A stretch of 64,000 nucleotides of DNA from Rhodobacteraceae bacterium EL129. Its GTDB lineage: Bacteria; Pseudomonadota; Alphaproteobacteria; Rhodobacterales; Rhodobacteraceae. The stretch is taken from the NCBI GenBank assembly GCA_900313005.1, contig ONZJ01000002.1:541001-605000 (forward strand), in the 5' to 3' direction. The position numbers and the translations under genes were made by a program. Of this stretch, positions 1 to 64,000 are shown piece after piece; within the stretch, counting starts at the first letter, position 1, and every line of letters begins with the position of its first letter. The notes beneath the pieces are model-generated. The model worked only from the letters and a program-made list of their open reading frames with translations, searched no databases and was not told where the DNA came from.

Positions 1-771
1 CGTGGCGCGCAGCAAAGGCGGCAGGCCGGTGGCATCGTTCATCAAGACTTCAAGGCCGGCCTGGGTGGTGCCATTGGGGCTGGTGACGTTGATACGCAAT
101 TGCGAGGGGGGCTCATCCGCGGCTTCGGCCAGCGCGCCCGCGCCAGCAACAGTCGCTTGGGCCAGTTGCATGGCAAGGGCAGGGGCAAGGCCCTGGGCCT
201 CGCCTGCTGCGGCTAAGCATTCAATCATATGAAAGACATATGCTGGGCCCGATCCCGATACGCCGGTGACCGCATCCATCTGATCTTCGTGGTCCAGCCG
301 CACCACCTGACCCACGGCGCGCAGCAACGCGTCAGCTAGGTCCATATGCGCGGGCGTGGTTTGCGTATTGCCGATAATTGCGGTGATGCCCTGTCCCACG
401 GCCGCAGGCGTGTTCGGCATGGCGCGTATGATCGGGGAGGCGGCGCCAAAGGCGTCTTCAAACGTGGCGATGGGTGTGCCTGCGGCAACCGAGACAAACA
501 ACGTGTCCCCACCGCCCATGGCTGCGATCGCGGGCAAGGCTTCGCCCATCATCTGAGGTTTCACGGCCAGCAGGGCAATCGCGGGGGCGTCTGGCAAATC
601 GCTGTTTATATTGACCTTCGTGGATTTCACCCAATCAGACGGGTTGGGGTCGATCACCCAGACCGAGGAAGGGGGCAGGCCTTGTGCCAGCCAACCTTGC
701 AGCATGGCCGATCCCATTTTTCCGCATCCCAATAGTACCAGGCCATTTTTGGCCACGTGATCCATATTCAT
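1..771 (-). CDS. proC: Pyrroline-5-carboxylate reductase (3' end cut by window edge)
   Basis: Cytosolic enzyme of the last step of proline synthesis: it reduces 1-pyrroline-5-carboxylate to proline with NAD(P)H. The 257 visible residues begin with a Rossmann-type LLGCGKMGSAM stretch. The family signature SGSGPAYVF lies in the C-terminal half, and the VTSPNGTTQAGL helix sits just before the edge. Only about the last 15 residues should be missing. An AGAAGGGGCAG ribosome-binding stretch precedes the chosen ATG; a second in-frame ATG lies two codons later. The YbjN gene lies upstream on the same strand, a pairing I recall from Rhodobacteraceae. Identification is secure. Confidence 0.95.
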   Translation of the reverse strand, partial: MNMDHVAKNGLVLLGCGKMGSAMLQGWLAQGLPPSSVWVIDPNPSDWVKSTKVNINSDLPDAPAIALLAVKPQMMGEALPAIAAMGGGDTLFVSVAAGTPIATFEDAFGAASPIIRAMPNTPAAVGQGITAIIGNTQTTPAHMDLADALLRAVGQVVRLDHEDQMDAVTGVSGSGPAYVFHMIECLAAAGEAQGLAPALAMQLAQATVAGAGALAEAADEPPSQLRINVTSPNGTTQAGLEVLMNDATGLPPLLRAT

Positions 772-917
772 GATCTGCCCCTTCTTCATGCACGCTTTGG
801 CGCGTTTTGCTTAGTGTTACGCCGGGCCAGAAAGCGGGGCAATGGGCCGGTGGGGTAGGCGGCGAGGTTTTGCTAAAAATGTGACGGGCCGCAGGGCGTG
901 CGGACCCGTCTTCGCGC

Positions 918-1418
918 TTAGGCGCGGCCGTAGGCTTCGGCGATGGCCACCTGAATGGCGTCTTTTGGGCTTTGATCGCCCCAGACAACCAATTGAAATG
1001 CCGGATAAAATCGTTCGGCGCTCAGGACAGCGGCGCGGATCAGCGTGTCGATCTGTTCGGGGTGCACGCCCTGACCACCGCTCATCAGAAGGCCGTAGCG
1101 ATAGACCATTAGCTTTTGTTCGTGCCAATAGGTAAAGGCCCCGGCCCAGCATTGGTCATTCACATCGTTAAGTATATGATAAAGCGCGGGAAGTTTGTCC
1201 TCGGGGGGCTCCATTTCAAAGGTGCAGACCATCCGCAGGGTTTCGTCATAGGCCGACCAGGCCAGGGTAATCGAATAGGTGCGCCATTGTCCTTCCACGG
1301 CCATGGCGATCTGATCATCGCCAATACGGTCGAAATCCCACTCGTGATGCTCCGCCAAATGTTCAACGATATCAATGGGGTGAAGGTCTTCCTGTAGAAA
1401 CTGCTCGGACAATGCCAT
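918..1418 (-). CDS. YbjN domain-containing protein
   Basis: A 166-residue acidic cytosolic protein with no signal peptide. Its order of elements fits the YbjN family: an N-terminal helix, a W-R-x-Y-S-I strand region, the FEMEPPEDKLPALYHILND block and a helical C-terminus. YbjN proteins have a type III secretion chaperone-like fold and no agreed biochemical role. The gene lies 146 bp upstream of proC on the same strand and may share its transcript. The ATG at 1418 is the only sensible start. I infer family only, not function. Confidence 0.85.
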   Translation of the reverse strand: MALSEQFLQEDLHPIDIVEHLAEHHEWDFDRIGDDQIAMAVEGQWRTYSITLAWSAYDETLRMVCTFEMEPPEDKLPALYHILNDVNDQCWAGAFTYWHEQKLMVYRYGLLMSGGQGVHPEQIDTLIRAAVLSAERFYPAFQLVVWGDQSPKDAIQVAIAEAYGRA

Positions 1419-1712
1419 TGCGCCACCTCTTTGTTTTTATAGCGTGCGGGGCTGGCAGTGCCCCAAACACTAGGTGTCTGCTCAACGAGCGGGGGCTGTT
1501 CCCTCCGCCTATACAAGATATGGTGGCGTCATCAAGGCGAGCTGTAAAGCAATTTATTGGGGATAACCTCAATAAGTTGTGGATGAAATCACGTTCGCGG
1601 CCACATTTAGACGTCTTTACGACGGCGGCGGCGCCCGGCCTGTTTATTATTGGCAGTCTGCCAATTCGACTCGGATGAATGCCAATTCCAGTGCGACCTA
1701 CCTGAAGGGGCC
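1419..1712. other. Intergenic region with a perfect 8-bp inverted repeat
   Basis: About 290 bases with no credible gene, between the YbjN gene and the lipoprotein gene ending at 1713 (both minus). It holds ATTGGCAG-T-CTGCCAAT at 1649-1665, a perfect palindrome with a one-base centre and no T-run. That makes a protein-binding site more likely than a terminator. It should also contain the YbjN/proC promoter. No factor can be named. Confidence 0.4.
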
Positions 1713-2327
1713 TCAGGGCGTCGAGAGCTCGAAATCGGCGATCTCGGAGGAGGTCATGATGTGGATGTCATCCGCCGGTGCGGCGTAGATGGTGAACCAG
1801 TAGAAATCGTCACGGCCCAGCATGGCCTCGATATAGGCGCGGTTCATTTCGTGTTCGGCAGCGGAGCGAGGGAAATCCTTGGCTTCGCGTGATCCATCCG
1901 ACCACGAATGCACTCCGAGGACAGCCCCCGGTTCGATGGTGCGGCGCACCCCGGCGAGAAAGAGATCAACGCCGCCCGAGTGGATTTCACTGGTTGTGGT
2001 CAGATGCGTGTTCAGACCCAGCTCGCGGACCCGGTATCCCAGAGCAATCATCGTATCGTCATCCACCGAGCCGGGCACGTCCAGCTCGACCAAAGTGGTG
2101 ATGTCGGGGTTGGCTGCGTAGATTTCTTCGAACTGGCGCAGAGTTTTGCTGTTGATTGTCCCGCTGAGATAGAGCCGTTGACCGTCGACACGAAATTCGG
2201 ACGTCTCAAACGCGTTCATTGCCAAGGCGCCAACCTGTCCGCAAGCGGAGAGACCCAAAGCGATGACCAGCATGAGGCTGGTCATCAACAGGGTGCGACG
2301 GTTGCGGCGCTGTTCAACCGACAACAT
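1713..2327 (-). CDS. ClpP/crotonase-like lipoprotein, COG3904 type
   Basis: A 204-residue predicted lipoprotein. A basic N-terminus is followed by a hydrophobic segment and a lipobox LSAC (Cys29). The mature part looks like the ClpP/crotonase-fold proteins of COG3904: strands, then HSGGVDLFLAGVRRT with a candidate nucleophilic Ser, then LGVHSW with a His. Such proteins may be serine proteases but are uncharacterised. I chose the ATG at 2327, with GCGAGG just upstream, over one at 2375. This start overlaps the preceding lipoprotein gene by 14 bases, so the two are translationally coupled. Confidence 0.6.
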   Translation of the reverse strand: MLSVEQRRNRRTLLMTSLMLVIALGLSACGQVGALAMNAFETSEFRVDGQRLYLSGTINSKTLRQFEEIYAANPDITTLVELDVPGSVDDDTMIALGYRVRELGLNTHLTTTSEIHSGGVDLFLAGVRRTIEPGAVLGVHSWSDGSREAKDFPRSAAEHEMNRAYIEAMLGRDDFYWFTIYAAPADDIHIMTSSEIADFELSTP

Positions 2328-2670
2328 TGTGACCTCGCCCGCGCATGCAGTTAAAGACGATGGCATCCTGCGCATCCAGCGTTTCGGATTTATCCTCGGC
2401 CGAGCCGATCAACCCGCCAACCGCAGCCCCGGCGACTGCACCTTCCCAGTCTTCTTCGACACCGCCCACAAGACCACCAAGCACGGCCCCGGTGACCGCA
2501 CCGGAATTGTCGGATTGCTTTTGCTGCGACAGCTGACGGCAGGCGCTCAGATCTGAGACGTATTTGGCATCTCGCGGGCCATCCACGATTGGCTCATATG
2601 GCCCTTCAGCACAGGCGGACACAAAAACAACCAGTGCGATGCACAGAGTAGGTTTCAGGGGAAATCTCAT
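2314..2670 (-). CDS. Glycine-zipper lipoprotein
   Basis: A 118-residue lipoprotein with signal peptide and lipobox VSAC (Cys20). The middle carries two glycine-zipper stretches (GAVTGAVLGGLVGG and GAVAGAAVGGLIGS) separated by an acidic linker. Glycine zippers pack helices in membranes and occur in SlyB/Rcp-type envelope lipoproteins. The ATG at 2670 has AGGAT just upstream; a GTG one codon earlier is less likely. It is the first gene of a two-gene unit with the COG3904-type lipoprotein. The specific role is unknown. Confidence 0.75.
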   Translation of the reverse strand: MRFPLKPTLCIALVVFVSACAEGPYEPIVDGPRDAKYVSDLSACRQLSQQKQSDNSGAVTGAVLGGLVGGVEEDWEGAVAGAAVGGLIGSAEDKSETLDAQDAIVFNCMRGRGHNVVG

Positions 2671-2850
2671 CACATATCCTTTTCTAAATTCGTTGCCCCA
2701 GCATTGGGATGGTGTGGCATTTAGGATGCAACTTTAATTTAATCAACAATGAATTTAAATAAAACATAAAGGATATGTTGAATTATGTAATGAAAGTTAT
2801 GTTTAATAGGGTATATATGCCTGCGCGCTTCTAAATGGAAACATATTAAG
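2671..2850. promoter_or_regulatory. AT-rich divergent promoter region
   Basis: About 180 bases much richer in A+T than the flanks, with runs such as AATTTAAATAAAAC and TATATATG. It separates the minus-strand lipoprotein unit from the plus-strand DUF2975/XRE pair and must hold both promoters. No clear operator is visible. Confidence 0.4.
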
Positions 2851-3363
2851 ATGCTGAATTTGTTTGCAAAAATCGCCATGACTGTGAGTCTGCTCTACTA
2901 TTTTCTGGCCATCGGCGGAATTTGGCTGGGGGCGATCATGGGGTGGCATAACGAAATTTGGGATCTGTACGATTTCCCACTTCAGGACAGCTCTCCGCCA
3001 CTCTGGTCCTTAGTCGTGGGGTTGCTTGTCACGCTGGGGGCGCTTGCGAGCCTTGCGGTGGCTTACGTCGGCGTCTGGCGCATTCTGAGTGGTGGGCCAG
3101 GGCAGGATTTCCGTAAACTGGCGGACAATCTGAAGCGTCTTGGACTGGGATTGTTGGGCTTTTGGCTGGGCTACAACCTGCTGTCAGGCGGAGTTCAGTA
3201 TTTGATTGTCGCCGGACTTGAGAACACGGATGGTTTCGACTTTGCATGGGATCCGCTGGATATCGATATCCTGTTCTTCATCGTTGGCGTGGCCGTATTG
3301 GCCATTTCCCGCACTTTGGGCCGCGCATGGGAGGCTGAAGACGAAGTTCAGCACTTCTTGTGA
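2851..3363 (+). CDS. DUF2975 domain membrane protein
   Basis: A 170-residue inner-membrane protein with four predicted helices (about residues 5-30, 50-78, 93-115 and 138-158). The arrangement and length match DUF2975. These genes are usually followed by a small Cro/CI-type regulator, exactly as here: the regulator starts 12 bases after this stop. Function is unknown; the partner suggests a membrane-linked regulatory pair. Confidence 0.75.
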   Translation: MLNLFAKIAMTVSLLYYFLAIGGIWLGAIMGWHNEIWDLYDFPLQDSSPPLWSLVVGLLVTLGALASLAVAYVGVWRILSGGPGQDFRKLADNLKRLGLGLLGFWLGYNLLSGGVQYLIVAGLENTDGFDFAWDPLDIDILFFIVGVAVLAISRTLGRAWEAEDEVQHFL

Positions 3364-3375
3364 GGAGTGTGTAAC

Positions 3376-3585
3376 ATGGCGATCGAAGTCACCCTCGATA
3401 TGATGCTGGTACAGCGCAAGACCTCGTCCAAGGAGTTGGCGGCGGCAATCGGGTTGTCAGAAACAAACCTGTCGCTGATCAAGTCAGGCAAGATCAAAGG
3501 CGTGCGGTTTTCCACGCTGAATGCGATTTGCAATTATCTGGAATGTGAGCCGGGGGATATTCTAAAGCATATCCCGGATGAGTGA
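3376..3585 (+). CDS. Small XRE/Cro-CI family regulator
   Basis: A 69-residue stand-alone helix-turn-helix protein. The HTH lies at about residues 14-45 (SKELAAAIGLSETNLSLIKSG), followed by LNAICNYLECEPGDIL, typical of the short YozG-like regulators that pair with DUF2975 genes. The ATG at 3376 is preceded by GAGGAG at proper spacing; a GTG at 3367 would overlap that site. Probably co-transcribed with the membrane protein and controlling the pair. Confidence 0.85.
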   Translation: MAIEVTLDMMLVQRKTSSKELAAAIGLSETNLSLIKSGKIKGVRFSTLNAICNYLECEPGDILKHIPDE

Positions 3586-3587
3586 GC

Positions 3588-3827
3588 TTATTTGGCTTCC
3601 AGCGCATCCAGCCGGGCTTTGAGCGCCTCGTTTTCCTCACGTGCCTTTTGCGCCATCGTACGAACGGCATCAAATTCCTCGCGGGTTACGAAATCGCGGC
3701 TGGCCAGCCAGCGGTCCACCATCGAGGACATTGCGGTCTCGGCCTCGGTCTTGGCACCCTGCGCCACACCCATGGCGTTGGTCATCAGTTGCGAAATATC
3801 GTCCAGCACTTTGTTGCGGGTTTGCAT
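3588..3827 (-). CDS. ubiK: Ubiquinone biosynthesis accessory factor UbiK family
   Basis: A 79-residue protein of the BMFP/YqiC type: an N-terminal amphipathic helix, a REEFDAVRTMAQKAREENE segment and a C-terminal coiled coil ending LKARLDALEAK. In enterobacteria UbiK assists the ubiquinone-synthesis enzymes. GGAGAG precedes the ATG. It ends two bases from the XRE gene (convergent) and is divergent from lgt. Family assignment is strong; the role here is inferred from homologues. Confidence 0.85.
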   Translation of the reverse strand: MQTRNKVLDDISQLMTNAMGVAQGAKTEAETAMSSMVDRWLASRDFVTREEFDAVRTMAQKAREENEALKARLDALEAK

Positions 3828-3926
3828 GAGATCTCTCCGGCAATGAATTGTTACCGCCTATATGGGGTGCAAAAGTGATCCTCACAAGGTTGACTTTGCC
3901 GCAGCACCCGAACAAGAGACACAAGC

Positions 3927-4841
3927 ATGCAGGCCCTGATCCCTTTTCCCGAGATATCGCCCGAAATTTTCGTGATCCCTGCCTTTGGCATGGAGTTCGC
4001 GCTGCGCTGGTATGCGCTGGCCTATATCGTGGGCATTCTGATTGGCTGGCGGATTGTGGTTGCGGCGGTGCGCCGGCCCCGGCTTTGGCCAAATGACACC
4101 GCGCCGATGGATGAAAAGCAGATCGACGATCTGCTGACCTGGGCCATTTTGGGCATCATCATTGGCGGGCGGTTGGGCTTTGTGCTGTTTTACGAACCTC
4201 TGCGCTATCTGGGTGATCCTTTGGCGGTTTTGCGGGTCTGGGATGGCGGCATGTCGTTCCACGGCGGATTGCTGGGCGTGATCATCGCCGCGTGGATTTT
4301 TGCCGGACGCGCGGGGATCCAAAGGCGCGCGATGGGCGATGCGCTGGGCCTGGCGGTGCCTATCGGGTTGATGCTGGGCCGTTTGGCCAATTTCATCAAT
4401 GCCGAGCTTTATGGCCGGGCGACGGATGTTCCATGGGCCATGAAGTTCCCCGCCATGTGCCGTGATATGGCGTATCAGGGGTGTCCTGCAGTCGGCGAGT
4501 GGTTCTATCGGGGCACCGAGGTGGCGCGCCATCCGTCGCAGCTCTATCAGGCGACGCTGGAGGGGGCTGTGCTGGCGGTGCTGCTGTTGTGGCTGGCGTT
4601 TCGACGCGATGCGCTGAAGGCGCCGGGGCGGATCATGGGTGTGTTTCTGACCGGCTATGGTCTGGCGCGCTTCGTGGTCGAATTTGTTCGCCAGCCGGAT
4701 TATCAGTTTACCGGGCCGGGCAACCCGCTGGGCTATGCCTGGCAATTGGGTGAATACGGGCTGACCATGGGGCAGATCCTGTCGCTGCCGATGATTGCCA
4801 TCGGTTTGTATTTTGTCATGACCGCACGGCGCGCCGCATGA
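3927..4841 (+). CDS. lgt: Prolipoprotein diacylglyceryl transferase
   Basis: Inner-membrane enzyme that moves diacylglycerol from phosphatidylglycerol to the lipobox cysteine, the first step in maturing lipoproteins such as those encoded nearby. The 304 residues form about seven membrane helices. The family signature region is intact: GGRLGFVLFY, then DGGMSFHGG, then GRLANFINAELYGR with the conserved Arg, Asn and Glu. It heads a tight three-gene run; its stop overlaps the next start by four bases. Confidence 0.97.
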   Translation: MQALIPFPEISPEIFVIPAFGMEFALRWYALAYIVGILIGWRIVVAAVRRPRLWPNDTAPMDEKQIDDLLTWAILGIIIGGRLGFVLFYEPLRYLGDPLAVLRVWDGGMSFHGGLLGVIIAAWIFAGRAGIQRRAMGDALGLAVPIGLMLGRLANFINAELYGRATDVPWAMKFPAMCRDMAYQGCPAVGEWFYRGTEVARHPSQLYQATLEGAVLAVLLLWLAFRRDALKAPGRIMGVFLTGYGLARFVVEFVRQPDYQFTGPGNPLGYAWQLGEYGLTMGQILSLPMIAIGLYFVMTARRAA

Positions 4842-5899
4842 CCGCGTTGGCCGAGCGTATGGTGCAGCAGATCATGTCCAATGGTCCGCTGACCATGGCA
4901 GATTACATAGGCCAATGCCTGATGCATCCCGAGTTTGGCTATTACACCACCCGCGATCCTTTGGGTGTCGCGGGGGATTTCACCACAGCCCCCGAGATCA
5001 GTCAGATGTTTGGCGAACTCATCGGGTTGTCGTTGGCGCAGGCCTGGATGGATCAGGGGGCGCCGGATCGGTTTTTGCTGGCAGAGGCCGGCCCGGGACG
5101 CGGCACGTTGATGGCCGATGCGGTGCGCGCTACCAAAAATGTGCCCGGATTTCATGATGCAGCTGAAGTGCATTTGATCGAGACCTCGGACGTGCTGCGC
5201 GCCGCGCAAACCAAGCGGCTGGAGGGCGTCTCGCCCACATGGCACGCAGGGTTTGAGACTTTGCCGGATGGACCGCTGTACCTGATCGCAAACGAATTCT
5301 TTGATGCGCTGCCCGTGCGGCAGGCGGAACGCACGGAAAACGGTTGGGCCGAGCGGTCGGTGGGCCTGAAAGCTGGGGCTTTGAAGCTGGGGCTTAGCCC
5401 TGAACGTCCTTTGATGGCGCTGGATCACCGTCTGGAGGATACCAAACCGGGTGACGTGGTGGAGTTCTCGCCTGTGGCGCAGATGTTGGCCGAAGCGATC
5501 GGGCGGCGCATTGAGCAGCAGGGTGGCGCGGCGCTGATTGTGGATTACGGAGATTGGCGCTCGTTGGGAGACACGCTGCAGGCTGTGAAAGGTCACACGA
5601 CCGTGGACGTGCTGGAGACGCCGGGCGAGGCCGATCTGACAACCCATGTGGATTTTGAGGCCTTGGCGCAAGCCGCCCCGTGCCAGCATACGCGGCTTAC
5701 CCCGCAAGGTGTGTTTCTGGAACGTCTGGGGATCACAGCGCGGGCGCAGGCCCTGGCCAAAACCTTAGGCGGTGACGCGCTTGAGGCGCATATCGCGGCA
5801 CATCGGCGCTTGACCCACCCGTCAGAAATGGGGACGCTGTTCAAAGTATTGGGACTTTATCCGCAAAGGGCGGCACCCCCGCCCGGACTGGAGCCATGA
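4838..5899 (+). CDS. Class I SAM-dependent methyltransferase, MidA/NDUFAF7 family
   Basis: A 353-residue protein of the COG1565 family. Conserved blocks visible are GYYTTRDPLGVAGDFTTAPEIS, the SAM-binding LAEAGPGRGTLM and LIANEFFDALPVRQ, then IVDYGDWRSLGDTLQAV. The mitochondrial homologue NDUFAF7 methylates an arginine of a complex I subunit; the bacterial substrate is not settled. The ATG overlaps lgt by four bases and the 3' end overlaps pgeF by four, indicating one translationally coupled operon. Confidence 0.9.
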   Translation: MTALAERMVQQIMSNGPLTMADYIGQCLMHPEFGYYTTRDPLGVAGDFTTAPEISQMFGELIGLSLAQAWMDQGAPDRFLLAEAGPGRGTLMADAVRATKNVPGFHDAAEVHLIETSDVLRAAQTKRLEGVSPTWHAGFETLPDGPLYLIANEFFDALPVRQAERTENGWAERSVGLKAGALKLGLSPERPLMALDHRLEDTKPGDVVEFSPVAQMLAEAIGRRIEQQGGAALIVDYGDWRSLGDTLQAVKGHTTVDVLETPGEADLTTHVDFEALAQAAPCQHTRLTPQGVFLERLGITARAQALAKTLGGDALEAHIAAHRRLTHPSEMGTLFKVLGLYPQRAAPPPGLEP

Positions 5900-6651
5900 C
5901 ACTCGAAATTTTGACATCTGACAGCCTGTTGCCTGCGCGGCACGGGTTCTTCACTCGCAAAGGCGGGGCATCTTCGGGCGTGTTCGCAGGGTTGAACTGC
6001 GGGCAGGGGTCCTCGGACCTGGCGGAAGTGGTCAAGATCAATCGCGCGCGCGTGGCCGAGGCGATGCAGGTGACGCCGGACAATCTGGTGTCGGTGCATC
6101 AGGTACATTCGGCGGATGCGATCACTGTAACCGGACCGCTGGCCAACAAGCCCAAAGCGGATGCGATGGTCACGGCCACGCCGGGCATGGCGCTGGCCAT
6201 TCTGACGGCGGATTGTCAGCCCGTCTTGTTTGCTGATGCCAAGGCCGGTGTTGTTGGTGCTGCCCATGCGGGATGGCGCGGGGCAATGGACGGCGTGCTG
6301 GAGGCAACGCTGGAGGCCATGGAAGGCCTGGGGGCTGCACGCAAGAACATCCACGCGGTGATCGGCCCGTCGATCAGCCAGGCCAGTTACGAGGTTGGCC
6401 CGGATTTTGTGGATGGCTTTGCTGCGCAGGACCCTGACAACATGCGTTTCTTTATCAATGGTGACGGCGACAAATACATGTTCGACCTGCCTGGTTATGG
6501 CCTTCAGCGGTTGCGTGATGCAGGGGTGGGGCAGGCCGAATGGACCAGGCATTGCACATATCAGGACCCTGATCGCTTTTTCTCGTATCGGCGCACGACC
6601 CATGCGGGCGAGGCTGACTATGGCCGGTTGATATCTGTCATTCGACTGTAG
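5896..6651 (+). CDS. pgeF: Peptidoglycan editing factor PgeF (YfiH/DUF152 family)
   Basis: A 251-residue cytosolic protein of the family once called polyphenol oxidase/laccase. Visible metal-site and family motifs are VHQVHS, LTADCQPVLFAD, AAHAGWRG and GPSISQASYEVG, plus RTTHAGEADYGRL near the C-terminus. E. coli PgeF corrects wrong amino acids in murein precursors. It is the last gene of the lgt run; no strong terminator follows directly. Confidence 0.9.
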   Translation: MTLEILTSDSLLPARHGFFTRKGGASSGVFAGLNCGQGSSDLAEVVKINRARVAEAMQVTPDNLVSVHQVHSADAITVTGPLANKPKADAMVTATPGMALAILTADCQPVLFADAKAGVVGAAHAGWRGAMDGVLEATLEAMEGLGAARKNIHAVIGPSISQASYEVGPDFVDGFAAQDPDNMRFFINGDGDKYMFDLPGYGLQRLRDAGVGQAEWTRHCTYQDPDRFFSYRRTTHAGEADYGRLISVIRL

Positions 6652-6942
6652 TTCTGGGGTGTCGTTCGGGGCTGGAATACGGCCAAGCTGCCACGCAATC
6701 GCCTTATTTCGCGGAAACAATCCCAGAGTTTTCGCCGGATTGATGCGGATTGCGCGATGTATCCCCTTAAAACAAAGGCATCAGGGGGATTGGGCCGGAG
6801 CTGCCACAATTGCCTAAAATCTTTTTCAAATTGAATTCAAGTTTTCTCGTTCAAGTCAAATCAAGGCCTCAAACGGGGAGCATTCTGATCTCAGAACATA
6901 AGGCAAATCGGACCGCCGGATAAGACAGACAAGGATGAGCAC

Positions 6943-7074
6943 ATGAAAAAGCGTTGGATGAAATCCGTGATCGAAGCCAGCAAGCAAGAATTGCCTGCCA
7001 TGCCATTTCAACGGAGTGCACGGTGCACGCATTGCGGCAGCTGCAGACCAGCCCGAGTGCGCAAGATGGCCTGA
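6943..7074 (+). CDS. Conserved-looking small protein (43 aa), C-terminal half possibly frameshifted
   Basis: A 43-codon open frame too short for standard gene calls. It starts at an ATG with AAGGA seven bases upstream and begins MKKRWMKSVIEASKQE, followed by LPAMPF. I recall small basic roseobacter proteins starting this way. After residue 27 it turns Cys-rich (CTHCGSC). The +1 frame there reads GARIAAAAD, closer to the expected basic/alanine tail, so a one-base change may have altered the C-terminus. A strong terminator follows at 7130. Confidence 0.5.
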   Translation: MKKRWMKSVIEASKQELPAMPFQRSARCTHCGSCRPARVRKMA

Positions 7075-7410
7075 GGCCGCGCAGTCCAAACACCTACCAA
7101 ATCGAGTTCTTCTGTGTGAAGAGTTCAAAAATGGGTCGCCCTTTCCCCCGGGGCGGCCCATTTTTTGATTCTGCGCTAGATTCGTGGTGCTGCCACCTCA
7201 AATGTGGCGGGTTTTCCGTCGATAAACGGACAATCCATTGGGTTTGCTTCAAATTGTGCAGACTGTGAGGACAAAAGCCCGAACAATTTGACGAAAATAA
7301 GTCATTGTGATCATGGTCGGTCATTAAAAGTTAAACCAAATGACAGTCCTTCTGTCGTTGTCGGTGGGGGCCGACGATGAGGTGACGATCCTTTTATAAG
7401 GTGACGCACT
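7075..7410. other. Intergenic region: terminator plus Hint-gene promoter
   Basis: About 335 bases without a credible gene. It begins with the terminator at 7130-7166. After that lies lower-GC sequence that should hold the promoter of the Hint-domain gene; AAGGTGACGC precedes that gene's ATG. Confidence 0.5.
7130..7166 (+). terminator. Rho-independent terminator after the small ORF
   Basis: A 12-bp stem (AATGGGTCGCCC with GGGCGGCCCATT, one G-U pair) and a nine-base loop, running into six T's at 7161-7166. It lies 56 bases after the stop of the 43-codon frame and supports transcription of that frame. Confidence 0.9.
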
Positions 7411-8199
7411 ATGTATGTACCCTCCTCCTCTGCCCAGCGTTTAACGGGCAATTATTCTCTCAGGTCCCGTCGGGAACCGTTTGCGCCCGAGGCTCAGCCT
7501 CAGGCCAAACGGCCCTCGGTTGTTATGCGTAAATTTGAAGTCGCTTCGCTCGAACACGATGGGTCGGTGCGCCATGCAGAACATATTGGTCCTGCCATTC
7601 CGATGTTTGAAGCTGCATTTTCAGCTTTTGCGCACGGATCCTTGATCACTACAACCCGTGGCCCTGTGGCGATTGAAGATCTTGAACCAGGTATGAAGCT
7701 GATCACCCGCGATCATGGCTCACAACGTTTGTTGTGGGTGGGCAAGATGAAGATCGTGCCAAAGTTTGCAGAAAACACAGCACATGATGCGCGGATGACG
7801 CGGATTATGGCAGATAGTTTTGGGTTCACGCGGCCCGAGCGTGATCTGATGGTCGGCCCCGGAGCACGGATGCTGCAGGCGGGTGCGACGCTTTCGGAAG
7901 AGGAACCACGTCTGGTGCCCGTCAATCAGTTATCCGATGGTATGCGCGTGATCGATATTGTCCCGCCTAGCCCGGTGGATGTCTATCACTTGTGTCTGCC
8001 ACGCCATGCTACAATCCTGGCCAATGGCATGGACATGGAGACATTCCACCCCGGCGACACCTTCCAGCGAAATATGGGGCAGAATATGCTGTCGCTGTTT
8101 ATGTCGCTGTTCCCGCATGTGACCGAGCCATCAGATTTCGGCTCGCTCAGCTGCAAGCGATTGCCGCTGGTCGCGGCAAACGGGTTGGAAGTGGCGTAA
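7411..8199 (+). CDS. Hint (Hedgehog/intein) domain protein lacking the catalytic Cys
   Basis: A 262-residue protein with no signal peptide. Residues about 69-200 match the Hint_2 module common in roseobacters: AHGSLITTTRGPVAIEDLEPGMKLITRD, then RLLWVG, then a VYHLCLPRHATILANGM block. In self-splicing Hint domains the segment starts with Cys (as in CFTPGT); here the place reads SAFAHGS, so the nucleophile is absent and autocleavage is unlikely. The ends do not resemble a known passenger domain. Role unknown. Confidence 0.8.
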   Translation: MYVPSSSAQRLTGNYSLRSRREPFAPEAQPQAKRPSVVMRKFEVASLEHDGSVRHAEHIGPAIPMFEAAFSAFAHGSLITTTRGPVAIEDLEPGMKLITRDHGSQRLLWVGKMKIVPKFAENTAHDARMTRIMADSFGFTRPERDLMVGPGARMLQAGATLSEEEPRLVPVNQLSDGMRVIDIVPPSPVDVYHLCLPRHATILANGMDMETFHPGDTFQRNMGQNMLSLFMSLFPHVTEPSDFGSLSCKRLPLVAANGLEVA

Positions 8200-8208
8200 A
8201 CGCGCGGT

Positions 8209-8709
8209 TCAGGCGGTCCGGTTCAGGCGCTCTTCGAGGATATCGAAGGGCACGCCTGGTTCATCCTTGGCGCCGCGGATCACCAGCGAGGTCTTGACGC
8301 TGATCACATTGTCGGCGGCGGTCAGCTCTTCGGTCAGAAAGGTCTGGAAGGTCGAAAGATCAGGGGCCACGCATTTGAGGATGAAATCCACTTCGCCGTT
8401 GAGCATGTGGCATTCGCGGACCAAGGGCCATCCATCACAACGCTCTTCGAAGGCCGAGAGGTCAACTTCGGCCTGGCTTTGCAGCCCGACCATGGCAAAA
8501 ACCTGCACTTCAAACCCCAATTCCCGCGGGTCCACATCGGCGTGGTAGCCGCGGATATAGCCTGCATCTTCAAGCGTGCGCACCCGGCGTAGGCAAGGAG
8601 GCGCAGAGATTCCCACACGTTTGGCCAGCTCGACATTGGTCATGCGACCATCGGCTTGAAGCTCGGCCAGAATTTTGCGGTCGATTTCATCAAGGCGTGA
8701 CGTGGCCAT
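8209..8709 (-). CDS. Lrp/AsnC family transcriptional regulator
   Basis: A 166-residue regulator. The N-terminal HTH covers about residues 4-60 (LDEIDRKILAELQADGRMTNVELAKRVGISAPPCLRRVR). The C-terminal RAM ligand-binding domain follows, including CHMLNGEVDFILKCVAPDLSTF. Such proteins respond to amino acids as dimers or octamers. The ATG at 8709 is preferred over a TTG two codons upstream. The upstream segment (about 8738-8780) is AT-rich and may hold the autoregulatory site. The ligand cannot be told. Confidence 0.92.
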   Translation of the reverse strand: MATSRLDEIDRKILAELQADGRMTNVELAKRVGISAPPCLRRVRTLEDAGYIRGYHADVDPRELGFEVQVFAMVGLQSQAEVDLSAFEERCDGWPLVRECHMLNGEVDFILKCVAPDLSTFQTFLTEELTAADNVISVKTSLVIRGAKDEPGVPFDILEERLNRTA

Positions 8710-8888
8710 GTGCAAGGTCCCCTGTGGCAGAATTTTCGCGATAATTATAGTATAGCGTAATCCTGCGCAATATAATTACACATCTGCGAACGATTGTTTT
8801 GCACCAGACAGCCAGATCACGATTGGATCGCAGTGCCGATAGATAGCTCTACGCCGAATAAACGTGTAATTAGAACTTTGGAAACGTG

Positions 8889-9218
8889 TCAGTGTCCGCC
8901 AGGTTCATCAACCGGTGAGGTGCCGACGATTTCATTTAGTTCATCTATTACTTTTTGTGTTTCTTCGCGCTCTTTTTTCTCTGCATGTCGCTCGGCACTG
9001 GCCTCGTCTTCGGCCTGACTCTGGTAATTGTATGCCTTGCCGTCCCTGGCCACCCGGTTGAGCAATTCGCCTTTAGGAAGGGGTGTGAATTCAGACCCGT
9101 CCAAGCGTCCAAATTCGCCCTGGCCTGTGACCTGGTAGACCTGACCCTTGTAGGCGTAGAAGGTGCTGCATCCCGTCAGGGAAAGCAGAAGAATTGATGT
9201 AGCGATCAGCTTTTTCAT
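8889..9218 (-). CDS. Small lipoprotein with charged coiled-coil tail
   Basis: A 109-residue lipoprotein: MKKLIATSILLLSLTGCS gives a clear signal peptide and lipobox with Cys17. The mature part has a KGQVYQVTGQGEFGRLDGS strand region and then a highly charged helix (EDEASAERHAEKKEREETQK). The start at 9218 has GGGGA upstream and places the signal peptide at the N-terminus; a longer frame to 9344 would bury it. No family recognised. Confidence 0.7.
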   Translation of the reverse strand: MKKLIATSILLLSLTGCSTFYAYKGQVYQVTGQGEFGRLDGSEFTPLPKGELLNRVARDGKAYNYQSQAEDEASAERHAEKKEREETQKVIDELNEIVGTSPVDEPGGH

Positions 9219-9449
9219 TTGAATAGTCCCCAGTTGAATTTCATTTCGATGAATTTTGAACAAACGTCGGGCACCGGCTAAAATACTGCGTAGCTTAACG
9301 TATTTTGAGGCGTTTTGATACGGCTGTGCCAATGATGTGAACACGCCAATATTGTATGACGATCCAAGACGAGGAATCGGGGTTTTAAGCCGCCGCTGCT
9401 GTGGCTATATCTGCGCGATACCGAAAGCTGCCAACGAAAGGGCTCTGCC

Positions 9450-10394
9450 ATGGCCGAGACACGTCACACCAAAGTTCTGATTATCGGCTCCGGGCCTGCC
9501 GGATATACTGCGGGCGTTTATGCCAGTCGCGCGATGCTTGAGCCCATTCTCGTGCAGGGAATTGAGCCCGGCGGGCAGCTGACCACCACTACGGAAGTGG
9601 AAAACTGGCCCGGCGACACCGAAGTGCAGGGGCCTGATCTGATGGTGCGCATGGAGGCTCATGCCAAGGCGATGGGCTGCGAGATCATTGGCGATATTAT
9701 TTCTGATCTTGATGCGGACAGCCGCCCGTTCGTGGCCAAGGGCGACAGTGGGACGGTTTACACCGCTGATGCGGTGATCTTGGCGACGGGCGCGCGCGCC
9801 AAATGGCTGGGGTTGCCGTCGGAAGAGGCTTTCAAAGGCTTTGGTGTGTCGGCTTGCGCCACATGCGACGGTTTTTTCTATCGCGGCGAGGAGATCGTTG
9901 TGGTGGGGGGCGGCAATACGGCGGTGGAAGAGGCGCTGTTTTTGACAAACTTTGCGTCCAAGGTGACGTTGATCCACCGTCGCGATGAGCTGCGCGCTGA
10001 AAAGATCTTGCAGAACCGATTGCTGAAGCATCCGAAGATCGAAACCCTATGGTTCCACGAGCTGGACGAGGTTCTGGGGGACGACAATCCCAAAGGTGTG
10101 ACGGGTGTGCGGGTGAAGCACTCCAAAACCGGAGAGACGCATGAGATTGCCTGTAAGGGTGTGTTCATTGCCATCGGTCATGCGCCGGCCAATGAGCTGG
10201 TCAAAGGCAAGGTTGAGATGCACCACGGCGAATATGTACAGGTGGAGGCCGGGTCGACGCGCACGTCTATTTCGGGGCTGTTTGCGGCCGGGGATTTGAC
10301 GGATCACACCTATCGTCAGGCGGTGACCAGTGCAGGCATGGGCTGTATGGCGGCACTGGATGCCGAGAAGTTCATTGCGGAGATGGATGAGTAA
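9450..10394 (+). CDS. trxB: Thioredoxin-disulfide reductase
   Basis: Cytosolic flavoprotein that reduces thioredoxin with NADPH. At 314 residues it has the usual length. The FAD motif GSGPAGYTAGVYASR is at the N-terminus, the redox pair lies in ACATCDG, the NADPH-binding GGGNTAVEEA follows, and the C-terminal FAD segment is GLFAAGDLTD. A hairpin with a short T-rich tail follows. Its neighbours do not suggest an operon. Confidence 0.97.
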   Translation: MAETRHTKVLIIGSGPAGYTAGVYASRAMLEPILVQGIEPGGQLTTTTEVENWPGDTEVQGPDLMVRMEAHAKAMGCEIIGDIISDLDADSRPFVAKGDSGTVYTADAVILATGARAKWLGLPSEEAFKGFGVSACATCDGFFYRGEEIVVVGGGNTAVEEALFLTNFASKVTLIHRRDELRAEKILQNRLLKHPKIETLWFHELDEVLGDDNPKGVTGVRVKHSKTGETHEIACKGVFIAIGHAPANELVKGKVEMHHGEYVQVEAGSTRTSISGLFAAGDLTDHTYRQAVTSAGMGCMAALDAEKFIAEMDE

Positions 10395-10486
10395 GCTTTA
10401 GAGATCGTTCCGCCTTAGGACTTCGGATCACCGGCGTGGCCCCCTGAACGGTGGGCAAGCCCATGCCTGTATGGCCTGCCAATGAA

Positions 10487-10529
10487 AAACGGCCCTTGTC
10501 ACCGGAGACGGCAGGGGCCGTTTGTCTGT
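10487..10529 (+). terminator. Hairpin terminator after trxB
   Basis: Perfect 9-bp stem AAACGGCCC / GGGCCGTTT around a 19-base loop, followed by GTCTGTT. The T-run is weak, so termination may be partial. Confidence 0.6.
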
Positions 10530-10681
10530 TGCGCCAACCTGCGGCCCCTGGCTTCGCCTCTTTCTGACGTGACCTGAGTGCAACGGTTTGACGTTGTGGC
10601 ACGTGTAGATGGTTTTTGGCTTTCCGGAGAGCTGTTTTTGTGACATCTGTTCACCCGTGAACACACTTTGAGCGAATCCTG

Positions 10682-12757
10682 ATGACCGCTTTGGACGTAA
10701 AACCGACCCTGGAAGAGGAAGACCAGATCTTCCGCCTTCTGCGCCAGTTGGATCTGGTGCCGGATGCGTCACAGCGTGCGACGGCGGCGGCGATTGGCAT
10801 TTCCCTGGGTCGGCTAAATGCCCTGTTGCGCCGGATCACGGAGGCCGGGCTGGTCAAGATCAGCGACCGGGCCGGGCCGGACAAACGGCAACGCTTTGAA
10901 TATGCGCTCACATCCAAAGGTGCGGCAGAGAAGCTGCGCCTCACCGACCAGTTTTTAGCCCGAAAATTCGACGAATATGACGCTTTGCATGCTGAACTGA
11001 CCGGCACGACAAGCGGACTTAACCCCCTGAAAGATAGGACCAGACTAGTGCAGAACAATCTTGCCCCCATCCCCGAGCTTTTCGTTTCTTACGACAGCGC
11101 CCAGAAACTCAAGGTCGAAGCGGCTGAGCTGACCAGTCACGATCTGACCCCGCGCCAGATTTGTGATCTGGAGCTGTTGATGAACGGTGGTTTCAACCCG
11201 TTGAAGGGGTTTTTGTCCGAGGAAGATTACAACGGCGTCGTGAATGACATGCGTTTGGCAGACGGCACCTTGTGGCCGATGCCGATCACGCTGGATGTGT
11301 CCGAAGAGTTCGCGTCCACAATCGAGCTGGGGCAGGACATCGCCCTGCGCGACCAGGAGGGCGTGATCCTCGCGACCATGACCGTCACTGACAGCTGGAC
11401 GCCCAACAAGGCGCATGAGGCCGAGAAGGTGTTTGGCGCCGATGATGACGCGCATCCCGCGGTGAATTACCTGCACAACACTGCCGGAAAGATCTATCTG
11501 GGCGGCCCCATCGTGGGTATTCAGCAGCCCGTGCATTATGACTTCCGCGGTCGTCGCGACACGCCGAACGAGCTGCGCGCCTATTTCCGCAAACTGGGCT
11601 GGCGCAAGGTTGTGGCCTTCCAGACCCGCAACCCGCTGCACCGCGCGCACCAGGAACTGACCTTCCGCGCCGCCAAAGAGGCGCAGGCCAACCTGCTGAT
11701 CCACCCTGTTGTGGGCATGACCAAGCCGGGGGATGTGGATCACTTCACCCGCGTGCGCTGCTACGAGGCGGTTCTGGACAAATACCCAGCCTCGACCACC
11801 ACGATGTCATTGCTCAATCTCGCCATGCGTATGGCGGGCCCCCGCGAGGCGGTCTGGCACGGTCTGATCCGCGCCAATCACGGCTGCACGCATTTCATCG
11901 TGGGTCGTGATCACGCCGGTCCCGGGTCGAATTCGAAAGGCGAAGATTTCTATGGGCCGTATGATGCGCAGGATCTGTACCGTGAACATCAATCCGAAAT
12001 TGGCTGTGAAATGGTGGACTTCAAGCACATGGTCTATGTGCAGGAGCGCGCGCAATACGAGCCGAACGACGAGATCGAAGATAAGGACAACGTCACGATC
12101 CTGAACATCTCGGGCACCGAGCTGCGTCGCCGGTTGGCCGAGGGTCTGGAAATTCCTGAGTGGTTTTCCTTCCCCGAGGTGGTCAAGGAACTGCGCCGCA
12201 CCCGTCCGCCGCGCTCCAAGCAGGGCTTTACGGTGTTTTTCACCGGGTTCTCGGGTTCGGGCAAGTCGACCATTGCCAATGCCTTGATGGTCAAGCTGAT
12301 GGAGATGGGCGGGCGTCCTGTGACGCTGCTGGATGGGGACATCGTGCGGAAAAACCTCAGCTCGGAGCTGGGGTTCTCGAAAGAGCACCGCGACCTGAAC
12401 ATTCGCCGGATCGGCTATGTGGCCTCTGAGATCACCAAAAACGGCGGTATCGCCATCTGTGCGCCGATTGCACCCTATGCCACAACACGCCGTGCGGTGC
12501 GCGAGGATGTGGAAGCGTTTGGCGCCTTTGTCGAGGTGCATGTGGCAACCTCGATTGAGGAATGCGAGCGGCGCGACCGCAAGGGTCTGTACAAGCTGGC
12601 GCGCGAAGGTAAGATCAAGGAATTCACAGGTATTTCAGATCCTTATGATGTGCCTGCCAACCCAGAGCTGAGCGTGGAAACCGAGAATGTCGACGTGGAC
12701 AACTGCGCGCATCAGGTGATCCTGAAGCTTGAGCAGATGGGCCTGATCGCGGGGTAA
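10682..12757 (+). CDS. MarR-like HTH fused in frame to sulfate adenylyltransferase/adenylylsulfate kinase
   Basis: One open frame of 691 codons. Residues about 10-115 look like the EPS-associated MarR family (SLGRLNALLRRITEAGLVKI; LTSKGAAEKLRLTDQFLARK). Then comes a complete bifunctional enzyme making PAPS from sulfate and ATP: ATP sulfurylase with QTRNPLHRAH (about 314) and GRDHAG (about 408), then APS kinase with P-loop FSGSGKST (about 523). The enzyme alone, about 569 residues, could start at a GTG (11048) that has AGGA eight bases upstream. So this is either a true fusion or two overlapping products. Confidence 0.9.
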   Translation: MTALDVKPTLEEEDQIFRLLRQLDLVPDASQRATAAAIGISLGRLNALLRRITEAGLVKISDRAGPDKRQRFEYALTSKGAAEKLRLTDQFLARKFDEYDALHAELTGTTSGLNPLKDRTRLVQNNLAPIPELFVSYDSAQKLKVEAAELTSHDLTPRQICDLELLMNGGFNPLKGFLSEEDYNGVVNDMRLADGTLWPMPITLDVSEEFASTIELGQDIALRDQEGVILATMTVTDSWTPNKAHEAEKVFGADDDAHPAVNYLHNTAGKIYLGGPIVGIQQPVHYDFRGRRDTPNELRAYFRKLGWRKVVAFQTRNPLHRAHQELTFRAAKEAQANLLIHPVVGMTKPGDVDHFTRVRCYEAVLDKYPASTTTMSLLNLAMRMAGPREAVWHGLIRANHGCTHFIVGRDHAGPGSNSKGEDFYGPYDAQDLYREHQSEIGCEMVDFKHMVYVQERAQYEPNDEIEDKDNVTILNISGTELRRRLAEGLEIPEWFSFPEVVKELRRTRPPRSKQGFTVFFTGFSGSGKSTIANALMVKLMEMGGRPVTLLDGDIVRKNLSSELGFSKEHRDLNIRRIGYVASEITKNGGIAICAPIAPYATTRRAVREDVEAFGAFVEVHVATSIEECERRDRKGLYKLAREGKIKEFTGISDPYDVPANPELSVETENVDVDNCAHQVILKLEQMGLIAG

Positions 12758-12803
12758 CGCGTGGCACCCTGACCTGCGAGCAGCGTCAAGAGCGAGATTT
12801 TAC

Positions 12804-12835
12804 AAGGCCGCCGGTGCATGCTGGCGGCCTTTTTT
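12804..12835 (+). terminator. Strong terminator after the sulfate-activation gene
   Basis: Stem AAGGCCGCC / GGCGGCCTT with a ten-base loop, ending in six T's (12830-12835). It lies 46 bases after the stop. Confidence 0.92.
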
Positions 12836-12978
12836 GTGCGGGACTGGGGCATGAAATTCTATCCAAGATACACCAAAACTGCCGAAGAGCGGCCCAAGTT
12901 GTGCCTCAATTGATTGTCATTTTTGCGGAAACAATTCGTTTATGGCTCGCTTGAGCCCGATAAAATGAGGACGACCCC

Positions 12979-13860
12979 ATGGACTGGCTGACTTCGCTGT
13001 TGATCGAGAGCGGCACGAACCTACTCAAGGCGTTTCAATATCTGATGGTGCCTGCCGTCTTTTTCCTGTGCCTGGCGTATATCGTCAAAGGCCGCGCCCT
13101 GGTGGCCGATATGCTGCGGGCGATCCCCGAGGCGGTGATGACGTTGAAGATCATGTCGTTCAACGTGGTCTTTTCAGCCCCGTTTGTGGCGATTTACGTG
13201 ACAGCCATTCATGGATTTCTGACGGGCAATGATCTGTTTTTGATCCCGACCACATTCTGGGACGGGGTGCCGATGGTGCTGACGTTGTTTGCGGCGGTGT
13301 TTGTCGGCGATTTCTTTCACTACTGGCGGCACCGTTTGGACCACACCAAGGTGTTTTGGCCTGCCCATGCCGTGCATCATTCGGACACGGAAGTGACCTG
13401 GCTGACCGCCTCGCGCTGGCATCCGATCAACCTGCTGACCATGCGTGGTGTGGGGATGGTGGTGATGTTGCTGATGGGCTTTCCGGTCTATGCGATCCTG
13501 TTTAACGCGATGCTGCGTGGGTATTACGGTCATTTCATCCATGCGGATGTGCCGTGGACCTATGGCAAGTTCGGCAAGATCATGGTGTCGCCCGCGATGC
13601 ACCGCTGGCACCACTCGGCCGAGGAAAAGGCCTTTGACAAAAACTTCGGCGAGTTTTTCTGCATCTTTGACCAGGCCTTTGGGACTTACTATTTGCCCGG
13701 CCCGTGTGACGGCCCCTTGGGTGTGTCGGACAAGATGGGTGAAGGGCTGCGTGGCCAGATCGGTTATGCGTTTACGCCTAAGGCTTACAAGCCCCTGATG
13801 AACAGCCTTCGGGCACGGTTCGGCAAGGGCGAGGATCAAAAGGTGATCCCGGGCGAGTAA
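12979..13860 (+). CDS. Sterol desaturase / fatty acid hydroxylase family protein
   Basis: A 293-residue integral membrane di-iron enzyme candidate with four to five hydrophobic segments. The three histidine boxes that bind the metals are all present: HYWRHRLDH, HAVHHS and HRWHHS. Members hydroxylate or desaturate sterols, fatty acids, ceramides or carotenoids, and the substrate here is unknown. The gene stands alone, with terminators on both sides. Confidence 0.9.
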   Translation: MDWLTSLLIESGTNLLKAFQYLMVPAVFFLCLAYIVKGRALVADMLRAIPEAVMTLKIMSFNVVFSAPFVAIYVTAIHGFLTGNDLFLIPTTFWDGVPMVLTLFAAVFVGDFFHYWRHRLDHTKVFWPAHAVHHSDTEVTWLTASRWHPINLLTMRGVGMVVMLLMGFPVYAILFNAMLRGYYGHFIHADVPWTYGKFGKIMVSPAMHRWHHSAEEKAFDKNFGEFFCIFDQAFGTYYLPGPCDGPLGVSDKMGEGLRGQIGYAFTPKAYKPLMNSLRARFGKGEDQKVIPGE

Positions 13861-13884
13861 GCCTGTTGCACTGATTGTATTTTG

Positions 13885-13924
13885 GCAGGCCGTTCCGAGA
13901 CGGGGGCGGCCTGCTTTGCTTTGT
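13885..13924 (+). terminator. Hairpin terminator after the hydroxylase gene
   Basis: Stem GCAGGCCG / CGGCCTGC followed by TTTGCTTTG, starting 25 bases after the stop. Confidence 0.65.
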
Positions 13925-13950
13925 GCCATCTGGGCAATAGGCTGGCGCGT

Positions 13951-14655
13951 ATGCCGCAGCCCTACGCTATTTCTCTGACATCGGTGCCGCCTCGGTTCTC
14001 AAAGCTGGGACCGGTGTTGCAGTCCCTTGTGGCGCAGCGTCCGGCACCATTACGTGTGTTGCTTTGTCTGGCGCGGAGTTATGAGAGGTATCCGGGGGCC
14101 GTCCAAATGCCTGAAATTCCTGCAGGGGTTGAAGTGATCAGGTGCGAAGACTTCGGCTCTGCGACCAAGGTTCTGGAGCCTGCACAGCAGTTGGCAGGTC
14201 AGGATGTGCGGCTGATCTATTGTGATGATGACTGGATGGCTGGTCCGGGTTGGGCCGAGGCTTTGTTGGCCGCAGGTGATGCGCAGACCGCCACGACGGG
14301 CCAGGGGTTTGGCGTCGAACGTCTGGGCCGTGTATCGCGCCGCACTGAGGGCTGCGTTGATATCGCGCAGGGGTTTTCTGGAGTGTCGATAGACCCTGCG
14401 TGGCTCAGGGATGTCAAACCACCCCACGACCCAGCTGCCCGTTTGGTAGATGACATATGGCTGTCTGCCCAATTGGGGCAGCAGGGGATTGCGATCCGTC
14501 ACACGATTGCGGCACGGGCCGCATTGCACCCAGCCTATGATGATCCAGATGGGCTGCAATATGTGACCCATGGGGGCATGAAGCGTGCAGAGGCCAATCA
14601 GCATTGCGCGCGGTTGATGCATCAAAAATATGGGATATGGCCGGAAAAGGCTTAG
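13951..14655 (+). CDS. GT-A-like glycosyltransferase family protein
   Basis: A 234-residue protein. It opens with ISLTSVPPRFSKLGPVLQSL, typical of small family-2-like transferases, and carries an acidic LIYCDDDW motif that could serve as the metal/nucleotide-sugar DxD, with VDDIWLSAQL later. I chose the ATG at 13951 because the longer frame runs back into the terminator hairpin. It converges on, and overlaps by four bases, the GT10 gene. The sugar and acceptor are unknown. Confidence 0.6.
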   Translation: MPQPYAISLTSVPPRFSKLGPVLQSLVAQRPAPLRVLLCLARSYERYPGAVQMPEIPAGVEVIRCEDFGSATKVLEPAQQLAGQDVRLIYCDDDWMAGPGWAEALLAAGDAQTATTGQGFGVERLGRVSRRTEGCVDIAQGFSGVSIDPAWLRDVKPPHDPAARLVDDIWLSAQLGQQGIAIRHTIAARAALHPAYDDPDGLQYVTHGGMKRAEANQHCARLMHQKYGIWPEKA

Positions 14656-15512
14656 GCCAGAACCGCCCGCGCCGCGCGCTGGAATATGGCGCCATAGTCT
14701 GCGGCTTTTGGCTGTGTGGCCAGCAACCCGGGCAGGCGGGTTTGATAGTCTTCCTCTGACATCGCCTCGATGGCACGTCTCACATCGTCTTCGGAGTGGC
14801 AGATCACCATGCCCGAGGTGTCCAGAAAATCCCCGATGTTGGGGCATCCCCAATAGATCGGCACGGTTTTGCACAGGATCGCGTCGATCAGTTTTTCAGT
14901 GAAATAGTTTTTCTCACGAACGTTTTCGATCACCACGGAATAGCGGTAAGGGGCCAAGCCGTCGGATTTGTCTTTGAACGGGGCATAGCCGCCGCCCATC
15001 AAGTCGGCCTCGATCCCCTCAGCTGTGATCCAATCAGCGATGGCGTGGCGCAGCACGTGGCCTTCCTGCGAGCGTTTCGTTGAGGCGATCAGCGAACCCA
15101 TGTGCGTTTTGGTGGTGTCCAGCGTCTCCCAATCCGGCACCCAGGTGCTGCCGAAAGGAAAGAACACGCCGTTTGGAATGGCCTTGAGCAATGCTTCGTC
15201 CGTTGTCAGGACCTTGTGAAACCGCCGATGGGTCAGGCGCAGCAGCTTCATGTGCAGGCCGTGGATTGCTGCAGGTTCCATGATCACGATTGAAACCTGC
15301 GCGCGGGTGCCAAAGCTGGGGCGAATGTGCAGTGTTTCGCGGGGAAAGACGACCAGATGATCCTGCGGGCCTAGATCGCTAAGCTGCCCACCCTGCAAAT
15401 CCTCGGGTTGGCCCAACGGCCAGATCAACCCATTCAATGGCAGCGCGCCGGGCCGCAGGCCCAGCTTCATGTTGTTTGGCAAAATGGCAACGGCGCCATT
15501 GGGTTGGGTCAT
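14652..15512 (-). CDS. Glycosyltransferase family 10 (fucosyltransferase-like)
   Basis: A 286-residue cytosolic protein. The C-terminal donor-binding half has the GT10 signature RYSVVIENVREKNYFTEKLI followed by DAILCKTVPIYWGCPNIGDF; family members move fucose from GDP-fucose onto glycans. The N-terminal half has the expected strand pattern with SIVIMEPAAIHGLHMKLL. The start at 15512 (MTQPNGAVAI) is preferred to one 57 bases upstream. Whether the donor is GDP-fucose cannot be told from sequence. Confidence 0.85.
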   Translation of the reverse strand: MTQPNGAVAILPNNMKLGLRPGALPLNGLIWPLGQPEDLQGGQLSDLGPQDHLVVFPRETLHIRPSFGTRAQVSIVIMEPAAIHGLHMKLLRLTHRRFHKVLTTDEALLKAIPNGVFFPFGSTWVPDWETLDTTKTHMGSLIASTKRSQEGHVLRHAIADWITAEGIEADLMGGGYAPFKDKSDGLAPYRYSVVIENVREKNYFTEKLIDAILCKTVPIYWGCPNIGDFLDTSGMVICHSEDDVRRAIEAMSEEDYQTRLPGLLATQPKAADYGAIFQRAARAVLA

Positions 15513-15581
15513 GTGGGTGCTCCGGCACGGGTCTGGCCGCGTGATAGGACCATTCCCGTGTCGGAGCAATGGGGCAGTGCC

Positions 15582-16544
15582 TCAGGCCGTATGGGCCGGC
15601 ACAAACCGCCAGACGTTGCCCATTTCCACAATCCGGCCCACGCCGGGGAAGGGGAAGTGGTACCCAGCCACCAGCATGCCGCTGTCTGCGGCCTGTGCAA
15701 AAAGGCGGCGACGGGTGGCGGCGGCGGCATCGGGATCCATTTCCACGGCCAGGGCCCAGTCGGGCTCTTCCGGGCCGACCAGATGATGCACGGCGGCATC
15801 CATCAGGTGCAATAGCTCCACCCCGCCACTTTTCAAATGAAAGCCGTGGTGCCCGATGGTGTGACCCGGAGCCGACACAGCGGTGATGCCTGGTGCAATC
15901 TCGTCGCCATCTTTGTAGGGTTGGATCATGCCGTCCAGCGGCCCCAGCTTGGCGTTGCCCAGCATGATCATGGTGTTGAGGAAGTTTTCCTCGATGCCCG
16001 GAGTTTGGGTCCAGAACTCAAGCTCTGCGGGTGGCAGGTGGTAGGTCGCGTTGGGGAAACAAGGCTTGCCATCAATCGCGCAGCCGCCGATATGGTCAGG
16101 GTGGCCATGGCTGATGATCACATCGGTGATGTCCTCGGGCGCGTGACCCAACGCGGTGAGGCCAGCAAAGAGACGCCCATTGTCGGGTGAATTGCCCGGA
16201 AAGGTGACATCGCCCATGCCCGTATCCAGCAGAACCTTGCGACCACCTGTTTCCACCAGTGTGACTTGCATATGCGCGCTGACGGTTTCACCCGGAAGAC
16301 CGTAGCCTGCCAGAAACTGAGGCATCGCCGTCTCGGGCTGGTTCATGGCGAACATCGGGGCAGGGAAGGTAAACCGCGCATCGTCGATCACACTCAGGGT
16401 CATGTCCCCCAGCGAGAACCGATGCAGGGCACGGAACGGCGCCAGCGCGGGGGCGGCCTGAGCGGGGGCGGCTGTGAGGTTCAGCAGCGGTGTTGCGAGG
16501 CCTGCGGCCATCACATTGCGGCGGGTGAATTTGGGGAATGCCAT
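15582..16544 (-). CDS. MBL-fold metallo-hydrolase with twin-arginine signal
   Basis: A 320-residue protein. The N-terminus (FTRRNVMAAGLATPLL) is a Tat signal, so the enzyme should be folded and exported to the periplasm. The metal site is intact: ISHGHPDHIGG, later SAPGHTIGHHGF and LMDAAVHH. This family includes lactonases and similar hydrolases; the substrate is unknown. GGAGAG lies just upstream of the ATG. It is divergent from an AraC regulator, probably its controller. Confidence 0.88.
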   Translation of the reverse strand: MAFPKFTRRNVMAAGLATPLLNLTAAPAQAAPALAPFRALHRFSLGDMTLSVIDDARFTFPAPMFAMNQPETAMPQFLAGYGLPGETVSAHMQVTLVETGGRKVLLDTGMGDVTFPGNSPDNGRLFAGLTALGHAPEDITDVIISHGHPDHIGGCAIDGKPCFPNATYHLPPAELEFWTQTPGIEENFLNTMIMLGNAKLGPLDGMIQPYKDGDEIAPGITAVSAPGHTIGHHGFHLKSGGVELLHLMDAAVHHLVGPEEPDWALAVEMDPDAAAATRRRLFAQAADSGMLVAGYHFPFPGVGRIVEMGNVWRFVPAHTA

Positions 16545-16627
16545 TGATCTCTCCGGTCTGTTGTTTGTGGTGTCTTGCAAACATGGGCCAGGGTGCGCCG
16601 GGCGGGTATCGCCGGGGGTCCGCAAGA

Positions 16628-16703
16628 ATTGATCCTGCGTCCAGAAGCCCTGAGTGAGCCTTGCCCAATTGATCGGCACCCACGAAAGATTGATCCTGCG
16701 TCC
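16628..16703. promoter_or_regulatory. Three phased ATTGATC direct repeats (candidate AraC operator)
   Basis: Between the divergent MBL hydrolase and AraC genes, the 15-mer ATTGATCCTGCGTCC occurs exactly at 16628-16642 and 16689-16703, and ATTGATC also at 16668. Starts are 40 and 21 bases apart, close to whole helical turns, as expected for direct half-sites of an AraC-family activator. The last copy sits 26 bases before the araC-type start, so it could also repress that gene. Confidence 0.5.
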
Positions 16704-16729
16704 GGAGGAAAGCGAGATAGGCTGTGCAA

Positions 16730-17677
16730 ATGTCAGAAACCGAAGATGCCCTGAGTGATGTATTGCGACTGGTGCGGTTGCGCGCCTGTGTTTACTTCGT
16801 GCGCGATATGGAGCCGGGATGGGGGCTGGATGCCCCGGCCTGCACGCATGGCCCGCTGCACATGGTGCTCGAAGGGTCCTGCGTGTTGCGCCACGACGGG
16901 CAAGATGTGACCTTGCAGGCCGGTGATGCCGCTTTGCTGCCCCACGGCGCCCCGCACGAAATGTTGGCCCACGCGGGCGTGCACTCTGAACCAGGGATGC
17001 CTGCGATGCAGCGCATGATGGCGGATGGCGATCATACGCGCGTGAATGCCGCCACCAAAATGCTGTGTGGCCATTTTGAGTGGGACGGGGCCTTGGATCA
17101 TCCGCTCTTTGCCGAATTGCCACAGGTGATCATCGTGCGCGGGATGTTTGAGCGCGATGGCGCAGATTTGTTCCGCACTGTCGTGGAACTGATCACAACC
17201 GAACAATGTGGCAAGGCCCCCGGGGCCAAGGCCGTGGCCGACCGGATGGGCGAGGTCCTTTTTGTCAGCCTGCTGCGCGCCTGGATGGCCGAGCACCGTC
17301 CGCATGCGGGTGTGCTGGCCACGATGCAAGATGCTCGTTTGGCGCGGGCGTTGAGCTACATCCATGATCATCACGACAAGGATCTGGACCTGAACCGTCT
17401 GGCCCGCGAGGCCGGCATGTCGCGCACCGCCTTTGCCGAGAGGTTCCATGAGGTGATGGGCACGCCCCCGGTGGCCTATCTGACCGAGTGGCGCATGTTG
17501 AGCGCGCGGCGTCTGCTGGTGCAGTCCGATGTGCCGATCAGCCGGATCACCGAACAGGTGGGCTATGGCTCGGATGCGGCCTTTGTGCGTGCGTTCAAGC
17601 GCCGGTTTGGCCAGACGCCGGGCCGGTTGCGGCGCGGTGTTGTGGCTGAAATCCCAGACCAAGTGACGTTTGGCTGA
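16730..17677 (+). CDS. AraC family transcriptional regulator
   Basis: A 315-residue regulator. The N-terminal half is a cupin-like sensor domain (GPLHMVLEGSCVLRHDGQDV, then AALLPHGAPHEM). The C-terminal third holds two HTH units, including LNRLAREAGMSRTAFAERFHE and VPISRITEQVGYGSDAAFVR, ending FKRRFGQTPGRLRR. The ATG at 16730 is preferred to a GTG two codons earlier. Being divergent from the exported MBL hydrolase makes that gene its likely target. Confidence 0.92.
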   Translation: MSETEDALSDVLRLVRLRACVYFVRDMEPGWGLDAPACTHGPLHMVLEGSCVLRHDGQDVTLQAGDAALLPHGAPHEMLAHAGVHSEPGMPAMQRMMADGDHTRVNAATKMLCGHFEWDGALDHPLFAELPQVIIVRGMFERDGADLFRTVVELITTEQCGKAPGAKAVADRMGEVLFVSLLRAWMAEHRPHAGVLATMQDARLARALSYIHDHHDKDLDLNRLAREAGMSRTAFAERFHEVMGTPPVAYLTEWRMLSARRLLVQSDVPISRITEQVGYGSDAAFVRAFKRRFGQTPGRLRRGVVAEIPDQVTFG

Positions 17678-17749
17678 CATATTTTGCCGCCATTGCTCTG
17701 TTCCTTGGCGCGCAAAGGATTATGGTTTGGCCAGCGACCCTAGCCAATC

Positions 17750-19813
17750 ATGGAATCAAGCATGTCGAACGATGATCCTCTTGTTGTTTTCACGCCTTCG
17801 GGCAAACGCGGTCATTTCCCCAAGGGCACACCCGTTCTGACCGCCGCGCGGCAGTTAGGTGTTGATCTGGATTCGGTGTGTGGCGGGCGTGGCATTTGTT
17901 CCAAATGTCAGATCACCCCGGGATATGGCGAGTTTGCCAAACACGGTGTGACCGTTGCGGATGACGCCCTGTCAGAATGGAACAAGGTCGAGGCGCGCTA
18001 TGACGAAAAGCGCGGGTTGACCAAAGGACGTCGTCTGGGCTGCCAAGCGCAGGTCATGGGCGACATCGTGATTGATGTGCCGGCCGAAAGCCAAGTGCAC
18101 AAACAAGTGGTGCGCAAACGGGCCGAAGTACGTGATATCACCATGAACCCTTCGGTGCGGATGTATTATGTTGAGGTGGAACAGCCTGACATGCACGAAC
18201 CCTCGGGCGATCTGGAGCGGTTGGTGGCGGCGTTGAAAGACCAGTGGCAGCTTGAGGATGTGACCACGGACCTGAGCATCCTGTCCACCTTGCAGCCGAT
18301 CCTGCGCAAAGGCGGCTGGAGCGTAACCGTGGCGGTGCATCAGGGCAACGACGGGGCTGCCCCGCGCATCATGCATGTCTGGCCCGGGTTCTACGAGGGC
18401 AAGATTTACGGGCTTGCGGTTGATCTGGGTTCGACCACCATCGCGGCACATCTGTGCGATCTGGCGGATGGCGAGGTTGTGGCCTCGTCGGGGATCATGA
18501 ACCCGCAAATCCGCTTTGGCGAAGACCTGATGAGCCGGGTCAGTTATTCGATGATGAACGATGGCGGCGCCGCTGAGATGACCCGCGCTGTGCGCGAAGG
18601 CATGAATGCACTGTTCGATCAGATCGCCCAGGAGGCGGAGATCGACAAAGAGCTGATCGTGGATGCGGTGTTTGTGTGCAACCCGGTGATGCACCATCTG
18701 TTTCTAGGCATTGATCCGTTTGAGCTGGGCCAGGCCCCTTTCGCGCTGGGCACGTCAAACGCGATGAACCTGCGCGCCTCCGAGCTTGATCTTGACCTGC
18801 ACCCCAGTGCGCGGGTGTATATTTTGCCGTGCATTGCCGGGCATGTGGGTGCGGATGCCGCAGCGGTGGCCTTGTCCGAGGCTCCTGACAAATCTGAAAA
18901 CCTTGTGTTGGTCGTCGATGTGGGCACCAACGCCGAAATCCTGCTGGGCAACAAGGACAAGGTCTTGGCCTGTTCGTCGCCCACCGGCCCTGCCTTTGAG
19001 GGCGCGCAGATTTCTTCGGGACAGCGCGCGGCCCCCGGTGCGATTGAGCGGGTTGAGATTGATCCCGTGACCAAAGACTGCCGCTTCAAGGTGATCGGCA
19101 GCGATTTGTGGTCCACCGATGAGGGCTTTGCCGAGGCGACAGCCACAACCGGGATCACCGGCATTTGCGGATCGGGCATCATCGAGATGGTCGCAGAGAT
19201 GCGCATCAATGGCATTCTGGACGGGCCGGGCCTGATTGGATCGCCTGAGCAGACGGGCACAGAGCGCTGTTTTCTGGATGGGCGCACTTATTCCTACATG
19301 GTTTGGGATGGCTCGGCCGATGGGGGCCCGGTGATCACCGTGACCAACCGCGACATCCGCGAAATTCAGATGGCCAAGGCCGCGCTCTATTCAGGGGCGC
19401 GTCTGTTGATGGACAAGTTTGGTGTGGATGAGGTGGACCGCGTCGTGCTGGCCGGCGCCTTTGGGGCGCATATCAGCCCCAAACACGCGATGGTTCTGGG
19501 CATGATCCCGGATGCACCGCTGGACAAGGTCACAAGTGCAGGCAACGCCGCAGGTACGGGTGCACGAATTGCGCTGTTGAATGCTGAGGCCCGCACCGAG
19601 ATTGAAAACACCGTGCACGAGATCCACAAGATCGAAACCGCAATCGAGCCGCGCTTTCAGGAGCATTTTGTGAATGCGTCAAATATACCGAACTCGGTCG
19701 AGCCGTTCCCGATCTTGCGCAGCATCGTTACGTTGCCTGAGGTGAATTTCAACACCAATGGTGGGGATGGCGGCGAAGGCGGTGGTGGACGCAGGCGGCG
19801 GCGTCGGGGGTAA
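17750..19813 (+). CDS. ASKHA-domain protein with N-terminal 2Fe-2S domain (corrinoid activator-like)
   Basis: A 687-residue cytosolic protein. The first 120 residues are a plant-type ferredoxin domain with ligands Cys44, Cys50, Cys53 and about Cys98. The rest fits DUF4445/ASKHA ATPases (YGLAVDLGSTTIAAHL; VDVGTNAEILLG). This is the layout of RamA/RACo-type reductive activators that restore Co(I) in corrinoid methyltransferases. No corrinoid protein or methyltransferase is next to it, so the partner must be elsewhere. The C-terminus ends in a Gly-rich stretch and six Arg, which looks disordered. Confidence 0.85.
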   Translation: MESSMSNDDPLVVFTPSGKRGHFPKGTPVLTAARQLGVDLDSVCGGRGICSKCQITPGYGEFAKHGVTVADDALSEWNKVEARYDEKRGLTKGRRLGCQAQVMGDIVIDVPAESQVHKQVVRKRAEVRDITMNPSVRMYYVEVEQPDMHEPSGDLERLVAALKDQWQLEDVTTDLSILSTLQPILRKGGWSVTVAVHQGNDGAAPRIMHVWPGFYEGKIYGLAVDLGSTTIAAHLCDLADGEVVASSGIMNPQIRFGEDLMSRVSYSMMNDGGAAEMTRAVREGMNALFDQIAQEAEIDKELIVDAVFVCNPVMHHLFLGIDPFELGQAPFALGTSNAMNLRASELDLDLHPSARVYILPCIAGHVGADAAAVALSEAPDKSENLVLVVDVGTNAEILLGNKDKVLACSSPTGPAFEGAQISSGQRAAPGAIERVEIDPVTKDCRFKVIGSDLWSTDEGFAEATATTGITGICGSGIIEMVAEMRINGILDGPGLIGSPEQTGTERCFLDGRTYSYMVWDGSADGGPVITVTNRDIREIQMAKAALYSGARLLMDKFGVDEVDRVVLAGAFGAHISPKHAMVLGMIPDAPLDKVTSAGNAAGTGARIALLNAEARTEIENTVHEIHKIETAIEPRFQEHFVNASNIPNSVEPFPILRSIVTLPEVNFNTNGGDGGEGGGGRRRRRRG

Positions 19814-19853
19814 CAGGCCCCGCCCACTCGTCCGCCCGTATGGGCGTCCTCGT

Positions 19854-21002
19854 TCAGGGATGACGCAATTGGGTATCTGCGAGGGCAACGACAATGCCTG
19901 CGACCAGTCCCCAGAACGCGGCTCCAATCCCAAAGATGGCCACACCCGAGGCTGTTGTGATCAGCGTCACGGCGGCGGCAAAGCGCGTTGCTTCGGGCTG
20001 AAATGCGGTTTGTACGGCGCCCAAAAACGGAGAGATCAGCGCAAGACCCGCCACCGTGCCGATGATCGAGGTGGGCAGAACCAAAATCACTTGGGTGATA
20101 AATGGGCCTAGAAAACCTAGGCCTACCCAGATGACTCCCTGGATGACGCCGACCTTCCACCGCTGATCGCGGTCGGGGTGGACGTCGTCTCCGATACACA
20201 AGGACGCGGTGATGGCGGCCATACAATGGGTGTGCGCCCCAAAGAGCGCCGAAAGCCCCGAGCCGATGCCAGTCACCGCCAATGCCTGTGGCACCGGTGG
20301 CGTGTAGCCATTGGCGCGCAACACGGCAAATCCGGGCAGATTTTGCGAGGCCATGGTGACCAGATAGAGCGGCAGACCAAGACCGATCAGCACCGATGCG
20401 CTCAGCTCGGGTGGAATAAAGACAAACGGGTTCAGGGGGATTGCCGCATCGGGCCATTGGGCATCCGTCAGGGCAAAGCCTAGGGCCAGTCCGAGGATCA
20501 GCGCCGCAATCGCGGCCATCAGAGGGTTCACCAGTCTGACCAGAAAGAAGGCCACGATGATGGGCAGGGCAAAGATTGGGTCCGTGCCTGCGTAAGCCGC
20601 CGCCGCAATGCAAAACGGGAGCAACACGCCTGCCAGCATCGCCCCGGCCACCCCATCGGGGATGGCGCTGACGGCGCGGCGCACGGGGGGCAGAAGTGCA
20701 GTGAGCACCAGCAGAACTGCGGTGAATATGAAGGCCCCGACAGCTTGCGGCATGGAAATGCCCGCCGTTGTGGCGATCAGGGCCGCGCCGGGTGTGGACC
20801 AGGCCAGCACGACGGGCACGCGGGTCCAGATGCTGAGAAGCGCCATGCCCAGACCTTTGGCGATGGAAACCGCAGCCAGCCATGAGGCGGCCTCGACCGG
20901 GCTTGCGCCCAGGGCCTGGGCCGCAGCGAGGACAATCGCCACTGACGCCCCGTACCCCACCATGGCGGCCACAAAAGCGGCAGAAATCAGTGAGCTGGGC
21001 AT
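19854..21002 (-). CDS. benE: BenE family benzoate/H+ symporter
   Basis: A 382-residue inner-membrane transporter with about twelve hydrophobic segments. Family stretches include GFGASVAIV-like GYGASVAIVLAAAQALGAS at the start, STPGAALIA, and FGAHTHCMAAITASLC in the second half. BenE carries benzoate or related aromatic acids inward with protons. No aromatic catabolism gene is adjacent, so the substrate is inferred from family only. Confidence 0.9.
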   Translation of the reverse strand: MPSSLISAAFVAAMVGYGASVAIVLAAAQALGASPVEAASWLAAVSIAKGLGMALLSIWTRVPVVLAWSTPGAALIATTAGISMPQAVGAFIFTAVLLVLTALLPPVRRAVSAIPDGVAGAMLAGVLLPFCIAAAAYAGTDPIFALPIIVAFFLVRLVNPLMAAIAALILGLALGFALTDAQWPDAAIPLNPFVFIPPELSASVLIGLGLPLYLVTMASQNLPGFAVLRANGYTPPVPQALAVTGIGSGLSALFGAHTHCMAAITASLCIGDDVHPDRDQRWKVGVIQGVIWVGLGFLGPFITQVILVLPTSIIGTVAGLALISPFLGAVQTAFQPEATRFAAAVTLITTASGVAIFGIGAAFWGLVAGIVVALADTQLRHP

Positions 21003-21071
21003 TGGATGTCCTTGAGCTGAAGCGATGTTTCAGTTGCACCCGATCCATAGGAAGGGTGCAAGCAAAAACGT

Positions 21072-22013
21072 TTAGTCTGTCCAGCGCAATCCTCGGGCGC
21101 GCAAATGGCGTTGAACCCGGCCGGGATAATCAGAGCAGACGCCATCCACACCTGCATCAATCATCGCTTCGATGTCAGCAGCAGCATTCACGGTCCAGGT
21201 TTGTACCAAGAGGCCCAATTCATGTGCCTCGGCCACCAGTTCAGCGGTGACATCCTTGAAATAGGGGCACCACATCTGCCCGCCAGCCTCGGCCACCGCG
21301 CGTGGCACCGAGGTGGTCATATTGGCATAATCTGGGCCTGCCAAATCGACGGGATCATCGCTGTGCGCCGAGGATGCGCTGGGGCGTTCGGACAGGTACG
21401 AGGTGGGCATCTCGGGGGCGAGGTCCCGACAGATGTCCAGCAGTCCCCAGTCAAAGCTGTGCAAGACGGTGCGTGTGGCCAAGTCATGCTGGCGGATGTC
21501 CTTGATCACGGCTGTCACCAGCTGCGCCCGGGCCTGTGCGTCGTGATACTGTGCGGGGTCTGATTTCAGCTCGAGCAGGAGCGCGACCGAGTGATGCTTG
21601 GGCTGTGCGACCAGCACCAAAAGATCGGCCAGCCGCGGCGTGCGCGCGCCATCCAGAATGGCCTGATCCGGGAAGCGCGTTGCATAGTCGGTCTGAGGGT
21701 CGAGCGCGCCCACGTCGAAAGACTGCAGCTCGGCCAAGGTCAGATCGGCAACCCGTGGTTCTGGAGAGCTTAGAAACTGGCCGTCCGGAGTGCGGGTGAA
21801 CTCGGCCGACAGATGATGGTTATGGGTGATCACTGGCACAAGGTCGCGGGTTAAAACCACGTCAAACTCAAGCGCTTTGATCCCAAGGGAGAGGGTAAAT
21901 TCAAACCCCTCGATGGTGTTTTCGGGCAGGATGCCACGGGCCCCGCGATGGCCGATCAGGCGCACGGTTTCCTTGCTGCCACGGAAGGCGTCAAGCTGGG
22001 AAAAATGGGGCAT
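21072..22013 (-). CDS. Glycerophosphodiester phosphodiesterase family protein
   Basis: A 313-residue TIM-barrel enzyme. The catalytic N-terminal motif LIGHRGARGILPENT is followed by FEFDVVLT-type acidic metal ligands (LEFDVVLTRDLVPVITHNHH). The C-terminal VQTWTVNAAADIEAMIDAG is also typical. Such enzymes split glycerophosphodiesters into glycerol-3-phosphate and an alcohol. There is no signal peptide, so it is cytosolic, unlike GlpQ. The start at 22013 matches the family N-terminus; a longer frame adds 46 unlikely residues. Confidence 0.92.
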   Translation of the reverse strand: MPHFSQLDAFRGSKETVRLIGHRGARGILPENTIEGFEFTLSLGIKALEFDVVLTRDLVPVITHNHHLSAEFTRTPDGQFLSSPEPRVADLTLAELQSFDVGALDPQTDYATRFPDQAILDGARTPRLADLLVLVAQPKHHSVALLLELKSDPAQYHDAQARAQLVTAVIKDIRQHDLATRTVLHSFDWGLLDICRDLAPEMPTSYLSERPSASSAHSDDPVDLAGPDYANMTTSVPRAVAEAGGQMWCPYFKDVTAELVAEAHELGLLVQTWTVNAAADIEAMIDAGVDGVCSDYPGRVQRHLRARGLRWTD

Positions 22014-22155
22014 GATCTGATCCCTGATCCGGTTTGGGTCCGGTGGGGTGTAGCAGGAGTTTTGCGCTGGAAAAAGATATGAAACGAAGGCGCGATCCGA
22101 GGGGTTATGTTTCTTGACGATCGCAGGCGGGTCTACTAGGGATGCGCGCATCTGG

Positions 22156-22229
22156 GCGGGTATGGTGAAATGGTATCATGCGAGCTTCCCAAGCTTAAGG
22201 TGCGGGTTCGATTCCCGCTACCCGCTCCA
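22156..22229 (+). tRNA. tRNA-Gly(CCC)
   Basis: A 74-base cloverleaf. The acceptor GCGGGTA pairs with TACCCGC, the anticodon loop TTCCCAA gives anticodon CCC, the T arm contains GGTTCGATTCC, and the CCA end is encoded. It reads glycine GGG codons. Accessory DNA (repeat and restriction-modification pair) follows directly, but I see no second copy of the 3' end to mark an integration site. Confidence 0.97.
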
Positions 22230-22305
22230 GGGTTTCATTGCAGTGTTGGGTGTGTGGTTGAGGCTGGTGGACGGGTAGATGTTCGCTGTTGTCAACGACA
22301 GAAGG

Positions 22306-22467
22306 CCAACGTCAGCCCCTGGGGTGGCAACGTAACAGACATTAGGACGCGCTTTATGGTCGCGAACTATATCCACAAGACCTGAGGAAGCGCCAAGAGC
22401 AGCTATATCGCCAGCCCAAGGGAGGGGCTGACGATGGCCGGGCCGCTAATGCGGCTGTTAACCGGCT
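22306..22467 (+). repeat. 162-bp dispersed element, copy 1
   Basis: The reverse complement matches a second copy at 35031-35192 of the same length. An exact 38-base block lies at 22405-22442 and an exact 13-base block at 22455-22467; the middle is looser. The left end (CGTCAGCCCCT) is roughly complementary to the right block (GGGGCTGACG), so the element resembles a MITE- or REP-like unit with imperfect terminal inverted repeats. Inside lies a nine-codon frame (22356-22385, MVANYIHKT) preceded by AGGA. Confidence 0.8.
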
Positions 22468-22691
22468 GGGTGTTCCAAAACAACAATGCGCTCTCGGCTC
22501 AAGGCACCCAAACTTGAAAATGCGAACGAATTGCCGCGAGAGATCACTACCAACGCCAATTGTCACGCCACAGCTTGCCAGATGCCCTGTCATTCCGTAA
22601 GAACAAATAGGGAACACACGGATCGAGTGCCGATTGTCTGTTGAACACAGACGCGGGCCTTGGTTGAATGGGCGAAACAGGGGCGGGCGAC

Positions 22692-23651
22692 ATGCTGACA
22701 TCAGTGGAACTTTGTGCAGGTGCGGGCGGGCAGGCTCTGGGGTTGGAGCGCGCCGGATTTGCCCATACCGCGCTGGTCGAGATCGACAAGCATTGCTGTA
22801 ATACCCTGCGCCACAACCGCCCCAACTGGCATGTGATCGAACAGGACATGCGGCTGTTCAAAGAGCGTGCGTCAGACCACAAGGGGCTGGATCTCTTGGC
22901 CGGAGGATTGCCGTGCCCGCCGTTTTCGGTTGCTGGAAAGCAGTTGGGCGAGGCGGACGAGCGCAATCTGTTCAACGACGCGCTTGATATCATAGACGAT
23001 GCGCGCCCACGCGCGGTGATGATCGAAAACGTGCGCGGATTTCTGGATGCAGTGTTTCATGATTACCGCGAGAAGCTGAAAACGCAGCTGTCCAAACTGG
23101 GGTACAAGACCGATTGGCGGCTATTGAATGCCTCGGATTACGGCGTGCCGCAATTGCGCCCGCGTGTGGTGATTGTTGCGGTTGAGGCGGCCCGGTCCGA
23201 GCATTTCGACTGGCCCGAGCCAAATCCACACAATCCGCCCACGGTGGGGGACACATTGCGTGATCTAATGGCCGAACGTGGCTGGCGCGGGGCGGATGAT
23301 TGGGCCGACAAGGCCGATGAGATTGCACCGACCATCGTCGGCGGATCCAAAAAACACGGGGGGCCTGATCTGGGCCCGACGCGCGCCCGGGCCGCCTGGG
23401 CCACGTTGGGGGTCGAGGGCCGCACCATTGCACCCGAGGCACCGGATGCGTTTCACAACGGCATGCCGCGTCTGACCGTGCCGATGGTGGCGCGCATTCA
23501 GGGGTTTCCGGACGGCTGGCATTTCACCGGGGCCAAGACCAATGCTTACAGGCAGGTGGGCAACGCCTTTCCGCCTCCGGTGGCCGAGGCCGTGGGGCGA
23601 CAGGTCGCCCGCACCCTGCGCAATCGGGTGCTGCACGCGGTCAACGGCTGA
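22692..23651 (+). CDS. DNA (cytosine-5) methyltransferase of a type II system
   Basis: A 319-residue C5-cytosine methyltransferase. Motif I is VELCAGAGGQALGLERAGF, motif IV carries the catalytic Cys in GGLPCPPFSVAGKQ, motif VI is MIENVRGF, and the C-terminal QVGNAFPPPVAEAVG closes the SAM domain. The variable target-recognition region lies at about residues 180-265. The chosen ATG has AGGGG eight bases upstream; another in-frame ATG is at 22668. The NaeI-like nuclease gene starts four bases after the stop, so this enzyme should protect the same site. Confidence 0.95.
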   Translation: MLTSVELCAGAGGQALGLERAGFAHTALVEIDKHCCNTLRHNRPNWHVIEQDMRLFKERASDHKGLDLLAGGLPCPPFSVAGKQLGEADERNLFNDALDIIDDARPRAVMIENVRGFLDAVFHDYREKLKTQLSKLGYKTDWRLLNASDYGVPQLRPRVVIVAVEAARSEHFDWPEPNPHNPPTVGDTLRDLMAERGWRGADDWADKADEIAPTIVGGSKKHGGPDLGPTRARAAWATLGVEGRTIAPEAPDAFHNGMPRLTVPMVARIQGFPDGWHFTGAKTNAYRQVGNAFPPPVAEAVGRQVARTLRNRVLHAVNG

Positions 23652-23654
23652 CCG

Positions 23655-24560
23655 ATGAAGCGCAACGTCCCACCCAGCACCGTCTTGGAGGGTCACGCGG
23701 ATTACCCGGTATTGCGCCCGTTGGCGGATGACATCACCGCCCGGGCAGGCGGGTCCGATGTCCTGGCTGCCAAAGTGGCGGATATGCTGCGCGGGTGCAT
23801 TGATGATGTGATCATGACGCCCAAGACCGGGCGGCGCAGCTATGACCAGCTGGAAAAGACCGAAAAGACCTATATCGGCACGCGGGTCGAGATTGAGCTG
23901 CGCGCCATGCTGCGCCTGCCCAAGGGGCGACTGGACACGGTGATCTGCGGCCAGGATGTGGATATCAAACACACGATGGGCTCCACCTGGATGATCCCGA
24001 CCGAGGCGGTGGATGCGCCCTGCATCCTTATGGCGGCCGACGAAACACGCGCTCGGTGTTATCTGGGACTGATCGTGGCGAAGTTGTCAAACCTGAGCGA
24101 AAGCCAGAACAAAGACGCCAAGAAATCGGTCTCGGCCGAGGGATTTCGCCACATCCTGTGGCTGCTGGTGGATCACCCCTATCCGCGAAACTTCTGGTCC
24201 ACGGTGCCCGAAGATGCCATTGCCCGTATCTTTGAGGGTCACTCTGGCAATGCCCGCGTGATGCAGTTGTTCCGCGAAATCCACGACCGCGCCATTTCCC
24301 GCGATGTGATCGAGGCCGTGGCGCAGCAGAAGGACTTCATGCGGCGCCTGCGCTCGGACGCAGGGGGTGGGACGCGTGACAAGCTGGCCGCCGAGGGCGT
24401 GTGGCTGTTGAACGGCCATTTCGACGGGCCTTTGATTGCAGCACTGAACCTGCCCGTCTGCGGCGGTAGCGAATTTGTCGCCCATAGACCGCGATCCGAA
24501 CGCGAGCGCGATGTGGCGCGGGCGCATGGGCTGGTGATGCCTGTGGACATTGTGCCTTAG
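23655..24560 (+). CDS. NaeI-family type II restriction endonuclease
   Basis: A 301-residue protein resembling NaeI from memory of its sequence. The DQLEKTEKTYIGTRVEIEL stretch parallels NaeI DQLHKTEKTHCGTLVEINL, including the leucine (Leu43 in NaeI) whose change to Lys gives a topoisomerase. Catalytic acids and Lys are kept: Glu in VEIEL, Asp in GRLDTV, and D-x-K in DVDIKH. The C-terminal VAQQKDFMRR segment also parallels NaeI. NaeI cuts GCCGGC and needs two sites; specificity here is inferred. It forms an operon with the methyltransferase. Confidence 0.85.
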   Translation: MKRNVPPSTVLEGHADYPVLRPLADDITARAGGSDVLAAKVADMLRGCIDDVIMTPKTGRRSYDQLEKTEKTYIGTRVEIELRAMLRLPKGRLDTVICGQDVDIKHTMGSTWMIPTEAVDAPCILMAADETRARCYLGLIVAKLSNLSESQNKDAKKSVSAEGFRHILWLLVDHPYPRNFWSTVPEDAIARIFEGHSGNARVMQLFREIHDRAISRDVIEAVAQQKDFMRRLRSDAGGGTRDKLAAEGVWLLNGHFDGPLIAALNLPVCGGSEFVAHRPRSERERDVARAHGLVMPVDIVP

Positions 24561-24646
24561 CGCGCCTCTCAGAGCCCTGTTGACGTCGGGCAGTCCGGGT
24601 CCAAGCGTGTGAAACGAGAGTGCAGGCTGGCCTGCCGCAAGACGCT

Positions 24647-25111
24647 TTAAAACGCGGTCATCTTGGGCGTTCTGATCGTGATATCTTCATTCGAGTAAGA
24701 CGCATTCCAGGCGTGTGGTGTGACACGGCACAAGGCCTTTGTCCCTTCGCGGAAATTCTCCTTCGACACGCTTCGGAACGTGCGCAGGCTGTTCATGACC
24801 ACTTTACCTTTGACCACGACATTCGCACTGCCACGCGTTTTGCGATCAAGCCCGGTTTCTTTGATGTAGGGGGACAAGCGTTTGCTGATCGTCCACATCC
24901 CGCAAACAGCGATCTTACCTTCAACTTCGGTGATCATGGCGGCAATTTTCATTTCACCATGGGGATCATAGGTCCAGGTATAGACGGCCGCATCAGCACC
25001 CATGGGGTGTTCAAACTTGGCGTTCTGGGCATGCCCCGGCATGGATTGGGCCGAGACAAGCGTGATGGCGAGGCCGAGAAAAAGGCCAATGCGTGTTCTG
25101 CGTCGTTTCAT
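24647..25111 (-). CDS. Secreted protein of unknown function
   Basis: A 154-residue protein. MKRRRTRIGLFLGLAITLVS and the residues to about 30 (GHAQN) form a Sec signal peptide. The mature part is small, with one pair of Cys (about residues 68 and 127) that could form a disulfide in the periplasm, and a repeated strand pattern (YTWTYDPHGEMKIAAMITEV). I recognise no family. The start at 25111 puts the signal at the N-terminus; an upstream ATG would add 28 unlikely residues. Confidence 0.65.
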   Translation of the reverse strand: MKRRRTRIGLFLGLAITLVSAQSMPGHAQNAKFEHPMGADAAVYTWTYDPHGEMKIAAMITEVEGKIAVCGMWTISKRLSPYIKETGLDRKTRGSANVVVKGKVVMNSLRTFRSVSKENFREGTKALCRVTPHAWNASYSNEDITIRTPKMTAF

Positions 25112-25301
25112 CAAATGTCCTATGAAGATTGGGAATTTCGGTTCTGGTCTATCAAACATTTCTGATCGTGGTTTTGAGCGCAAGGCAATTTGCACGGAAA
25201 ACGTGTGTCTCTGCCGCTAAAAGTTGAGATATTGCGCGCGCATGGGGTGCACGGGCTGCATGGACTAGCGGTGCCTGAGGCCGCGAGGTTATGATGTGCC
25301 C

Positions 25302-25967
25302 ATGTGTGGACGTTTTGCAGCTGGTGATCTGACCCAAGCGCAGATGCTTGAGATCGTTGAAGGGTTTTTGACCCCCGGCGTTGCTGTGGACGGCGAGGCT
25401 GAGCCCCCCAAGTCCGGGCATCACATCCGGCCCACCAACCGCATCGCCCTGGTCACGCAGGAAGGCGAGGCGCCCCTGCTGACGTCGGCCAACTGGCAGA
25501 TCACGCCCCCCGGCGGACGCGGATTGATCAATGCCAAGATTGAGAACAGCGGGTTTTGGAAAGATCGCTGGGACCACGGACGCTGCATGATCCCGGCGGT
25601 GGGCTACTTTGAATGGTCAACGACCTCGGGTCGCAAGGCGCCGATGTTCATCACCGTCAAACGCAACGCGCCGGTGCTGTTCTTTGCGGGCTTTCGTTCG
25701 GAGGATGGGCAAGGCTGTGTGATTCTGACCCGAGAGCCCTCGGATCAGATTGCCCATATCCACAGCCGGATGCCGGTGATCGTGTCGCCTGAGGACATGG
25801 GGGATTGGTTGAGCGGCCAGATGGAAATGGCCGCGGCCCAAAACCATCTGGGTACGCAATGGGATGGGCGGTTTGATTATCATCACATCAAACCTCTGAC
25901 GCATGACGCTGAGGGTGCAGAGATCATAGAGCCTTTTGAGCCACCACAAGCCTCGTTCGATTTTTGA
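25302..25967 (+). CDS. SOS response-associated peptidase (SRAP/YedK/HMCES family)
   Basis: A 221-residue protein that in homologues forms a covalent thiazolidine link to abasic sites in single-stranded DNA. The required N-terminal Cys2 is present (MCGRFAAG), which fixes the start at 25302 rather than at the GTG six bases earlier. The other active residues are visible: Asn in RPTNR, Glu in VGYFEW and His in IHSRMP. Transcribed alone, just upstream of cmk. Confidence 0.95.
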   Translation: MCGRFAAGDLTQAQMLEIVEGFLTPGVAVDGEAEPPKSGHHIRPTNRIALVTQEGEAPLLTSANWQITPPGGRGLINAKIENSGFWKDRWDHGRCMIPAVGYFEWSTTSGRKAPMFITVKRNAPVLFFAGFRSEDGQGCVILTREPSDQIAHIHSRMPVIVSPEDMGDWLSGQMEMAAAQNHLGTQWDGRFDYHHIKPLTHDAEGAEIIEPFEPPQASFDF

Positions 25968-26008
25968 GGGGACTTGAGGCCCGCGCGCCCTTTGGGTAGG
26001 CCTATGTC

Positions 26009-26620
26009 ATGAGTTTTACAGTGGCCATCGACGGACCTGCGGCAGCGGGCAAGGGGACCCTCTCGAAAGAGGTGGCGCGACATTTTGGGTTTGCCCATCT
26101 GGACACCGGGTTGCTGTACCGGGCCACGGGGCTGCGCACGCTGGACGGAACGGACCCGGTCGAGGCGGCGCAGGCTTTGCAGGCTGCGGATCTGGAAGAT
26201 GCAGATGCTCTGCGCACGCCCGAAGTGGCCCAAGCCGCCAGCCGCGTGGCAGCGGTGCCGGAAGTCCGAAGTGCTCTGGTGAATTTTCAGCGTGCTTTTG
26301 CGACACGGGCAGGGGGGGCCGTGCTGGACGGGCGCGATATCGGCACGGTGATTTGTCCGGGCGCTCAGGTGAAGCTTTATGTCACGGCCAGCGACGACGT
26401 GCGCGCAGAACGCCGCCACAAGGAGCTGACGGGCAAGGGCATGGATGTGACTTATGACGCCGTGCTGGATGACTTGCAGCAACGCGATGCGCGTGACAGC
26501 GCCCGTGCCACCGCGCCGCTGAAACCTGCCGAAGATGCCGTGCTGCTGGATACCTCCCGGATGAGCATTCAAGAGGCCGTGGCGGCAGCGATCGCCTTGA
26601 TCGAAGCCGCGCAGGGCTAA
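26009..26620 (+). CDS. cmk: Cytidylate kinase
   Basis: Cytosolic kinase making CDP/dCDP from CMP/dCMP. The 203 residues include the P-loop [10 protein letters not shown], the [10 protein letters not shown] nucleotide-binding stretch and [10 protein letters not shown]. In many proteobacteria rpsA follows cmk directly; here about 2.3 kb of other genes separate them. Confidence 0.95.
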
Positions 26621-26691
26621 CGCCTTGTGGTGGGCGGATCGGCAGAAATCGCCTCAAATCCTGACAGGCCAATGGAAATCTTGACAGACGA

Positions 26692-27573
26692 ATGAAGCAC
26701 GGTAAAACCGCTCACGAGTTTGTGAAGGAGTGGCCCATCCCTATGGCTTCATCTGAAGAAATGTACGTCGATCTGCTGAAGAAAACTTTGTCCTTTAGCT
26801 TGTGGCCCGATCCCCCCATGCCCGTCGGGTTTTTCAGTCGCCGCAAATCAGGGCCGGTGCACAAGATCAAGGCTGGGATCAATCGGATGATGGGCCATCG
26901 CAATCTGATGCTGGCGAAGATTCCGGACAATGATGCTGCCGCGCGCGAAGGTGGGGAAACCTGGCCGGGCTATGCGGATACGATGGTGGGCATGAAGCGC
27001 CTGAACAATTTGGAACACTGTGTGCGTCAGGTGGTGGCCGAAGGCATCCCCGGGGATTTCATTGAAACAGGTGTCTGGCGCGGTGGGTCGTGCATTTTGA
27101 TGCGCGGTATCCTCAAGGCGCTGGATGTGACGGACCGCAAGGTCTGGGTTGCCGACAGTTTTGAAGGACTGCCTTTGCCGGATGCCGAAGCCTATCCCAG
27201 CGATGCCGGTGATGTGCACCATCAGTATGATTTTCTAGCCGTGTCGGAGGACACCGTGCGTCGGAACTTTGAACGTTATGGATTGCTGGATGATCAGGTG
27301 GTGTTTTTGAAAGGGTTCTTTGCAGACACTTTGCCGGATGCCCCGATTGAAAACGTGTCGATCATGCGTCTGGACGGGGATATGTACAGCTCGACCATGG
27401 ATGCTCTGGACAACCTCTATCACAAGCTGTCGCCGGGTGGATTTTGCATCATTGATGACTATGCGTTGCCAGCCTGCGCCGAAGCGGTTGAGGATTTCCG
27501 CAAGACCCACGGCATCACCGAGCCGCTGGAGACGATCGACAATATTTCCAAGTTCTGGCGCAAGGCAGCTTGA
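26692..27573 (+). CDS. TylF/MycF family class I methyltransferase
   Basis: A 293-residue protein. The SAM site is visible as PGDFIETGVWRGGSCILMRG, with the acidic VADSFEGLP loop and a later metal-type MRLDGDMYSS and IIDDYALPAC. These match the metal-dependent sugar O-methyltransferase family of TylF/MycF. Homologues also act in surface polysaccharide synthesis. It is inserted between cmk and rpsA; the substrate is unknown. Confidence 0.85.
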   Translation: MKHGKTAHEFVKEWPIPMASSEEMYVDLLKKTLSFSLWPDPPMPVGFFSRRKSGPVHKIKAGINRMMGHRNLMLAKIPDNDAAAREGGETWPGYADTMVGMKRLNNLEHCVRQVVAEGIPGDFIETGVWRGGSCILMRGILKALDVTDRKVWVADSFEGLPLPDAEAYPSDAGDVHHQYDFLAVSEDTVRRNFERYGLLDDQVVFLKGFFADTLPDAPIENVSIMRLDGDMYSSTMDALDNLYHKLSPGGFCIIDDYALPACAEAVEDFRKTHGITEPLETIDNISKFWRKAA

Positions 27574-27576
27574 GAC

Positions 27577-27972
27577 CTAGCCGGGAACGAGCGACGCGCG
27601 ATCTCCGGCCAGCCAGCGGATGACGTCGATATAGTCGATCACCAGTGACACCGCCAAGGTTGCAAAGAACACCCAAGCGATGATCCGCGCCTTGTCTGTG
27701 AGGGCGGGCAGGCGCGGCCGCATCCAGATCAAGAGTGGCGTCCATAGCACCACATGTCCCAACCCCAGCAGGCGCACATATCCCCATTGGTTGTAAAGGA
27801 GTGGCATTAGGATTGCTGTAATCCCGGCCACGGCAAGGCTGACAATGCCAATTCGGCGGCTTTGCGACCAGATCAGCAACAGGACAGGGGCGATGAACAT
27901 CACCCCCACAAGCCAGACAAACCAAAGCTGGAGATATTGCGGCTGCGTGGCGGCGGCTTCGGCGAAGGTCAT
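27577..27972 (-). CDS. Four-helix membrane protein of unknown function
   Basis: A 131-residue integral membrane protein with four hydrophobic segments (about residues 14-35, 40-60, 66-84 and 95-118), rich in Trp and Leu. It converges on the TylF-type gene, ending three bases from it. It has no domain I recognise and belongs to the segment inserted between cmk and rpsA. Confidence 0.6.
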   Translation of the reverse strand: MTFAEAAATQPQYLQLWFVWLVGVMFIAPVLLLIWSQSRRIGIVSLAVAGITAILMPLLYNQWGYVRLLGLGHVVLWTPLLIWMRPRLPALTDKARIIAWVFFATLAVSLVIDYIDVIRWLAGDRASLVPG

Positions 27973-28127
27973 CGGTAAGATACCCAGTGCGGCTAAGAGT
28001 ATTATCGCGGTCTAGTGTTTGTGCTATGAAAACACTCTCAAGTTAACAATGCACAGCTTTGATGTGAACAGAGGACAAATCTAATCCAGATAAGACACTG
28101 CAATCTTACGTTACTAAGGGAGGTTCG

Positions 28128-28634
28128 ATGTCTGCTCAGCACGATAAATCCTTGAAATTGGCTGACGACGCGACTTTTGATGATCGCTTTTCAGCTTTGA
28201 ATGAACTTCCATACACAGAAGACATTCAAGAATTTCTGAATGAACTGGACGCCATTAATGACCCGTCGACGGATGAAATTTATCTCGCTGCACAAGCATG
28301 TTGGCGGCTTGGTCGCTTTCAACAAGCATTTGATCTTTACTTGAAAGCTGCCAGTGGCGGGCGTTTTGCAGGGTACTACTGCGCTGCTCGTGTTATCCGC
28401 GAGCACGGCAACTCGTTAAAGCCTGACTCGTCGAAAGATGATACCTATCACGATCTTATCATATCTGCCGCCAAGCAAGGCCATCTATGGTCTCGTCTTA
28501 AGGTGTTAAAGGGAAGACGGAAGGATTCTATTGTCGCAAGGATCAGGTATTATTGGTTAAGGTTTGCATGCTCTCCGTTCATCATCATTAACGCGCTGTT
28601 AATCAGTGGGGATCGAGAGAAGGTAAGGGTCTAA
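28128..28634 (+). CDS. Helical-repeat (Sel1/TPR-like) protein, AT-richer than its neighbours
   Basis: A 168-residue protein. The middle (YLAAQACWRLGRFQQAFDLYLKAA, then FAGYYCAARVIREHG) has the small-residue helix pattern of Sel1/TPR repeats, about two units. The C-terminus carries basic residues and one hydrophobic segment (FIIINALLIS). GGGAGG lies before the ATG. Codon use is clearly more AT-rich than the surrounding core genes, which suggests recent transfer. No specific function can be given. Confidence 0.6.
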   Translation: MSAQHDKSLKLADDATFDDRFSALNELPYTEDIQEFLNELDAINDPSTDEIYLAAQACWRLGRFQQAFDLYLKAASGGRFAGYYCAARVIREHGNSLKPDSSKDDTYHDLIISAAKQGHLWSRLKVLKGRRKDSIVARIRYYWLRFACSPFIIINALLISGDREKVRV

Positions 28635-28769
28635 GGGAATGGCCTGTAACGCTAGCAAATATCCGCGGCGTGTCCGAGTTGCTTAGCCCTTGATTCCATA
28701 TCAAACCCGCTCTATACGCGCACGTGTCGACAAAGGCGGAGACCTTTGCAGGACAAAGAGTGTTGAGCA

Positions 28770-28800
28770 GGGTCGGGACAACCGGCCCTCTTTGTTTTGT
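28770..28800 (+). terminator. Terminator-like hairpin in the rpsA leader
   Basis: Stem GGGTCGG / CCGGCCC (one G-U pair) with loop GACAA, followed by T-rich TCTTTGTTTTG. It ends 84 bases before the rpsA ATG. ACAAAGAG at 28753-28760 can pair with CTCTTTGT at 28788-28795, an alternative fold. It may simply stop transcripts from the upstream gene or act as an attenuator for rpsA. Confidence 0.55.
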
Positions 28801-28884
28801 GAACCGTCTGACCAATGAAACCCTAAGACCGGCGGAGACAACCGCGCGGCCAGAATAAACGCTAGATTAGGAAAAAAACGCCAC

Positions 28885-30564
28885 ATGGCTAACACAATGG
28901 AAGAGTTTGAAGCACTCCTGAACGAAAGCTTCGAAATGGACACGCCCGAAGAGGGATCAGTTGTCAAAGGCAAGGTTCTCGCGATTGAAGCGGGACAAGC
29001 CATCATCGACGTCGGCTACAAAATGGAAGGCCGCGTTGATATCAAAGAATTCGCAAATCCCGGTGAAGCCCCCGAAATCGCCATTGGCGATGAGGTAGAG
29101 GTCTATTTGCGCGCGGCGGAAAACGCCCGCGGCGAGGCTGTGATCAGCCGCGAGATGGCCCGCCGCGAGGAAGCCTGGGATCGTCTGGAAAAAGCCTATG
29201 CCGACGAAGAGCGTGTCGAAGGCGCGATCTTTGGCCGGGTTAAAGGTGGCTTTACCGTGGATCTGGGTGGCGCCGTTGCGTTCTTGCCCGGCTCTCAGGT
29301 CGATGTGCGCCCCGTGCGCGATGCGGGCCCTCTGATGGGTCTCAAGCAGCCGTTCCAGGTTCTGAAAATGGACCGTCGTCGTGGCAACATCGTTGTTTCG
29401 CGTCGTGCGATCCTTGAAGAATCACGTGCCGAGCAGCGCGCCGAGGTTATCGGCAACCTGACTGAAGGCCAGGCGGTTGACGGTGTGGTCAAGAACATCA
29501 CCGAATACGGTGCGTTTGTTGATCTGGGCGGTGTTGACGGGCTGCTGCACGTCACCGACATGGCATGGCGCCGGGTTAACCACCCATCTGAGATCCTGAC
29601 CATTGGCGAAACCGTTAAAGTTCAGGTCATCAAGATCAACAAAGAAACCCACCGCATTTCGCTGGGCATGAAACAGCTGCAGGACGATCCTTGGGATCTG
29701 GTGGCTGGCAAGTACCCGCTGGAAAGCACACACACGGGCCGCGTGACCAACATCACCGACTATGGTGCCTTTGTTGAGCTGGAGCCAGGTGTTGAAGGTC
29801 TGGTGCACGTCTCGGAAATGTCCTGGACCAAGAAGAACGTTCACCCCGGCAAGATCGTGTCGACCTCGCAGGAAGTCGAAGTCATGGTTCTGGAAATCGA
29901 CGGTGCCAAGCGCCGCGTCTCCCTTGGTCTGAAACAGACCATGCGCAACCCATGGGAAGTGTTCGCAGAGCAGTACCCAGAAGGCACCGAGGTCGAAGGC
30001 GAAGTCAAGAACATCACCGAGTTCGGTCTGTTCGTGGGCCTCGACGGCGAAATCGACGGCATGGTTCACCTGTCCGACATCTCGTGGGACGAGCGTGGCG
30101 AAGACGCGATCCAGGGCTACAAGAAGGGCGATATGGTTTCGGCCGTTGTCTCGGAAGTGGACGTGGAAAAAGAGCGTATCTCGCTGTCGATCAAAGCCCT
30201 GGGCGGTGACAAGTTCGCCGAAGCCGTGGGCGGCGTGAAGCGCGGTTCGATCATCACTGTTGAGATCACTTCGATCGAAGATGGTGGCATCGAAGTGGAA
30301 TATGAAGGCATGAAATCCTTCATCCGCCGCTCGGATCTGTCGCGTGATCGTGCAGAGCAGCGCCCTGAGCGTTTCTCGGTCGGTGACAAGCTGGATGTGC
30401 GCGTGACCAACGTGGACAGCAAAACACGCCGCTTGGGTCTGTCGATCAAAGCCCGCGAGATTGCCGAAGAAAAAGAAGCGGTGGAGCAGTATGGCTCCTC
30501 GGATTCAGGGGCGTCCTTGGGCGACATCCTGGGTGCGGCGCTGAAAGGCGACGAAGACAAGTAA
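28885..30564 (+). CDS. rpsA: 30S ribosomal protein S1
   Basis: A 559-residue protein with six S1 RNA-binding domains in tandem, seen as repeated G-x-V-x-x-I-T-x-Y/F-G-A/L-F-V cores (for example VKNITEYGAFVDLGG, VTNITDYGAFVELE, VKNITEFGLFVGLDG). S1 recruits mRNA to the small subunit. The leader contains two hairpins with GACAA-type loops. A terminator follows, then ihfB, the order usual in proteobacteria. Confidence 0.98.
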   Translation: MANTMEEFEALLNESFEMDTPEEGSVVKGKVLAIEAGQAIIDVGYKMEGRVDIKEFANPGEAPEIAIGDEVEVYLRAAENARGEAVISREMARREEAWDRLEKAYADEERVEGAIFGRVKGGFTVDLGGAVAFLPGSQVDVRPVRDAGPLMGLKQPFQVLKMDRRRGNIVVSRRAILEESRAEQRAEVIGNLTEGQAVDGVVKNITEYGAFVDLGGVDGLLHVTDMAWRRVNHPSEILTIGETVKVQVIKINKETHRISLGMKQLQDDPWDLVAGKYPLESTHTGRVTNITDYGAFVELEPGVEGLVHVSEMSWTKKNVHPGKIVSTSQEVEVMVLEIDGAKRRVSLGLKQTMRNPWEVFAEQYPEGTEVEGEVKNITEFGLFVGLDGEIDGMVHLSDISWDERGEDAIQGYKKGDMVSAVVSEVDVEKERISLSIKALGGDKFAEAVGGVKRGSIITVEITSIEDGGIEVEYEGMKSFIRRSDLSRDRAEQRPERFSVGDKLDVRVTNVDSKTRRLGLSIKAREIAEEKEAVEQYGSSDSGASLGDILGAALKGDEDK

Positions 30565-30591
30565 TCCCAGCCATGTGCTGTGAGACCGGAC

Positions 30592-30624
30592 AGGCCCTGC
30601 GTGTATGCGCGGGGCCTTTTCTTT
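30592..30624 (+). terminator. Rho-independent terminator after rpsA
   Basis: Ten-bp stem AGGCCCTGCG / CGCGGGGCCT (one U-G pair), six-base loop, then TTTTCTTT. It begins 28 bases after the stop. Confidence 0.9.
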
Positions 30625-30914
30625 GAGAGCATATACCTGGGTGTGGGACTCAAATCCGGACCAGGATGCCAAGTGCTGCGCAAGTTTTTCTCAAGCGAAT
30701 CAACTCCTGATATCAGTCACCTGAATTCCGCCGATCCGCGAAATTGTGGTGGATTTGCTCGGAACTCATGTTAGTTTCAGCGGGTTCTGGCAAGAAATTC
30801 ATGGAAATCATGGTGTTCTTGGCCGGCAAACTGTTTTTGTTTTTTGTGTTTCTATCTATAGTCACTGGAAAAGCGCGGCTGCCAAAGTCCAAAGCGCGGG
30901 GGAGAAAACAAAAA
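30625..30914. other. ihfB upstream region
   Basis: About 290 bases between the rpsA terminator and ihfB. An open frame continues upstream of ihfB to 30744, but the added residues do not match IHF and are hydrophobic, so I treat it as non-coding leader. The ihfB promoter should lie here; no operator recognised. Confidence 0.45.
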
Positions 30915-31196
30915 ATGATCCGATCCGAATTGATCCAGAAAGTTGCCGACGATAATCCACATCTGTCGTACCGGGACGTTGAGCGGATCGTGAATACCAT
31001 CTTTAATGAAATCACCGAAGCGATGGCCAAGGGAAATCGTGTGGAACTGCGCGGGTTTGGCGCCTTTTCCGTCAAGAAGCGCGATGCGCGCACGGGCCGT
31101 AATCCACGCACCGGTGAAAGTGTGCATGTCGAGGAAAAACACGTACCGTTTTTCAAAACCGGCAAGCTGTTGCGTGATCGACTGAACGGAAAGTAA
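30915..31196 (+). CDS. ihfB: Integration host factor subunit beta
   Basis: A 93-residue DNA-bending protein. [20 protein letters not shown] begins the helical dimer domain; the beta-arm signature [21 protein letters not shown] with the minor-groove proline is complete, and the tail is [17 protein letters not shown] chose the ATG at 30915 because the longer frame adds an unlikely N-terminus. It heads the ihfB-lapA-trpF run. Confidence 0.95.
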
Positions 31197-31199
31197 TCC

Positions 31200-31550
31200 A
31201 TGCGTTACATTCGCTATGCTTCGATTGCCATCTTCGCGGTGGCTTTGATCCTTGTCTCGCTGGCCAATCGCCAAATGGTGTCGGTCAAAGTGTGGCCGGA
31301 CGAGGTATCGGGCATGGTGGCAACCAATCCGGGCATTGAAATGCCACTCTTCGTGGTGATCTTTGCGGGCATTCTGGCAGGGCTTGTCGTGGGCTTTGTC
31401 TGGGAATGGATCCGGGAAGCAGGCGAGCGCGCCGAGGCCGCCCGGCAGGCCCGCGAGATGGAGCGCCTGCGCGCCGAGGTAAAGCGTCTGAAAGGCGAGA
31501 GAGCCGACGGCCAGGACGAAGTTCTGGCGCTTTTGGAGCAAGCCAGCTAA
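31200..31550 (+). CDS. LapA domain-containing membrane protein (DUF1049)
   Basis: A 116-residue inner-membrane protein with two helices (about residues 5-22 and 48-70) and a C-terminal cytosolic coiled coil ([20 protein letters not shown]). That is the layout of the LapA/YciS family, which in E. coli works with LapB in lipopolysaccharide assembly control. It begins three bases after ihfB; trpF follows ten bases later. Confidence 0.88.
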
Positions 31551-31560
31551 ACCGCGCTGC

Positions 31561-32208
31561 ATGACCAGCGATATTCGTATCAAAATCTGCGGTCTCAGCA
31601 CGCCTGAGACCATCGACGTCGCCGCTCAGGCGGGGGCGGCTTACATTGGTCTGGTGTTCTTTCCGAAATCACCGCGTTTTGTCAGCCATGATCTGGCGCG
31701 GGAACTGGCGCTTGGCACGCCATTGGGTGTGGCCAAGGTGGCATTGGTGGTGAATGCCGATAATGCCTATCTGGATCAGCTGACCGCCGATGTGCCATTG
31801 GATATGTTGCAGCTGCACGGCGCAGAGCCACCAGACCGGGTGCGCGAAATCAAAGACCGCTATGGCCTGCCAGTGATGAAGGCCGTGGGCATTGCGGACG
31901 CGGATGACTTACCTCAGCTTGCCCGCTACGAGGCTGTGGCGGATCAATTGCTGGTGGACACCAAGCCTCCCAAGGATGCAGACCGCCCCGGTGGCAATGC
32001 GCAGACCTTTGACTGGGATTTGATCGCGGGACGCGACTGGGCACGACCCTGGATGCTGGCCGGAGGACTAACGCCCGAAAACGTGGCCGCAGCCATTGCG
32101 CACACCGGAACGCGGCAGATTGATCTGTCCTCTGGCGTGGAAAGCGCACCGGGCGTGAAAGACCCTGCTTTGATCCGGTCTTTTATCGCCGCGGCGCAAG
32201 GCAATTGA
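31561..32208 (+). CDS. trpF: Phosphoribosylanthranilate isomerase
   Basis: Third dedicated step of tryptophan synthesis. The 215-residue TIM barrel has the catalytic Cys in [22 protein letters not shown], the [15 protein letters not shown] strand, LLVDTKPPK with the general acid Asp, and the phosphate site [14 protein letters not shown] ending in [12 protein letters not shown]. It lies directly after lapA; trpB follows only after two unrelated genes. Confidence 0.97.
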
Positions 32209-32253
32209 CCTGAACGCGGTGCTGTCCCACTCTGTCACGCAGGGGGGCTGCAT

Positions 32254-32877
32254 ATGGATACCGAAGATCTGGATGACGTCTATGGTGCCAAAACGCCGGA
32301 CGAGGCACGTGCGATCTATGCCAAATGGTCGTCAAGTTATGACGCCGACAACCTGAGCCGTGGCTTTCGCCTGCCTGCTTTGGGCGCTGGGCTGTTGGCA
32401 CGGTTTCTGGACGGGGCGGATGGGCCGTTGCTGGATGCGGGCTGTGGCACGGGGCTGGCGGGCGAAACGCTTAGTCTTTTGGGATATTCCGATATCACCG
32501 GGTGCGATTTGTCGCCTGAAATGATTGAGCGCGCTGCACGCACAGGCGTTTACCAAAGCTTTGAACACGCCGATATGGGCGCGTCATTGCCCTTTGCGGA
32601 TGGGCAGTTTGCCGGATTTGTCTGCGTCGGCTCGTTTGGCCCCGGGCATGCGCCGCCCTCGACGCTGACCCATCTGGCCCGGGTGATGCGGCCCGGGGGC
32701 ATCGGGGTCTTTAACCTGCTGGAAGGCACATATGTGGACCAAGGCTTCCCTCCGGTGATAGATGATCTGGTCGGGGCAGGGACGTGGGAGGTGATTTACA
32801 CCACGCCACCGTTCCTGCCGTTTCTTCTGGCTGAACCGGACCTTTGGTCGCGCGCCTATGTGGTGCGCAAGCTGTAA
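32254..32877 (+). CDS. Class I SAM-dependent methyltransferase
   Basis: A 207-residue protein. AIYAKWSSSYDADN and the SAM-binding LLDAGCGTGLAGETLSLLG, GCDLSPEMIERA and MRPGGIGVFNLLE mark a Methyltransf_11/25-type enzyme; the N-terminus resembles Williams-Beuren-region-like methyltransferases. The substrate cannot be inferred. GGGGGG lies eight bases upstream of the ATG. It separates trpF from trpB together with the next gene. Confidence 0.85.
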   Translation: MDTEDLDDVYGAKTPDEARAIYAKWSSSYDADNLSRGFRLPALGAGLLARFLDGADGPLLDAGCGTGLAGETLSLLGYSDITGCDLSPEMIERAARTGVYQSFEHADMGASLPFADGQFAGFVCVGSFGPGHAPPSTLTHLARVMRPGGIGVFNLLEGTYVDQGFPPVIDDLVGAGTWEVIYTTPPFLPFLLAEPDLWSRAYVVRKL

Positions 32878-32948
32878 GGAAAGAGCCGGGTTTTTGGCAC
32901 TTTATTGTTATGGCGCCACCTGGGCGCTGATTTTTGAAGGAGGGATAG

Positions 32949-33689
32949 ATGTATAGATTGATTATAGCGGCCGTGCTTGCGGTGTTGCTCGCAGCCCCGG
33001 TCGCGCGGGCTGATGGGTTCAGGCCCACGGACAACTGCCTGCAAACGCTGAATGATATGTCAGATGTCGATCGGGTGATGCTGGGCGCTTGGGTGATTGG
33101 ATATCTCGACAACACCAATGGCGAGGTCAGCCTGGTGCGATTTGATAACGCCATGACCGTGCTGAAGAACCTGACAGGCGTATGTGCCAAGAACCCAAAT
33201 GCCACGATCCTGCAGGTGGTGCAAAGCAGCAAGAAAAACACACCGGACACACCGGGAACAAAGGCCCATGCCCAGAAGTTCCTAAGCCAGTTTCTGGCTC
33301 CCGGTGCCGACCGCGTCGCGCTGACCGCATCGCTGCGCCCGTCCGAGGCTGAAATCCGCGCCGTCTATCAGCCACCTTTGGCAGATGCGTTGGTGACGAT
33401 GTACAATGATATGTTCCAGCCCGGTGTTCAGATTGGTCCCAAAGACGGTCAGACGGAGCTGCTGGTCTGGCACGGCACCACGGGCTCCTTTCGCGAAGGT
33501 GATCCGGTTTTGGAAGATTTTCCGGGTGGATACGCCGATGTGCGCGAGATGATGTTGGGCGATTACCCGATTGTGCGGTTCAAATTCGTCAAACCCGGCG
33601 AGACTTTGGGCATGGCCTTTGACGGGCTGATCCACATCAACAACCGCTGGGTGCTGATGCCCAAGCCGTGGCGGGCATTGGGCGGTTAA
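32949..33689 (+). CDS. Exported protein of unknown function
   Basis: A 246-residue protein with a clean Sec signal peptide (MYRLIIAAVLAVLLAAPVAR, then ADG). The mature N-terminus has two Cys (about residues 31 and 79) framing a helical HdeA-like stretch (MLGAWVIGYLDNTNG). The C-terminal half is a different domain with strands (IVRFKFVKPGETLGMAFDGL). AAGGAGG precedes the ATG. I do not recognise a characterised family; periplasmic location is inferred. Confidence 0.7.
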   Translation: MYRLIIAAVLAVLLAAPVARADGFRPTDNCLQTLNDMSDVDRVMLGAWVIGYLDNTNGEVSLVRFDNAMTVLKNLTGVCAKNPNATILQVVQSSKKNTPDTPGTKAHAQKFLSQFLAPGADRVALTASLRPSEAEIRAVYQPPLADALVTMYNDMFQPGVQIGPKDGQTELLVWHGTTGSFREGDPVLEDFPGGYADVREMMLGDYPIVRFKFVKPGETLGMAFDGLIHINNRWVLMPKPWRALGG

Positions 33690-33776
33690 TGTCGCCGCTT
33701 TTCGCTGGAAAATTCTGGTTTCGTCCCATATTCAACCACAGAGCCTATGATGGGCTGCTGAATGAGGTGACGCGCT

Positions 33777-35006
33777 ATGAATGATCTCTTTAACTCCTTT
33801 ATGACCGGCCCCGACGAAAAGGGCCGTTTTGGCAATTTTGGCGGGCGGTTTGTGTCCGAGACCCTGATGCCGCTGATCCTTGAGTTGGAAGAGCAGTATG
33901 AGTTTGCCAAGACGGATGAAAGCTTCTGGGCCGAAATGCATGACCTGTGGACGCATTATGTGGGCCGTCCTTCGCCTTTGTATTTCGCCGAAGGGCTGAC
34001 CGAGCATCTGGGCGGGGCCAAGATTTACCTCAAGCGGGACGAATTGAACCACACGGGGGCCCACAAGATCAATAACGTGTTGGGTCAGATCCTGCTGGCG
34101 CGGCGCATGGGCAAGACCCGGATCATCGCCGAGACAGGCGCCGGGCAGCACGGGGTGGCCACGGCCACGGTCTGTGCCAAGTTCGGGTTGAAATGTATCG
34201 TCTACATGGGCGCGCATGATGTCGAGCGACAGAAGCCGAACGTGTTCCGGATGCGCCTTCTGGGGGCCGAAGTTGTGCCGGTGACCTCGGGTCGTGGCAC
34301 GTTGAAAGACGCAATGAACGACGCGCTGCGCGATTGGGTCACCAATGTGCGCGATACGTTTTACTGCATCGGCACCGTGGCGGGTCCACACCCCTATCCG
34401 GCGATGGTACGCGATTTTCAGGCGATCATCGGCAAGGAAGCCAAGGAACAGATGATGGCCGCTGAGGGCCGTTTGCCCGATACGCTGATTGCCGCCATTG
34501 GTGGTGGATCCAACGCCATGGGCCTGTTCTTTCCGTTTCTGGATGACAAGGATGTTGCCATCATCGGGGTTGAAGCCGGCGGCAAGGGTGTGAACGCCAA
34601 GATGGAGCATTGTGCGTCGTTGACAGGTGGCCGTCCCGGCGTGCTTCACGGCAACCGGACCTATTTGTTACAGGATGATGACGGGCAGATTTTGGAAGGC
34701 TATTCGATTTCTGCGGGTCTCGATTATCCCGGTATCGGCCCTGAGCATTCCTGGCTGCATGACACGGGCCGGGCGCAATATGTCTCGATCACCGACAAGG
34801 AGGCGCTGGAGGCGTTCCAGCTGTCTTGTGAGAAAGAAGGGATCATCCCCGCATTGGAGCCCTGCCACGCCTTGGCCCATGTGATGAAGATCGCACCGGA
34901 GCTGCCTGCCGATCATATCATCTGCATGAATATGTGTGGGCGCGGGGACAAGGATATCTTTACCGTCGCCAAGCATCTGGGCTTTGAGATGGATGATGCG
35001 GAGTAA
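33777..35006 (+). CDS. trpB: Tryptophan synthase beta chain
   Basis: PLP enzyme joining indole and serine into tryptophan, in complex with TrpA (encoded at 47.9-48.7 kb on the other strand). The 409 residues contain the Schiff-base lysine in [27 protein letters not shown], the phosphate loop IGGGSNAMG and C-terminal [11 protein letters not shown] dispersed 162-bp repeat begins 24 bases after the stop. Confidence 0.98.
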
Positions 35007-35030
35007 CTTACGTCTCACCTGATCGCCAAT

Positions 35031-35192
35031 AGCCGGTTAACAGGCCCGCAGGGCCCCGGCCATCGTCAGCCCCTCCCTTGGGCTGGCGATATCTCAGATG
35101 CAGGAGCTTCCTTTGTTCTTGTGGATGTACGATGCTGGCATAAAGTACTCCCTAACTAACCCCAGGTCGCCTGCCCAGGGGCTAACGATGGC
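35031..35192 (-). repeat. 162-bp dispersed element, copy 2 (inverted relative to copy 1)
   Basis: Read on the minus strand this copy matches 22306-22467. The exact 38-base block is at 35055-35092 and the exact 13-base block at 35031-35043. The far end (35160-35192) is a shortened, opposite-strand version of the 38-base block, giving imperfect terminal inverted repeats. A 15-codon frame inside (35094-35141, minus; MPASYIHKNKGSSCI) has GGGAG before its ATG and shares codons 5-8 (YIHK) and the start with the frame in copy 1. Confidence 0.8.
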
Positions 35193-35499
35193 GGGGGCGT
35201 CATCAATTTGAAGGTGTAAAAGAGCCGCTGAATTATTGTTGCGTGGTTTCTTAAGAAGTTTGCTGAGCGCAGTTCTCGAAATCAGCTCTCCTTTCCATTT
35301 ATTACCCAACCTCGCAATATTGTTGCGCAAAGATCACGAGCGTTTTGAGGGGTTATCTTGCCGTGTAGATCGAATCTGATTGTTAGCGGTATCACCTGTT
35401 TCCCGGTCACACGGATCGGACCCTAGCGGTTGAAGCTCTGATGCTTCTCCGGTGCGGGCGGCGCTGCCGACCCCGTATGCCAGGGCCGAAATGTGCGGG
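35193..35499. other. Non-coding stretch before the tRNA-like cluster
   Basis: About 300 bases, AT-richer at 35200-35390, with no credible protein gene. It probably holds the promoter of the tRNA-like cluster. The best sigma-54-like match (near 35483-35496, GG and GC ten apart) is poor and too close to the first tRNA-like 5' end, so I do not call it. Confidence 0.4.
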
Positions 35500-35572
35500 A
35501 TGCTAGTAGCTCAATAGGTAGAGCAACAGATTTAGGTTCTGTGTGTTGAGGGTTCGAATCCCTCCAGCAAAC
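35500..35572 (+). tRNA. tRNA-like RNA with Leu(UAG) anticodon arm, degenerate
   Basis: D stem GCTC/GAGC, anticodon arm ACAGA-TTTAGGT-TCTGT (anticodon TAG), T arm GAGGG-TTCGAAT-CCCTC. The anticodon loop is that of tRNA-Leu(UAG), but the variable loop is only five bases, whereas real tRNA-Leu has a long arm. The acceptor pairs only as TGCT[A]G with CAGCA, with a bulged A, and no CCA is encoded. It is unlikely to be an ordinary leucine tRNA; it may be a mimic or a decayed gene. Confidence 0.6.
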
Positions 35573-35646
35573 GCAAAAGTAGCTCAGTCTGGATAGAGCG
35601 AACGACTGTTAATCGTTTTGGCGCAGGTTCGAATCCTGCCTTTGCA
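35573..35646 (+). tRNA. tRNA-like RNA with Asn(GUU) anticodon arm, degenerate
   Basis: D stem GCTC/GAGC, anticodon arm AACGA-CTGTTAA-TCGTT (anticodon GTT), T arm GCAGG-TTCGAAT-CCTGC, all perfect. The acceptor GCAAAAG pairs with CTTTGC only if one A is bulged, and the 3' end reads ACA, not CCA. It abuts the Leu-like RNA with no spacer. It might be processed into a working tRNA-Asn after CCA addition, but the shared acceptor defect argues for a special role. Confidence 0.6.
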
Positions 35647-35650
35647 CATC

Positions 35651-35686
35651 GGTCCCTGAAAAGGACCACTGGTCTTGAACACCAGT
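35651..35686 (+). ncRNA. Two adjacent anticodon-arm-like hairpins: Phe(GAA) and Ser(UGA)
   Basis: Hairpin one (35651-35667) is GGTCC-CTGAAAA-GGACC: five pairs, a seven-base loop, T at loop position 2 and triplet GAA, like a tRNA-Phe anticodon arm. Hairpin two (35668-35686) is ACTGGT-CTTGAAC-ACCAGT: six pairs, a seven-base loop, T at position 2 and triplet TGA, like tRNA-Ser(UGA). Neither has D or T arms around it. With the two cloverleaves just upstream this makes four anticodon-loop look-alikes in 190 bases. Confidence 0.5.
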
Positions 35687-36040
35687 TAAAACACCGGGAT
35701 CCGGGGCTGCCTCAGCAGAGGTTGGCCCGGCGGTCTGTCCCTTCGGGGAATGATTAATGGATCTGCCACTGCTCTGGCCTTGCGTCGGAGCATGGGATGA
35801 CGGCTTGTGCCGTGGTTCAGTCTGCGAGGCTGCCCCGTGAGGGCGGATAAGCACGCCGGGTCACTGCGCGCCCTCTCGCCCATCTCCCACGCCGGGTCAT
35901 GGCGCGGGGTGGCTTCGGGTTCCACCTCACCGCCCTTGAATAATGGGCATCACACCTGTCGGCATTCTGCCGCAACACATTGAAAACACTGAAAGGAGCT
36001 CTTGCCTTGCGACGATAGGACGAGACGAATTGGAGACGAT
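35687..36040 (+). ncRNA. GC-rich structured leader between the tRNA-like cluster and slipin
   Basis: No protein gene. Several small hairpins are visible: CCTC-AGCA-GAGG, TCCC-TTCG-GGGA, ACGGC-TTGT-GCCGT and GCCC-CGTGA-GGGC. The 12-mer CACGCCGGGTCA occurs twice (35852 and 35888, 36 apart). This may be one long RNA with the upstream tRNA-like parts, or a 5' leader of the slipin mRNA. Folding was done by eye only. Confidence 0.4.
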
Positions 36041-37192
36041 ATGATGACACATATACTGACGAAACTGACCGATTGGCTGACCGGATACACCCGCGTCACC
36101 GTTATGGAAACCGAACGACTGCTGGTGCTGGAGAAGGGCCGTATCGCCAATATCCTGAGCGCTGGGGAACACCGCATCAAGCGGCGTGATACCGTGACGG
36201 ACCTCCATGATTTGGGTCGCCTCCGTTTCACTACGCCCTACGAGGCAGCTCTGTTTCGGGAACGCCCCGATCTGGCCGAAGCGCATCTGACCGAAGTTCG
36301 CGCAGGTGACGACGAGGTTCTGATCGTCCGGCGCGACGGGCGTCTGCACGAGGTGATCCTGACAGGGGACCGCGTGGTCTACTGGACCGATGCAGGCCCC
36401 TGGACGGTGGAGCGGTATGCGCTGACGGACACGCTGACAGTACCCACCAAACTGGCCAACGCGCTGGTTCGGGCGGGGCTGACCACAGGTTTCAACGCCA
36501 CGGAAGTGGCTGAGGGACATGTGGGCTTGCTGACCGTGGACGGTGTTCTGAAAGGACGCTTGACCCCTGGCACACACGCCTTTTGGCGGCTGGGGCGGCA
36601 TGTGGCTGTGCGGCAGGTCGATCTGAGGACACGTACGCATGAGGTCACGGGTCAAGAGATCCTGACCAAGGACCGCGTGACGATCCGGGTGAACCTGACC
36701 GCCGTGTACCGTGTGGTTGATCCTGAGCGTGCCGTAGCGGCCGTGAAGGATTTCACCGAGGCGCTGCACCGGGCCCTGCAACTGGCGTTTCGCCGGACGC
36801 TGGGTGCGCTGACGCTGGATACGATCCTAGCCGAGAAAGGCGCTGTGAATGCAGAAGCCGCCGAGGCCGTACGGGCGGAAATGGCCCGTATCGGGGTCGA
36901 GGTTGGTGAGATCGCCCTGCGCGATGTCATCCTGCCCGGCGAGATGCGCGATATCCTCAACCGTGTGGTTGAGGCCGAGAAGGAAGCCGAGGCCAATGTG
37001 ATCCGACGCCGGGAAGAAACGAACGCAACGCGGGCGCTTCTGAACACGGCAAAGGTGATGGCCGACACCCCTGTGATGCTGCGTCTGAAAGAGCTGGAAG
37101 CTTTGGAGACGATCGCAGGGAAAGTGGACACTCTGACCGTGCACAACGGGACTGAGGGTCTGATGACCGAGGTCGTGCGCCTGCGCGATTGA
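36041..37192 (+). CDS. Slipin family (SPFH/Band 7) protein
   Basis: A 383-residue protein. The SPFH domain covers about residues 150-300 (AEGHVGLLTVDGVLKGRLTPG; ILTKDRVTIRVNLTAVYRV; GVEVGEIALRDVILPGEMRD), followed by an EAEKEAEANVIRRREET coiled coil, the usual slipin order. The first 140 residues are not the usual membrane hairpin but a soluble, charged extension. GGAGA lies four bases before the ATG, with a second ATG right after. The RNA cluster immediately upstream suggests the two act together. A strong terminator follows. Confidence 0.9.
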   Translation: MMTHILTKLTDWLTGYTRVTVMETERLLVLEKGRIANILSAGEHRIKRRDTVTDLHDLGRLRFTTPYEAALFRERPDLAEAHLTEVRAGDDEVLIVRRDGRLHEVILTGDRVVYWTDAGPWTVERYALTDTLTVPTKLANALVRAGLTTGFNATEVAEGHVGLLTVDGVLKGRLTPGTHAFWRLGRHVAVRQVDLRTRTHEVTGQEILTKDRVTIRVNLTAVYRVVDPERAVAAVKDFTEALHRALQLAFRRTLGALTLDTILAEKGAVNAEAAEAVRAEMARIGVEVGEIALRDVILPGEMRDILNRVVEAEKEAEANVIRRREETNATRALLNTAKVMADTPVMLRLKELEALETIAGKVDTLTVHNGTEGLMTEVVRLRD

Positions 37193-37211
37193 GGTCTGGC
37201 TACGGCTGGTG

Positions 37212-37244
37212 TCCGGCCCGGGGGAACCCTCGGGCCGGATTTTT
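37212..37244 (+). terminator. Rho-independent terminator after slipin
   Basis: Perfect nine-bp stem TCCGGCCCG / CGGGCCGGA with a ten-base loop and five T's. It closes the tRNA-like/slipin unit. Confidence 0.92.
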
Positions 37245-38405
37245 CTATGTTTGCGGGTGCAGGATGCGCAGGATGAGCGCGGCTGAGGCCATCGCAATCC
37301 CGCAGGCCGTCATCAGCGCGATATGATAGCCGCCGCCTTGGTCGAACAATACACCCGCCAGCCACGGCCCCAACAACCCAGCCGTTCCCCAAGCGGTGAA
37401 CACTCGTCCGTATATGCGCGGCCCGCGATCCATGCCGTAGCGTTTCGCGATGGCCGCAGGGTAGACGGCGATGGTGCCGCCGTAGGCAAAGCCGATCAGG
37501 CCAAAGGCCGGTAGCATCGCCGCCGATGTGCCAAAGGTGGCAAGCCCTGCCAAGGCAAGGGCTGTCGCTGCGGCCAGGCCCCCCAGCAATCGACCCGGAG
37601 AAAGCGTATCCGCCAACTGCCCAGCGATCATCGCCCCGGCCAAATTACAGGCCGCGATCACGACAGGCGCGAGCCAGGCCGCGGTTCCCGGACGCAGTGC
37701 CGCCGCAATTCCGGCGGCGTGACCGATCACCATCAGCCCGGCCATCACACCGCCGAAATAGGCGAGCCAGAGAAGGCCAAGCTTGTGCATGCCTGGGTTG
37801 GGTTGAATCAAGTTGGTTGGTGTCGATTTAAATCGGGCCCGCGCCAGATGCATCAATCCCGCGCTGACCAGTCCGACGCCGATCAGGCATACGGCAAGGC
37901 TGTTCATCGCACGTGCAAAGCCGCCGGTCGACAGGGCGATTTCAAACAAAGCGGGTGAGACGACTGACCCCAAGGCATAGGCCGCTGTCACCACGCCCAT
38001 CGCCAGCCCTTCGCGGCCTGGATTGACCTGTGCTGAAATTTGCAGACCAAAGCCATAGCCCAAACCATTCGCGGCCCCGAAGATCAGGCTGTAGCCCAGC
38101 CAGACCCCTGTCAGCGTTCCCGCCAATCCTGCCCCATAGGCACCTATCGCTGCCAGAGCGCAGGCCGTGCCCATCAGCATTGCGGCCGAACCTTTGGTGT
38201 AAAGCCGGGGGCCTATCAGAACCACCAAAGTGATCGCCACGAGGGCCATGGAATAGCTGAGCGAAACCGCTGTGCGCGATGCGGTAAACTGTGCCTCAAG
38301 CGGGACCAGAAAGACGGAAAAGGCGTGGATCGACCCCATCACCACTGAAACCAGCGCAGCGGCGATCAAAACGATCATTCCGGAGGATGCGGGGGGCGAG
38401 GTCAT
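37245..38405 (-). CDS. MFS transporter
   Basis: A 386-residue permease with twelve hydrophobic segments. The loop after helix 2 and the GLGYGFGLQISAQV and GFAYGGTIAVYPA stretches fit the oxalate:formate antiporter-like/monocarboxylate branch of the major facilitator family. The start at 38405 leaves four bases to the upstream gene, so it is co-transcribed with the carboxymuconolactone-decarboxylase-like and DUF2237 genes. The substrate is unknown. Confidence 0.85.
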   Translation of the reverse strand: MTSPPASSGMIVLIAAALVSVVMGSIHAFSVFLVPLEAQFTASRTAVSLSYSMALVAITLVVLIGPRLYTKGSAAMLMGTACALAAIGAYGAGLAGTLTGVWLGYSLIFGAANGLGYGFGLQISAQVNPGREGLAMGVVTAAYALGSVVSPALFEIALSTGGFARAMNSLAVCLIGVGLVSAGLMHLARARFKSTPTNLIQPNPGMHKLGLLWLAYFGGVMAGLMVIGHAAGIAAALRPGTAAWLAPVVIAACNLAGAMIAGQLADTLSPGRLLGGLAAATALALAGLATFGTSAAMLPAFGLIGFAYGGTIAVYPAAIAKRYGMDRGPRIYGRVFTAWGTAGLLGPWLAGVLFDQGGGYHIALMTACGIAMASAALILRILHPQT

Positions 38406-38409
38406 TCGG

Positions 38410-38805
38410 TCAGGCCTTGAAGGCCTCATCCACCGGGACTTGCAGGGCTGTCGCCAAGGCGTTGGTTTGGCTGGCCATGCCGATGACCGACAGAAGCTCG
38501 CCTTGCTGGGCGTCGGTCATGCCCTTGGCGCGGGCCGCTGCCGTGTGGGAATGGGCGCAGTATTCGCAGGCATTGGTGACCGAGACGGCGATGTAGATCA
38601 GTTCTTTGGTCAAAGGGTCCAATTCACCCGGTCCCATGACGGCTTTCAGCCGGTCCCATGTGGCACGCAAGAGGGCCGGATCATGGGCCAGTGCACGCCA
38701 GAAGTTGTTGATGAAATCACCGCCTCGCGTGGTTCGGATGTCGTCAAACACCGCCTTTACATCGGGGCTGGCACCCTCGTCTGAGATCAGCGTGACTGTG
38801 GCCAT
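38410..38805 (-). CDS. Carboxymuconolactone decarboxylase/AhpD-like protein
   Basis: A 131-residue helical protein. The AhpD-type active stretch is clear: TNACEYCAHSHTAAARAKG, with the redox Cys pair and the His pair. Such proteins act as thiol peroxidase partners or unrelated decarboxylases. It lies between DUF2237 (12 bases upstream) and the MFS gene (four bases downstream) in one operon. Confidence 0.88.
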   Translation of the reverse strand: MATVTLISDEGASPDVKAVFDDIRTTRGGDFINNFWRALAHDPALLRATWDRLKAVMGPGELDPLTKELIYIAVSVTNACEYCAHSHTAAARAKGMTDAQQGELLSVIGMASQTNALATALQVPVDEAFKA

Positions 38806-38817
38806 GGGGTGGATTCC

Positions 38818-39192
38818 TTATGCGGTGGCGTGTTCCTTCAGCACCTTCAGCGGCACGATGTCGAGGGCGCGCAGATGTGTGGCCTCCAGTTGCACCTTGG
38901 GCGCGCAGCCTTCGTCGTGGGCCTGAAGGAAGCGGGCGGCACAGAGGCACCATTGATCGCCGGGCTTCAACCCGGCAAAGCCAAATTCGGGGCGTGGTGT
39001 GGAAAGATCGTTGCCGACGTATTTGGAATAGGCCAGAAATTCAGCGGTCATCAGGGCGCACACCGTGTGGCTGCCCTGATCCTCGGCACAGGTGTTGCAG
39101 GCGCCATCGCGGAAAAACCCGGTCATCGGGTCGGTGGAGCAGGACGTCAGATCGCCGCCTAATACGTTGAGAGATTGGTCTTTTTCGGTCAT
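38818..39192 (-). CDS. DUF2237 family protein
   Basis: A 124-residue protein rich in conserved Cys and short motifs: NVLGGDLTSCSTDPMTGFFR, then CNTCAEDQGSHTVCALMT, then PGDQWCLCAARFLQA. This is the DUF2237 pattern; the family is uncharacterised and the Cys may bind metal. First gene of the three-gene operon with the AhpD-like and MFS genes. Confidence 0.88.
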   Translation of the reverse strand: MTEKDQSLNVLGGDLTSCSTDPMTGFFRDGACNTCAEDQGSHTVCALMTAEFLAYSKYVGNDLSTPRPEFGFAGLKPGDQWCLCAARFLQAHDEGCAPKVQLEATHLRALDIVPLKVLKEHATA

Positions 39193-39225
39193 GTCTTTGC
39201 CTTTGTGTGCAGGGGCAGTATGGCC

Positions 39226-40389
39226 TCAAAGACCCTCGGCAATCAATCGGAACATGGCGACATTGCTGTCATTCACGCCCGGCTCCCGGAATTGGCGATC
39301 TGCGGCGGTGGTGACAATCACCACATCGCGGGTCTGGTCGATATAGATATATTGCCCATAAATGCCACGTGCCAGAAACTGCCCCGGCTCGGACCCCAGC
39401 GGAATCCACCATTGATAGCCATAGCTAGTTTCCGTCTCGGTGGTCTTGGCCGAAGGCCGGGTGGACGCGGCGACCCAGTCGGCTGGTACGATCTGCTGAC
39501 CGCCATATTGCCCATTCTGAGCGATCATCAGGCCAAAGCGGGCATAATCGCGAGTGGTGACGTTCAGCCCGCCCAGCACAAAGGCCACGCCAGCACCATC
39601 GGTGATGTAATAGGGGTCCTGCTCCAGCCCCAGCGGCTGGATGATTTTTTCGGACAGAAGCGTAGGGATATCCTGCCCCGTGGCCCCTCGGATCACCATC
39701 GAGATCACATGGGTGTCGATCGAGACATATTTCCAATCCGCCCCCGGCTCGGATGTGCGTTCGGTCAGCGCGGTGGTGAAGTCATCCATCAGCCGCCCCA
39801 GCGCCAGCACGCGGCCCATGCGGTTGATGTCGGAATTATAGTCGAGGTAATCCTCGTTGAAGGCCACACCGCTTTCCATTTGCAGCACGTCTTCGATGCT
39901 GGCGCCCTCATATGCGCTGCCCATAAGTTCGGGGGCGTATTTGGTGACCGGGTCGTTGATGGATGTGATGTCGCCATCCTCTAGAACGATACCAAAGAGC
40001 GCCGAAAGATAGCTTTTGGCCACGGACCAGCTGATCCGGCGGTCCTCGGCCTCGGTCCCCAGTTGATAGCTTTCATGCACAATCTGCCCGTCTTTGAGCA
40101 CTAGCAGAGAGGTGACGGCGCGGTCTATGATCCATTGTCCGGTTGTGGCGGGCAGGGTGGCGTCAGGTCCCTTGGGTAGTTCTGACAGAGAGCCATCGCC
40201 GCGCGGCACATCGCGGGTCAGAAAGGCACGGTCCATGTTTGAGAAATTGCCGACGATCTTGTCCTCGTCAAAGACTGTGTTCACGGCCATGAGGCGTTTC
40301 AACTCGTCTTTTTTCCACAGACCGACACAGAGCAAGACCAGGCCACTGATGAGCAACCCCCGGAAAACCCATTTGAAAAATCTGCGCAT
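39226..40389 (-). CDS. Membrane-anchored serine hydrolase, class C beta-lactamase family
   Basis: A 387-residue protein with one N-terminal helix (residues 8-24) that should anchor the rest in the periplasm. The serine and lysine are in SVAK (Ser122, Lys125). DYNSD and the YVSID segment are candidates for the second motif, and the late block is YGYQWWIPLG. It resembles esterases and 6-aminohexanoate-oligomer hydrolases of this fold more than true beta-lactamases. Transcribed alone; the substrate is unknown. Confidence 0.85.
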   Translation of the reverse strand: MRRFFKWVFRGLLISGLVLLCVGLWKKDELKRLMAVNTVFDEDKIVGNFSNMDRAFLTRDVPRGDGSLSELPKGPDATLPATTGQWIIDRAVTSLLVLKDGQIVHESYQLGTEAEDRRISWSVAKSYLSALFGIVLEDGDITSINDPVTKYAPELMGSAYEGASIEDVLQMESGVAFNEDYLDYNSDINRMGRVLALGRLMDDFTTALTERTSEPGADWKYVSIDTHVISMVIRGATGQDIPTLLSEKIIQPLGLEQDPYYITDGAGVAFVLGGLNVTTRDYARFGLMIAQNGQYGGQQIVPADWVAASTRPSAKTTETETSYGYQWWIPLGSEPGQFLARGIYGQYIYIDQTRDVVIVTTAADRQFREPGVNDSNVAMFRLIAEGL

Positions 40390-40462
40390 GGTGCCCCCTT
40401 TGCGATGTTGGGGTCAGACAATCATTCGCCGGGGGTGCATGCAAGCCTGACGCGGCGGCGGG

Positions 40463-41152
40463 TCAGCGGAATTTGTCCATCAGCTTCTGCATCGGCGTGC
40501 GGGTGTCTTCGGCGCGCGCGGGCGGCTCTTCCGACTTTGCAATCGGCCTCGTCGTGTCTTTCGGCGTGGATTTGGAGGAGCGCGCCGGGGTCAGGCGCAG
40601 GCCCACAGCGTTGAGGAACTTACCACTGTCGCCCTCCGCCAGATGGGGCGCACCGTCGCCGATGCCGCGCATTAGATCATCCAGCCATTCGGCATCCGCC
40701 TTGGCAAAATCCTGTAGCACGTAATGGGGCACGAGCTCCTTGCGGCCTGGGTGACCGACGCCCAGACGAACGCGCTGGTAGTCTGCACCGATATGCTGGT
40801 GCACCGACCGCAGCCCGTTGTGGCCGGCATGCCCGCCGCCTTGTTTGACGCGCAGCTTGGCCGGGGCCAGATCAATTTCGTCGTGGAACACGGTCACATC
40901 TTGGGGTGTTAGCTTGTAGAACCGCATCGCCTCGCCCACGGATTGGCCGGACAGGTTCATGAATGTTTCGGGCTTGAGCAGCATGATCTTATCCGAACCC
41001 AAACGGCCTTCGGCGATCTGCCCCTGAAACTTGGATTTCCACGGGCCAAAGCCATGGTCCCCGGCGATCTGGTTCAGAGCCATGAAGCCGATGTTGTGCC
41101 GATTATGGGCATATTTCGCGCCCGGATTGCCCAGTCCTACAAAGAGCTGCAT
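40463..41152 (-). CDS. pth: Peptidyl-tRNA hydrolase
   Basis: Cytosolic enzyme that frees tRNA from dropped-off peptidyl-tRNA. The core shows FVGLGNPGAKYAHNRHNIGF with the catalytic His, LKPETFMNLSG, FHDEIDLAP and GGHAGHNGLRS. The 229 residues include a disordered C-terminal tail (PARSSKSTPKDTTRP onward) longer than in E. coli. The start at 41152 places the family N-terminus correctly. rplY, often its neighbour, lies 3.2 kb upstream, separated by inserted genes. Confidence 0.97.
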   Translation of the reverse strand: MQLFVGLGNPGAKYAHNRHNIGFMALNQIAGDHGFGPWKSKFQGQIAEGRLGSDKIMLLKPETFMNLSGQSVGEAMRFYKLTPQDVTVFHDEIDLAPAKLRVKQGGGHAGHNGLRSVHQHIGADYQRVRLGVGHPGRKELVPHYVLQDFAKADAEWLDDLMRGIGDGAPHLAEGDSGKFLNAVGLRLTPARSSKSTPKDTTRPIAKSEEPPARAEDTRTPMQKLMDKFR

Positions 41153-41231
41153 GGTTATCGGTTCCGTTTCTTGCCTGAGCTGGTCTACGCTCAGCACGAG
41201 ACAGAATCAATCATCGAAAGTCTGCAACTCC

Positions 41232-41915
41232 ATGGCAATATTTGAGATCAATGGCGTGGCTTTGGATGTTCCGGACCATATCCTGAACGACAAGATCGCC
41301 GCCAAGATGGCCTCGGGCGGGTATGAAGCGCTGGAGGCGGCGGGGGTGCAGGCCCGAGTGCGCAAGGGCAACCGGGTGATGGAGTTTGGCGCGGGCGTAG
41401 GCTATATCGCATCGCTGGCGGCAACGATCACGGGGGGTGAAAACGTGGTCACGGTTGAGGCCAACCCCGATATGATCCCGGTGATCCGCGGCAATCTGGA
41501 CCGCAATGGATTTCAGATGGCCACCTTGATCCATGGGGCCGTGACAGGCCTTGATGACGCCGAGCCGACAATAGCGTTTGAACGCAAGAAGTCCTTTTGG
41601 TCGGCAAAGCTGGCTGGGATGGACAGCAATCCCGATGCCGTGGTGGATGTGCCGATGCTCCAATTGCATCCGCTGTTGGCCGAGCATCGCCCCCATGTGG
41701 TGATCATGGATATCGAAGGGGCCGAAGCGCACCTGTTCGAGCGCAAATGGCCGCGTCATGTGCGCAGCGTGATGATGGAGCTGCATCCCAAGCAATACCC
41801 TGACGCCGTGATCAAGAAGATTGTGGATTGTATGTCGGCCTCAGGCCTGACCTATGATCCCGGCCCGTCGCGCGGGCGTATCCTTGGGTTCCGACGGGTG
41901 CGCGACGGCGACTGA
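41232..41915 (+). CDS. FkbM family methyltransferase
   Basis: A 227-residue protein. SAM-binding VMEFGAGVGYIASLAA and VVTVEANPDMIPVIRGNLDRN are followed by VVIMDIEGAEAHLF and MMELHPK, the FkbM pattern. The chosen ATG follows 80 bases after the divergent pth start; a longer frame to 41031 would run inside pth. The acceptor is unknown. It belongs to the block inserted between pth and rplY. Confidence 0.85.
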   Translation: MAIFEINGVALDVPDHILNDKIAAKMASGGYEALEAAGVQARVRKGNRVMEFGAGVGYIASLAATITGGENVVTVEANPDMIPVIRGNLDRNGFQMATLIHGAVTGLDDAEPTIAFERKKSFWSAKLAGMDSNPDAVVDVPMLQLHPLLAEHRPHVVIMDIEGAEAHLFERKWPRHVRSVMMELHPKQYPDAVIKKIVDCMSASGLTYDPGPSRGRILGFRRVRDGD

Positions 41916-41925
41916 TCAGTCCAAA

Positions 41926-42477
41926 TCAGCTGGCGGCGATCAGGTCTTGCGTGGTCATGACGGTGGCAAATTCTCCGTGCAGATTGGCCAATGTCACCGA
42001 GTGAATTTGGTCTGCGCTGTGATCCACACCATCGGGGCCGGTGGCCGCATAAGCCCAGACCGCATCGGATACATAGACCGTGTCAAAGCCCAGGTTGCCC
42101 GCTGAGCGCGCGGTGGATTCCGCGCAATGATTGGCGGTGGCCCCGGTGATTACCACACGGGTTACGCCGGATTGTCTCAGATCCTTCTCAAGCGTGGTGC
42201 CAACAAAAGCGCTGGCCACGTTTTTGATGACGGTGGCTTCCCCTTCTTGCGGCACGGCGAAAGGTTGCGGGTCCGCGCCGGGGGCCTCGGAATGAAATGG
42301 ATCATCCGGTGTCAGCCCGTGGTGATGTACGTGCACGATCATGTCACCGCGCGACCGAAATGCGCCCAAAAGCTGTTCGATATTGCCCTCGGCATTTCGG
42401 CACGAGCGTTCTGCCCCGGCCTGATCATCCGCCACAAAGGCCATTTGCGCATCAATTACCAACAATGCTGTTTTCAT
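41926..42477 (-). CDS. Isochorismatase family cysteine hydrolase
   Basis: A 183-residue alpha/beta hydrolase of the nicotinamidase/isochorismatase fold. The catalytic triad is visible: Asp in LLVIDAQ, Lys in TVIKNVASAF and Cys in TGATANHCAEST. It starts three bases after the 2-oxoglutarate oxygenase stop, so the two form an operon. Substrates in this family include nicotinamide, isochorismate and ureido compounds; which one applies here is unknown. Confidence 0.88.
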   Translation of the reverse strand: MKTALLVIDAQMAFVADDQAGAERSCRNAEGNIEQLLGAFRSRGDMIVHVHHHGLTPDDPFHSEAPGADPQPFAVPQEGEATVIKNVASAFVGTTLEKDLRQSGVTRVVITGATANHCAESTARSAGNLGFDTVYVSDAVWAYAATGPDGVDHSADQIHSVTLANLHGEFATVMTTQDLIAAS

Positions 42478-42480
42478 CCC

Positions 42481-43344
42481 TCACCCCTCCTGATTTTCTG
42501 CGCGGGCGGCAAGAATGCGCGCCACACGTTTGCCGTAAATCCGCACATTGATATCATCGCTGATCACGCGCCCTTCTTGTTCGTCATAGGTCATGATCGC
42601 GGTGATACGCGGCCGTTTCCCTTCGACTTTGGTCACACCGTGCAGCGAATAGCCACCCCGGAACAGCGTGAAGGTACCAGCGCCACGGGAAAAGGTTTTG
42701 GCCTGCGACATATCCCCGGCCAGCAAGCGATCGACGGCCTCGCGGTCTTCTGCCTCGTCGGTGCGGGAGTTGGGAAGGAAGGTGAACTCTCCCCCGCTCT
42801 CGGCGGCCTGCAACAACAATGTCACGGTGCATTCGGTGGTGTCGTAATGCCAGGCGTGCCAGCTGTCGGGTTGTAGCGCCACAACGTTGAGCGCCTGAAA
42901 TTCGTCGGCACAGCGATAAAGCTGCTGCTTTTGCTGAACGCGCCGCACGAATTCGGTCAGCATTTGTGAATGGTACAGGCGTTTGATCAGGGTGTCGCCG
43001 GGGATCTGATCATCCGCCAGTTGCACCGCGACATGCATGAATTCGCGGCGGCGGGGGTCATCGGCGGGCAGGCTTGGATCAATCGCGCCCTGATAGATGT
43101 TGCGTTTGATGGTCAGCACTTCCGCCTGCGGCAGCAGCGTATTGCTTTCGGCGGTCAGGTCGGCCAATCGGTCGAGCCGGATGAAACCATCCAGATTGCA
43201 CCAGCCATGGGTTTGCATGCTCTGCTGACATTCCTTCAGGAAGTCTGCACCGACGCCACGGTCGAGATCATAGATTGGATAGCGCTCCATATCGACCAGA
43301 TATGTTGCGATATCGGGCTGCGCTTGGGGTTGCGTCAAAGCCAT
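42481..43344 (-). CDS. Fe(II)/2-oxoglutarate oxygenase of the HalD/BesD-ArpA family, hydroxylase-type metal site
   Basis: A 287-residue protein. The iron ligands are His166 and Asp168 in WHAWHYDTTE and His235 in GGYSLHGVTKV; GKRPRITAIMTYDE supplies the 2-oxoglutarate arginine. True halogenases of this family (BesD, HalD) have Gly in place of that Asp, so this should hydroxylate rather than halogenate. BesD-type substrates are free amino acids such as lysine. It is divergent from a LysR gene and coupled to an isochorismatase-type hydrolase. Confidence 0.85.
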   Translation of the reverse strand: MALTQPQAQPDIATYLVDMERYPIYDLDRGVGADFLKECQQSMQTHGWCNLDGFIRLDRLADLTAESNTLLPQAEVLTIKRNIYQGAIDPSLPADDPRRREFMHVAVQLADDQIPGDTLIKRLYHSQMLTEFVRRVQQKQQLYRCADEFQALNVVALQPDSWHAWHYDTTECTVTLLLQAAESGGEFTFLPNSRTDEAEDREAVDRLLAGDMSQAKTFSRGAGTFTLFRGGYSLHGVTKVEGKRPRITAIMTYDEQEGRVISDDINVRIYGKRVARILAARAENQEG

Positions 43345-43391
43345 GGGATGCCTCCTGTCGGTTCAGAGTGTCATGTTGAAGTATTCATGTG

Positions 43392-43417
43392 ACTTTGCGG
43401 GGATGTCATGGCAAAGT
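43392..43417. promoter_or_regulatory. Inverted repeat in the oxygenase/LysR divergent promoter
   Basis: ACTTTGC-N12-GCAAAGT, a perfect seven-base inverted repeat in the 120-base divergent region, of a size suited to a LysR-type dimer. CATG...CATG elements surround it. Proposed operator; not tested. Confidence 0.5.
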
Positions 43418-43464
43418 AAAATCAAAGAAAAACCTCTCATGAACATAAAAAACTTATAATACCC

Positions 43465-44346
43465 ATGCGCCATAACCTGAACCTGAATTGGCTGCGCAGT
43501 TTTGAGGCGACCGCCAGGCACCTGAGTTTCACCCGGGCCAGTCAGGAGCTTGGACTGACACAGACGGCCGTAAGCCAGCATATCAAGGCGCTGGAGCAAC
43601 AACTTGGGCAATTGTTATTTGTGCGCAGGCCCAGAAGCCTGCAAATGACAGATATCGGTCAGGCCTATCTTGCCTCTGTCCGAGATGCTCTGGGTGCGAT
43701 TGAGATGTCGACCAGCGGGTTGTTCGGGCCCAATCTTCAAAGCACGGTGGTGATACGCGCCTCGCTGGCCTTTCAGATTTGGCTGAGCCCCAGCTTGGCC
43801 CAATTTCAGAAGCAACACCCCGGGATCGGGATCAAACTGGTGACGTCCATCTGGGATGCCAAGACAGACCCGCAACCGATTGATCTGGAGATTGTGCTTG
43901 CGTCAAACCGTACGGCCCGATCCGAGATGCAACATCTGTCGGATGAGCGGATTGTTCCGGTATGTGGCGCGAGCCGAGCAGGCAAGGTCCGTGCCATATC
44001 TGATTTGCCAGACCACGACCTCATTCACATTCTGGGTTTTGAAGACCATTGGATCAGATATCTCGCGGCCTTTGGTGTGACGCATGATACGTCTTCGCCG
44101 CAGGTGATGGTCGACACGTCGGTTGCGGCAATGGAACTGGTGGCCGCTGATATCGGATGTGCTGTCATGATCGAGCGTTTTGCCAATCAAGCGGTTGCTA
44201 CGGGGCGGCGGATCAAGATTGTTGGAGAGCCCGTGCAGCTAGAGCAATCGCACTACCTGTTGCGCGGCGCGGCACACCAGAAAATCCAACCTGCAGTCGA
44301 AACCTTTGCCACTTGGCTACGAGCGCGACTTCAGCACGAGCCCTAA
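43465..44346 (+). CDS. LysR family transcriptional regulator (GcvA-like)
   Basis: A 293-residue regulator. The N-terminus (NLNWLRSFEATARHLSFTRA, then SQELGLTQTAVSQHIKALEQ) is the winged HTH of the GcvA/AmpR-like branch; the C-terminal periplasmic-binding-type domain senses an effector. It is divergent from the oxygenase-hydrolase operon, which is its likely target, with an inverted repeat between them. The effector may be the oxygenase substrate. Confidence 0.92.
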   Translation: MRHNLNLNWLRSFEATARHLSFTRASQELGLTQTAVSQHIKALEQQLGQLLFVRRPRSLQMTDIGQAYLASVRDALGAIEMSTSGLFGPNLQSTVVIRASLAFQIWLSPSLAQFQKQHPGIGIKLVTSIWDAKTDPQPIDLEIVLASNRTARSEMQHLSDERIVPVCGASRAGKVRAISDLPDHDLIHILGFEDHWIRYLAAFGVTHDTSSPQVMVDTSVAAMELVAADIGCAVMIERFANQAVATGRRIKIVGEPVQLEQSHYLLRGAAHQKIQPAVETFATWLRARLQHEP

Positions 44347-44352
44347 ATGCGA

Positions 44353-44383
44353 GAAAGGCGCACCCAGGTGGGATGCGCCTTTC
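44353..44383. terminator. Bidirectional terminator between the lysR-type gene and rplY
   Basis: Perfect ten-bp stem GAAAGGCGCA / TGCGCCTTTC with an eleven-base loop, AT-flanked on both sides, between convergent genes. Serves both directions. Confidence 0.8.
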
Positions 44384-44407
44384 AGAACTTCGTGAGAGGG
44401 AAGAAGA

Positions 44408-45076
44408 TTACTCTTCGCCGCCCTCGGCCTCTTCAGCGGCGTCTTCGCCTGCTGTTGGCACTTCGTCAGCGGCCACGTCTTCTTCTTCTTCGTCGTCGGC
44501 GGCCAGAACGGTGGGTGCACCGATCGAGCAGATCACGAAATCGCGGTCGATTGTGGGCTTGGAGCCTTCGGGCAGTTTGATGTCCGAAATGGTGATCGAA
44601 TCGCCGACTTCCAGCGCGCTGATGTCAGCGGTCAGGCTTTCGGGGATGTCACCGGCGGTTACAACCAGCTCAACTTCGTTCCGGATGGTGTTCAGAACGC
44701 CGCCCTTACGCAGACCTGGGCATTCCTCTTCGCCCACGAAATCAACGCCGATAAACAGGTTGATCTTGGTGGTGCGGCGCAGGCGCATCAGGTCCAGGTG
44801 CGTGGGCAGATCTTTGACCACATCACGCTGCACGTCGCGGCAAATCACGCGCACATCATCGTGGCCATCAACCTTGAGGTTGAACAGCGTCGACTTGAAC
44901 CGACCCGCTTTCAGTTTTTTCAGCAGTACGTTGAAGGGGATGTTGATCGCCAACGGATCTGTATCACCACCAAAAACGATCCCCGGAACCATGCCATCGC
45001 GGCGTGCTGCACGAGCGGCGCCCTTGCCCGTCCCCGTGCGTTCCTGGGCGTGAAGATCAGGTACTTCTCCAGCCAT
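44408..45076 (-). CDS. rplY: 50S ribosomal protein L25/general stress protein Ctc
   Basis: A 222-residue long form of L25 (TL5/Ctc type). The 5S-rRNA-binding domain is N-terminal ([40 protein letters not shown]) and a second beta domain follows, with a very acidic tail. The start at 45076 follows TATATAAAG-type upstream sequence and begins [14 protein letters not shown]. It normally sits near pth; here accessory genes intervene. Confidence 0.95.
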
Positions 45077-45379
45077 TTTAATTCTCCATATATAAAGGCG
45101 GGGCTCCTCCAAGGCTGTAGTCCCCGCGTGAAGTCGCGCGTATAGACCGGATTGGGTGGCATGGGAAGGAGATTCTTTTGTTCCACAATCCTGCGCTGTG
45201 GCGCGTGAAAAAACTGCGGCTGCAAAAGAACGCAATCCGAGGCTTTTCTACTTGTATCCAAGGATCATCGGAGGGCCGCTTTAAGGTGTTAGGCGCGGAG
45301 CTGTTTGTGAAATCCCTTCGAAGGGTACGCCCTTTTATCCTGCTTTTGCAAATTCAATATTTGCCACTAGTCTAGTTCG
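45077..45379. other. Divergent intergenic region rplY / adenylate cyclase
   Basis: About 300 bases with no credible gene. It should hold the rplY promoter on the minus strand and the cyclase promoter on the plus strand. GAAATCCCTTCGAAGGG at about 45310 contains a short CCCTTCGAAGGG palindrome that could be an operator. Nothing else recognised. Confidence 0.35.
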
Positions 45380-46573
45380 ATGGATACAATTCATAACCTC
45401 AATCATTGGATGATGACCGAAGGTCGTTGTTCGAACGACCCTATCTTGGTTGTTTCGCATTTCTGCTCAACTTTGATCGACGCAGGTGTTCCGCTTTGGC
45501 GTGTGAATATTGGTCAACGCTTCGCCAATCCACTCCTCATTGCATGGGGAGTGGTTTGGACGCCTGATGGGACGGAAAGCTATGATGTCGCGCACGCACG
45601 CATGCTCACAGACGACTACATAGGAAGCTCTTTCGAATACATCTTGGAGAACCAACGCCCACTGCACAAAAGCCTGATCGACCTTGATCCGGAAAAGGAC
45701 CACATCTCCTATCTTGAATTCGCAGAGGCAGGTGGCACAGACTATTACGCCACCTTGTTGAATTATGGCGATCGCTCACAACATGGCTGCACATTTGCGT
45801 CCCAGTCACCAAATGGCTTTTCGCCGCAACATTTGGAGATGATCGAAGCAGCCAAGCCCGGTCTTGCTTGCGCTATGGAGCCGGTGACCATGCGGAAATC
45901 CTCAAAAAGCCTGCTCCGAACCTACCTCGGAGACGGACCAAGTGAGGCGGTTTGGAGAGGCACAATTCGACGAGGAGAACGCACAACTCTTGAAGCCGTT
46001 GTGATGTTCTCTGACCTTCGCGGTTTCACAGCACTCTCCGACAGCGCCAGCGAGGGCGAAGTCTTTGAGGCTCTGGATGGCTATTTCGACGTTGTAGTCC
46101 AGTCGGTCGAGGAATCGGGTGGGGACGTGTTGAAGTTCATGGGTGACGGTATCTTGTCTATCTTCCCCATTCGAACGCCGACCGATCGGCCACATCAGTG
46201 TCAGCAGGCGGTGCGCGCCTCAACGGGAGCGCTAATCGGATTGGCGACGCTCAATGATAGGCGTGCGGGGGCGAACAAACCGCCCCTCGAAATTGGGATC
46301 GGCATGAATGTGGGACAAGTCAGCTATGGGAACATAGGCAGCCCTGGAAGGCTGGACTTCACGGTTCTTGGCAGGGCGGTCAATGTCGCCAGCAGGATTG
46401 AAAGCTTGACCAAGTCCATCGGGCACCGGGTGCTCGTCACAAGTGCAATAGCTGAGATGACACCCGGCTTGTTTACGGCATGCGGTTCACATGAAGTACG
46501 CGGCCTCGCACAATCAATTGAGCTGTTCGGCCTTTCCAATCCGGATCCTTGCCACAAAACCAATCGCAGTTAA
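45380..46573 (+). CDS. Class III adenylate/guanylate cyclase
   Basis: A 397-residue soluble protein. Residues 1-190 form an uncharacterised N-terminal sensor-like region found in rhizobial and roseobacter cyclases; residues about 200-385 are the catalytic domain. The metal Asp residues are in VVMFSDLRGFTALSD and LKFMGDGILSIFP; the Lys of KFMGD fits ATP use; AVNVASRIE carries the transition-state Asn and Arg. It should make cAMP. Transcribed alone. Confidence 0.92.
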   Translation: MDTIHNLNHWMMTEGRCSNDPILVVSHFCSTLIDAGVPLWRVNIGQRFANPLLIAWGVVWTPDGTESYDVAHARMLTDDYIGSSFEYILENQRPLHKSLIDLDPEKDHISYLEFAEAGGTDYYATLLNYGDRSQHGCTFASQSPNGFSPQHLEMIEAAKPGLACAMEPVTMRKSSKSLLRTYLGDGPSEAVWRGTIRRGERTTLEAVVMFSDLRGFTALSDSASEGEVFEALDGYFDVVVQSVEESGGDVLKFMGDGILSIFPIRTPTDRPHQCQQAVRASTGALIGLATLNDRRAGANKPPLEIGIGMNVGQVSYGNIGSPGRLDFTVLGRAVNVASRIESLTKSIGHRVLVTSAIAEMTPGLFTACGSHEVRGLAQSIELFGLSNPDPCHKTNRS

Positions 46574-46650
46574 TCGCTTTTGTGATGCGAAGTCGACATT
46601 CGCCGTGTCCTTTGTCAGATTCGTTTAAGGCTCAAAGCAGACTTTCAACC

Positions 46651-47814
46651 TCAGATCCAATCGCCCTCAAACCCCTTGGGGATCATCAGGATATCGCGGT
46701 CCAGCGTGGTCACATCGCGGCGTCCACACAGGCCCATGGACACATCCAGCTCTTTGTGGATCACCTCCAGAGATTTGGTGACGCCGTCCTCGCCCATCGC
46801 CCCCAAACCGTAGACAAAGGCGCGGCCGATGTAGGTGCCTTTTGCGCCCATCGCGAGGGCCTTGAGCACGTCCTGGCCCGAACGGATGCCGCTATCAAGA
46901 TGCACCTCGATCTTGTCACCCACCGCGTCCAGGATGGCAGGCAGGGCGCGGATGGCTGACAAGGCACCATCCAGTTGCCGTCCGCCGTGGTTGGAGACGA
47001 TGATCGCGTCAGCACCCACATTTAGAGCTTCCACAGCATCGCGGGGGTCGATGATCCCTTTCAGGATCAAGGGTCCATTCCACATCTTGCGGAACTCGCG
47101 GATACGATTCCAGTCCAGTGCGGGGTCAAACGCCTCGGCCGTCCAAGTGGACAGAGACGAAGGATCGCTGACACCCTTGGCGTGGCCCACGATATTGCCA
47201 AAGAACCGCCGTTTGGTGCCCAGCATCCCCAGACCCCACTGCACCTTGGTCATCATATTGGCCACGGACTTCGCCGTCAGCTTGGGCGGGGCTGAGAGAC
47301 CGTTTTTAAGATCCTTGTGGCGTTGGCCCAGGATTTGCAGATCCACCGTGATCATCGCAGCCGAGCAATTGGCCGCCTTGGCGCGGTCAAACAGACGCTG
47401 CATGAAATCATCGTCTTTGAGGGTGTAGACCTGCATCCAGAAGGGTTTGGTGGTGTGCTCGGCCACATCCTCGATCGAGCAGATCGACATGGTCGAGAGC
47501 GTGAACGGCACGCCAAACTTTTCAGCCGCGCGGGCGGCTTTGATTTCACCATCGGCACATTGCATGCCGGTCAGCCCCACCGGGGCCAGCGCCACAGGCA
47601 TCGTCACGTCCTGCCCGATCATCTGGCTGGCGGTCGAGCGCCCGGACATATCCATCGCCACGCGCTGTCGCAGATAGATGTCCTGAAAATCCGAGGTGTT
47701 CTCGCGGAACGTTTGCTCGGTCCAGCTACCGCTTTCAGCGTAATCGTAGAACATACGCGGCGTGCGGCGTTCATAGATGCGGCGGAGGTCTTCGATACAG
47801 GTGATGACGGGCAT
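46651..47814 (-). CDS. lldD: FMN-dependent alpha-hydroxy acid dehydrogenase (L-lactate type)
   Basis: A 387-residue TIM barrel of the LldD/glycolate oxidase family. Features visible are the FYDYAESGSWTEQTFREN start, PVALAPVGLTGMQ, LQILGQRHKDL, LILKGIIDPRDA with the active Lys, and the catalytic His in IIVSNHGGRQLDG, then DSGIRSGQDVLKA. These enzymes oxidise L-lactate or a related 2-hydroxy acid at the membrane. An inverted repeat lies just upstream. Exact substrate inferred. Confidence 0.9.
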   Translation of the reverse strand: MPVITCIEDLRRIYERRTPRMFYDYAESGSWTEQTFRENTSDFQDIYLRQRVAMDMSGRSTASQMIGQDVTMPVALAPVGLTGMQCADGEIKAARAAEKFGVPFTLSTMSICSIEDVAEHTTKPFWMQVYTLKDDDFMQRLFDRAKAANCSAAMITVDLQILGQRHKDLKNGLSAPPKLTAKSVANMMTKVQWGLGMLGTKRRFFGNIVGHAKGVSDPSSLSTWTAEAFDPALDWNRIREFRKMWNGPLILKGIIDPRDAVEALNVGADAIIVSNHGGRQLDGALSAIRALPAILDAVGDKIEVHLDSGIRSGQDVLKALAMGAKGTYIGRAFVYGLGAMGEDGVTKSLEVIHKELDVSMGLCGRRDVTTLDRDILMIPKGFEGDWI

Positions 47815-47832
47815 GGGAATGGCCTTTGGAAA

Positions 47833-47857
47833 AATTGGTTATATTAATTTACCAATT
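47833..47857. promoter_or_regulatory. AATTGGT-N11-ACCAATT inverted repeat before lldD
   Basis: A seven-base perfect inverted repeat starting 19 bases upstream of the lldD start, in AT-rich sequence. The half-sites resemble those of GntR-family LldR operators (AATTGG...CCAATT), though the spacer is longer. Likely operator for lactate control; no lldR-type gene is in the window. Confidence 0.45.
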
Positions 47858-47887
47858 AATTCGACCCATGGCAATCTGGACCGTCGT

Positions 47888-48679
47888 CTAAGCAGAATGC
47901 GCCCCATCTGCGAGGGATTTCACGAAGCTCAGAACCTCGGGCACAGGTTTGCCTTCGCCCATCATTGCGACAATGGCTGAGCCGACCACGGCCCCATCAG
48001 CAACCGAAGCGATGGCGCGTGAGGTTTCAGGAGTGCGGATGCCGAAGCCGACGATCACGGGCAGATCGGTTTGCGATTTGATCCGTGCGACTTCGGGGCC
48101 CACGTCTGTGGCCTCGGCTGCTGCCGCGCCAGTGATCCCGGTGATCGACACGTAATAGACGAACCCGGATGTGTTTTGCAGAACCTTCGGCAGGCGTTTG
48201 TCATCCGTGGTGGGTGTGGCCAGGCGAATGAAGTTCAACCCCGCCGCCTGGGCCGGAATGCACAGCTCGTCATCTTCCTCGGGCGGCAGGTCGACCACGA
48301 TCAGACCGTCAATGCCGGCCTCTTTGGCGTCGGTGAGGAATGTGTCCACACCGCGGCTGTAGATCGGGTTGTAATAGCCCATCATCACAATTGGTGTGGT
48401 GTCATCGCCCTTGCGGAATTCCCGCGCCAGATCCAGCGTGCGCTGCAGCGTCATACCCGCCTCAAGCGCGCGTTGGCCGGCCAATTGAATGGTAGGCCCA
48501 TCGGCCATCGGATCGGTGAAGGGCAGGCCCAGCTCGATCACATCCACACCAGCGGCGGGCAGGCCTTTGACCAGCTCAAGTGAAGTGTCGTAGTCCGGGT
48601 CTCCGGCCATCACATAGGCGACAAAGGCTTTCTTGCCCTCGGCTTGCAATGCGGCGAATTTGGCGTCGATACGTGTCAT
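47888..48679 (-). CDS. trpA: Tryptophan synthase alpha chain
   Basis: A 263-residue TIM barrel that releases indole from indole-glycerol phosphate and passes it to TrpB. Catalytic Glu lies in [20 protein letters not shown] and the catalytic Asp in [11 protein letters not shown]; phosphate-binding glycines are in [10 protein letters not shown] and GFGIRTPE. Encoded 13 kb from trpB and on the opposite strand. Confidence 0.97.
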
Positions 48680-48862
48680 CCCAAGGACCCCTTCTTACGT
48701 TTGACCCTGCTTTGCGGCAGCGCGCGCGGAAAATCAATGGTGCGGGATGCAAAAACCTGTTCCAATCCATTCGATTTCGCAATGGAGGGGCGCACAAATC
48801 GGCATTTGCGCACTTGCATGGGAACAGAGCATGCTGCGTCAACACCCAAGGGGAGACGACAC

Positions 48863-49693
48863 ATGGACATTCAACGGCTGGCATCTTTTACGCAGGACGG
48901 GCAGGGCGGCAATCCGGCAGGCGTGGTTATATGCGGTATTCTGCCTGACGCGGACACAATGCAGGCCGTGGCCGCCGAGGTTGGATATTCCGAGACGGTT
49001 TTTGCCGCCCCAGTCCAAGGTGGATTTCGCGCGCGTTATTTTGCGCCCGAGGCCGAAGTGCCGTTTTGTGGTCATGCCACGATTGCGCTGGGGGCTGCTT
49101 TGGGTGCCGCGCGCGGGGCAGGGCGGTACACTCTGATGCTGAACGAGGCGCGTATCTCGGTGACAGCCTATCAGGAGGGCGAGGCGTGGGGTGCAAAACT
49201 GGTGTCGCCTGCAACGTCGTACAACATGTGTGATCAATCAGTGATAGATGAAGTTCTGGCGCTGTTCGGGTGGAGCGAAGATGTGCTCGATCCGCACTAT
49301 CCGGTCTCATTCGTGCATGGCGGTGCGCAACATTTGGCGGTTGGGTTGGCGGATCAGAAGACGTTGCAAACCATGTCGTATGATTTTGATACCGGTGCTG
49401 CGATGATGCAGGCCCACGAGCTGGTTACGATCAATCTGTTTTGGGTTGAAAGCGCCACTCGTATCCACAGCCGTAATCCGTTTGCAGGGCACGGGGTGTA
49501 CGAAGACCCGGCCACCGGTGCCGCTGCTGCGGCTTTGGCGGGGTATCTGCGTGATGTGCACGAGCATGATAATCCCTATGAGGTTGTGCAAGGCGTTGAC
49601 ATGGGCCAGCCCTCGCTGTTGCGGGTCACACCGCAATCCGGCGAAGGTGCTCCGATTGAGGTGGCAGGCATGGTGCGCCATATCACTGCGTAA
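48863..49693 (+). CDS. PhzF family isomerase
   Basis: A 276-residue protein of the PhzF/diaminopimelate-epimerase-like fold. The start (MDIQRLASFTQDGQGGNPAG) carries the conserved GNPAGV loop, followed by VGYSETVFA with the catalytic Glu, FCGHATIALG, and DPATGAAAAALAGYL. Most members act on unknown metabolites rather than in phenazine synthesis. GGGGAGACG precedes the ATG at 48863, which I prefer over upstream alternatives. Confidence 0.88.
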   Translation: MDIQRLASFTQDGQGGNPAGVVICGILPDADTMQAVAAEVGYSETVFAAPVQGGFRARYFAPEAEVPFCGHATIALGAALGAARGAGRYTLMLNEARISVTAYQEGEAWGAKLVSPATSYNMCDQSVIDEVLALFGWSEDVLDPHYPVSFVHGGAQHLAVGLADQKTLQTMSYDFDTGAAMMQAHELVTINLFWVESATRIHSRNPFAGHGVYEDPATGAAAAALAGYLRDVHEHDNPYEVVQGVDMGQPSLLRVTPQSGEGAPIEVAGMVRHITA

Positions 49694-49760
49694 CGTTCCA
49701 TCCCTTGCGCCGGACGCGCCTGCACCCTAGAAGCAGCGCCAATGTCTCAAGAGGTGCATC

Positions 49761-50858
49761 ATGGGTTTCAAAATGGGAATCGTGGGCCTGCCCAATGTCG
49801 GCAAATCCACGCTCTTTAACGCGCTGACCAAAACCGCTGCCGCGCAGGCTGCCAACTTTCCGTTCTGCACGATTGAGCCGAATGTGGGTGAGGTCTCGGT
49901 GCCGGATGCCCGGCTGGACAAACTGGCGGCGATTGCGCAGTCCAAATCCATCATCCCCACGCGTATGACCTTCGTGGATATTGCGGGCCTTGTGAAGGGC
50001 GCCAGCAAAGGCGAGGGGCTGGGCAACCAGTTTCTGGCCAACATCCGCGAGACAGACGCCATCGCCCATGTGCTGCGCTGCTTTGAAGATGGTGACGTGA
50101 CCCATGTGGATGGCCGGGTTGATCCTGTGGCCGATGCCGAGGTGATCGAAACCGAGCTGATGCTGGCCGATCTGGAAAGTATCGAAAAGCGCCGTGCGGG
50201 TCTGGTGCGCAAGCTGAAGGGCAATGACAAAGAGGCAATGCTGCAAGACCGCCTGCTGGCTGAGGCGCAGGCCGTGCTGGAAGACGGCAAACCTGCCCGT
50301 GTGGTTGAGGTCTCGGAAGAAGACGCCAAGGCTTGGAAGATGCTACAGCTGCTGACCACCAAACCCGTCCTTTACGTCTGCAATGTGGACGAAAGCAACG
50401 CGGCTGAAGGCAACGATCATTCTGCAGCCGTGTTCAAAATGGCCGAGGCGCAGGGCAATGCCGCCGTGGTCATCTCGGCGCAGATCGAGGAAGAAATCAG
50501 CCAGTTGGAGCCGGATGAGGCCGAGATGTTCCTGGACGAAATGGGATTGGCCGAGGCTGGCCTCGACCGTCTGATCCGCGCTGGATACGAATTGCTGCAT
50601 CTGGAGACCTATTTCACCGTCGGCCCCAAAGAGGCCCGCGCCTGGACCATCCGCACCGGTACGTCTGCGCCCAAAGCCGCGGGTGTGATCCATGGCGATT
50701 TCGAAAAAGGGTTCATTCGCGCTGAGACGATTGCGTATGATGATTTCATCGCCTTGGGTGGTGAACAGGGTGCCAAAGACGCGGGCAAGATGCGCGCCGA
50801 AGGCAAGGGCTATATCGTCAAGGACGGCGATGTGATGCATTTCTTGTTTAATACCTGA
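49761..50858 (+). CDS. ychF: Redox-regulated ATPase YchF
   Basis: A 365-residue OBG-family P-loop protein that prefers ATP and associates with ribosomes. Walker A is GLPNVGKSTLFNAL, switch region FVDIAGLVKGASKGEGLGNQ, and the C-terminal TGS domain shows YFTVGPKEARAWTIRTG and HGDFEKGFIRAETI. Universally conserved. A small lipoprotein gene follows 11 bases later. Confidence 0.97.
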   Translation: MGFKMGIVGLPNVGKSTLFNALTKTAAAQAANFPFCTIEPNVGEVSVPDARLDKLAAIAQSKSIIPTRMTFVDIAGLVKGASKGEGLGNQFLANIRETDAIAHVLRCFEDGDVTHVDGRVDPVADAEVIETELMLADLESIEKRRAGLVRKLKGNDKEAMLQDRLLAEAQAVLEDGKPARVVEVSEEDAKAWKMLQLLTTKPVLYVCNVDESNAAEGNDHSAAVFKMAEAQGNAAVVISAQIEEEISQLEPDEAEMFLDEMGLAEAGLDRLIRAGYELLHLETYFTVGPKEARAWTIRTGTSAPKAAGVIHGDFEKGFIRAETIAYDDFIALGGEQGAKDAGKMRAEGKGYIVKDGDVMHFLFNT

Positions 50859-50869
50859 GGATGAGTTTG

Positions 50870-51250
50870 ATGAAATGGTTTGCCGCCGCTGCAATCCTCT
50901 TTGGTCTTGCGGGTTGCACCACCGAAGGTCTGGTCTCGGCGGCCTATCCAGACCGCGAGGTGTACCGCTTCAAAAACAGTGATCAGACCGAAGTGTTTTC
51001 GTATTCTTGTGCGCCGGGTGAAACCCAAGAGGCGACCAAAACCCGTGCCGCCACAGCGCACCGCTACATGGATGACCAGCTGAACAAAATGGCCACCAAG
51101 TTTGCCGATCAGATCATGGCCAATGTAGAGGCTGGCACGAATGCTGATATTCCGGCGCTGACCAGAAAGCTGGAGGCCAGCGCCGAACGCGCCGCCGAGC
51201 AAACTGAAGCGCGCTATCAATGTCTGTTTGTGGATGGCCGGGAAATTTGA
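50870..51250 (+). CDS. Small lipoprotein
   Basis: A 126-residue lipoprotein: MKWFAAAAILFGLAGCTTEG with lipobox LAGC (Cys16). The mature part is mostly helical, with two further Cys (about residues 45 and 120). The ATG at 50870 has GAGG nine bases upstream; an ATG at 50861 is possible. It follows ychF on the same strand. No family recognised. Confidence 0.7.
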   Translation: MKWFAAAAILFGLAGCTTEGLVSAAYPDREVYRFKNSDQTEVFSYSCAPGETQEATKTRAATAHRYMDDQLNKMATKFADQIMANVEAGTNADIPALTRKLEASAERAAEQTEARYQCLFVDGREI

Positions 51251-51359
51251 ACCCGCCCCAAGCATGTGTGCGGCGCCCTGTATCTGCCATACAAACCTCC
51301 ACTAGTTTTTTGCCAATTTGACCTTGCCCCTTTGGAACACCCTAGATAAACGGGTCAGC

Positions 51360-51449
51360 GGAGACGTGGCCGAGTGGTCGAAGGCGCTCCCCTGCTAAGG
51401 GAGTAGGCCCGGAAGGGTCTCGAGGGTTCGAATCCCTTCGTCTCCGCCA
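51360..51449 (+). tRNA. tRNA-Ser(GCU)
   Basis: A 90-base class II tRNA. Acceptor GGAGACG / CGTCTCC, anticodon loop CTGCTAA (anticodon GCT, reads AGC/AGU), a long variable arm GGCCCGGAAGGGTC, T arm with GGGTTCGAATCCC, and encoded GCCA end. The sequence is complete and canonical, in contrast to the tRNA-like RNAs at 35.5 kb. Confidence 0.97.
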
Positions 51450-51474
51450 CCATACCTTTTATCTGAGTTTGAAA

Positions 51475-51497
51475 GGGTCGCTTTGAGCGGCCTTTTT
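51475..51497 (+). terminator. Terminator after tRNA-Ser
   Basis: Six-bp stem GGTCGC / GCGGCC (one U-G pair), five-base loop, then five T's; 26 bases after the tRNA. Confidence 0.75.
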
Positions 51498-51651
51498 GCT
51501 TGGTCGGCTTTTGGGCGGCGTTGCGTTTCGCTCGATTTGCCCTGACTGTTAAGGTTCACTTTTGAAGCCATGAGGGATAAAATTCTTCAAAGGGCACGCC
51601 ATCGCGATCAAATGTGTTGCGTCGCGCCTGATGGCAGACGTAAATCATCAT

Positions 51652-52281
51652 ATGGATGATAAAGACCACGAAATACTGAAACTTGTTCAAAGCGATGCCC
51701 GGTTAACAGCTGAAGCCATTGGTTTTGAGATTGGGTAATCATCGCCGGCCGTCCAGAAACGTCTATAAAAGCTGCGCGAAACCGGCGTGATCGAGCGAGA
51801 GATCGCAGTTCTTTCAGCAGAGAAGCTGGGCCGGGGAATGACGGTGATTGTTCAGGTCATGCTTGAACGCGAAAGCCGCAGGCATCTGGATGAGTTCAAG
51901 CGTCGGATGCGAACCGCCGCTGCTGTCCAGCAGTGCTATTACGCGACCGGAGAAGCTGATTTCATCTTGGTTGTTATCGTGCAGGACATTGCCGAATACG
52001 AAGAATTTACCCAAGAGTACTTTTTTGACGAGTCAAACGTCAGCAAATTTACATCTTCGATCGTCATAGAGGGATTTTACAACCTGTGCTATTTCTCTGA
52101 CAAACGTGTGGACGACACGGGCATCCTCGCCCGCTGCAATGATTGTGGGCTGGGCGTGGAGCAGCTATCTTACTACTATCGAGGCGGTGGATCTCCACGC
52201 AAGGCCTTGCTGAATGGCTTTGCCGCCTCCACCGAGGAAGAGATCAGAACCGGTATGTCGTTGTTACGAGAGTGCTTGTGA
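51652..52281 (+). pseudogene. Lrp/AsnC-type regulator broken by two in-frame stops
   Basis: Read through, the frame gives a normal Lrp-type protein: DDKDHEILKLVQSDARLTAE, then SSPAVQKRL-KLRETGVIERE for the HTH, then the RAM domain (QQCYYATGEADFILVVIVQD). TAA codons interrupt it at 51736-51738 and 51766-51768, both inside the HTH. The distal 164 codons remain open from a GTG at 51787 but lack the DNA-binding half. An in-frame ATG at 51631 is another possible original start. Most likely a dead gene. Confidence 0.8.
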
Positions 52282-52430
52282 ACGCCCAGTGTTCCTTTTT
52301 TGGTCCCAAGCTCTGCGTTGATCATCACGGGCTGGTTTGTGCCATTGGTACCTGGATGAAACGGGTTGAGGGGCTGATCGGATTGACGATGATTGTCTGC
52401 ACGATCTTCGCCCCTTGCAGGAAGAGACCT

Positions 52431-53228
52431 TTATCGCGTCGGAGGGGAAAACCGCAGGGACAGACAAGACATACCCCCATCCAGTTTTGCCGCTTCACTG
52501 TTTCCAACTTTGCGCACAGTGTACCCGGCTTTCTGAACAGCCATTTCGGTCTTTGGGAAGCCATCGGGCATCACGACCAGATCATTAAATCTGATTGAAT
52601 TGGCACAAGGCTCTTCGCCGTCCGCGACGTGAATGACAGTGTAGCTGTCAAAACATCCGGACGCCGCAAGGCGTTTTGTCGACAAGATGGTGTTTTCATC
52701 CAAAAGCGAGCAATCGGTTTTGAAATGCAACACGCCTTCTGGGGTTTGCAATTCGCGCACCGTGTAGCCCCATTGTCCTACGATTTCACGCAGTTCCTCT
52801 ACGCCCGCGGAATTTGTGCGCGAGGAGGCGCCGACCAGAATTTCGCGGTCCGTGACCAGAATATCGCCACCATCAATGAACCCGGGGCCTTGGATGGGAA
52901 CCACCTTATCGTAAAAGCCTGCCAACACCGGAGCCATGACAGCAGATTCTCCCAGCCGGCTAGGGGCTCCGGGACGCATCGAAATAGCGCCTTCGGGCAA
53001 GCAAAGTGCGGCGTCTTCGACAAATACTGAATCGGGGAATTCGTCTAACGGATCCAGCACAGTGACCTGTGCGCCGGTGCTTTCCAGAGCGGCGATGTAG
53101 TCTGTGTGATGCTCGAGAAAACGCTCGTGGTTCGGGGTCCCCGTATCGGTGGCCCGCAGCCCTTGGGTCACCGCAGCACAGGGCTTGCGCGTGACGGCAT
53201 GCGTGAAAGTGTAGGAAAAGTTGTTCAA
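52431..53228 (-). CDS. Dimethylarginine dimethylaminohydrolase (DDAH)
   Basis: A 265-residue amidinotransferase-fold enzyme converting N-methylated arginines to citrulline and methylamines. Visible are FVEDAALCLPEGA, PGAPSRLGES, the DGGDILVTD substrate loop, catalytic His in VLHFKTDCSLLD and catalytic Cys in LDGGMSCLSLRF. It converges on the broken Lrp-type gene. Closely related arginine deiminase-like enzymes exist, but the motifs favour DDAH. Confidence 0.9.
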   Translation of the reverse strand: MNNFSYTFTHAVTRKPCAAVTQGLRATDTGTPNHERFLEHHTDYIAALESTGAQVTVLDPLDEFPDSVFVEDAALCLPEGAISMRPGAPSRLGESAVMAPVLAGFYDKVVPIQGPGFIDGGDILVTDREILVGASSRTNSAGVEELREIVGQWGYTVRELQTPEGVLHFKTDCSLLDENTILSTKRLAASGCFDSYTVIHVADGEEPCANSIRFNDLVVMPDGFPKTEMAVQKAGYTVRKVGNSEAAKLDGGMSCLSLRFSPPTR

Positions 53229-53391
53229 CGGTGCCTCCGCATTTTGAGGTTGATAGGGTCGGGGCGTCTGTCAGTCGCCACGATATTCGGTAGGGTCCGG
53301 TGCTTGCTTTCGAATTGAACCCAACTTGCCAATTGCTGCAAGGTGAATGCAGGGTCGCACAAAAAGATGGCCGGGTTTAGAAAAGGCTGCG

Positions 53392-53841
53392 CTACTGCAG
53401 ACGTTTTTTCAAAAGACCGATGACTTGCTGCGCCGTGGCTATGTCATCTGTCGACAGGCCTTTGGACAGTTCATTCACCCAGGGTGCCTGGAGTGAGATA
53501 GCAGCTTCAAACAAGTCTTGGCCTTTGGGTGTTAACACGACCAGGTGCGCGCGCTTGTGATGAGGGTTCGGTTGGAATTCGACAATTCCTTCCTTTTCCA
53601 GCTCGTTCACAATGCGTTGAACACCTTGCCGATGAACGCCCATGGTGCGGGCGTGCCAGGCAACCGATTCTGGCCGTTCGGCATAGGCGATGGCGCCGAG
53701 AATTTGCCAGCGTGCGCTGGTCAGCCCCAGCTCTGAGACAAGCCGATCCCCAGCAAGCTGCAATCGACCGTTCAGTCGAAACACATCCAGTATCAGCGCT
53801 GTCACCGCTTCCCCGGCCTCCGTCCACTTTTCATTTGTCAT
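53392..53841 (-). CDS. MarR family transcriptional regulator
   Basis: A 149-residue winged-HTH protein. The recognition region is TSARWQILGAIAYAERPESV, then MGVHRQGVQRIVNELEKEGI, and the wing is FQPNPHHKRAHLVVLTPKG. The ATG at 53841 (MTNEKWTEAG) fits the family better than the frame extending to 53877. It is divergent from the ABM/CDGSH/cytochrome b561 genes, with two palindromes between them, so it probably represses both directions. Confidence 0.92.
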   Translation of the reverse strand: MTNEKWTEAGEAVTALILDVFRLNGRLQLAGDRLVSELGLTSARWQILGAIAYAERPESVAWHARTMGVHRQGVQRIVNELEKEGIVEFQPNPHHKRAHLVVLTPKGQDLFEAAISLQAPWVNELSKGLSTDDIATAQQVIGLLKKRLQ

Positions 53842-53859
53842 GTTGGGGTTTCTATTATG

Positions 53860-53910
53860 TTGACAACATATTGTCAATGTGTTTAATGAGTCGTACTTGA
53901 CAACATGTCA
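53860..53910. promoter_or_regulatory. Two MarR-type palindromes
   Basis: TTGACAA-CATA-TTGTCAA at 53860-53877 is a perfect seven-base inverted repeat. TGACA-ACA-TGTCA at 53898-53910 is a second, sharing the TTGACAACAT core. They lie in the 100-base region between the marR-type gene and the ABM gene, with centres about 35 bases apart. Good candidates for the operator of that MarR protein. Confidence 0.7.
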
Positions 53911-53943
53911 CCAACTTAACCACCCACTCACGGAGCAATACAA

Positions 53944-54312
53944 ATGGTCAAATTCGAACCCCTCGATCCCAAATTTCCTATTGATCAACAGCTGGGCCTC
54001 GACGCCGGACCTGTTGTTCTGGTCAACCTGTTCACGATTGATCCGGCGGATCATGATGCGTTGATCGAAGCCTGGAAGGGGGATGCCCTTTGGATGAAGA
54101 AACAGCCCGGCTACATCAGCACGCAGATGCATAAGGCAGTGGGCGATAGCGGCATGTACCTGAACTATGCCATCTGGGATTCTATCGCGGACTTCCGCGC
54201 GGCATTTTCAGACCCCGAGTTCAAGCAGGCCCTCAGCCACTATCCGTCCAGCGCTGTGACGGCACCGCATCTGTTCGAAAAGATCGCCGTGGCGAACTGC
54301 TGTACGGCTTAA
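53944..54312 (+). CDS. Antibiotic biosynthesis monooxygenase (ABM) family protein
   Basis: A 122-residue dimeric alpha/beta-barrel protein. VVLVNLFTIDPADHDALIEA begins the ABM domain, followed by KKQPGYISTQMHKA and YLNYAIWDSIADFRAAF. Members include quinone- and haem-acting monooxygenases and many of unknown role. First gene of the MarR-controlled cluster; the CDGSH gene starts 38 bases later. Confidence 0.85.
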   Translation: MVKFEPLDPKFPIDQQLGLDAGPVVLVNLFTIDPADHDALIEAWKGDALWMKKQPGYISTQMHKAVGDSGMYLNYAIWDSIADFRAAFSDPEFKQALSHYPSSAVTAPHLFEKIAVANCCTA

Positions 54313-54350
54313 CCAAACCACATCGAAACCCAGAACGGGAGGATACTCAG

Positions 54351-55436
54351 ATGAAGACACGCATTCATGCCATTGCAGGCGGCATAGGCTTTCTGTTGAT
54401 CCTCCTTTTCTGGACCTCCACGGCCCTCAGTGAAGTGTTCGCAAGCCACGAGACGATTGCCTGGGTCAAGGCAATGATCTTGAAGGGTATGTTCATTCTG
54501 ATCCCGGCGATGATCATTGCCGGCGGTTCGGGGATGATGATGGGCAAAACCCGCACAGATGCCCCTGCGGTGGCCAAGAAGAAACGTATGCCCCTCATCG
54601 CGCTGAATGGGTTGTTGATCTTGCTTCCGTCCGCCTGGTTTCTGGCGGGCAAGGCTGGGGCAGGCGAGTTTGATGCTGTGTTCTACAGCGTTCAGGTGAT
54701 CGAGTTGATTGCCGGGGCTGCGAACCTGACCATGTTGGGGCTGAATATTCGCGATGGCCTTACCATGACGGGCAGAATTGGCGGGTCCGTTTCTGCATCA
54801 GCAGATCTGCGCCAACCGGTGATCGAAGAGCGCCCCGCCGGGCCTTTGGTTGCCAAATCCATCCCTCGGCTCAGCGATGCTGAGGGGGAAGGGCTCGACG
54901 TTCAGCCTGTCATGGCTCTGTGCCGGTGCGGCGCGTCAAAAAACAAGCCTTACTGCGACGGGTCCCACAATGATGTCGGGTTTTCCAGCGAGCCGTCTGC
55001 GGACCGGACACCTGACGGGGTGAAGACCTTCAAAGGCAAACAGGTTGATGTCCACTACAACCGACTTCTTTGCTCTCACGCGGGGGTGTGTGGCGCACAA
55101 TTGAAGGCCGTGTTTGACACCAAACGTGACCCGTGGATTGCGCCTGACAATGCAACACCGGATGAAATCAGGGATGTCGTCGGGGCGTGCCCGTCCGGCG
55201 CGCTGTCCTGGAGCGAGGCAGGCGGACAAGCTCGGCATATCATCGGCGAAGATCCAGGGATCACCATTGAACGCAATGGTCCGTTCCGCGTCACGGGTAT
55301 TCCGCTGGCGCCTGGTGTCCCGGCGAAAGGGGCGTGCCCGGAAAAATATGTCCTATGTCGCTGCGGAGCCTCCAAGAACAAGCCTTTTTGCGATGGGTCT
55401 CATGCGGACATTGGTTGGTCTGACGCAATGGGATGA
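54351..55436 (+). CDS. Membrane-anchored protein with two CDGSH iron-sulfur domains
   Basis: A 361-residue protein. Residues about 1-140 contain four membrane helices. A linker leads to CDGSH motif one (CRCGASKNKPYCDGSH, about 191-206), then a region with HAGVCGA and VGACPSGAL resembling the small Fer4_19/divergent ferredoxin module, then CDGSH motif two (CRCGASKNKPFCDGSH, about 335-350). CDGSH domains bind 2Fe-2S clusters with three Cys and one His. The combination suggests a membrane electron carrier, perhaps serving the cytochrome b561-type protein downstream. Confidence 0.88.
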   Translation: MKTRIHAIAGGIGFLLILLFWTSTALSEVFASHETIAWVKAMILKGMFILIPAMIIAGGSGMMMGKTRTDAPAVAKKKRMPLIALNGLLILLPSAWFLAGKAGAGEFDAVFYSVQVIELIAGAANLTMLGLNIRDGLTMTGRIGGSVSASADLRQPVIEERPAGPLVAKSIPRLSDAEGEGLDVQPVMALCRCGASKNKPYCDGSHNDVGFSSEPSADRTPDGVKTFKGKQVDVHYNRLLCSHAGVCGAQLKAVFDTKRDPWIAPDNATPDEIRDVVGACPSGALSWSEAGGQARHIIGEDPGITIERNGPFRVTGIPLAPGVPAKGACPEKYVLCRCGASKNKPFCDGSHADIGWSDAMG

Positions 55437-55518
55437 CACGTCACCCGACCGATAAGAAATTCGGAGCGTTGCCGCCTATGGCGCGCCTGACAGTTCCAAA
55501 CATCACACGGGCATCGCA

Positions 55519-56052
55519 ATGAAAAGCACATCTACAAAATACGGCAAAGTTGCCGTCACCATTCACTGGCTGAGCGTTGTGCTGATCCTGGCACAACTGG
55601 GTTCGGGATTCCGGGCGGCGTCTACGATCGATACTGCTGCAAAAGAAACGGTTCTGGCCCTGCATGCGCCTTTGGGAATCGCCATTTTGCTTTTGACATT
55701 GGCCCGGCTTCTCTGGTGGTGGTTCGCGGATAAAAAGCCCGATCCGGTTCAGGGAGATCCGGCTTGGCAGGCCGTCACGGCCAAGGCGGTGCATGTGTTG
55801 TTTTACGTCGTGATCCTGGGCATGGCGGCCAGTGGCATTGGCATGATGGCCGCCTCGGGGGCGGGCGAGATTCTGTTCGGAGCCGTAGATGCGCCGCTTC
55901 CTGACTTTTCAAAATACTTGCCTCGTGTTCCCCATGGCCTTGGGGCGCGGCTGATGGTGATCCTTCTTGCGCTTCACGCCGGGGCCGCACTCTATCACCA
56001 CTTCATCAAGAAGGACGGGTTGCTTTGGCGCATGTGGTACAGGGGAAACTGA
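55519..56052 (+). CDS. Cytochrome b561-type membrane protein
   Basis: A 177-residue protein with four membrane helices and haem-ligand His at VTIHWLSVVL, LHAPLGIAIL, VHVLFYVVIL and LLALHAGAALYHHF. This is the bacterial CybB-like family, which moves electrons between quinol and carriers such as superoxide. It ends the MarR-controlled cluster; the CDGSH gene is 82 bases upstream. The electron donor is inferred, not shown. Confidence 0.88.
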   Translation: MKSTSTKYGKVAVTIHWLSVVLILAQLGSGFRAASTIDTAAKETVLALHAPLGIAILLLTLARLLWWWFADKKPDPVQGDPAWQAVTAKAVHVLFYVVILGMAASGIGMMAASGAGEILFGAVDAPLPDFSKYLPRVPHGLGARLMVILLALHAGAALYHHFIKKDGLLWRMWYRGN

Positions 56053-56058
56053 AAGGGG

Positions 56059-56086
56059 GCCTCTCACCCCCAAAGGGCTGAGAGGC
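56059..56086 (+). terminator. Hairpin after the cytochrome b561 gene
   Basis: Perfect stem GCCTCTCA / TGAGAGGC around a 12-base loop, six bases after the stop. There is no T-run, so it may protect the mRNA end rather than terminate transcription. Confidence 0.45.
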
Positions 56087-56175
56087 TGAGGAGAACTTTC
56101 CTTCGGTCGAAGGTTATACCCGTACGATCCCGCGGCATGCTTGGCCGATCTGCCGCACCGCTTTCCTTTGACGCA

Positions 56176-58041
56176 CTAACATTCAGGTGGCAGCAGCTCG
56201 GCGGCGGGCCCTGGGATGTCGAAAGCCGCGCCATCCTCTTGCCAGCTGATCGATGCACCAGACCCAAGCGTGTCGCGTTCTGCGCCGGAAAAGAGACCGT
56301 AGGCCGTATCACCGGCGATGCCGCTGTCACGCGCTGGGCGTCCACCGATGAGGAACTCCACATCGGTCTCGGCAGGTTTCAGTGCGACGGCCAACTCACG
56401 GCTTTCAGTGCAGCCCAGGATCAGGGTGCGTGCGTCCGGCGTGATCATGACCGCGTCTCGTCCGGTGGCGTCCCAGTTAGGAAGGGTTTGCCAGGCCTCC
56501 TGTGACACATCTGTGCTGGGCTGCGGCGTGGGTGTCGTTGCAGCTTGCCCCGCCGTGGTCGCTTCTTCCGTCGGGCTGGTGCCATAGAGGGCCGCGCGTC
56601 TGGCATCGTCGGGGGTACTGAGTGCTGCGGCACAAGGGCTGTCGCCATCTGCCCAACCGGTCAAGGGCGAGGCGGTTTCGTCAAAACTGCGAAACCCTGT
56701 CTGAGAGGAGCCCATGACCGCGTTGAACCGCCAGAATTACAGGACCATCACCGACCGCCCGTCCGAAGACGGGGTCGGATGGAAGATACAGGATGCCAGA
56801 TAATCGGGCGAGGTTCCGCGAAACGGAGCCTCGAGCTGTTGACCAACCGGCACCAGAGCTCGCTGTTTGTCATAGCCTGCGATCCGCCTGGCCGCGCTGC
56901 TGGGGCTGACATCCTTAATCGAGAAATCAATCGCCGCGACAAATGTTTCGTCAAAACCGGTCCCACCGGAGAGGACATAAAATCCACCGATCCAGTTCAG
57001 GACGCCTTGTTCCGTAAAGACCAGCAGGCGTCCAATTTCACTGTCCACACGTGGCGGCAAAGCGCCCGTTGCCACCTCTTTCGGGCGCATCATGTCGGGT
57101 ACTGTAATTGCGTCGGAGAGCGCCGCATCCGTTATGTTAGAGAGACTTGCGACTTGCCCAACGCTGTCTACTGCGCGCACCACGACGCCGACCAATCCCT
57201 TTTCGGGCGTCGTAACCGGTGCGCCCAGGCTGAGGGGCGACAGGGCAGGATCCCGAAAAGTCGGCGCGCCATTCGCCCCGACAGACAGCGGGACAGTTGC
57301 AATGGGCGTTTCCCCGCCGCCAAATGGGTTCTGTGTCAGGAATTTGGCCAGCGGCGGGTCAACAAGACTTCTACCCGGCACAGGGCTGCGCCACAAAAAC
57401 CCGCGCCGCGCCCCTTAGAGGTGTCATCACAGCGCACCCCGGCCCAATCCAAAACGACGTCCTCACGACCATCCCCATCCAAATCACCGGCGATCTCGGC
57501 CCCTTCGGCGAGAGAATACCCCCCGCCGCAGGCCCCGGCGATCATCTGGCCGAATTGCACGATCCTGCCGGTCCCGGCAGAAGGTGTCGCCTTGGCAATG
57601 GCTTGCGCCGGGCAGTCTTTCAGCGCCCCGGTGATTGCCCGGGACGAGCCGCGCAATCGGATGGTCTAGGTCTGTTGCCCCGGGGGAGGTGACCCGGACC
57701 GCGGATCCGTCCTTGAGGGCAGTGATAAGTGCGGCACTGGGCGTTGCAGTCCAAAGACCGTCTGGCGGGTAGTGCTGGCCTGAGGGTGAAAATTTTTGAC
57801 CATCCACGTCAACCTCGAAGGCCTCGGTCCGCTCGGCGCCCGCCTGCGCAGGGTATCCCATGGTGAACAAAAAGGGCTCGGACTTGCGGCATGTCAGAGA
57901 CAGGACGTAGGCGCCGCTCTGCGCTGTTCTGCGTGCGGTTGGGTGGTCGGAAATCCATCCACCTTGAGGGGCCAATTGCCAGTCAGCTGCTGCGGTCGTC
58001 GACAACAGGCATGCAAAAAGCGTGAGTATCAGATGTCGCAT
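56176..58041 (-). pseudogene. Decayed exported-protein gene: two frameshifts and one stop
   Basis: It starts MRHLILTLFACLLSTTAAAD (signal peptide). Good coding sense runs in one frame to about 57650, shifts to another (GSSRAITGALKDCPAQA, then AGDLDGDGREDVVLDWAGV), returns to the first near 57370 (DPPLAKFLTQNPFGGGE), and after a TAA at 56737-56739 continues in that frame (FWRFNAVMGSSQTGFRS) to 56176. Two near-compensating indels plus a stop argue for a dead gene, or sequencing errors. Alternatively two or three small genes. No family recognised; the DLDGDGREDVVLDW stretch recalls FG-GAP-type calcium loops. Confidence 0.55.
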
Positions 58042-58184
58042 TCTCGCACCTCGAAGCAGACTGTGTACTGCATTCAAACCCACCGATCTGCAAAGCTCTA
58101 GAACGGCATCTGCATGCGTGTATTTGGACAAGGCGACGAAATGCTGCTCAATTTTGAGGTATCCGATGGCTTTGGCTTGCGATT

Positions 58185-58199
58185 TGTTACTTTATAACA
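58185..58199. promoter_or_regulatory. Zur-type operator
   Basis: TGTTACTTTATAACA: perfect TGTTA/TAACA arms with a five-base centre, close to the alphaproteobacterial Zur box. It lies 101 bases before the first gene of the zinc-type operon. A wider inverted repeat TTTGTTA-N10-TAACAAA overlaps it. Confidence 0.65.
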
Positions 58200-58299
58200 T
58201 AACAAAAACTTCAGATATCCTCAGACTGGGTCTGCGAACACAAAGTGCTGTCCCTGAGCTGCCTGACCTTTTATGCCATCATTCGAAAGGCTTTGTTCG

Positions 58300-58968
58300 A
58301 TGAAACACAGATTTCCTATTGTACTGCTGCTGCTGTCCTCGCCTGTCTTTGCAGGAGAGACACGCGAACTTGACGCGCACGAGCATGGAGTGGGCGCGTT
58401 GAACATCGCCGTTGACGGGACCACGATCGCGATGGAATTGCATGCCCCCGGGGCTGACATTGTGGGCTTTGAATATGAAGCGACCAGTGCCGAGGACAGG
58501 GCGGCCATAGACGCGGCTGTTGCCGCTTTGGCAAAGCCGTTGGATTTGTTTGTCTTTCCCGCTGCGGCGGAATGCAATGTAACGCAGGCCAGTGCCGCGC
58601 TTGAGACTGACGAGGCGCATGAAGATCACGATCATGACGCGCATGAGCACGATGATCACGGCCACGAAGACCACGCTGAAGAGGGCGGCCATGATGATCA
58701 CGGCCATGAAGACCACGCCGAGGAAGACGCCCATGACGATCACGATGCGCATGGCGACCATTCAGAAGGCTCAACGCACACAGAGTTTCACGCGGAGTAC
58801 ACTCTGACCTGTGGCAATTCCGATGCTCTCTCGGACATTGAGTTCAAATACTTCGACGTATTTTCAAACGCACGTGCGCTTGAGGTGCAACTTCTGACGT
58901 CATCCGGAGCTCGGGCAATTGACGTGGAACGCGATGATCCGACCCTTGATCTGCGTGGCATGTTCTGA
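58300..58968 (+). CDS. DUF2796 periplasmic zinc-binding protein (ZrgA-like)
   Basis: A 222-residue exported protein (signal MKHRFPIVLLLLSSPVFA). After RELDAHEHGVGALNIAVDG, the DUF2796 start, comes a His/Asp/Glu-rich linker at about residues 105-165 made of imperfect DDHGHEDHAEE units that should bind zinc. The C-terminus (SDIEFKYFDVFSNARALEVQ) completes the domain. In Vibrio cholerae ZrgA is the metal-binding part of the ZrgABCDE zinc uptake system. The Zur box upstream supports the same role here. Confidence 0.9.
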   Translation: MKHRFPIVLLLLSSPVFAGETRELDAHEHGVGALNIAVDGTTIAMELHAPGADIVGFEYEATSAEDRAAIDAAVAALAKPLDLFVFPAAAECNVTQASAALETDEAHEDHDHDAHEHDDHGHEDHAEEGGHDDHGHEDHAEEDAHDDHDAHGDHSEGSTHTEFHAEYTLTCGNSDALSDIEFKYFDVFSNARALEVQLLTSSGARAIDVERDDPTLDLRGMF

Positions 58969-58970
58969 AA

Positions 58971-59672
58971 GTGGCACCGGCTGATCCTATCCTTCGGCTG
59001 AACGAGGTCCGGTTTCGCTGGTCGGGGCGGGCATCCTTTGCCGTTTCAGTTCCTGAGTTCTCGGTTGCAGCCGGGGAAACCGTTTTGTTGCTAGGGGAAA
59101 GCGGATCGGGCAAGTCAACCCTGCTGTCGCTGATCTGCGGAACCATCTTAGCAAATTCCGGTCAGATATCGGTGTCGGGCACCGATCTGTCGACGCTGCC
59201 GAACGGTAAACGCGACACCTTTCGGGCCGAGCATATCGGAATGATCTTTCAGCAGTTTAACCTGCTGCCGTTTGGGTCGGTGTTAGACAACATCCTGTTG
59301 CCGCTGCGCTTTGCGCCGTCAAGACGCGCGCGGTCCTTAGACCCCCAGCAAGAGGCCCGTGCCCTTTGCACCGCCTTGGGGTTGCCGATTGAAGTTGTAT
59401 CCGCCAAGGCCTCGAACCTGAGTGTGGGACAACAGCAACGGGTGGCTGTGGCGCGCGCCTTGATCGGGCGGCCGCCGATTGTGATCGCGGACGAGCCCAC
59501 ATCTGCGCTGGACGCTGACAGCCAGGCTGACTTTCTGAACCTGCTGTTTGATCAGGTGAAATCCCACGGCACCACCTTGTTGATGGTCAGCCATGATCAG
59601 CGCCTTGCCGAGCAATTCGACCGCGTGGTGCACATGCAGGACATCGCCCATATCGAGAGGCAGGCGGCATGA
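58971..59672 (+). CDS. ABC transporter ATP-binding protein (ZrgB-like, LolD/MacB type)
   Basis: A 233-residue ATPase. Walker A GESGSGKSTLLSL, Q-loop MIFQQFNLLPFG, signature LSVGQQQRVAVARAL, Walker B PPIVIADEPTSALD, and the switch His in LLMVSHD. It starts at a GTG two bases after the DUF2796 stop and overlaps the permease gene by four bases. Works with the FtsX-type permease encoded next. Confidence 0.92.
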   Translation: MAPADPILRLNEVRFRWSGRASFAVSVPEFSVAAGETVLLLGESGSGKSTLLSLICGTILANSGQISVSGTDLSTLPNGKRDTFRAEHIGMIFQQFNLLPFGSVLDNILLPLRFAPSRRARSLDPQQEARALCTALGLPIEVVSAKASNLSVGQQQRVAVARALIGRPPIVIADEPTSALDADSQADFLNLLFDQVKSHGTTLLMVSHDQRLAEQFDRVVHMQDIAHIERQAA

Positions 59673-60919
59673 TCTTGCGGCTGGCCATTGGATCGCTTTT
59701 TGCGCGTATTCTCACCGTCAGCATGACGGTGCTGGCGATCGGTTTGTCCGTGGCGCTGTTTCTTGGTGTTGAAAAGATACGCACCGGGGCAAAGGCCAGT
59801 TTCGCTGATACGATTTCGGGCACGGATCTGATTGTCGGCGCGCGTTCGGGCTCGGTTCAATTGCTGCTTTACTCCGTTTTTCGGATTGGCAACGCCACGA
59901 ACAATATCACTTGGGAAAGCTACCAGGACATCGCCGCACACCCTGATGTGGACTGGATCGTGCCGATCTCACTGGGCGACAGTCACCGCCAATTCCGCGT
60001 GATGGGCACCAGCCCCGCTTTTTTTGAGTACTATAAGTATCGGCAAGGCCGCGGTCTGGCGGTGTCCAGCGGTGCGATCATGGCGGATCTGTTTGATGCG
60101 GTGATTGGCGCGGATGTTGCCGAAACACTGGGGTACACTGTGGGCGATCCGATTGTCGTGGCCCATGGGCTGGCCTCTTTTACCGAACACAAAGATCAAC
60201 CGTTTCGCGTGTCGGGCATTTTAGAGAAAACCGGCACGCCGGTAGACCGCACAGTGATCATCAGCATGGAGGCGATTGAGGCCATTCATGTGGATTGGAA
60301 AAACGGTGCGCAAAGACCGGGGCAAGCCACGCCGGTGGAGGCGATACGGCATATGGAACTGACACCAAAAGCCGTGACAGCTGCTTTGGTGGGGGTCGCA
60401 AGCCCTCTGAAAACATTCGCGTTGCAGCGGGCGATCAATGAATACCCCGAAGAACCTCTGTTAGCTGTTCTGCCGGGTGTTGCCCTGCAAGAGCTCTGGG
60501 CCATTGTCGGCGTTGCTGAAACCGCCTTGCTAGGGGTGTCCGCAATGGTCGTTGTCACTGCCCTGATCGGGATGATGGCCACGGTCTTTTCCAGCTTGAA
60601 CGAGCGACGCCGCGAAATGGCGATTTTCCGCGCGATGGGCGCGCGCCCAGCGACCATCTTTGGGCTGTTGATCCTGGAGGCCGTGTTGACCGCAGCCATC
60701 GGGGCCGTGTTGGGCATGTGTTTGCTGTATCTGGGCCTTTTTATTGCGCAACCCATCCTGGATAGCGCCTTCGGGCTATGGGTGCCGATTGATGCGCCGT
60801 CGCTGCGCGAGGGTTTGGTCTTGTGCGGTGTTGTGGCCGCTAGCGCAATTGTGAGCCTGGTTCCGGCGCTTCGGGCCTACCGGCTTTCTTTGGCAGATGG
60901 TATGATGGTGAGAACATGA
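59669..60919 (+). CDS. FtsX/MacB-type ABC permease (ZrgC-like)
   Basis: A 416-residue permease: one helix near the N-terminus, a large periplasmic domain (about residues 45-270) and three C-terminal helices with GMMATVFSSLNERRREMAIFRAMGARPATIF, the coupling loop of the FtsX family. Such transporters usually move lipoproteins or peptides mechanically rather than carry ions through a channel. Start overlaps the ATPase by four bases and its end overlaps the next gene by four. Confidence 0.9.
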   Translation: MILRLAIGSLFARILTVSMTVLAIGLSVALFLGVEKIRTGAKASFADTISGTDLIVGARSGSVQLLLYSVFRIGNATNNITWESYQDIAAHPDVDWIVPISLGDSHRQFRVMGTSPAFFEYYKYRQGRGLAVSSGAIMADLFDAVIGADVAETLGYTVGDPIVVAHGLASFTEHKDQPFRVSGILEKTGTPVDRTVIISMEAIEAIHVDWKNGAQRPGQATPVEAIRHMELTPKAVTAALVGVASPLKTFALQRAINEYPEEPLLAVLPGVALQELWAIVGVAETALLGVSAMVVVTALIGMMATVFSSLNERRREMAIFRAMGARPATIFGLLILEAVLTAAIGAVLGMCLLYLGLFIAQPILDSAFGLWVPIDAPSLREGLVLCGVVAASAIVSLVPALRAYRLSLADGMMVRT

Positions 60920-61425
60920 CACGATTTACACGCAGACAATTCATCGCAGCGGGGGCCGCTGGTGTGGCAGTGCCAGCCCCGCTTTGGGCGCGCACGGCGC
61001 GTGAAATCACCTGGGATGATCTTATTCCACCGGGGGTGCCCTACTCTGAAATCATCGGAGAGGGCGAAATGGATGAAACGAATGACACGTGGAATCCGAT
61101 CTTCGATGCCAATGCCACCAAGCTGAATCCGGCTTTGGATGGGGCCTTTATTCGCATGCCCGGCTACATCCTTCCTCTTGAAATGGGGGCCGAAGGGGTG
61201 AGCGAGTTCGTTTTGGTGCCCTACATCGGTGCCTGTTTGCATGTGCCACCCCCTCCGCCAAACCAGCTTGTGCTGGTGCAAACCCCAAAGCCATGGCCGA
61301 GTACCAATTTATGGGACGCCATCTGGGTGACGGGCACAATGCGCGCCATTTTACAGACAACCGAGGTGGCCGAGACGGGCTATACGTTGTCCGCCGAAAG
61401 CATGGAGCTTTACGTTTGGGATTAA
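60916..61425 (+). CDS. DUF3299 protein with twin-arginine-like signal, copy 1
   Basis: A 169-residue exported protein. The N-terminus TRFTRRQFIAAGAAGVAVPA is a Tat-type signal. The DUF3299 core follows: ITWDDLIPPG, then MPGYILPLE, EFVLVPYIGACLHVPPPPPN, conserved in ZrgD/ZrgE-type proteins. The single Cys and His in GACLHVPPPPPNQ may bind metal. Coupled to the permease by a four-base overlap. Confidence 0.85.
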   Translation: MTRFTRRQFIAAGAAGVAVPAPLWARTAREITWDDLIPPGVPYSEIIGEGEMDETNDTWNPIFDANATKLNPALDGAFIRMPGYILPLEMGAEGVSEFVLVPYIGACLHVPPPPPNQLVLVQTPKPWPSTNLWDAIWVTGTMRAILQTTEVAETGYTLSAESMELYVWD

Positions 61426-61430
61426 ATCAT

Positions 61431-61925
61431 GTGTCGCGCAGGCAGCTTATTGGTTTGTTAGCGCCATTGCTGTGTCTGCCGAGCACTGTCTTTGCCTCGC
61501 CCGTCATAGACCTGGGCTGGGAGGATCTGCTACCCGAGGATCAGCCCTTTGTTCCAAACGGGGTGCGGGGGCTGATTGATCACGAGGGCCCGGATCTGTC
61601 CCGTCAACAGCCAGCATCGACCGGGATGCGAACCGATTGGAATGATCAAACCGTCCGCTTGCCTGGTTTCGTGGTTCCGATTGACCAACGCAGTGACGGT
61701 GTGATTGCCTTCATCCTGGTGCCCTATGTCGGGGCTTGCATCCATGTGCCGCCGCCGCCTGCCAATCAGCTGGTTTTCGTGACGACCGAAGATCCCTATG
61801 ACAGCAGTGGATTGTTTGAACCGGTCACGGTCACCGGGGTCCTCAGGGTGTCGTCCATTTCCACCGATTTGGCTCAGGTCGGGTATTCCCTCGCGGCCCA
61901 GAAGGTCGAGCCGTACGAAGGCTGA
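61431..61925 (+). CDS. DUF3299 protein, copy 2
   Basis: A 164-residue paralogue of the preceding gene, with the same core (LGWEDLLPEDQPF; LPGFVVPIDQ; FILVPYVGACIHVPPPPANQ). I chose the GTG at 61431, which gives MSRRQLIGLLAPLLCLPSTVFA in outline as a signal peptide with an Arg pair; no good ATG exists nearby. It starts five bases after copy 1 and ends the zinc-type operon. Confidence 0.8.
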   Translation: MSRRQLIGLLAPLLCLPSTVFASPVIDLGWEDLLPEDQPFVPNGVRGLIDHEGPDLSRQQPASTGMRTDWNDQTVRLPGFVVPIDQRSDGVIAFILVPYVGACIHVPPPPANQLVFVTTEDPYDSSGLFEPVTVTGVLRVSSISTDLAQVGYSLAAQKVEPYEG

Positions 61926-61991
61926 TCCCGGGGCTGGGCGATCCGTGACGAATGCCGTTTTTGGCTTTGATCGGAACCCAATGTTCAGATG

Positions 61992-64000
61992 TTAAATCGT
62001 GTTGCACAGCCGTGCCGCATCCAGTGTTGCGGAATAGATGTTGCGACTGGCGACGGCATCGCCGATGCGGTGCAGCTGAAATGTGCCGGCGGGATTTATC
62101 GCTGACGGCTGCGGCGTTCCGGCCAATAGCCTTTCAATATCCGTCACGCCGTCGTTTGAGGAGGCCCCGCGCATCGCATAGTAAACGTCGTCGACGGGCA
62201 AAGTGCCGCGTTCAACAACCAGTTGATCGGCACGTTTGACCAGCGACTGGCCAGTGACTTCGTTCACGAAGGTGATGTCCAGTTTGTTTCCTGCGCGGGT
62301 CACGGATTTCAGGTGAAGGTCCAGCAAGACGGGGATGCCCAGCTCATATTGCCGCTGTTTCCAGGTGTTGCGTTCGGTATAGGCCATTTCCATGCCCAAT
62401 GTGCCGTCCAGTGCGATCAGCGACACCTGACGCCCCGCCATGGCGGCCTTTTCAGCGCAGGCCATGCCCGGGTTTCGCCCGGTGCCGTCATAGACGATCA
62501 CCTCGTCGCCCATGGGGGCGGCACCTGACAGGAAATCCCACGAGGTGGTGCACAGATCAGCGCCATCGACCCAGTCGATATCCGGGATGCCGCCGGTTGC
62601 GATGATCACGACGTCGGGGGTGTGGGCCTGCACGTCTTCGGCTTCGGCGTAGGTGTTCAAATGGACGGACACGCCCAGTTTCTCAAACTCAGCGATACGC
62701 CAGTCGATCAGTCCGATCAGATCCTTGCGCACGGATTGCGCCGCGATCAAGACCTGCCCACCCAATGCGGCACCCGCTTCCAGCAGAACAACGTCGTGTC
62801 CCCGTTCGGCGCTGATCCGCGCAGCCTCGAGACCTGCGGGGCCGCCCCCGACAACAACCACTTTCTTTTTGCGTGCCGCCGGTTCTGCCACATGCGGAAT
62901 TTTGTTCTCCTGGCCCGAGGCTGCATTGTGCAGGCAGCGGGGGCGGTGGTCCGTCATGCAATGTGTAGCCCCGACGCAGGGGCGAATGCGGTCTTCCTCG
63001 CCGCGCATCAGCTTGGCCACGATATGGGGATCAGCGATGTGGGCGCGGGTCATGGCGACCATATCCAGCAGACCTTCCGAGATCGCAAACCGCGCTGTGG
63101 CGATGTCCGAAATCTTCGCGGCATGAAAAACGGGCAGCGACACCTCTTTCTTGAACCCGCCGACCGCTTGCAGCCATGGCGCGATCTTTGAGGCCATGCC
63201 CGGCATGTTATCCACCGAAAGTCCGCGATAGGTGTCCATCCGGCCATAGGTGGCGTTGAAGAAATCAATCTGCCCTGTGCGCTCAAACATATGGGCGAAG
63301 TGCAGGGCTTCGTCAGCCGTCAATCCACCGGGGCCTTCGTTCACCACAAAGCGCATCCCGACGATGAAATCGTCGCCCACCGCGCGGCGGATGGCGTCAT
63401 GCACCATCAGGCCAAACCGCGCGCGGTTTTCGACAGAGCCGCCAAAGTCATCTGTGCGTGTGTTGGTGTAGGGGGACAGGAACTGACCAATCAAATGCGA
63501 ACTGGCGAGTGTTTCGATTCCGTCGAGCCCGCCTTCCTTGCAACGGACCGCTGCATCCGCATAGGCCTGCACCACACGGGCGATGTCGTGCTTGTCCATC
63601 TCTTTGGGAAACGCGCGGTGCAGGGTTTCGCGCACTGGCGAGGGCCCGATTGCGGGCAACCAATCCTGCGCGTAGGGATCCCCTCGCCGCCCAAGGTGGG
63701 TGATCTGGCACATCAGCGCGGCACCCTGTGCATGCATCCGGTCCGAGAACTTTTGCAAATGCGGGATGATCGCATCGACACCGACATTCAGTTGCTGAAA
63801 CACCGAAGGGGAATCCGGGGCCACGTTCGATGACCCGCCAAACATCGACAACCCGATGCCGCCTTTCGCCTTTTCTTCGTGATAGCGTTGATAGGCGTCC
63901 TTCGGGAGCCCATTCTCCTCGAGGCCGCAGGCATGGCTGGTGCTCATCACCCGGTTTCGGAGTGTCAGATGTTTCAGCTTGAACGGCGTCATCAACGGGT
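61992..64000 (-). CDS. NADH:flavin oxidoreductase with Fe-S and FAD domains (5' end cut by window edge)
   Basis: At least 668 residues of the trimethylamine dehydrogenase/2,4-dienoyl-CoA reductase family. An FMN TIM barrel comes first (LKHLTLRNRVMSTSHACG; QITHLGRRG; SPYTNTRTDDFGGSVENR), then Cys motif CVGATHC...RCLHNAASG, then a FAD/NAD domain (KVVVVGGGPAGLEAARISAERG). The frame stays open to the edge, and codons before the first ATG (Pro-Leu-type) fit the family, so the start lies outside. The second Cys of CxxCxxC is Ala, as I recall in dimethylglycine/N-methylproline demethylases. Confidence 0.9.
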   Translation of the reverse strand, partial: PLMTPFKLKHLTLRNRVMSTSHACGLEENGLPKDAYQRYHEEKAKGGIGLSMFGGSSNVAPDSPSVFQQLNVGVDAIIPHLQKFSDRMHAQGAALMCQITHLGRRGDPYAQDWLPAIGPSPVRETLHRAFPKEMDKHDIARVVQAYADAAVRCKEGGLDGIETLASSHLIGQFLSPYTNTRTDDFGGSVENRARFGLMVHDAIRRAVGDDFIVGMRFVVNEGPGGLTADEALHFAHMFERTGQIDFFNATYGRMDTYRGLSVDNMPGMASKIAPWLQAVGGFKKEVSLPVFHAAKISDIATARFAISEGLLDMVAMTRAHIADPHIVAKLMRGEEDRIRPCVGATHCMTDHRPRCLHNAASGQENKIPHVAEPAARKKKVVVVGGGPAGLEAARISAERGHDVVLLEAGAALGGQVLIAAQSVRKDLIGLIDWRIAEFEKLGVSVHLNTYAEAEDVQAHTPDVVIIATGGIPDIDWVDGADLCTTSWDFLSGAAPMGDEVIVYDGTGRNPGMACAEKAAMAGRQVSLIALDGTLGMEMAYTERNTWKQRQYELGIPVLLDLHLKSVTRAGNKLDITFVNEVTGQSLVKRADQLVVERGTLPVDDVYYAMRGASSNDGVTDIERLLAGTPQPSAINPAGTFQLHRIGDAVASRNIYSATLDAARLCNTI

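Follow-up and report, generated by a model that had tools for sequence, protein, structure and literature searches.

A conserved tRNA-like leader RNA of a slipin gene in Rhodobacteraceae, a candidate decoy displaying anticodon loops

Introduction

Broken tRNA is a signal to which RtcR operons respond, and we know of no explanation for the presence of a slipin gene in many Rtc RNA-repair loci. Burroughs and Aravind reportedly described in 2016 a module of RNA-repair operons that consists of an SPFH/Band-7 protein and its cognate tRNA-like RNA; the pairing of the two in RNA repair is thus reportedly already published. The locus analysed here lies in a 64,000-nucleotide stretch of Rhodobacteraceae bacterium EL129 (the window) and shares with that module a PF01145 protein and a tRNA-like RNA directly upstream. 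The RNA ligase or RtcR of the module is absent from the locus in the window and present in eight related loci, and the RtcR/RtcB loci found here match its reported description. The present RNAs appear to go beyond that description in combining several elements in one RNA with bare anticodon arms and natural loops that change, and in having an Arg mini-ORF and a version that stands alone, without RtcR and RtcB.

Further systems are comparable. YrlA, a tRNA-mimicking RNA of RtcR-regulated operons, has Rsr as its protein partner (PMC8394870, PMC7790460), and Hughes et al. suggest that the part of YrlA resembling tRNA might inhibit an anticodon nuclease by competition (PMC7790460). YrlA imitates the D, T and acceptor arms, whereas the slipin-linked arrays additionally imitate anticodon arms and stay below the Rfam cut-off for YrlA (RF02553; 23.6 bits versus a gathering score of 69). 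Like the RtcR-linked slipin loci, PaFlo8 is an SPFH gene within an rtc locus, that of P. aeruginosa, but the main text of its paper has no word beginning with tRNA (PMC13086221). Phage tRNAs are proposed to withstand anticodon nucleases via loop changes (PMC10264068), so that the anticodon loop is likewise a site of conflict with tRNA-cutting enzymes; those are proposed to be resistant, working tRNAs, whereas here mimics precede a chromosomal gene. In Anabaena, a tRNA array (the trn operon), rtcB and a slipin gene are under one repressor in the TrcR regulon and raised under translation stress; there, in contrast, the array is separate from slipin and forms a 26-tRNA operon on a megaplasmid (PMC10272220).

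Results and Discussion

A first-pass annotation of the window had described four anticodon stem-loops, the first two within tRNA-like cloverleaves. All four were found at exactly the positions given there:

35500–35572, forward strand: pseudo-tRNA 1, Leu UAG look-alike (ARAGORN tRNA-Leu (tag); RF00005, 51.8 bits)
35526–35542 and 35548–35564, forward strand: anticodon arm (ACAGA-TTTAGGT-TCTGT) and T-arm of pseudo-tRNA 1
35572–35647, forward strand: pseudo-tRNA 2, Asn GUU look-alike (ARAGORN tRNA-Asn (gtt); RF00005, 60.1 bits)
35601–35617 and 35623–35639, forward strand: anticodon arm (AACGA-CTGTTAA-TCGTT) and T-arm of pseudo-tRNA 2
35651–35667, forward strand: bare anticodon stem-loop, Phe GAA, loop CTGAAAA (GGTCC-CTGAAAA-GGACC)
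35668–35686, forward strand: bare anticodon stem-loop, Ser UGA, loop CTTGAAC (ACTGGT-CTTGAAC-ACCAGT)

Both cloverleaves are recognized by ARAGORN and score above the Rfam tRNA (RF00005) gathering score of 29. The anticodons are those annotated as Leu, Asn, Phe and Ser. In pseudo-tRNA 1 the variable arm measures 5 nt (class I) despite the Leu anticodon, and the acceptor stem is poor, with 3/7 in-register pairs, one of them G-U (alignment by eye, module 1 only). It is therefore not a working tRNA-Leu: the cloverleaf of a functional tRNA gene is recognizable, whereas an intact acceptor stem and an isotype-fitting variable arm are missing. Genuine tRNA-Leu (tag), Asn (gtt), Phe (gaa) and Ser (tga) genes are located elsewhere in the same genome. 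In the minimum-energy fold of 35497–35695 the Asn anticodon arm, the two bare hairpins and the two T-arms form, but the Leu anticodon arm does not; the folding energy of this segment is nothing unusual (z -1.09). The conserved RNA element reaches far past the 190 bases first described.

Sequences upstream of genes for this slipin type were compared in 68 non-redundant regions, the duplicates L066, L067, L068, L156, L162 and L159 as well as L163 (no upstream sequence) having been removed before counting; L175, L177 and L178 were inspected by eye only. A tRNA T-arm is present in 67 of the 68 regions, a D and T arm pair in 65 and an ARAGORN tRNA call in 59, with no ARAGORN tRNA in nine, including 4/8 RtcR-linked regions. 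At loci of distant SPFH paralogues a tRNA occurs in 1/22, on the opposite strand. Each locus holds one to three tRNA-like cloverleaves and mostly also one or more bare anticodon stem-loops. Seven-nucleotide-loop hairpins with U33 and a purine at position 37, T-loops excluded, number 101 in 56 upstream regions (a count still containing L159, the near-duplicate dropped afterwards), compared with 12.2 in 20 dinucleotide-preserving shuffles (sd 3.1, maximum 17). Bare arms follow the last T-arm in 41/67 regions, and 44 of their 57 seven-nucleotide loops carry Y32-U33-R37 against a background of 0.8 (maximum 5, 200 shuffles), or 43/55 once two L176 rows from within the second cloverleaf of that locus are discounted. 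The hairpin array is tied to slipin, and its conservation extends across Alphaproteobacteria and to other bacteria.

The first-pass annotation had proposed covariation of the paired bases as a check. Among 61 modules selected for a D-arm, a loop of 7 nt, a variable region of normal length and four or more pairs in the T- and anticodon arms, 91.6% of the cells are paired versus 70.5% after shuffling, with a covariation score of 0.569 versus 0.167. Both sides change in 7/7 pairs of the acceptor stem, which was not a selection criterion, and this comparison shows the cloverleaf stems to be maintained through compensatory changes. The acceptor stems are nevertheless weak, with 76% of cells paired; together with the mismatch between the window's Leu-like element and its isotype, this might suggest a functionless, decayed tRNA gene cluster. 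We give that explanation almost no credence, as it is contradicted by the covariation, by the T-arm in 67/68 loci, by the recurrent bare arms and by the position before slipin across several families. A decayed prophage tRNA array or unconserved hairpins had also been considered in the first-pass annotation; the hairpins are conserved, their stems covary and a phage collection contained no slipin of this type at E 1e-10, and the prophage origin was rejected.

To what extent the arms display natural anticodon loops was analysed for 87 unique arms selected for Y32-U33-R37. Of these, 30 share their loop sequence with a genuine tRNA loop of the window's genome, compared with 6.5 after shuffling (maximum 17); for bare arms only, the identity is 12/55 versus 2.4 (maximum 9). 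The G36-G37 association of real tRNAs is kept in the array arms (Fisher 3e-10), and 17/87 arm anticodons are outside the genome's tRNA set. Anticodon–anticodon kissing with tRNAs is unsupported, natural reverse complements occurring in 41/87 arms versus 45.9 shuffled. Anticodon repeats within an array were found in 1/35 multi-arm loci, compared with 2.3 for random dealing (p 0.32), and we therefore make no claim of distinct anticodons per array.

Among close relatives, anticodons are swapped while the stems are unchanged, as in L131 and L135 (CTGCC-CTGTTAA-GGCAG versus CTGCC-CTCCCAC-GGCAG) or on the single stem of L037-L039 and L065 (TTGGC-CTTTCAC/TTAAGGT/TTTCCAT-GCCAA). Anticodon positions differ in 69/252 comparisons (27%) versus array means of 3–23% per group. 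This difference is reached by 0/74 shifted masks, a mask shift of -16 coming close with 27.1%; such rapid triplet change also fits an absence of constraint.

In the cloverleaves, retention of U33, likewise proposed as a check, is incomplete: 42 of 61 seven-nucleotide loops have it and 19 do not. Choosing mechanically by best score gave 27/88 cloverleaf loops a size other than 7 nt; for some Ruegeria loops taken as 5-nt, a 7-nt reading is also possible. Many pseudo-tRNA loops are thus poor mimics, and loops of the GNRA type are present in L139 and L143.

These tetraloops would be at home in a Y-RNA-like scaffold, in which the D/T elbow docks a processing enzyme or protein, slipin is the carrier and the anticodon loops are tolerated leftovers. 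The D and T arms are indeed 100% paired and near-invariant in the 61 modules, which were selected for those arms, a weak YrlA match exists, and none of 26 RtcR stretches holds both slipin (found in 8) and an Rsr-like gene (found in 9). We regard such a scaffold as unlikely, since elbow-less bare stem-loops recur with U33/R37 and real tRNA loops, and since the G36-G37 rule and natural loops on non-tRNA stems are unexpected for leftovers. In the window, no Rsr gene was noticed in the open reading frame list of 28000–45000.

On the basis of these sequences, the best reading, and still a tentative one, is that the array is the decoy RNA of a tRNA-damage module, offering anticodon loops of several specificities. 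The first-pass annotation had suggested a bait or sensor for anticodon nucleases, an interpretation that the comparison supports in part. The array RNA would be produced under translation stress, and its varied anticodon loops would serve as bait for anticodon-loop-cutting enzymes, thereby sparing tRNAs. The tRNA elbow may stabilize the pseudo-tRNAs, the bare arms may represent a minimal nuclease substrate, and slipin, a membrane-scaffold protein, could be the protein partner of the RNA, as Rsr is for Y RNA. It is conceivable, if doubtful, that the arrays constitute a chromosomal repertoire of anticodon-loop cassettes, in which slipin-linked stem-loops are refitted with real tRNA loops to give each lineage its own multi-specific bait, possibly a sensor, in both Rtc-adjacent and stand-alone form. 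Loop exchange among relatives would then track a shifting set of local nucleases. An RNA displaying real anticodon loops next to slipin suggests a concrete, testable role in tRNA damage; if the reading is true, a decoy repertoire that changes via loop swaps would represent a novel way to counter tRNA-cutting toxins, with every loop predicting the tRNA under attack in its lineage.

The array is embedded in further conserved features, and the region is, on sequence grounds, a structured leader RNA of the slipin gene:

35320–35328, forward strand: TTGTTGCGC element conserved ahead of the RNA, perhaps a promoter or a site for a regulator
35432–35447, forward strand: leader hairpin GAAGC-TCTGAT-GCTTC, aligned with relatives
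35449–35481, forward strand: 5′ motif of the leader RNA, CCGGTGC...GGC...TGCC...CGTATGCC (alignment of 23 sequences)
35697–35730, forward strand: start of the conserved 3′ leader domain, GGATCCGGGGCTGCCTCAGCAGAGG... (8-locus alignment)
35992–35998, forward strand: Shine-Dalgarno-like AAAGGAG of the mini-ORF (sequence)
36007–36018, forward strand: mini-ORF TTG CGA CGA TAG (M-R-R-stop); in relatives, start, one to four codons (mostly CGA), stop
36041–37192, forward strand: slipin, SPFH/Band-7 protein of 383 aa (Pfam PF01145, E 1.8e-31)
37211–37240, forward strand: intrinsic terminator 3′ of slipin, 13 pairs followed by a T run

The terminator bears out the earlier claim that slipin has one of its own, and the solved structures closest to slipin by sequence are stomatins. 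TTGTTGCGC lies within 1200 bases upstream in 12/21 slipin loci and elsewhere in those loci occurs in 6 copies per 247,683 bases, both strands counted. The 5′ motif has 19 invariant columns in the 23 sequences, which were picked by a GGTGCG match, the CGTATGCC part playing no role in picking; L131, L176, L174 and L196 were left out, L082 had been omitted earlier, 13 further loci are too short upstream and the strict motif is missing in 21/59 non-Rtc regions. The pattern GGTGC...G[TC]AT[AG]CC was found in 43/68 upstream regions, some misses being incomplete regions. No Rfam family matched the motif up to E 5. In its predicted fold both sides change in 1/10 pairs, and covariation cannot prove the structure because the motif is too conserved. 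Comparison shows that cloverleaves, bare arms, flanks, slipin and, in the alphaproteobacterial form, the mini-ORF occur together.

The mini-ORF precedes slipin in 42/46 alphaproteobacterial loci versus 4.6 in shuffles (maximum 10, 200 shuffles) and persists among relatives while codon number and stop codon differ. This constancy would suit a cis-acting leader: the pseudo-tRNAs would be cut by tRNA-processing enzymes, the Arg mini-ORF would set slipin translation as a sensor of stalled ribosomes, and the loops would have no role in trans. Such a leader is improbable: 9/9 RtcR-linked or Photobacterium loci have the array and no mini-ORF, and natural anticodon loops are unnecessary in cis. Within the decoy reading, the mini-ORF may make slipin translation responsive to ribosome or Arg-tRNA status.

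The first-pass annotation had connected slipin genes and pseudo-tRNAs with Rtc genes, and this link proved real: the same slipin with tRNA-like RNA occurs in 8/26 fetched RtcR neighbourhoods (G536 is not among these, its RtcR being below the cut-off), and slipin and RtcR share a genome in 9/398 cases versus 1.5 expected (Fisher 2e-6). Six of the eight loci have RtcR on one side of the array and slipin-RtcB on the other, with a sigma-54-like TGGCAC element ahead of the array. This order raises the question whether the array is a signal source, cut by tRNA nucleases into 2′,3′-cyclic-phosphate fragments that feed the RtcR ligand pool or, in Rhodobacterales, alert another regulator to damage; cyclic-phosphate-bearing tRNA fragments are under discussion as ligands of RtcR (PMC11090510, PMC7790460). 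We nonetheless consider a signal source improbable. RtcB sits between RtcR and the array in the remaining two loci, L134 and L153. Slipin and RtcR co-occur only weakly in the Rhodobacterales set, RtcR being present in 2/23 slipin-bearing genomes, both times on a contig other than the array's; another reader would be needed there because 21/23 of these genomes are without RtcR.

An RtcR/RtcB operon link was not found in the window's genome. It gave 0 matches to RtcR, the regulator that an RtcR/sigma-54 regulon would require, its RtcB adjoins PrfH about 1.6 Mb from the array, and its slipin-array copy is free-standing, near trpB. In a hand-picked set from the genus, RtcB occurs in 4/8 slipin-bearing versus 0/12 other genomes (Fisher 0.014), an association that is confounded because three of the four genomes are closely related. 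The module is patchily distributed, with 8/60 genomes in the genus and 20/295 Rhodobacteraceae genomes, nearly one per genus. In E. coli, one T-arm-like relic was seen by eye.

A tRNA-like array conserved upstream of slipin

The four hairpins, two tRNA calls and terminator described in the first-pass annotation were all borne out in the window sequence, the hairpins at the positions assigned to them.

35500-35572, Leu-like cloverleaf (UAG)
35572-35647, Asn-like cloverleaf (GUU)
35651-35667 and 35668-35686, bare Phe (GAA) and Ser (UGA) anticodon stem-loops
36041-37192, forward strand, slipin gene

As the genome has tRNA-Leu (tag), Asn (gtt), Phe (gaa) and Ser (tga) genes of its own elsewhere, the array elements are additional to its tRNA set. 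The Leu-like element, whose variable arm has five bases and whose acceptor stem forms few pairs, scores 51.8 bits, the lowest among the 38 tRNA matches listed for this genome.

The slipin protein comprises 383 aa, with the Band-7 domain at 155-326. A protein search in 60 genomes of the genus returned eight close relatives, itself included, and tRNA-like elements occupy the same place in all eight (ARAGORN: Leu plus Asn, Leu plus Ser, undetermined (tt), Thr, Asn, Ile, Ile and Gln). Scanning named genomes yielded 21 slipin loci, from Roseovarius, Marimonas, Ruegeria, Actibacterium, Thalassobius, Marinovum, Tropicibacter and Rhodobacteraceae/Paracoccaceae without a genus name, some of them in the same genomes as the genus set; at every one of them ARAGORN calls one or two tRNA-like elements ahead of slipin. 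The protein occurs in 6/385 genomes class-wide and 20/295 family-wide (E 1e-40), and in 23/398 phylum-wide (E 1e-50). After removal of duplicates, 68 upstream regions remained, of which 67 hold a T-arm, 65 a D-arm and a T-arm (the misses being loci L042, L174 and L142) and 59 an ARAGORN tRNA call (none in L094, L095, L157, L174, L200, L139, L142, L143 and L153). At distant SPFH paralogues a tRNA was found at 1 of 22 loci, on the opposite strand. Within the fetched DNA, 17 of the 21 named loci have trpB upstream of slipin, and 15 have a downstream homologue of window ORF 40463-41197, which is taken for a peptidyl-tRNA hydrolase from its sequence. The pattern suggests old vertical descent with many losses.

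By eye, a record labelled Subdoligranulum (Clostridia), outside Proteobacteria, carries a slipin homologue preceded by the leader motif CGGTGCG...GCGTATGCC and by hairpins resembling T-arms (L178, about 3590-3700). Upstream of the window's leader, at 35320-35328, stands a TTGTTGCGC element, often seen as AATnTTGTTGCGC; it is present in 12 of 21 loci (L065-L085), some 690-775 bases ahead of slipin, and is a candidate regulator or promoter site.

Strict elbow, loose anticodon loop

We selected 61 cloverleaf modules that have a D-arm, a seven-base anticodon loop and 3-6 nt in the variable region, with no fewer than four pairs in the T- and anticodon arms. Their cells are paired in 91.6% of cases versus 70.5% in shuffles (D and T stems 100%, anticodon 98%, acceptor 76%). 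The paired bases covary, with a score of 0.569 versus 0.167 when shuffled, and the acceptor stem, which played no part in module choice, has both-side changes at 7/7 pairs. Seven-base loops were assigned to 61 of 88 cloverleaf anticodon arms; the U33 remarked upon in all four window hairpins is kept only in part, in 42 of these 61 loops (otherwise C 11, G 5, A 3). In the pseudo-tRNAs, then, the elbow is strictly maintained and the anticodon loop only loosely so. Inspected partly by eye, anticodon-arm loops of L139 and L143 and third-position hairpins of L066, L078, L080 and L084 read as GNRA tetraloops (GCAA, GCGA, GAGA).

Bare arms with natural and changing loops

Over the 95 bases past the last T-arm, 67 regions contain 57 hairpins with seven-base loops, and 44 of these, in 42 loci, show Y32-U33-R37 (shuffles 0.8, maximum 5 of 200). 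Two of the 57 sit inside the second cloverleaf of L176; without them the count is 43/55 in 41 loci. Examples include Gly UCC (Ruegeria), Asp GUC, Trp CCA and Lys UUU, as well as Tyr GUA (L198), Cys GCA (L199) and Phe GAA (L200). By eye, L192 apparently has three tandem bare arms within about 100 bases past its second T-arm (CTTAAAA, TTCAGGA and CTTCAAA), of which the script rule takes only the last.

Selection for Y32-U33-R37 gave 87 unique stem-plus-loop combinations (106 with repeats). All seven loop bases equal those of a tRNA of the window's genome in 30 of the 87, versus 6.5 in column shuffles (maximum 17); the figures are 12/55 versus 2.4 (maximum 9) for bare arms and 18/32 versus 5.3 (maximum 12) for cloverleaf arms. 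G36 is tied to G37 (20/26 versus 5/61; Fisher 3e-10), a habit shared by the genome's real tRNAs (7/9 versus 0/24). The 87 arms carry thirty-seven different anticodons, and 70 arms have one that belongs to the genome's own repertoire (33 anticodons found there and three more supplied from general knowledge), versus 59.0 when shuffled (p 0.0004; repeat test p 0.002). When close relatives were compared within six groups, 69/252 comparisons at anticodon positions showed a difference, a share exceeded by 0/74 shifted masks (closest 27.1% at shift -16), and unrelated loops can sit on one same stem. Such fast loop change is either exchange or relaxed identity, and it does not prove positive selection.

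The reading we favour, at somewhat under even odds, is that the array RNA would display a set of anticodon loops as a decoy, that slipin would act as its partner, and that the two would serve when tRNAs are damaged. The comparison shows the sequence pattern; that the RNA is transcribed, cut and bound, and what slipin does, we infer from it. A Y-RNA-like scaffold is a rival reading of the same RNA.

A literature search of incomplete coverage returned no title or abstract opening describing such arrays. Burroughs and Aravind (2016) reportedly linked Band-7 modules to a novel tRNA-like RNA. The multi-arm array, bare anticodon arms, natural and changing loops, free-standing form and mini-ORF are added here and may overlap that paper.

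Association with RNA-repair genes

RtcR scored above cut-off in 26/398 phylum genomes (27 at E 0.001), and we took 26 stretches of 6 to 14.5 kb around it. The proximity of slipin and pseudo-tRNAs to Rtc genes, mentioned in the first-pass annotation, was recovered in 8/26 of these, with slipins of this type (35-40% identical) and upstream T-arms in 8/8 (ARAGORN calls in 4/8). All 26 have an RtcB match, one spanning only 71 residues. Their coordinates put slipin in the middle, with RtcR on one side and RtcB on the other, in 6/8 (L131, L135, L139, L142, L143, L146), and these six have a sigma-54-like TGGCAC element ahead of the array; in L134 and L153, where RtcB sits between RtcR and slipin, that element was looked for and not found. 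An Rsr-like gene, so labelled from a match far under the NCBIfam Rsr cut-off (78.5 versus 900 bits), is present in 9/26 stretches, together with slipin in 0/26; 9/26 have neither. That the array is a source of RtcR ligand is a further rival to the decoy reading.

Co-occurrence of slipin with rtcR stood at phylum level, in nine genomes versus 1.5 expected (Fisher 2e-6, relatedness not controlled; two phylum searches whose handles overlap, apparently one sample), with the genes on different contigs in one of the nine (G706). It was weak in the Rhodobacterales set, where 2 of the 23 genomes with slipin also have RtcR, adjoined there by an Rsr-like gene. Upstream of its RtcR-linked slipin, L134 has four ARAGORN calls (Ile, Gly, His, Asn) over about 1.2 kb (2165-3333), with an HNH-like ORF between them. 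The window's own genome encodes an RtcB-PrfH pair (TIGR03073, TIGR03072; L101 5794-7622, contig C2 near 2.185 Mb) that adjoins an ORF resembling an AAA ATPase and has no link to the array.

A mini-ORF before slipin

36007-36018, mini-ORF, start-(CGA)n-stop with a Shine-Dalgarno-like site; also in L035-L042, L065-L085 and L157-L174

Between array and slipin, under a rule permitting up to six codons, 42/46 alphaproteobacterial loci have a mini-ORF in which a start codon, preceded by a Shine-Dalgarno-like site, is followed by one to four codons and a stop (shuffled mean 4.6, maximum 10 of 200). L081 is included solely for another ORF, which sits where its slipin begins. The mini-ORF is present in 0/9 RtcR-linked/Photobacterium loci; 13 later-added loci are outside these counts. 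The form TTG-(CGA)2-4-stop accounts for 31/46, and others include ATG CGT TAG and ATG CCG TGA. Since the ORF persists while its codon number and stop codon vary, the pattern speaks for translation, and the mini-ORF may sense ribosome or Arg-tRNA state. A cis leader is the third rival explanation of the array.

Slipin loci in E. coli and Citrobacter

A query of the leader and slipin start matched over at least 80% in 1620/5426 complete E. coli genomes; read by eye, the E. coli array is reduced to a T-arm-like relic. In E. coli (L175 4463-6916) and Citrobacter (L177), slipin and a nucleotidyltransferase gene after it stand between a DUF3811 gene and lysC. The nucleotidyltransferase has no NCBIfam match. 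The Citrobacter locus also has an annotated, divergent rtcR.
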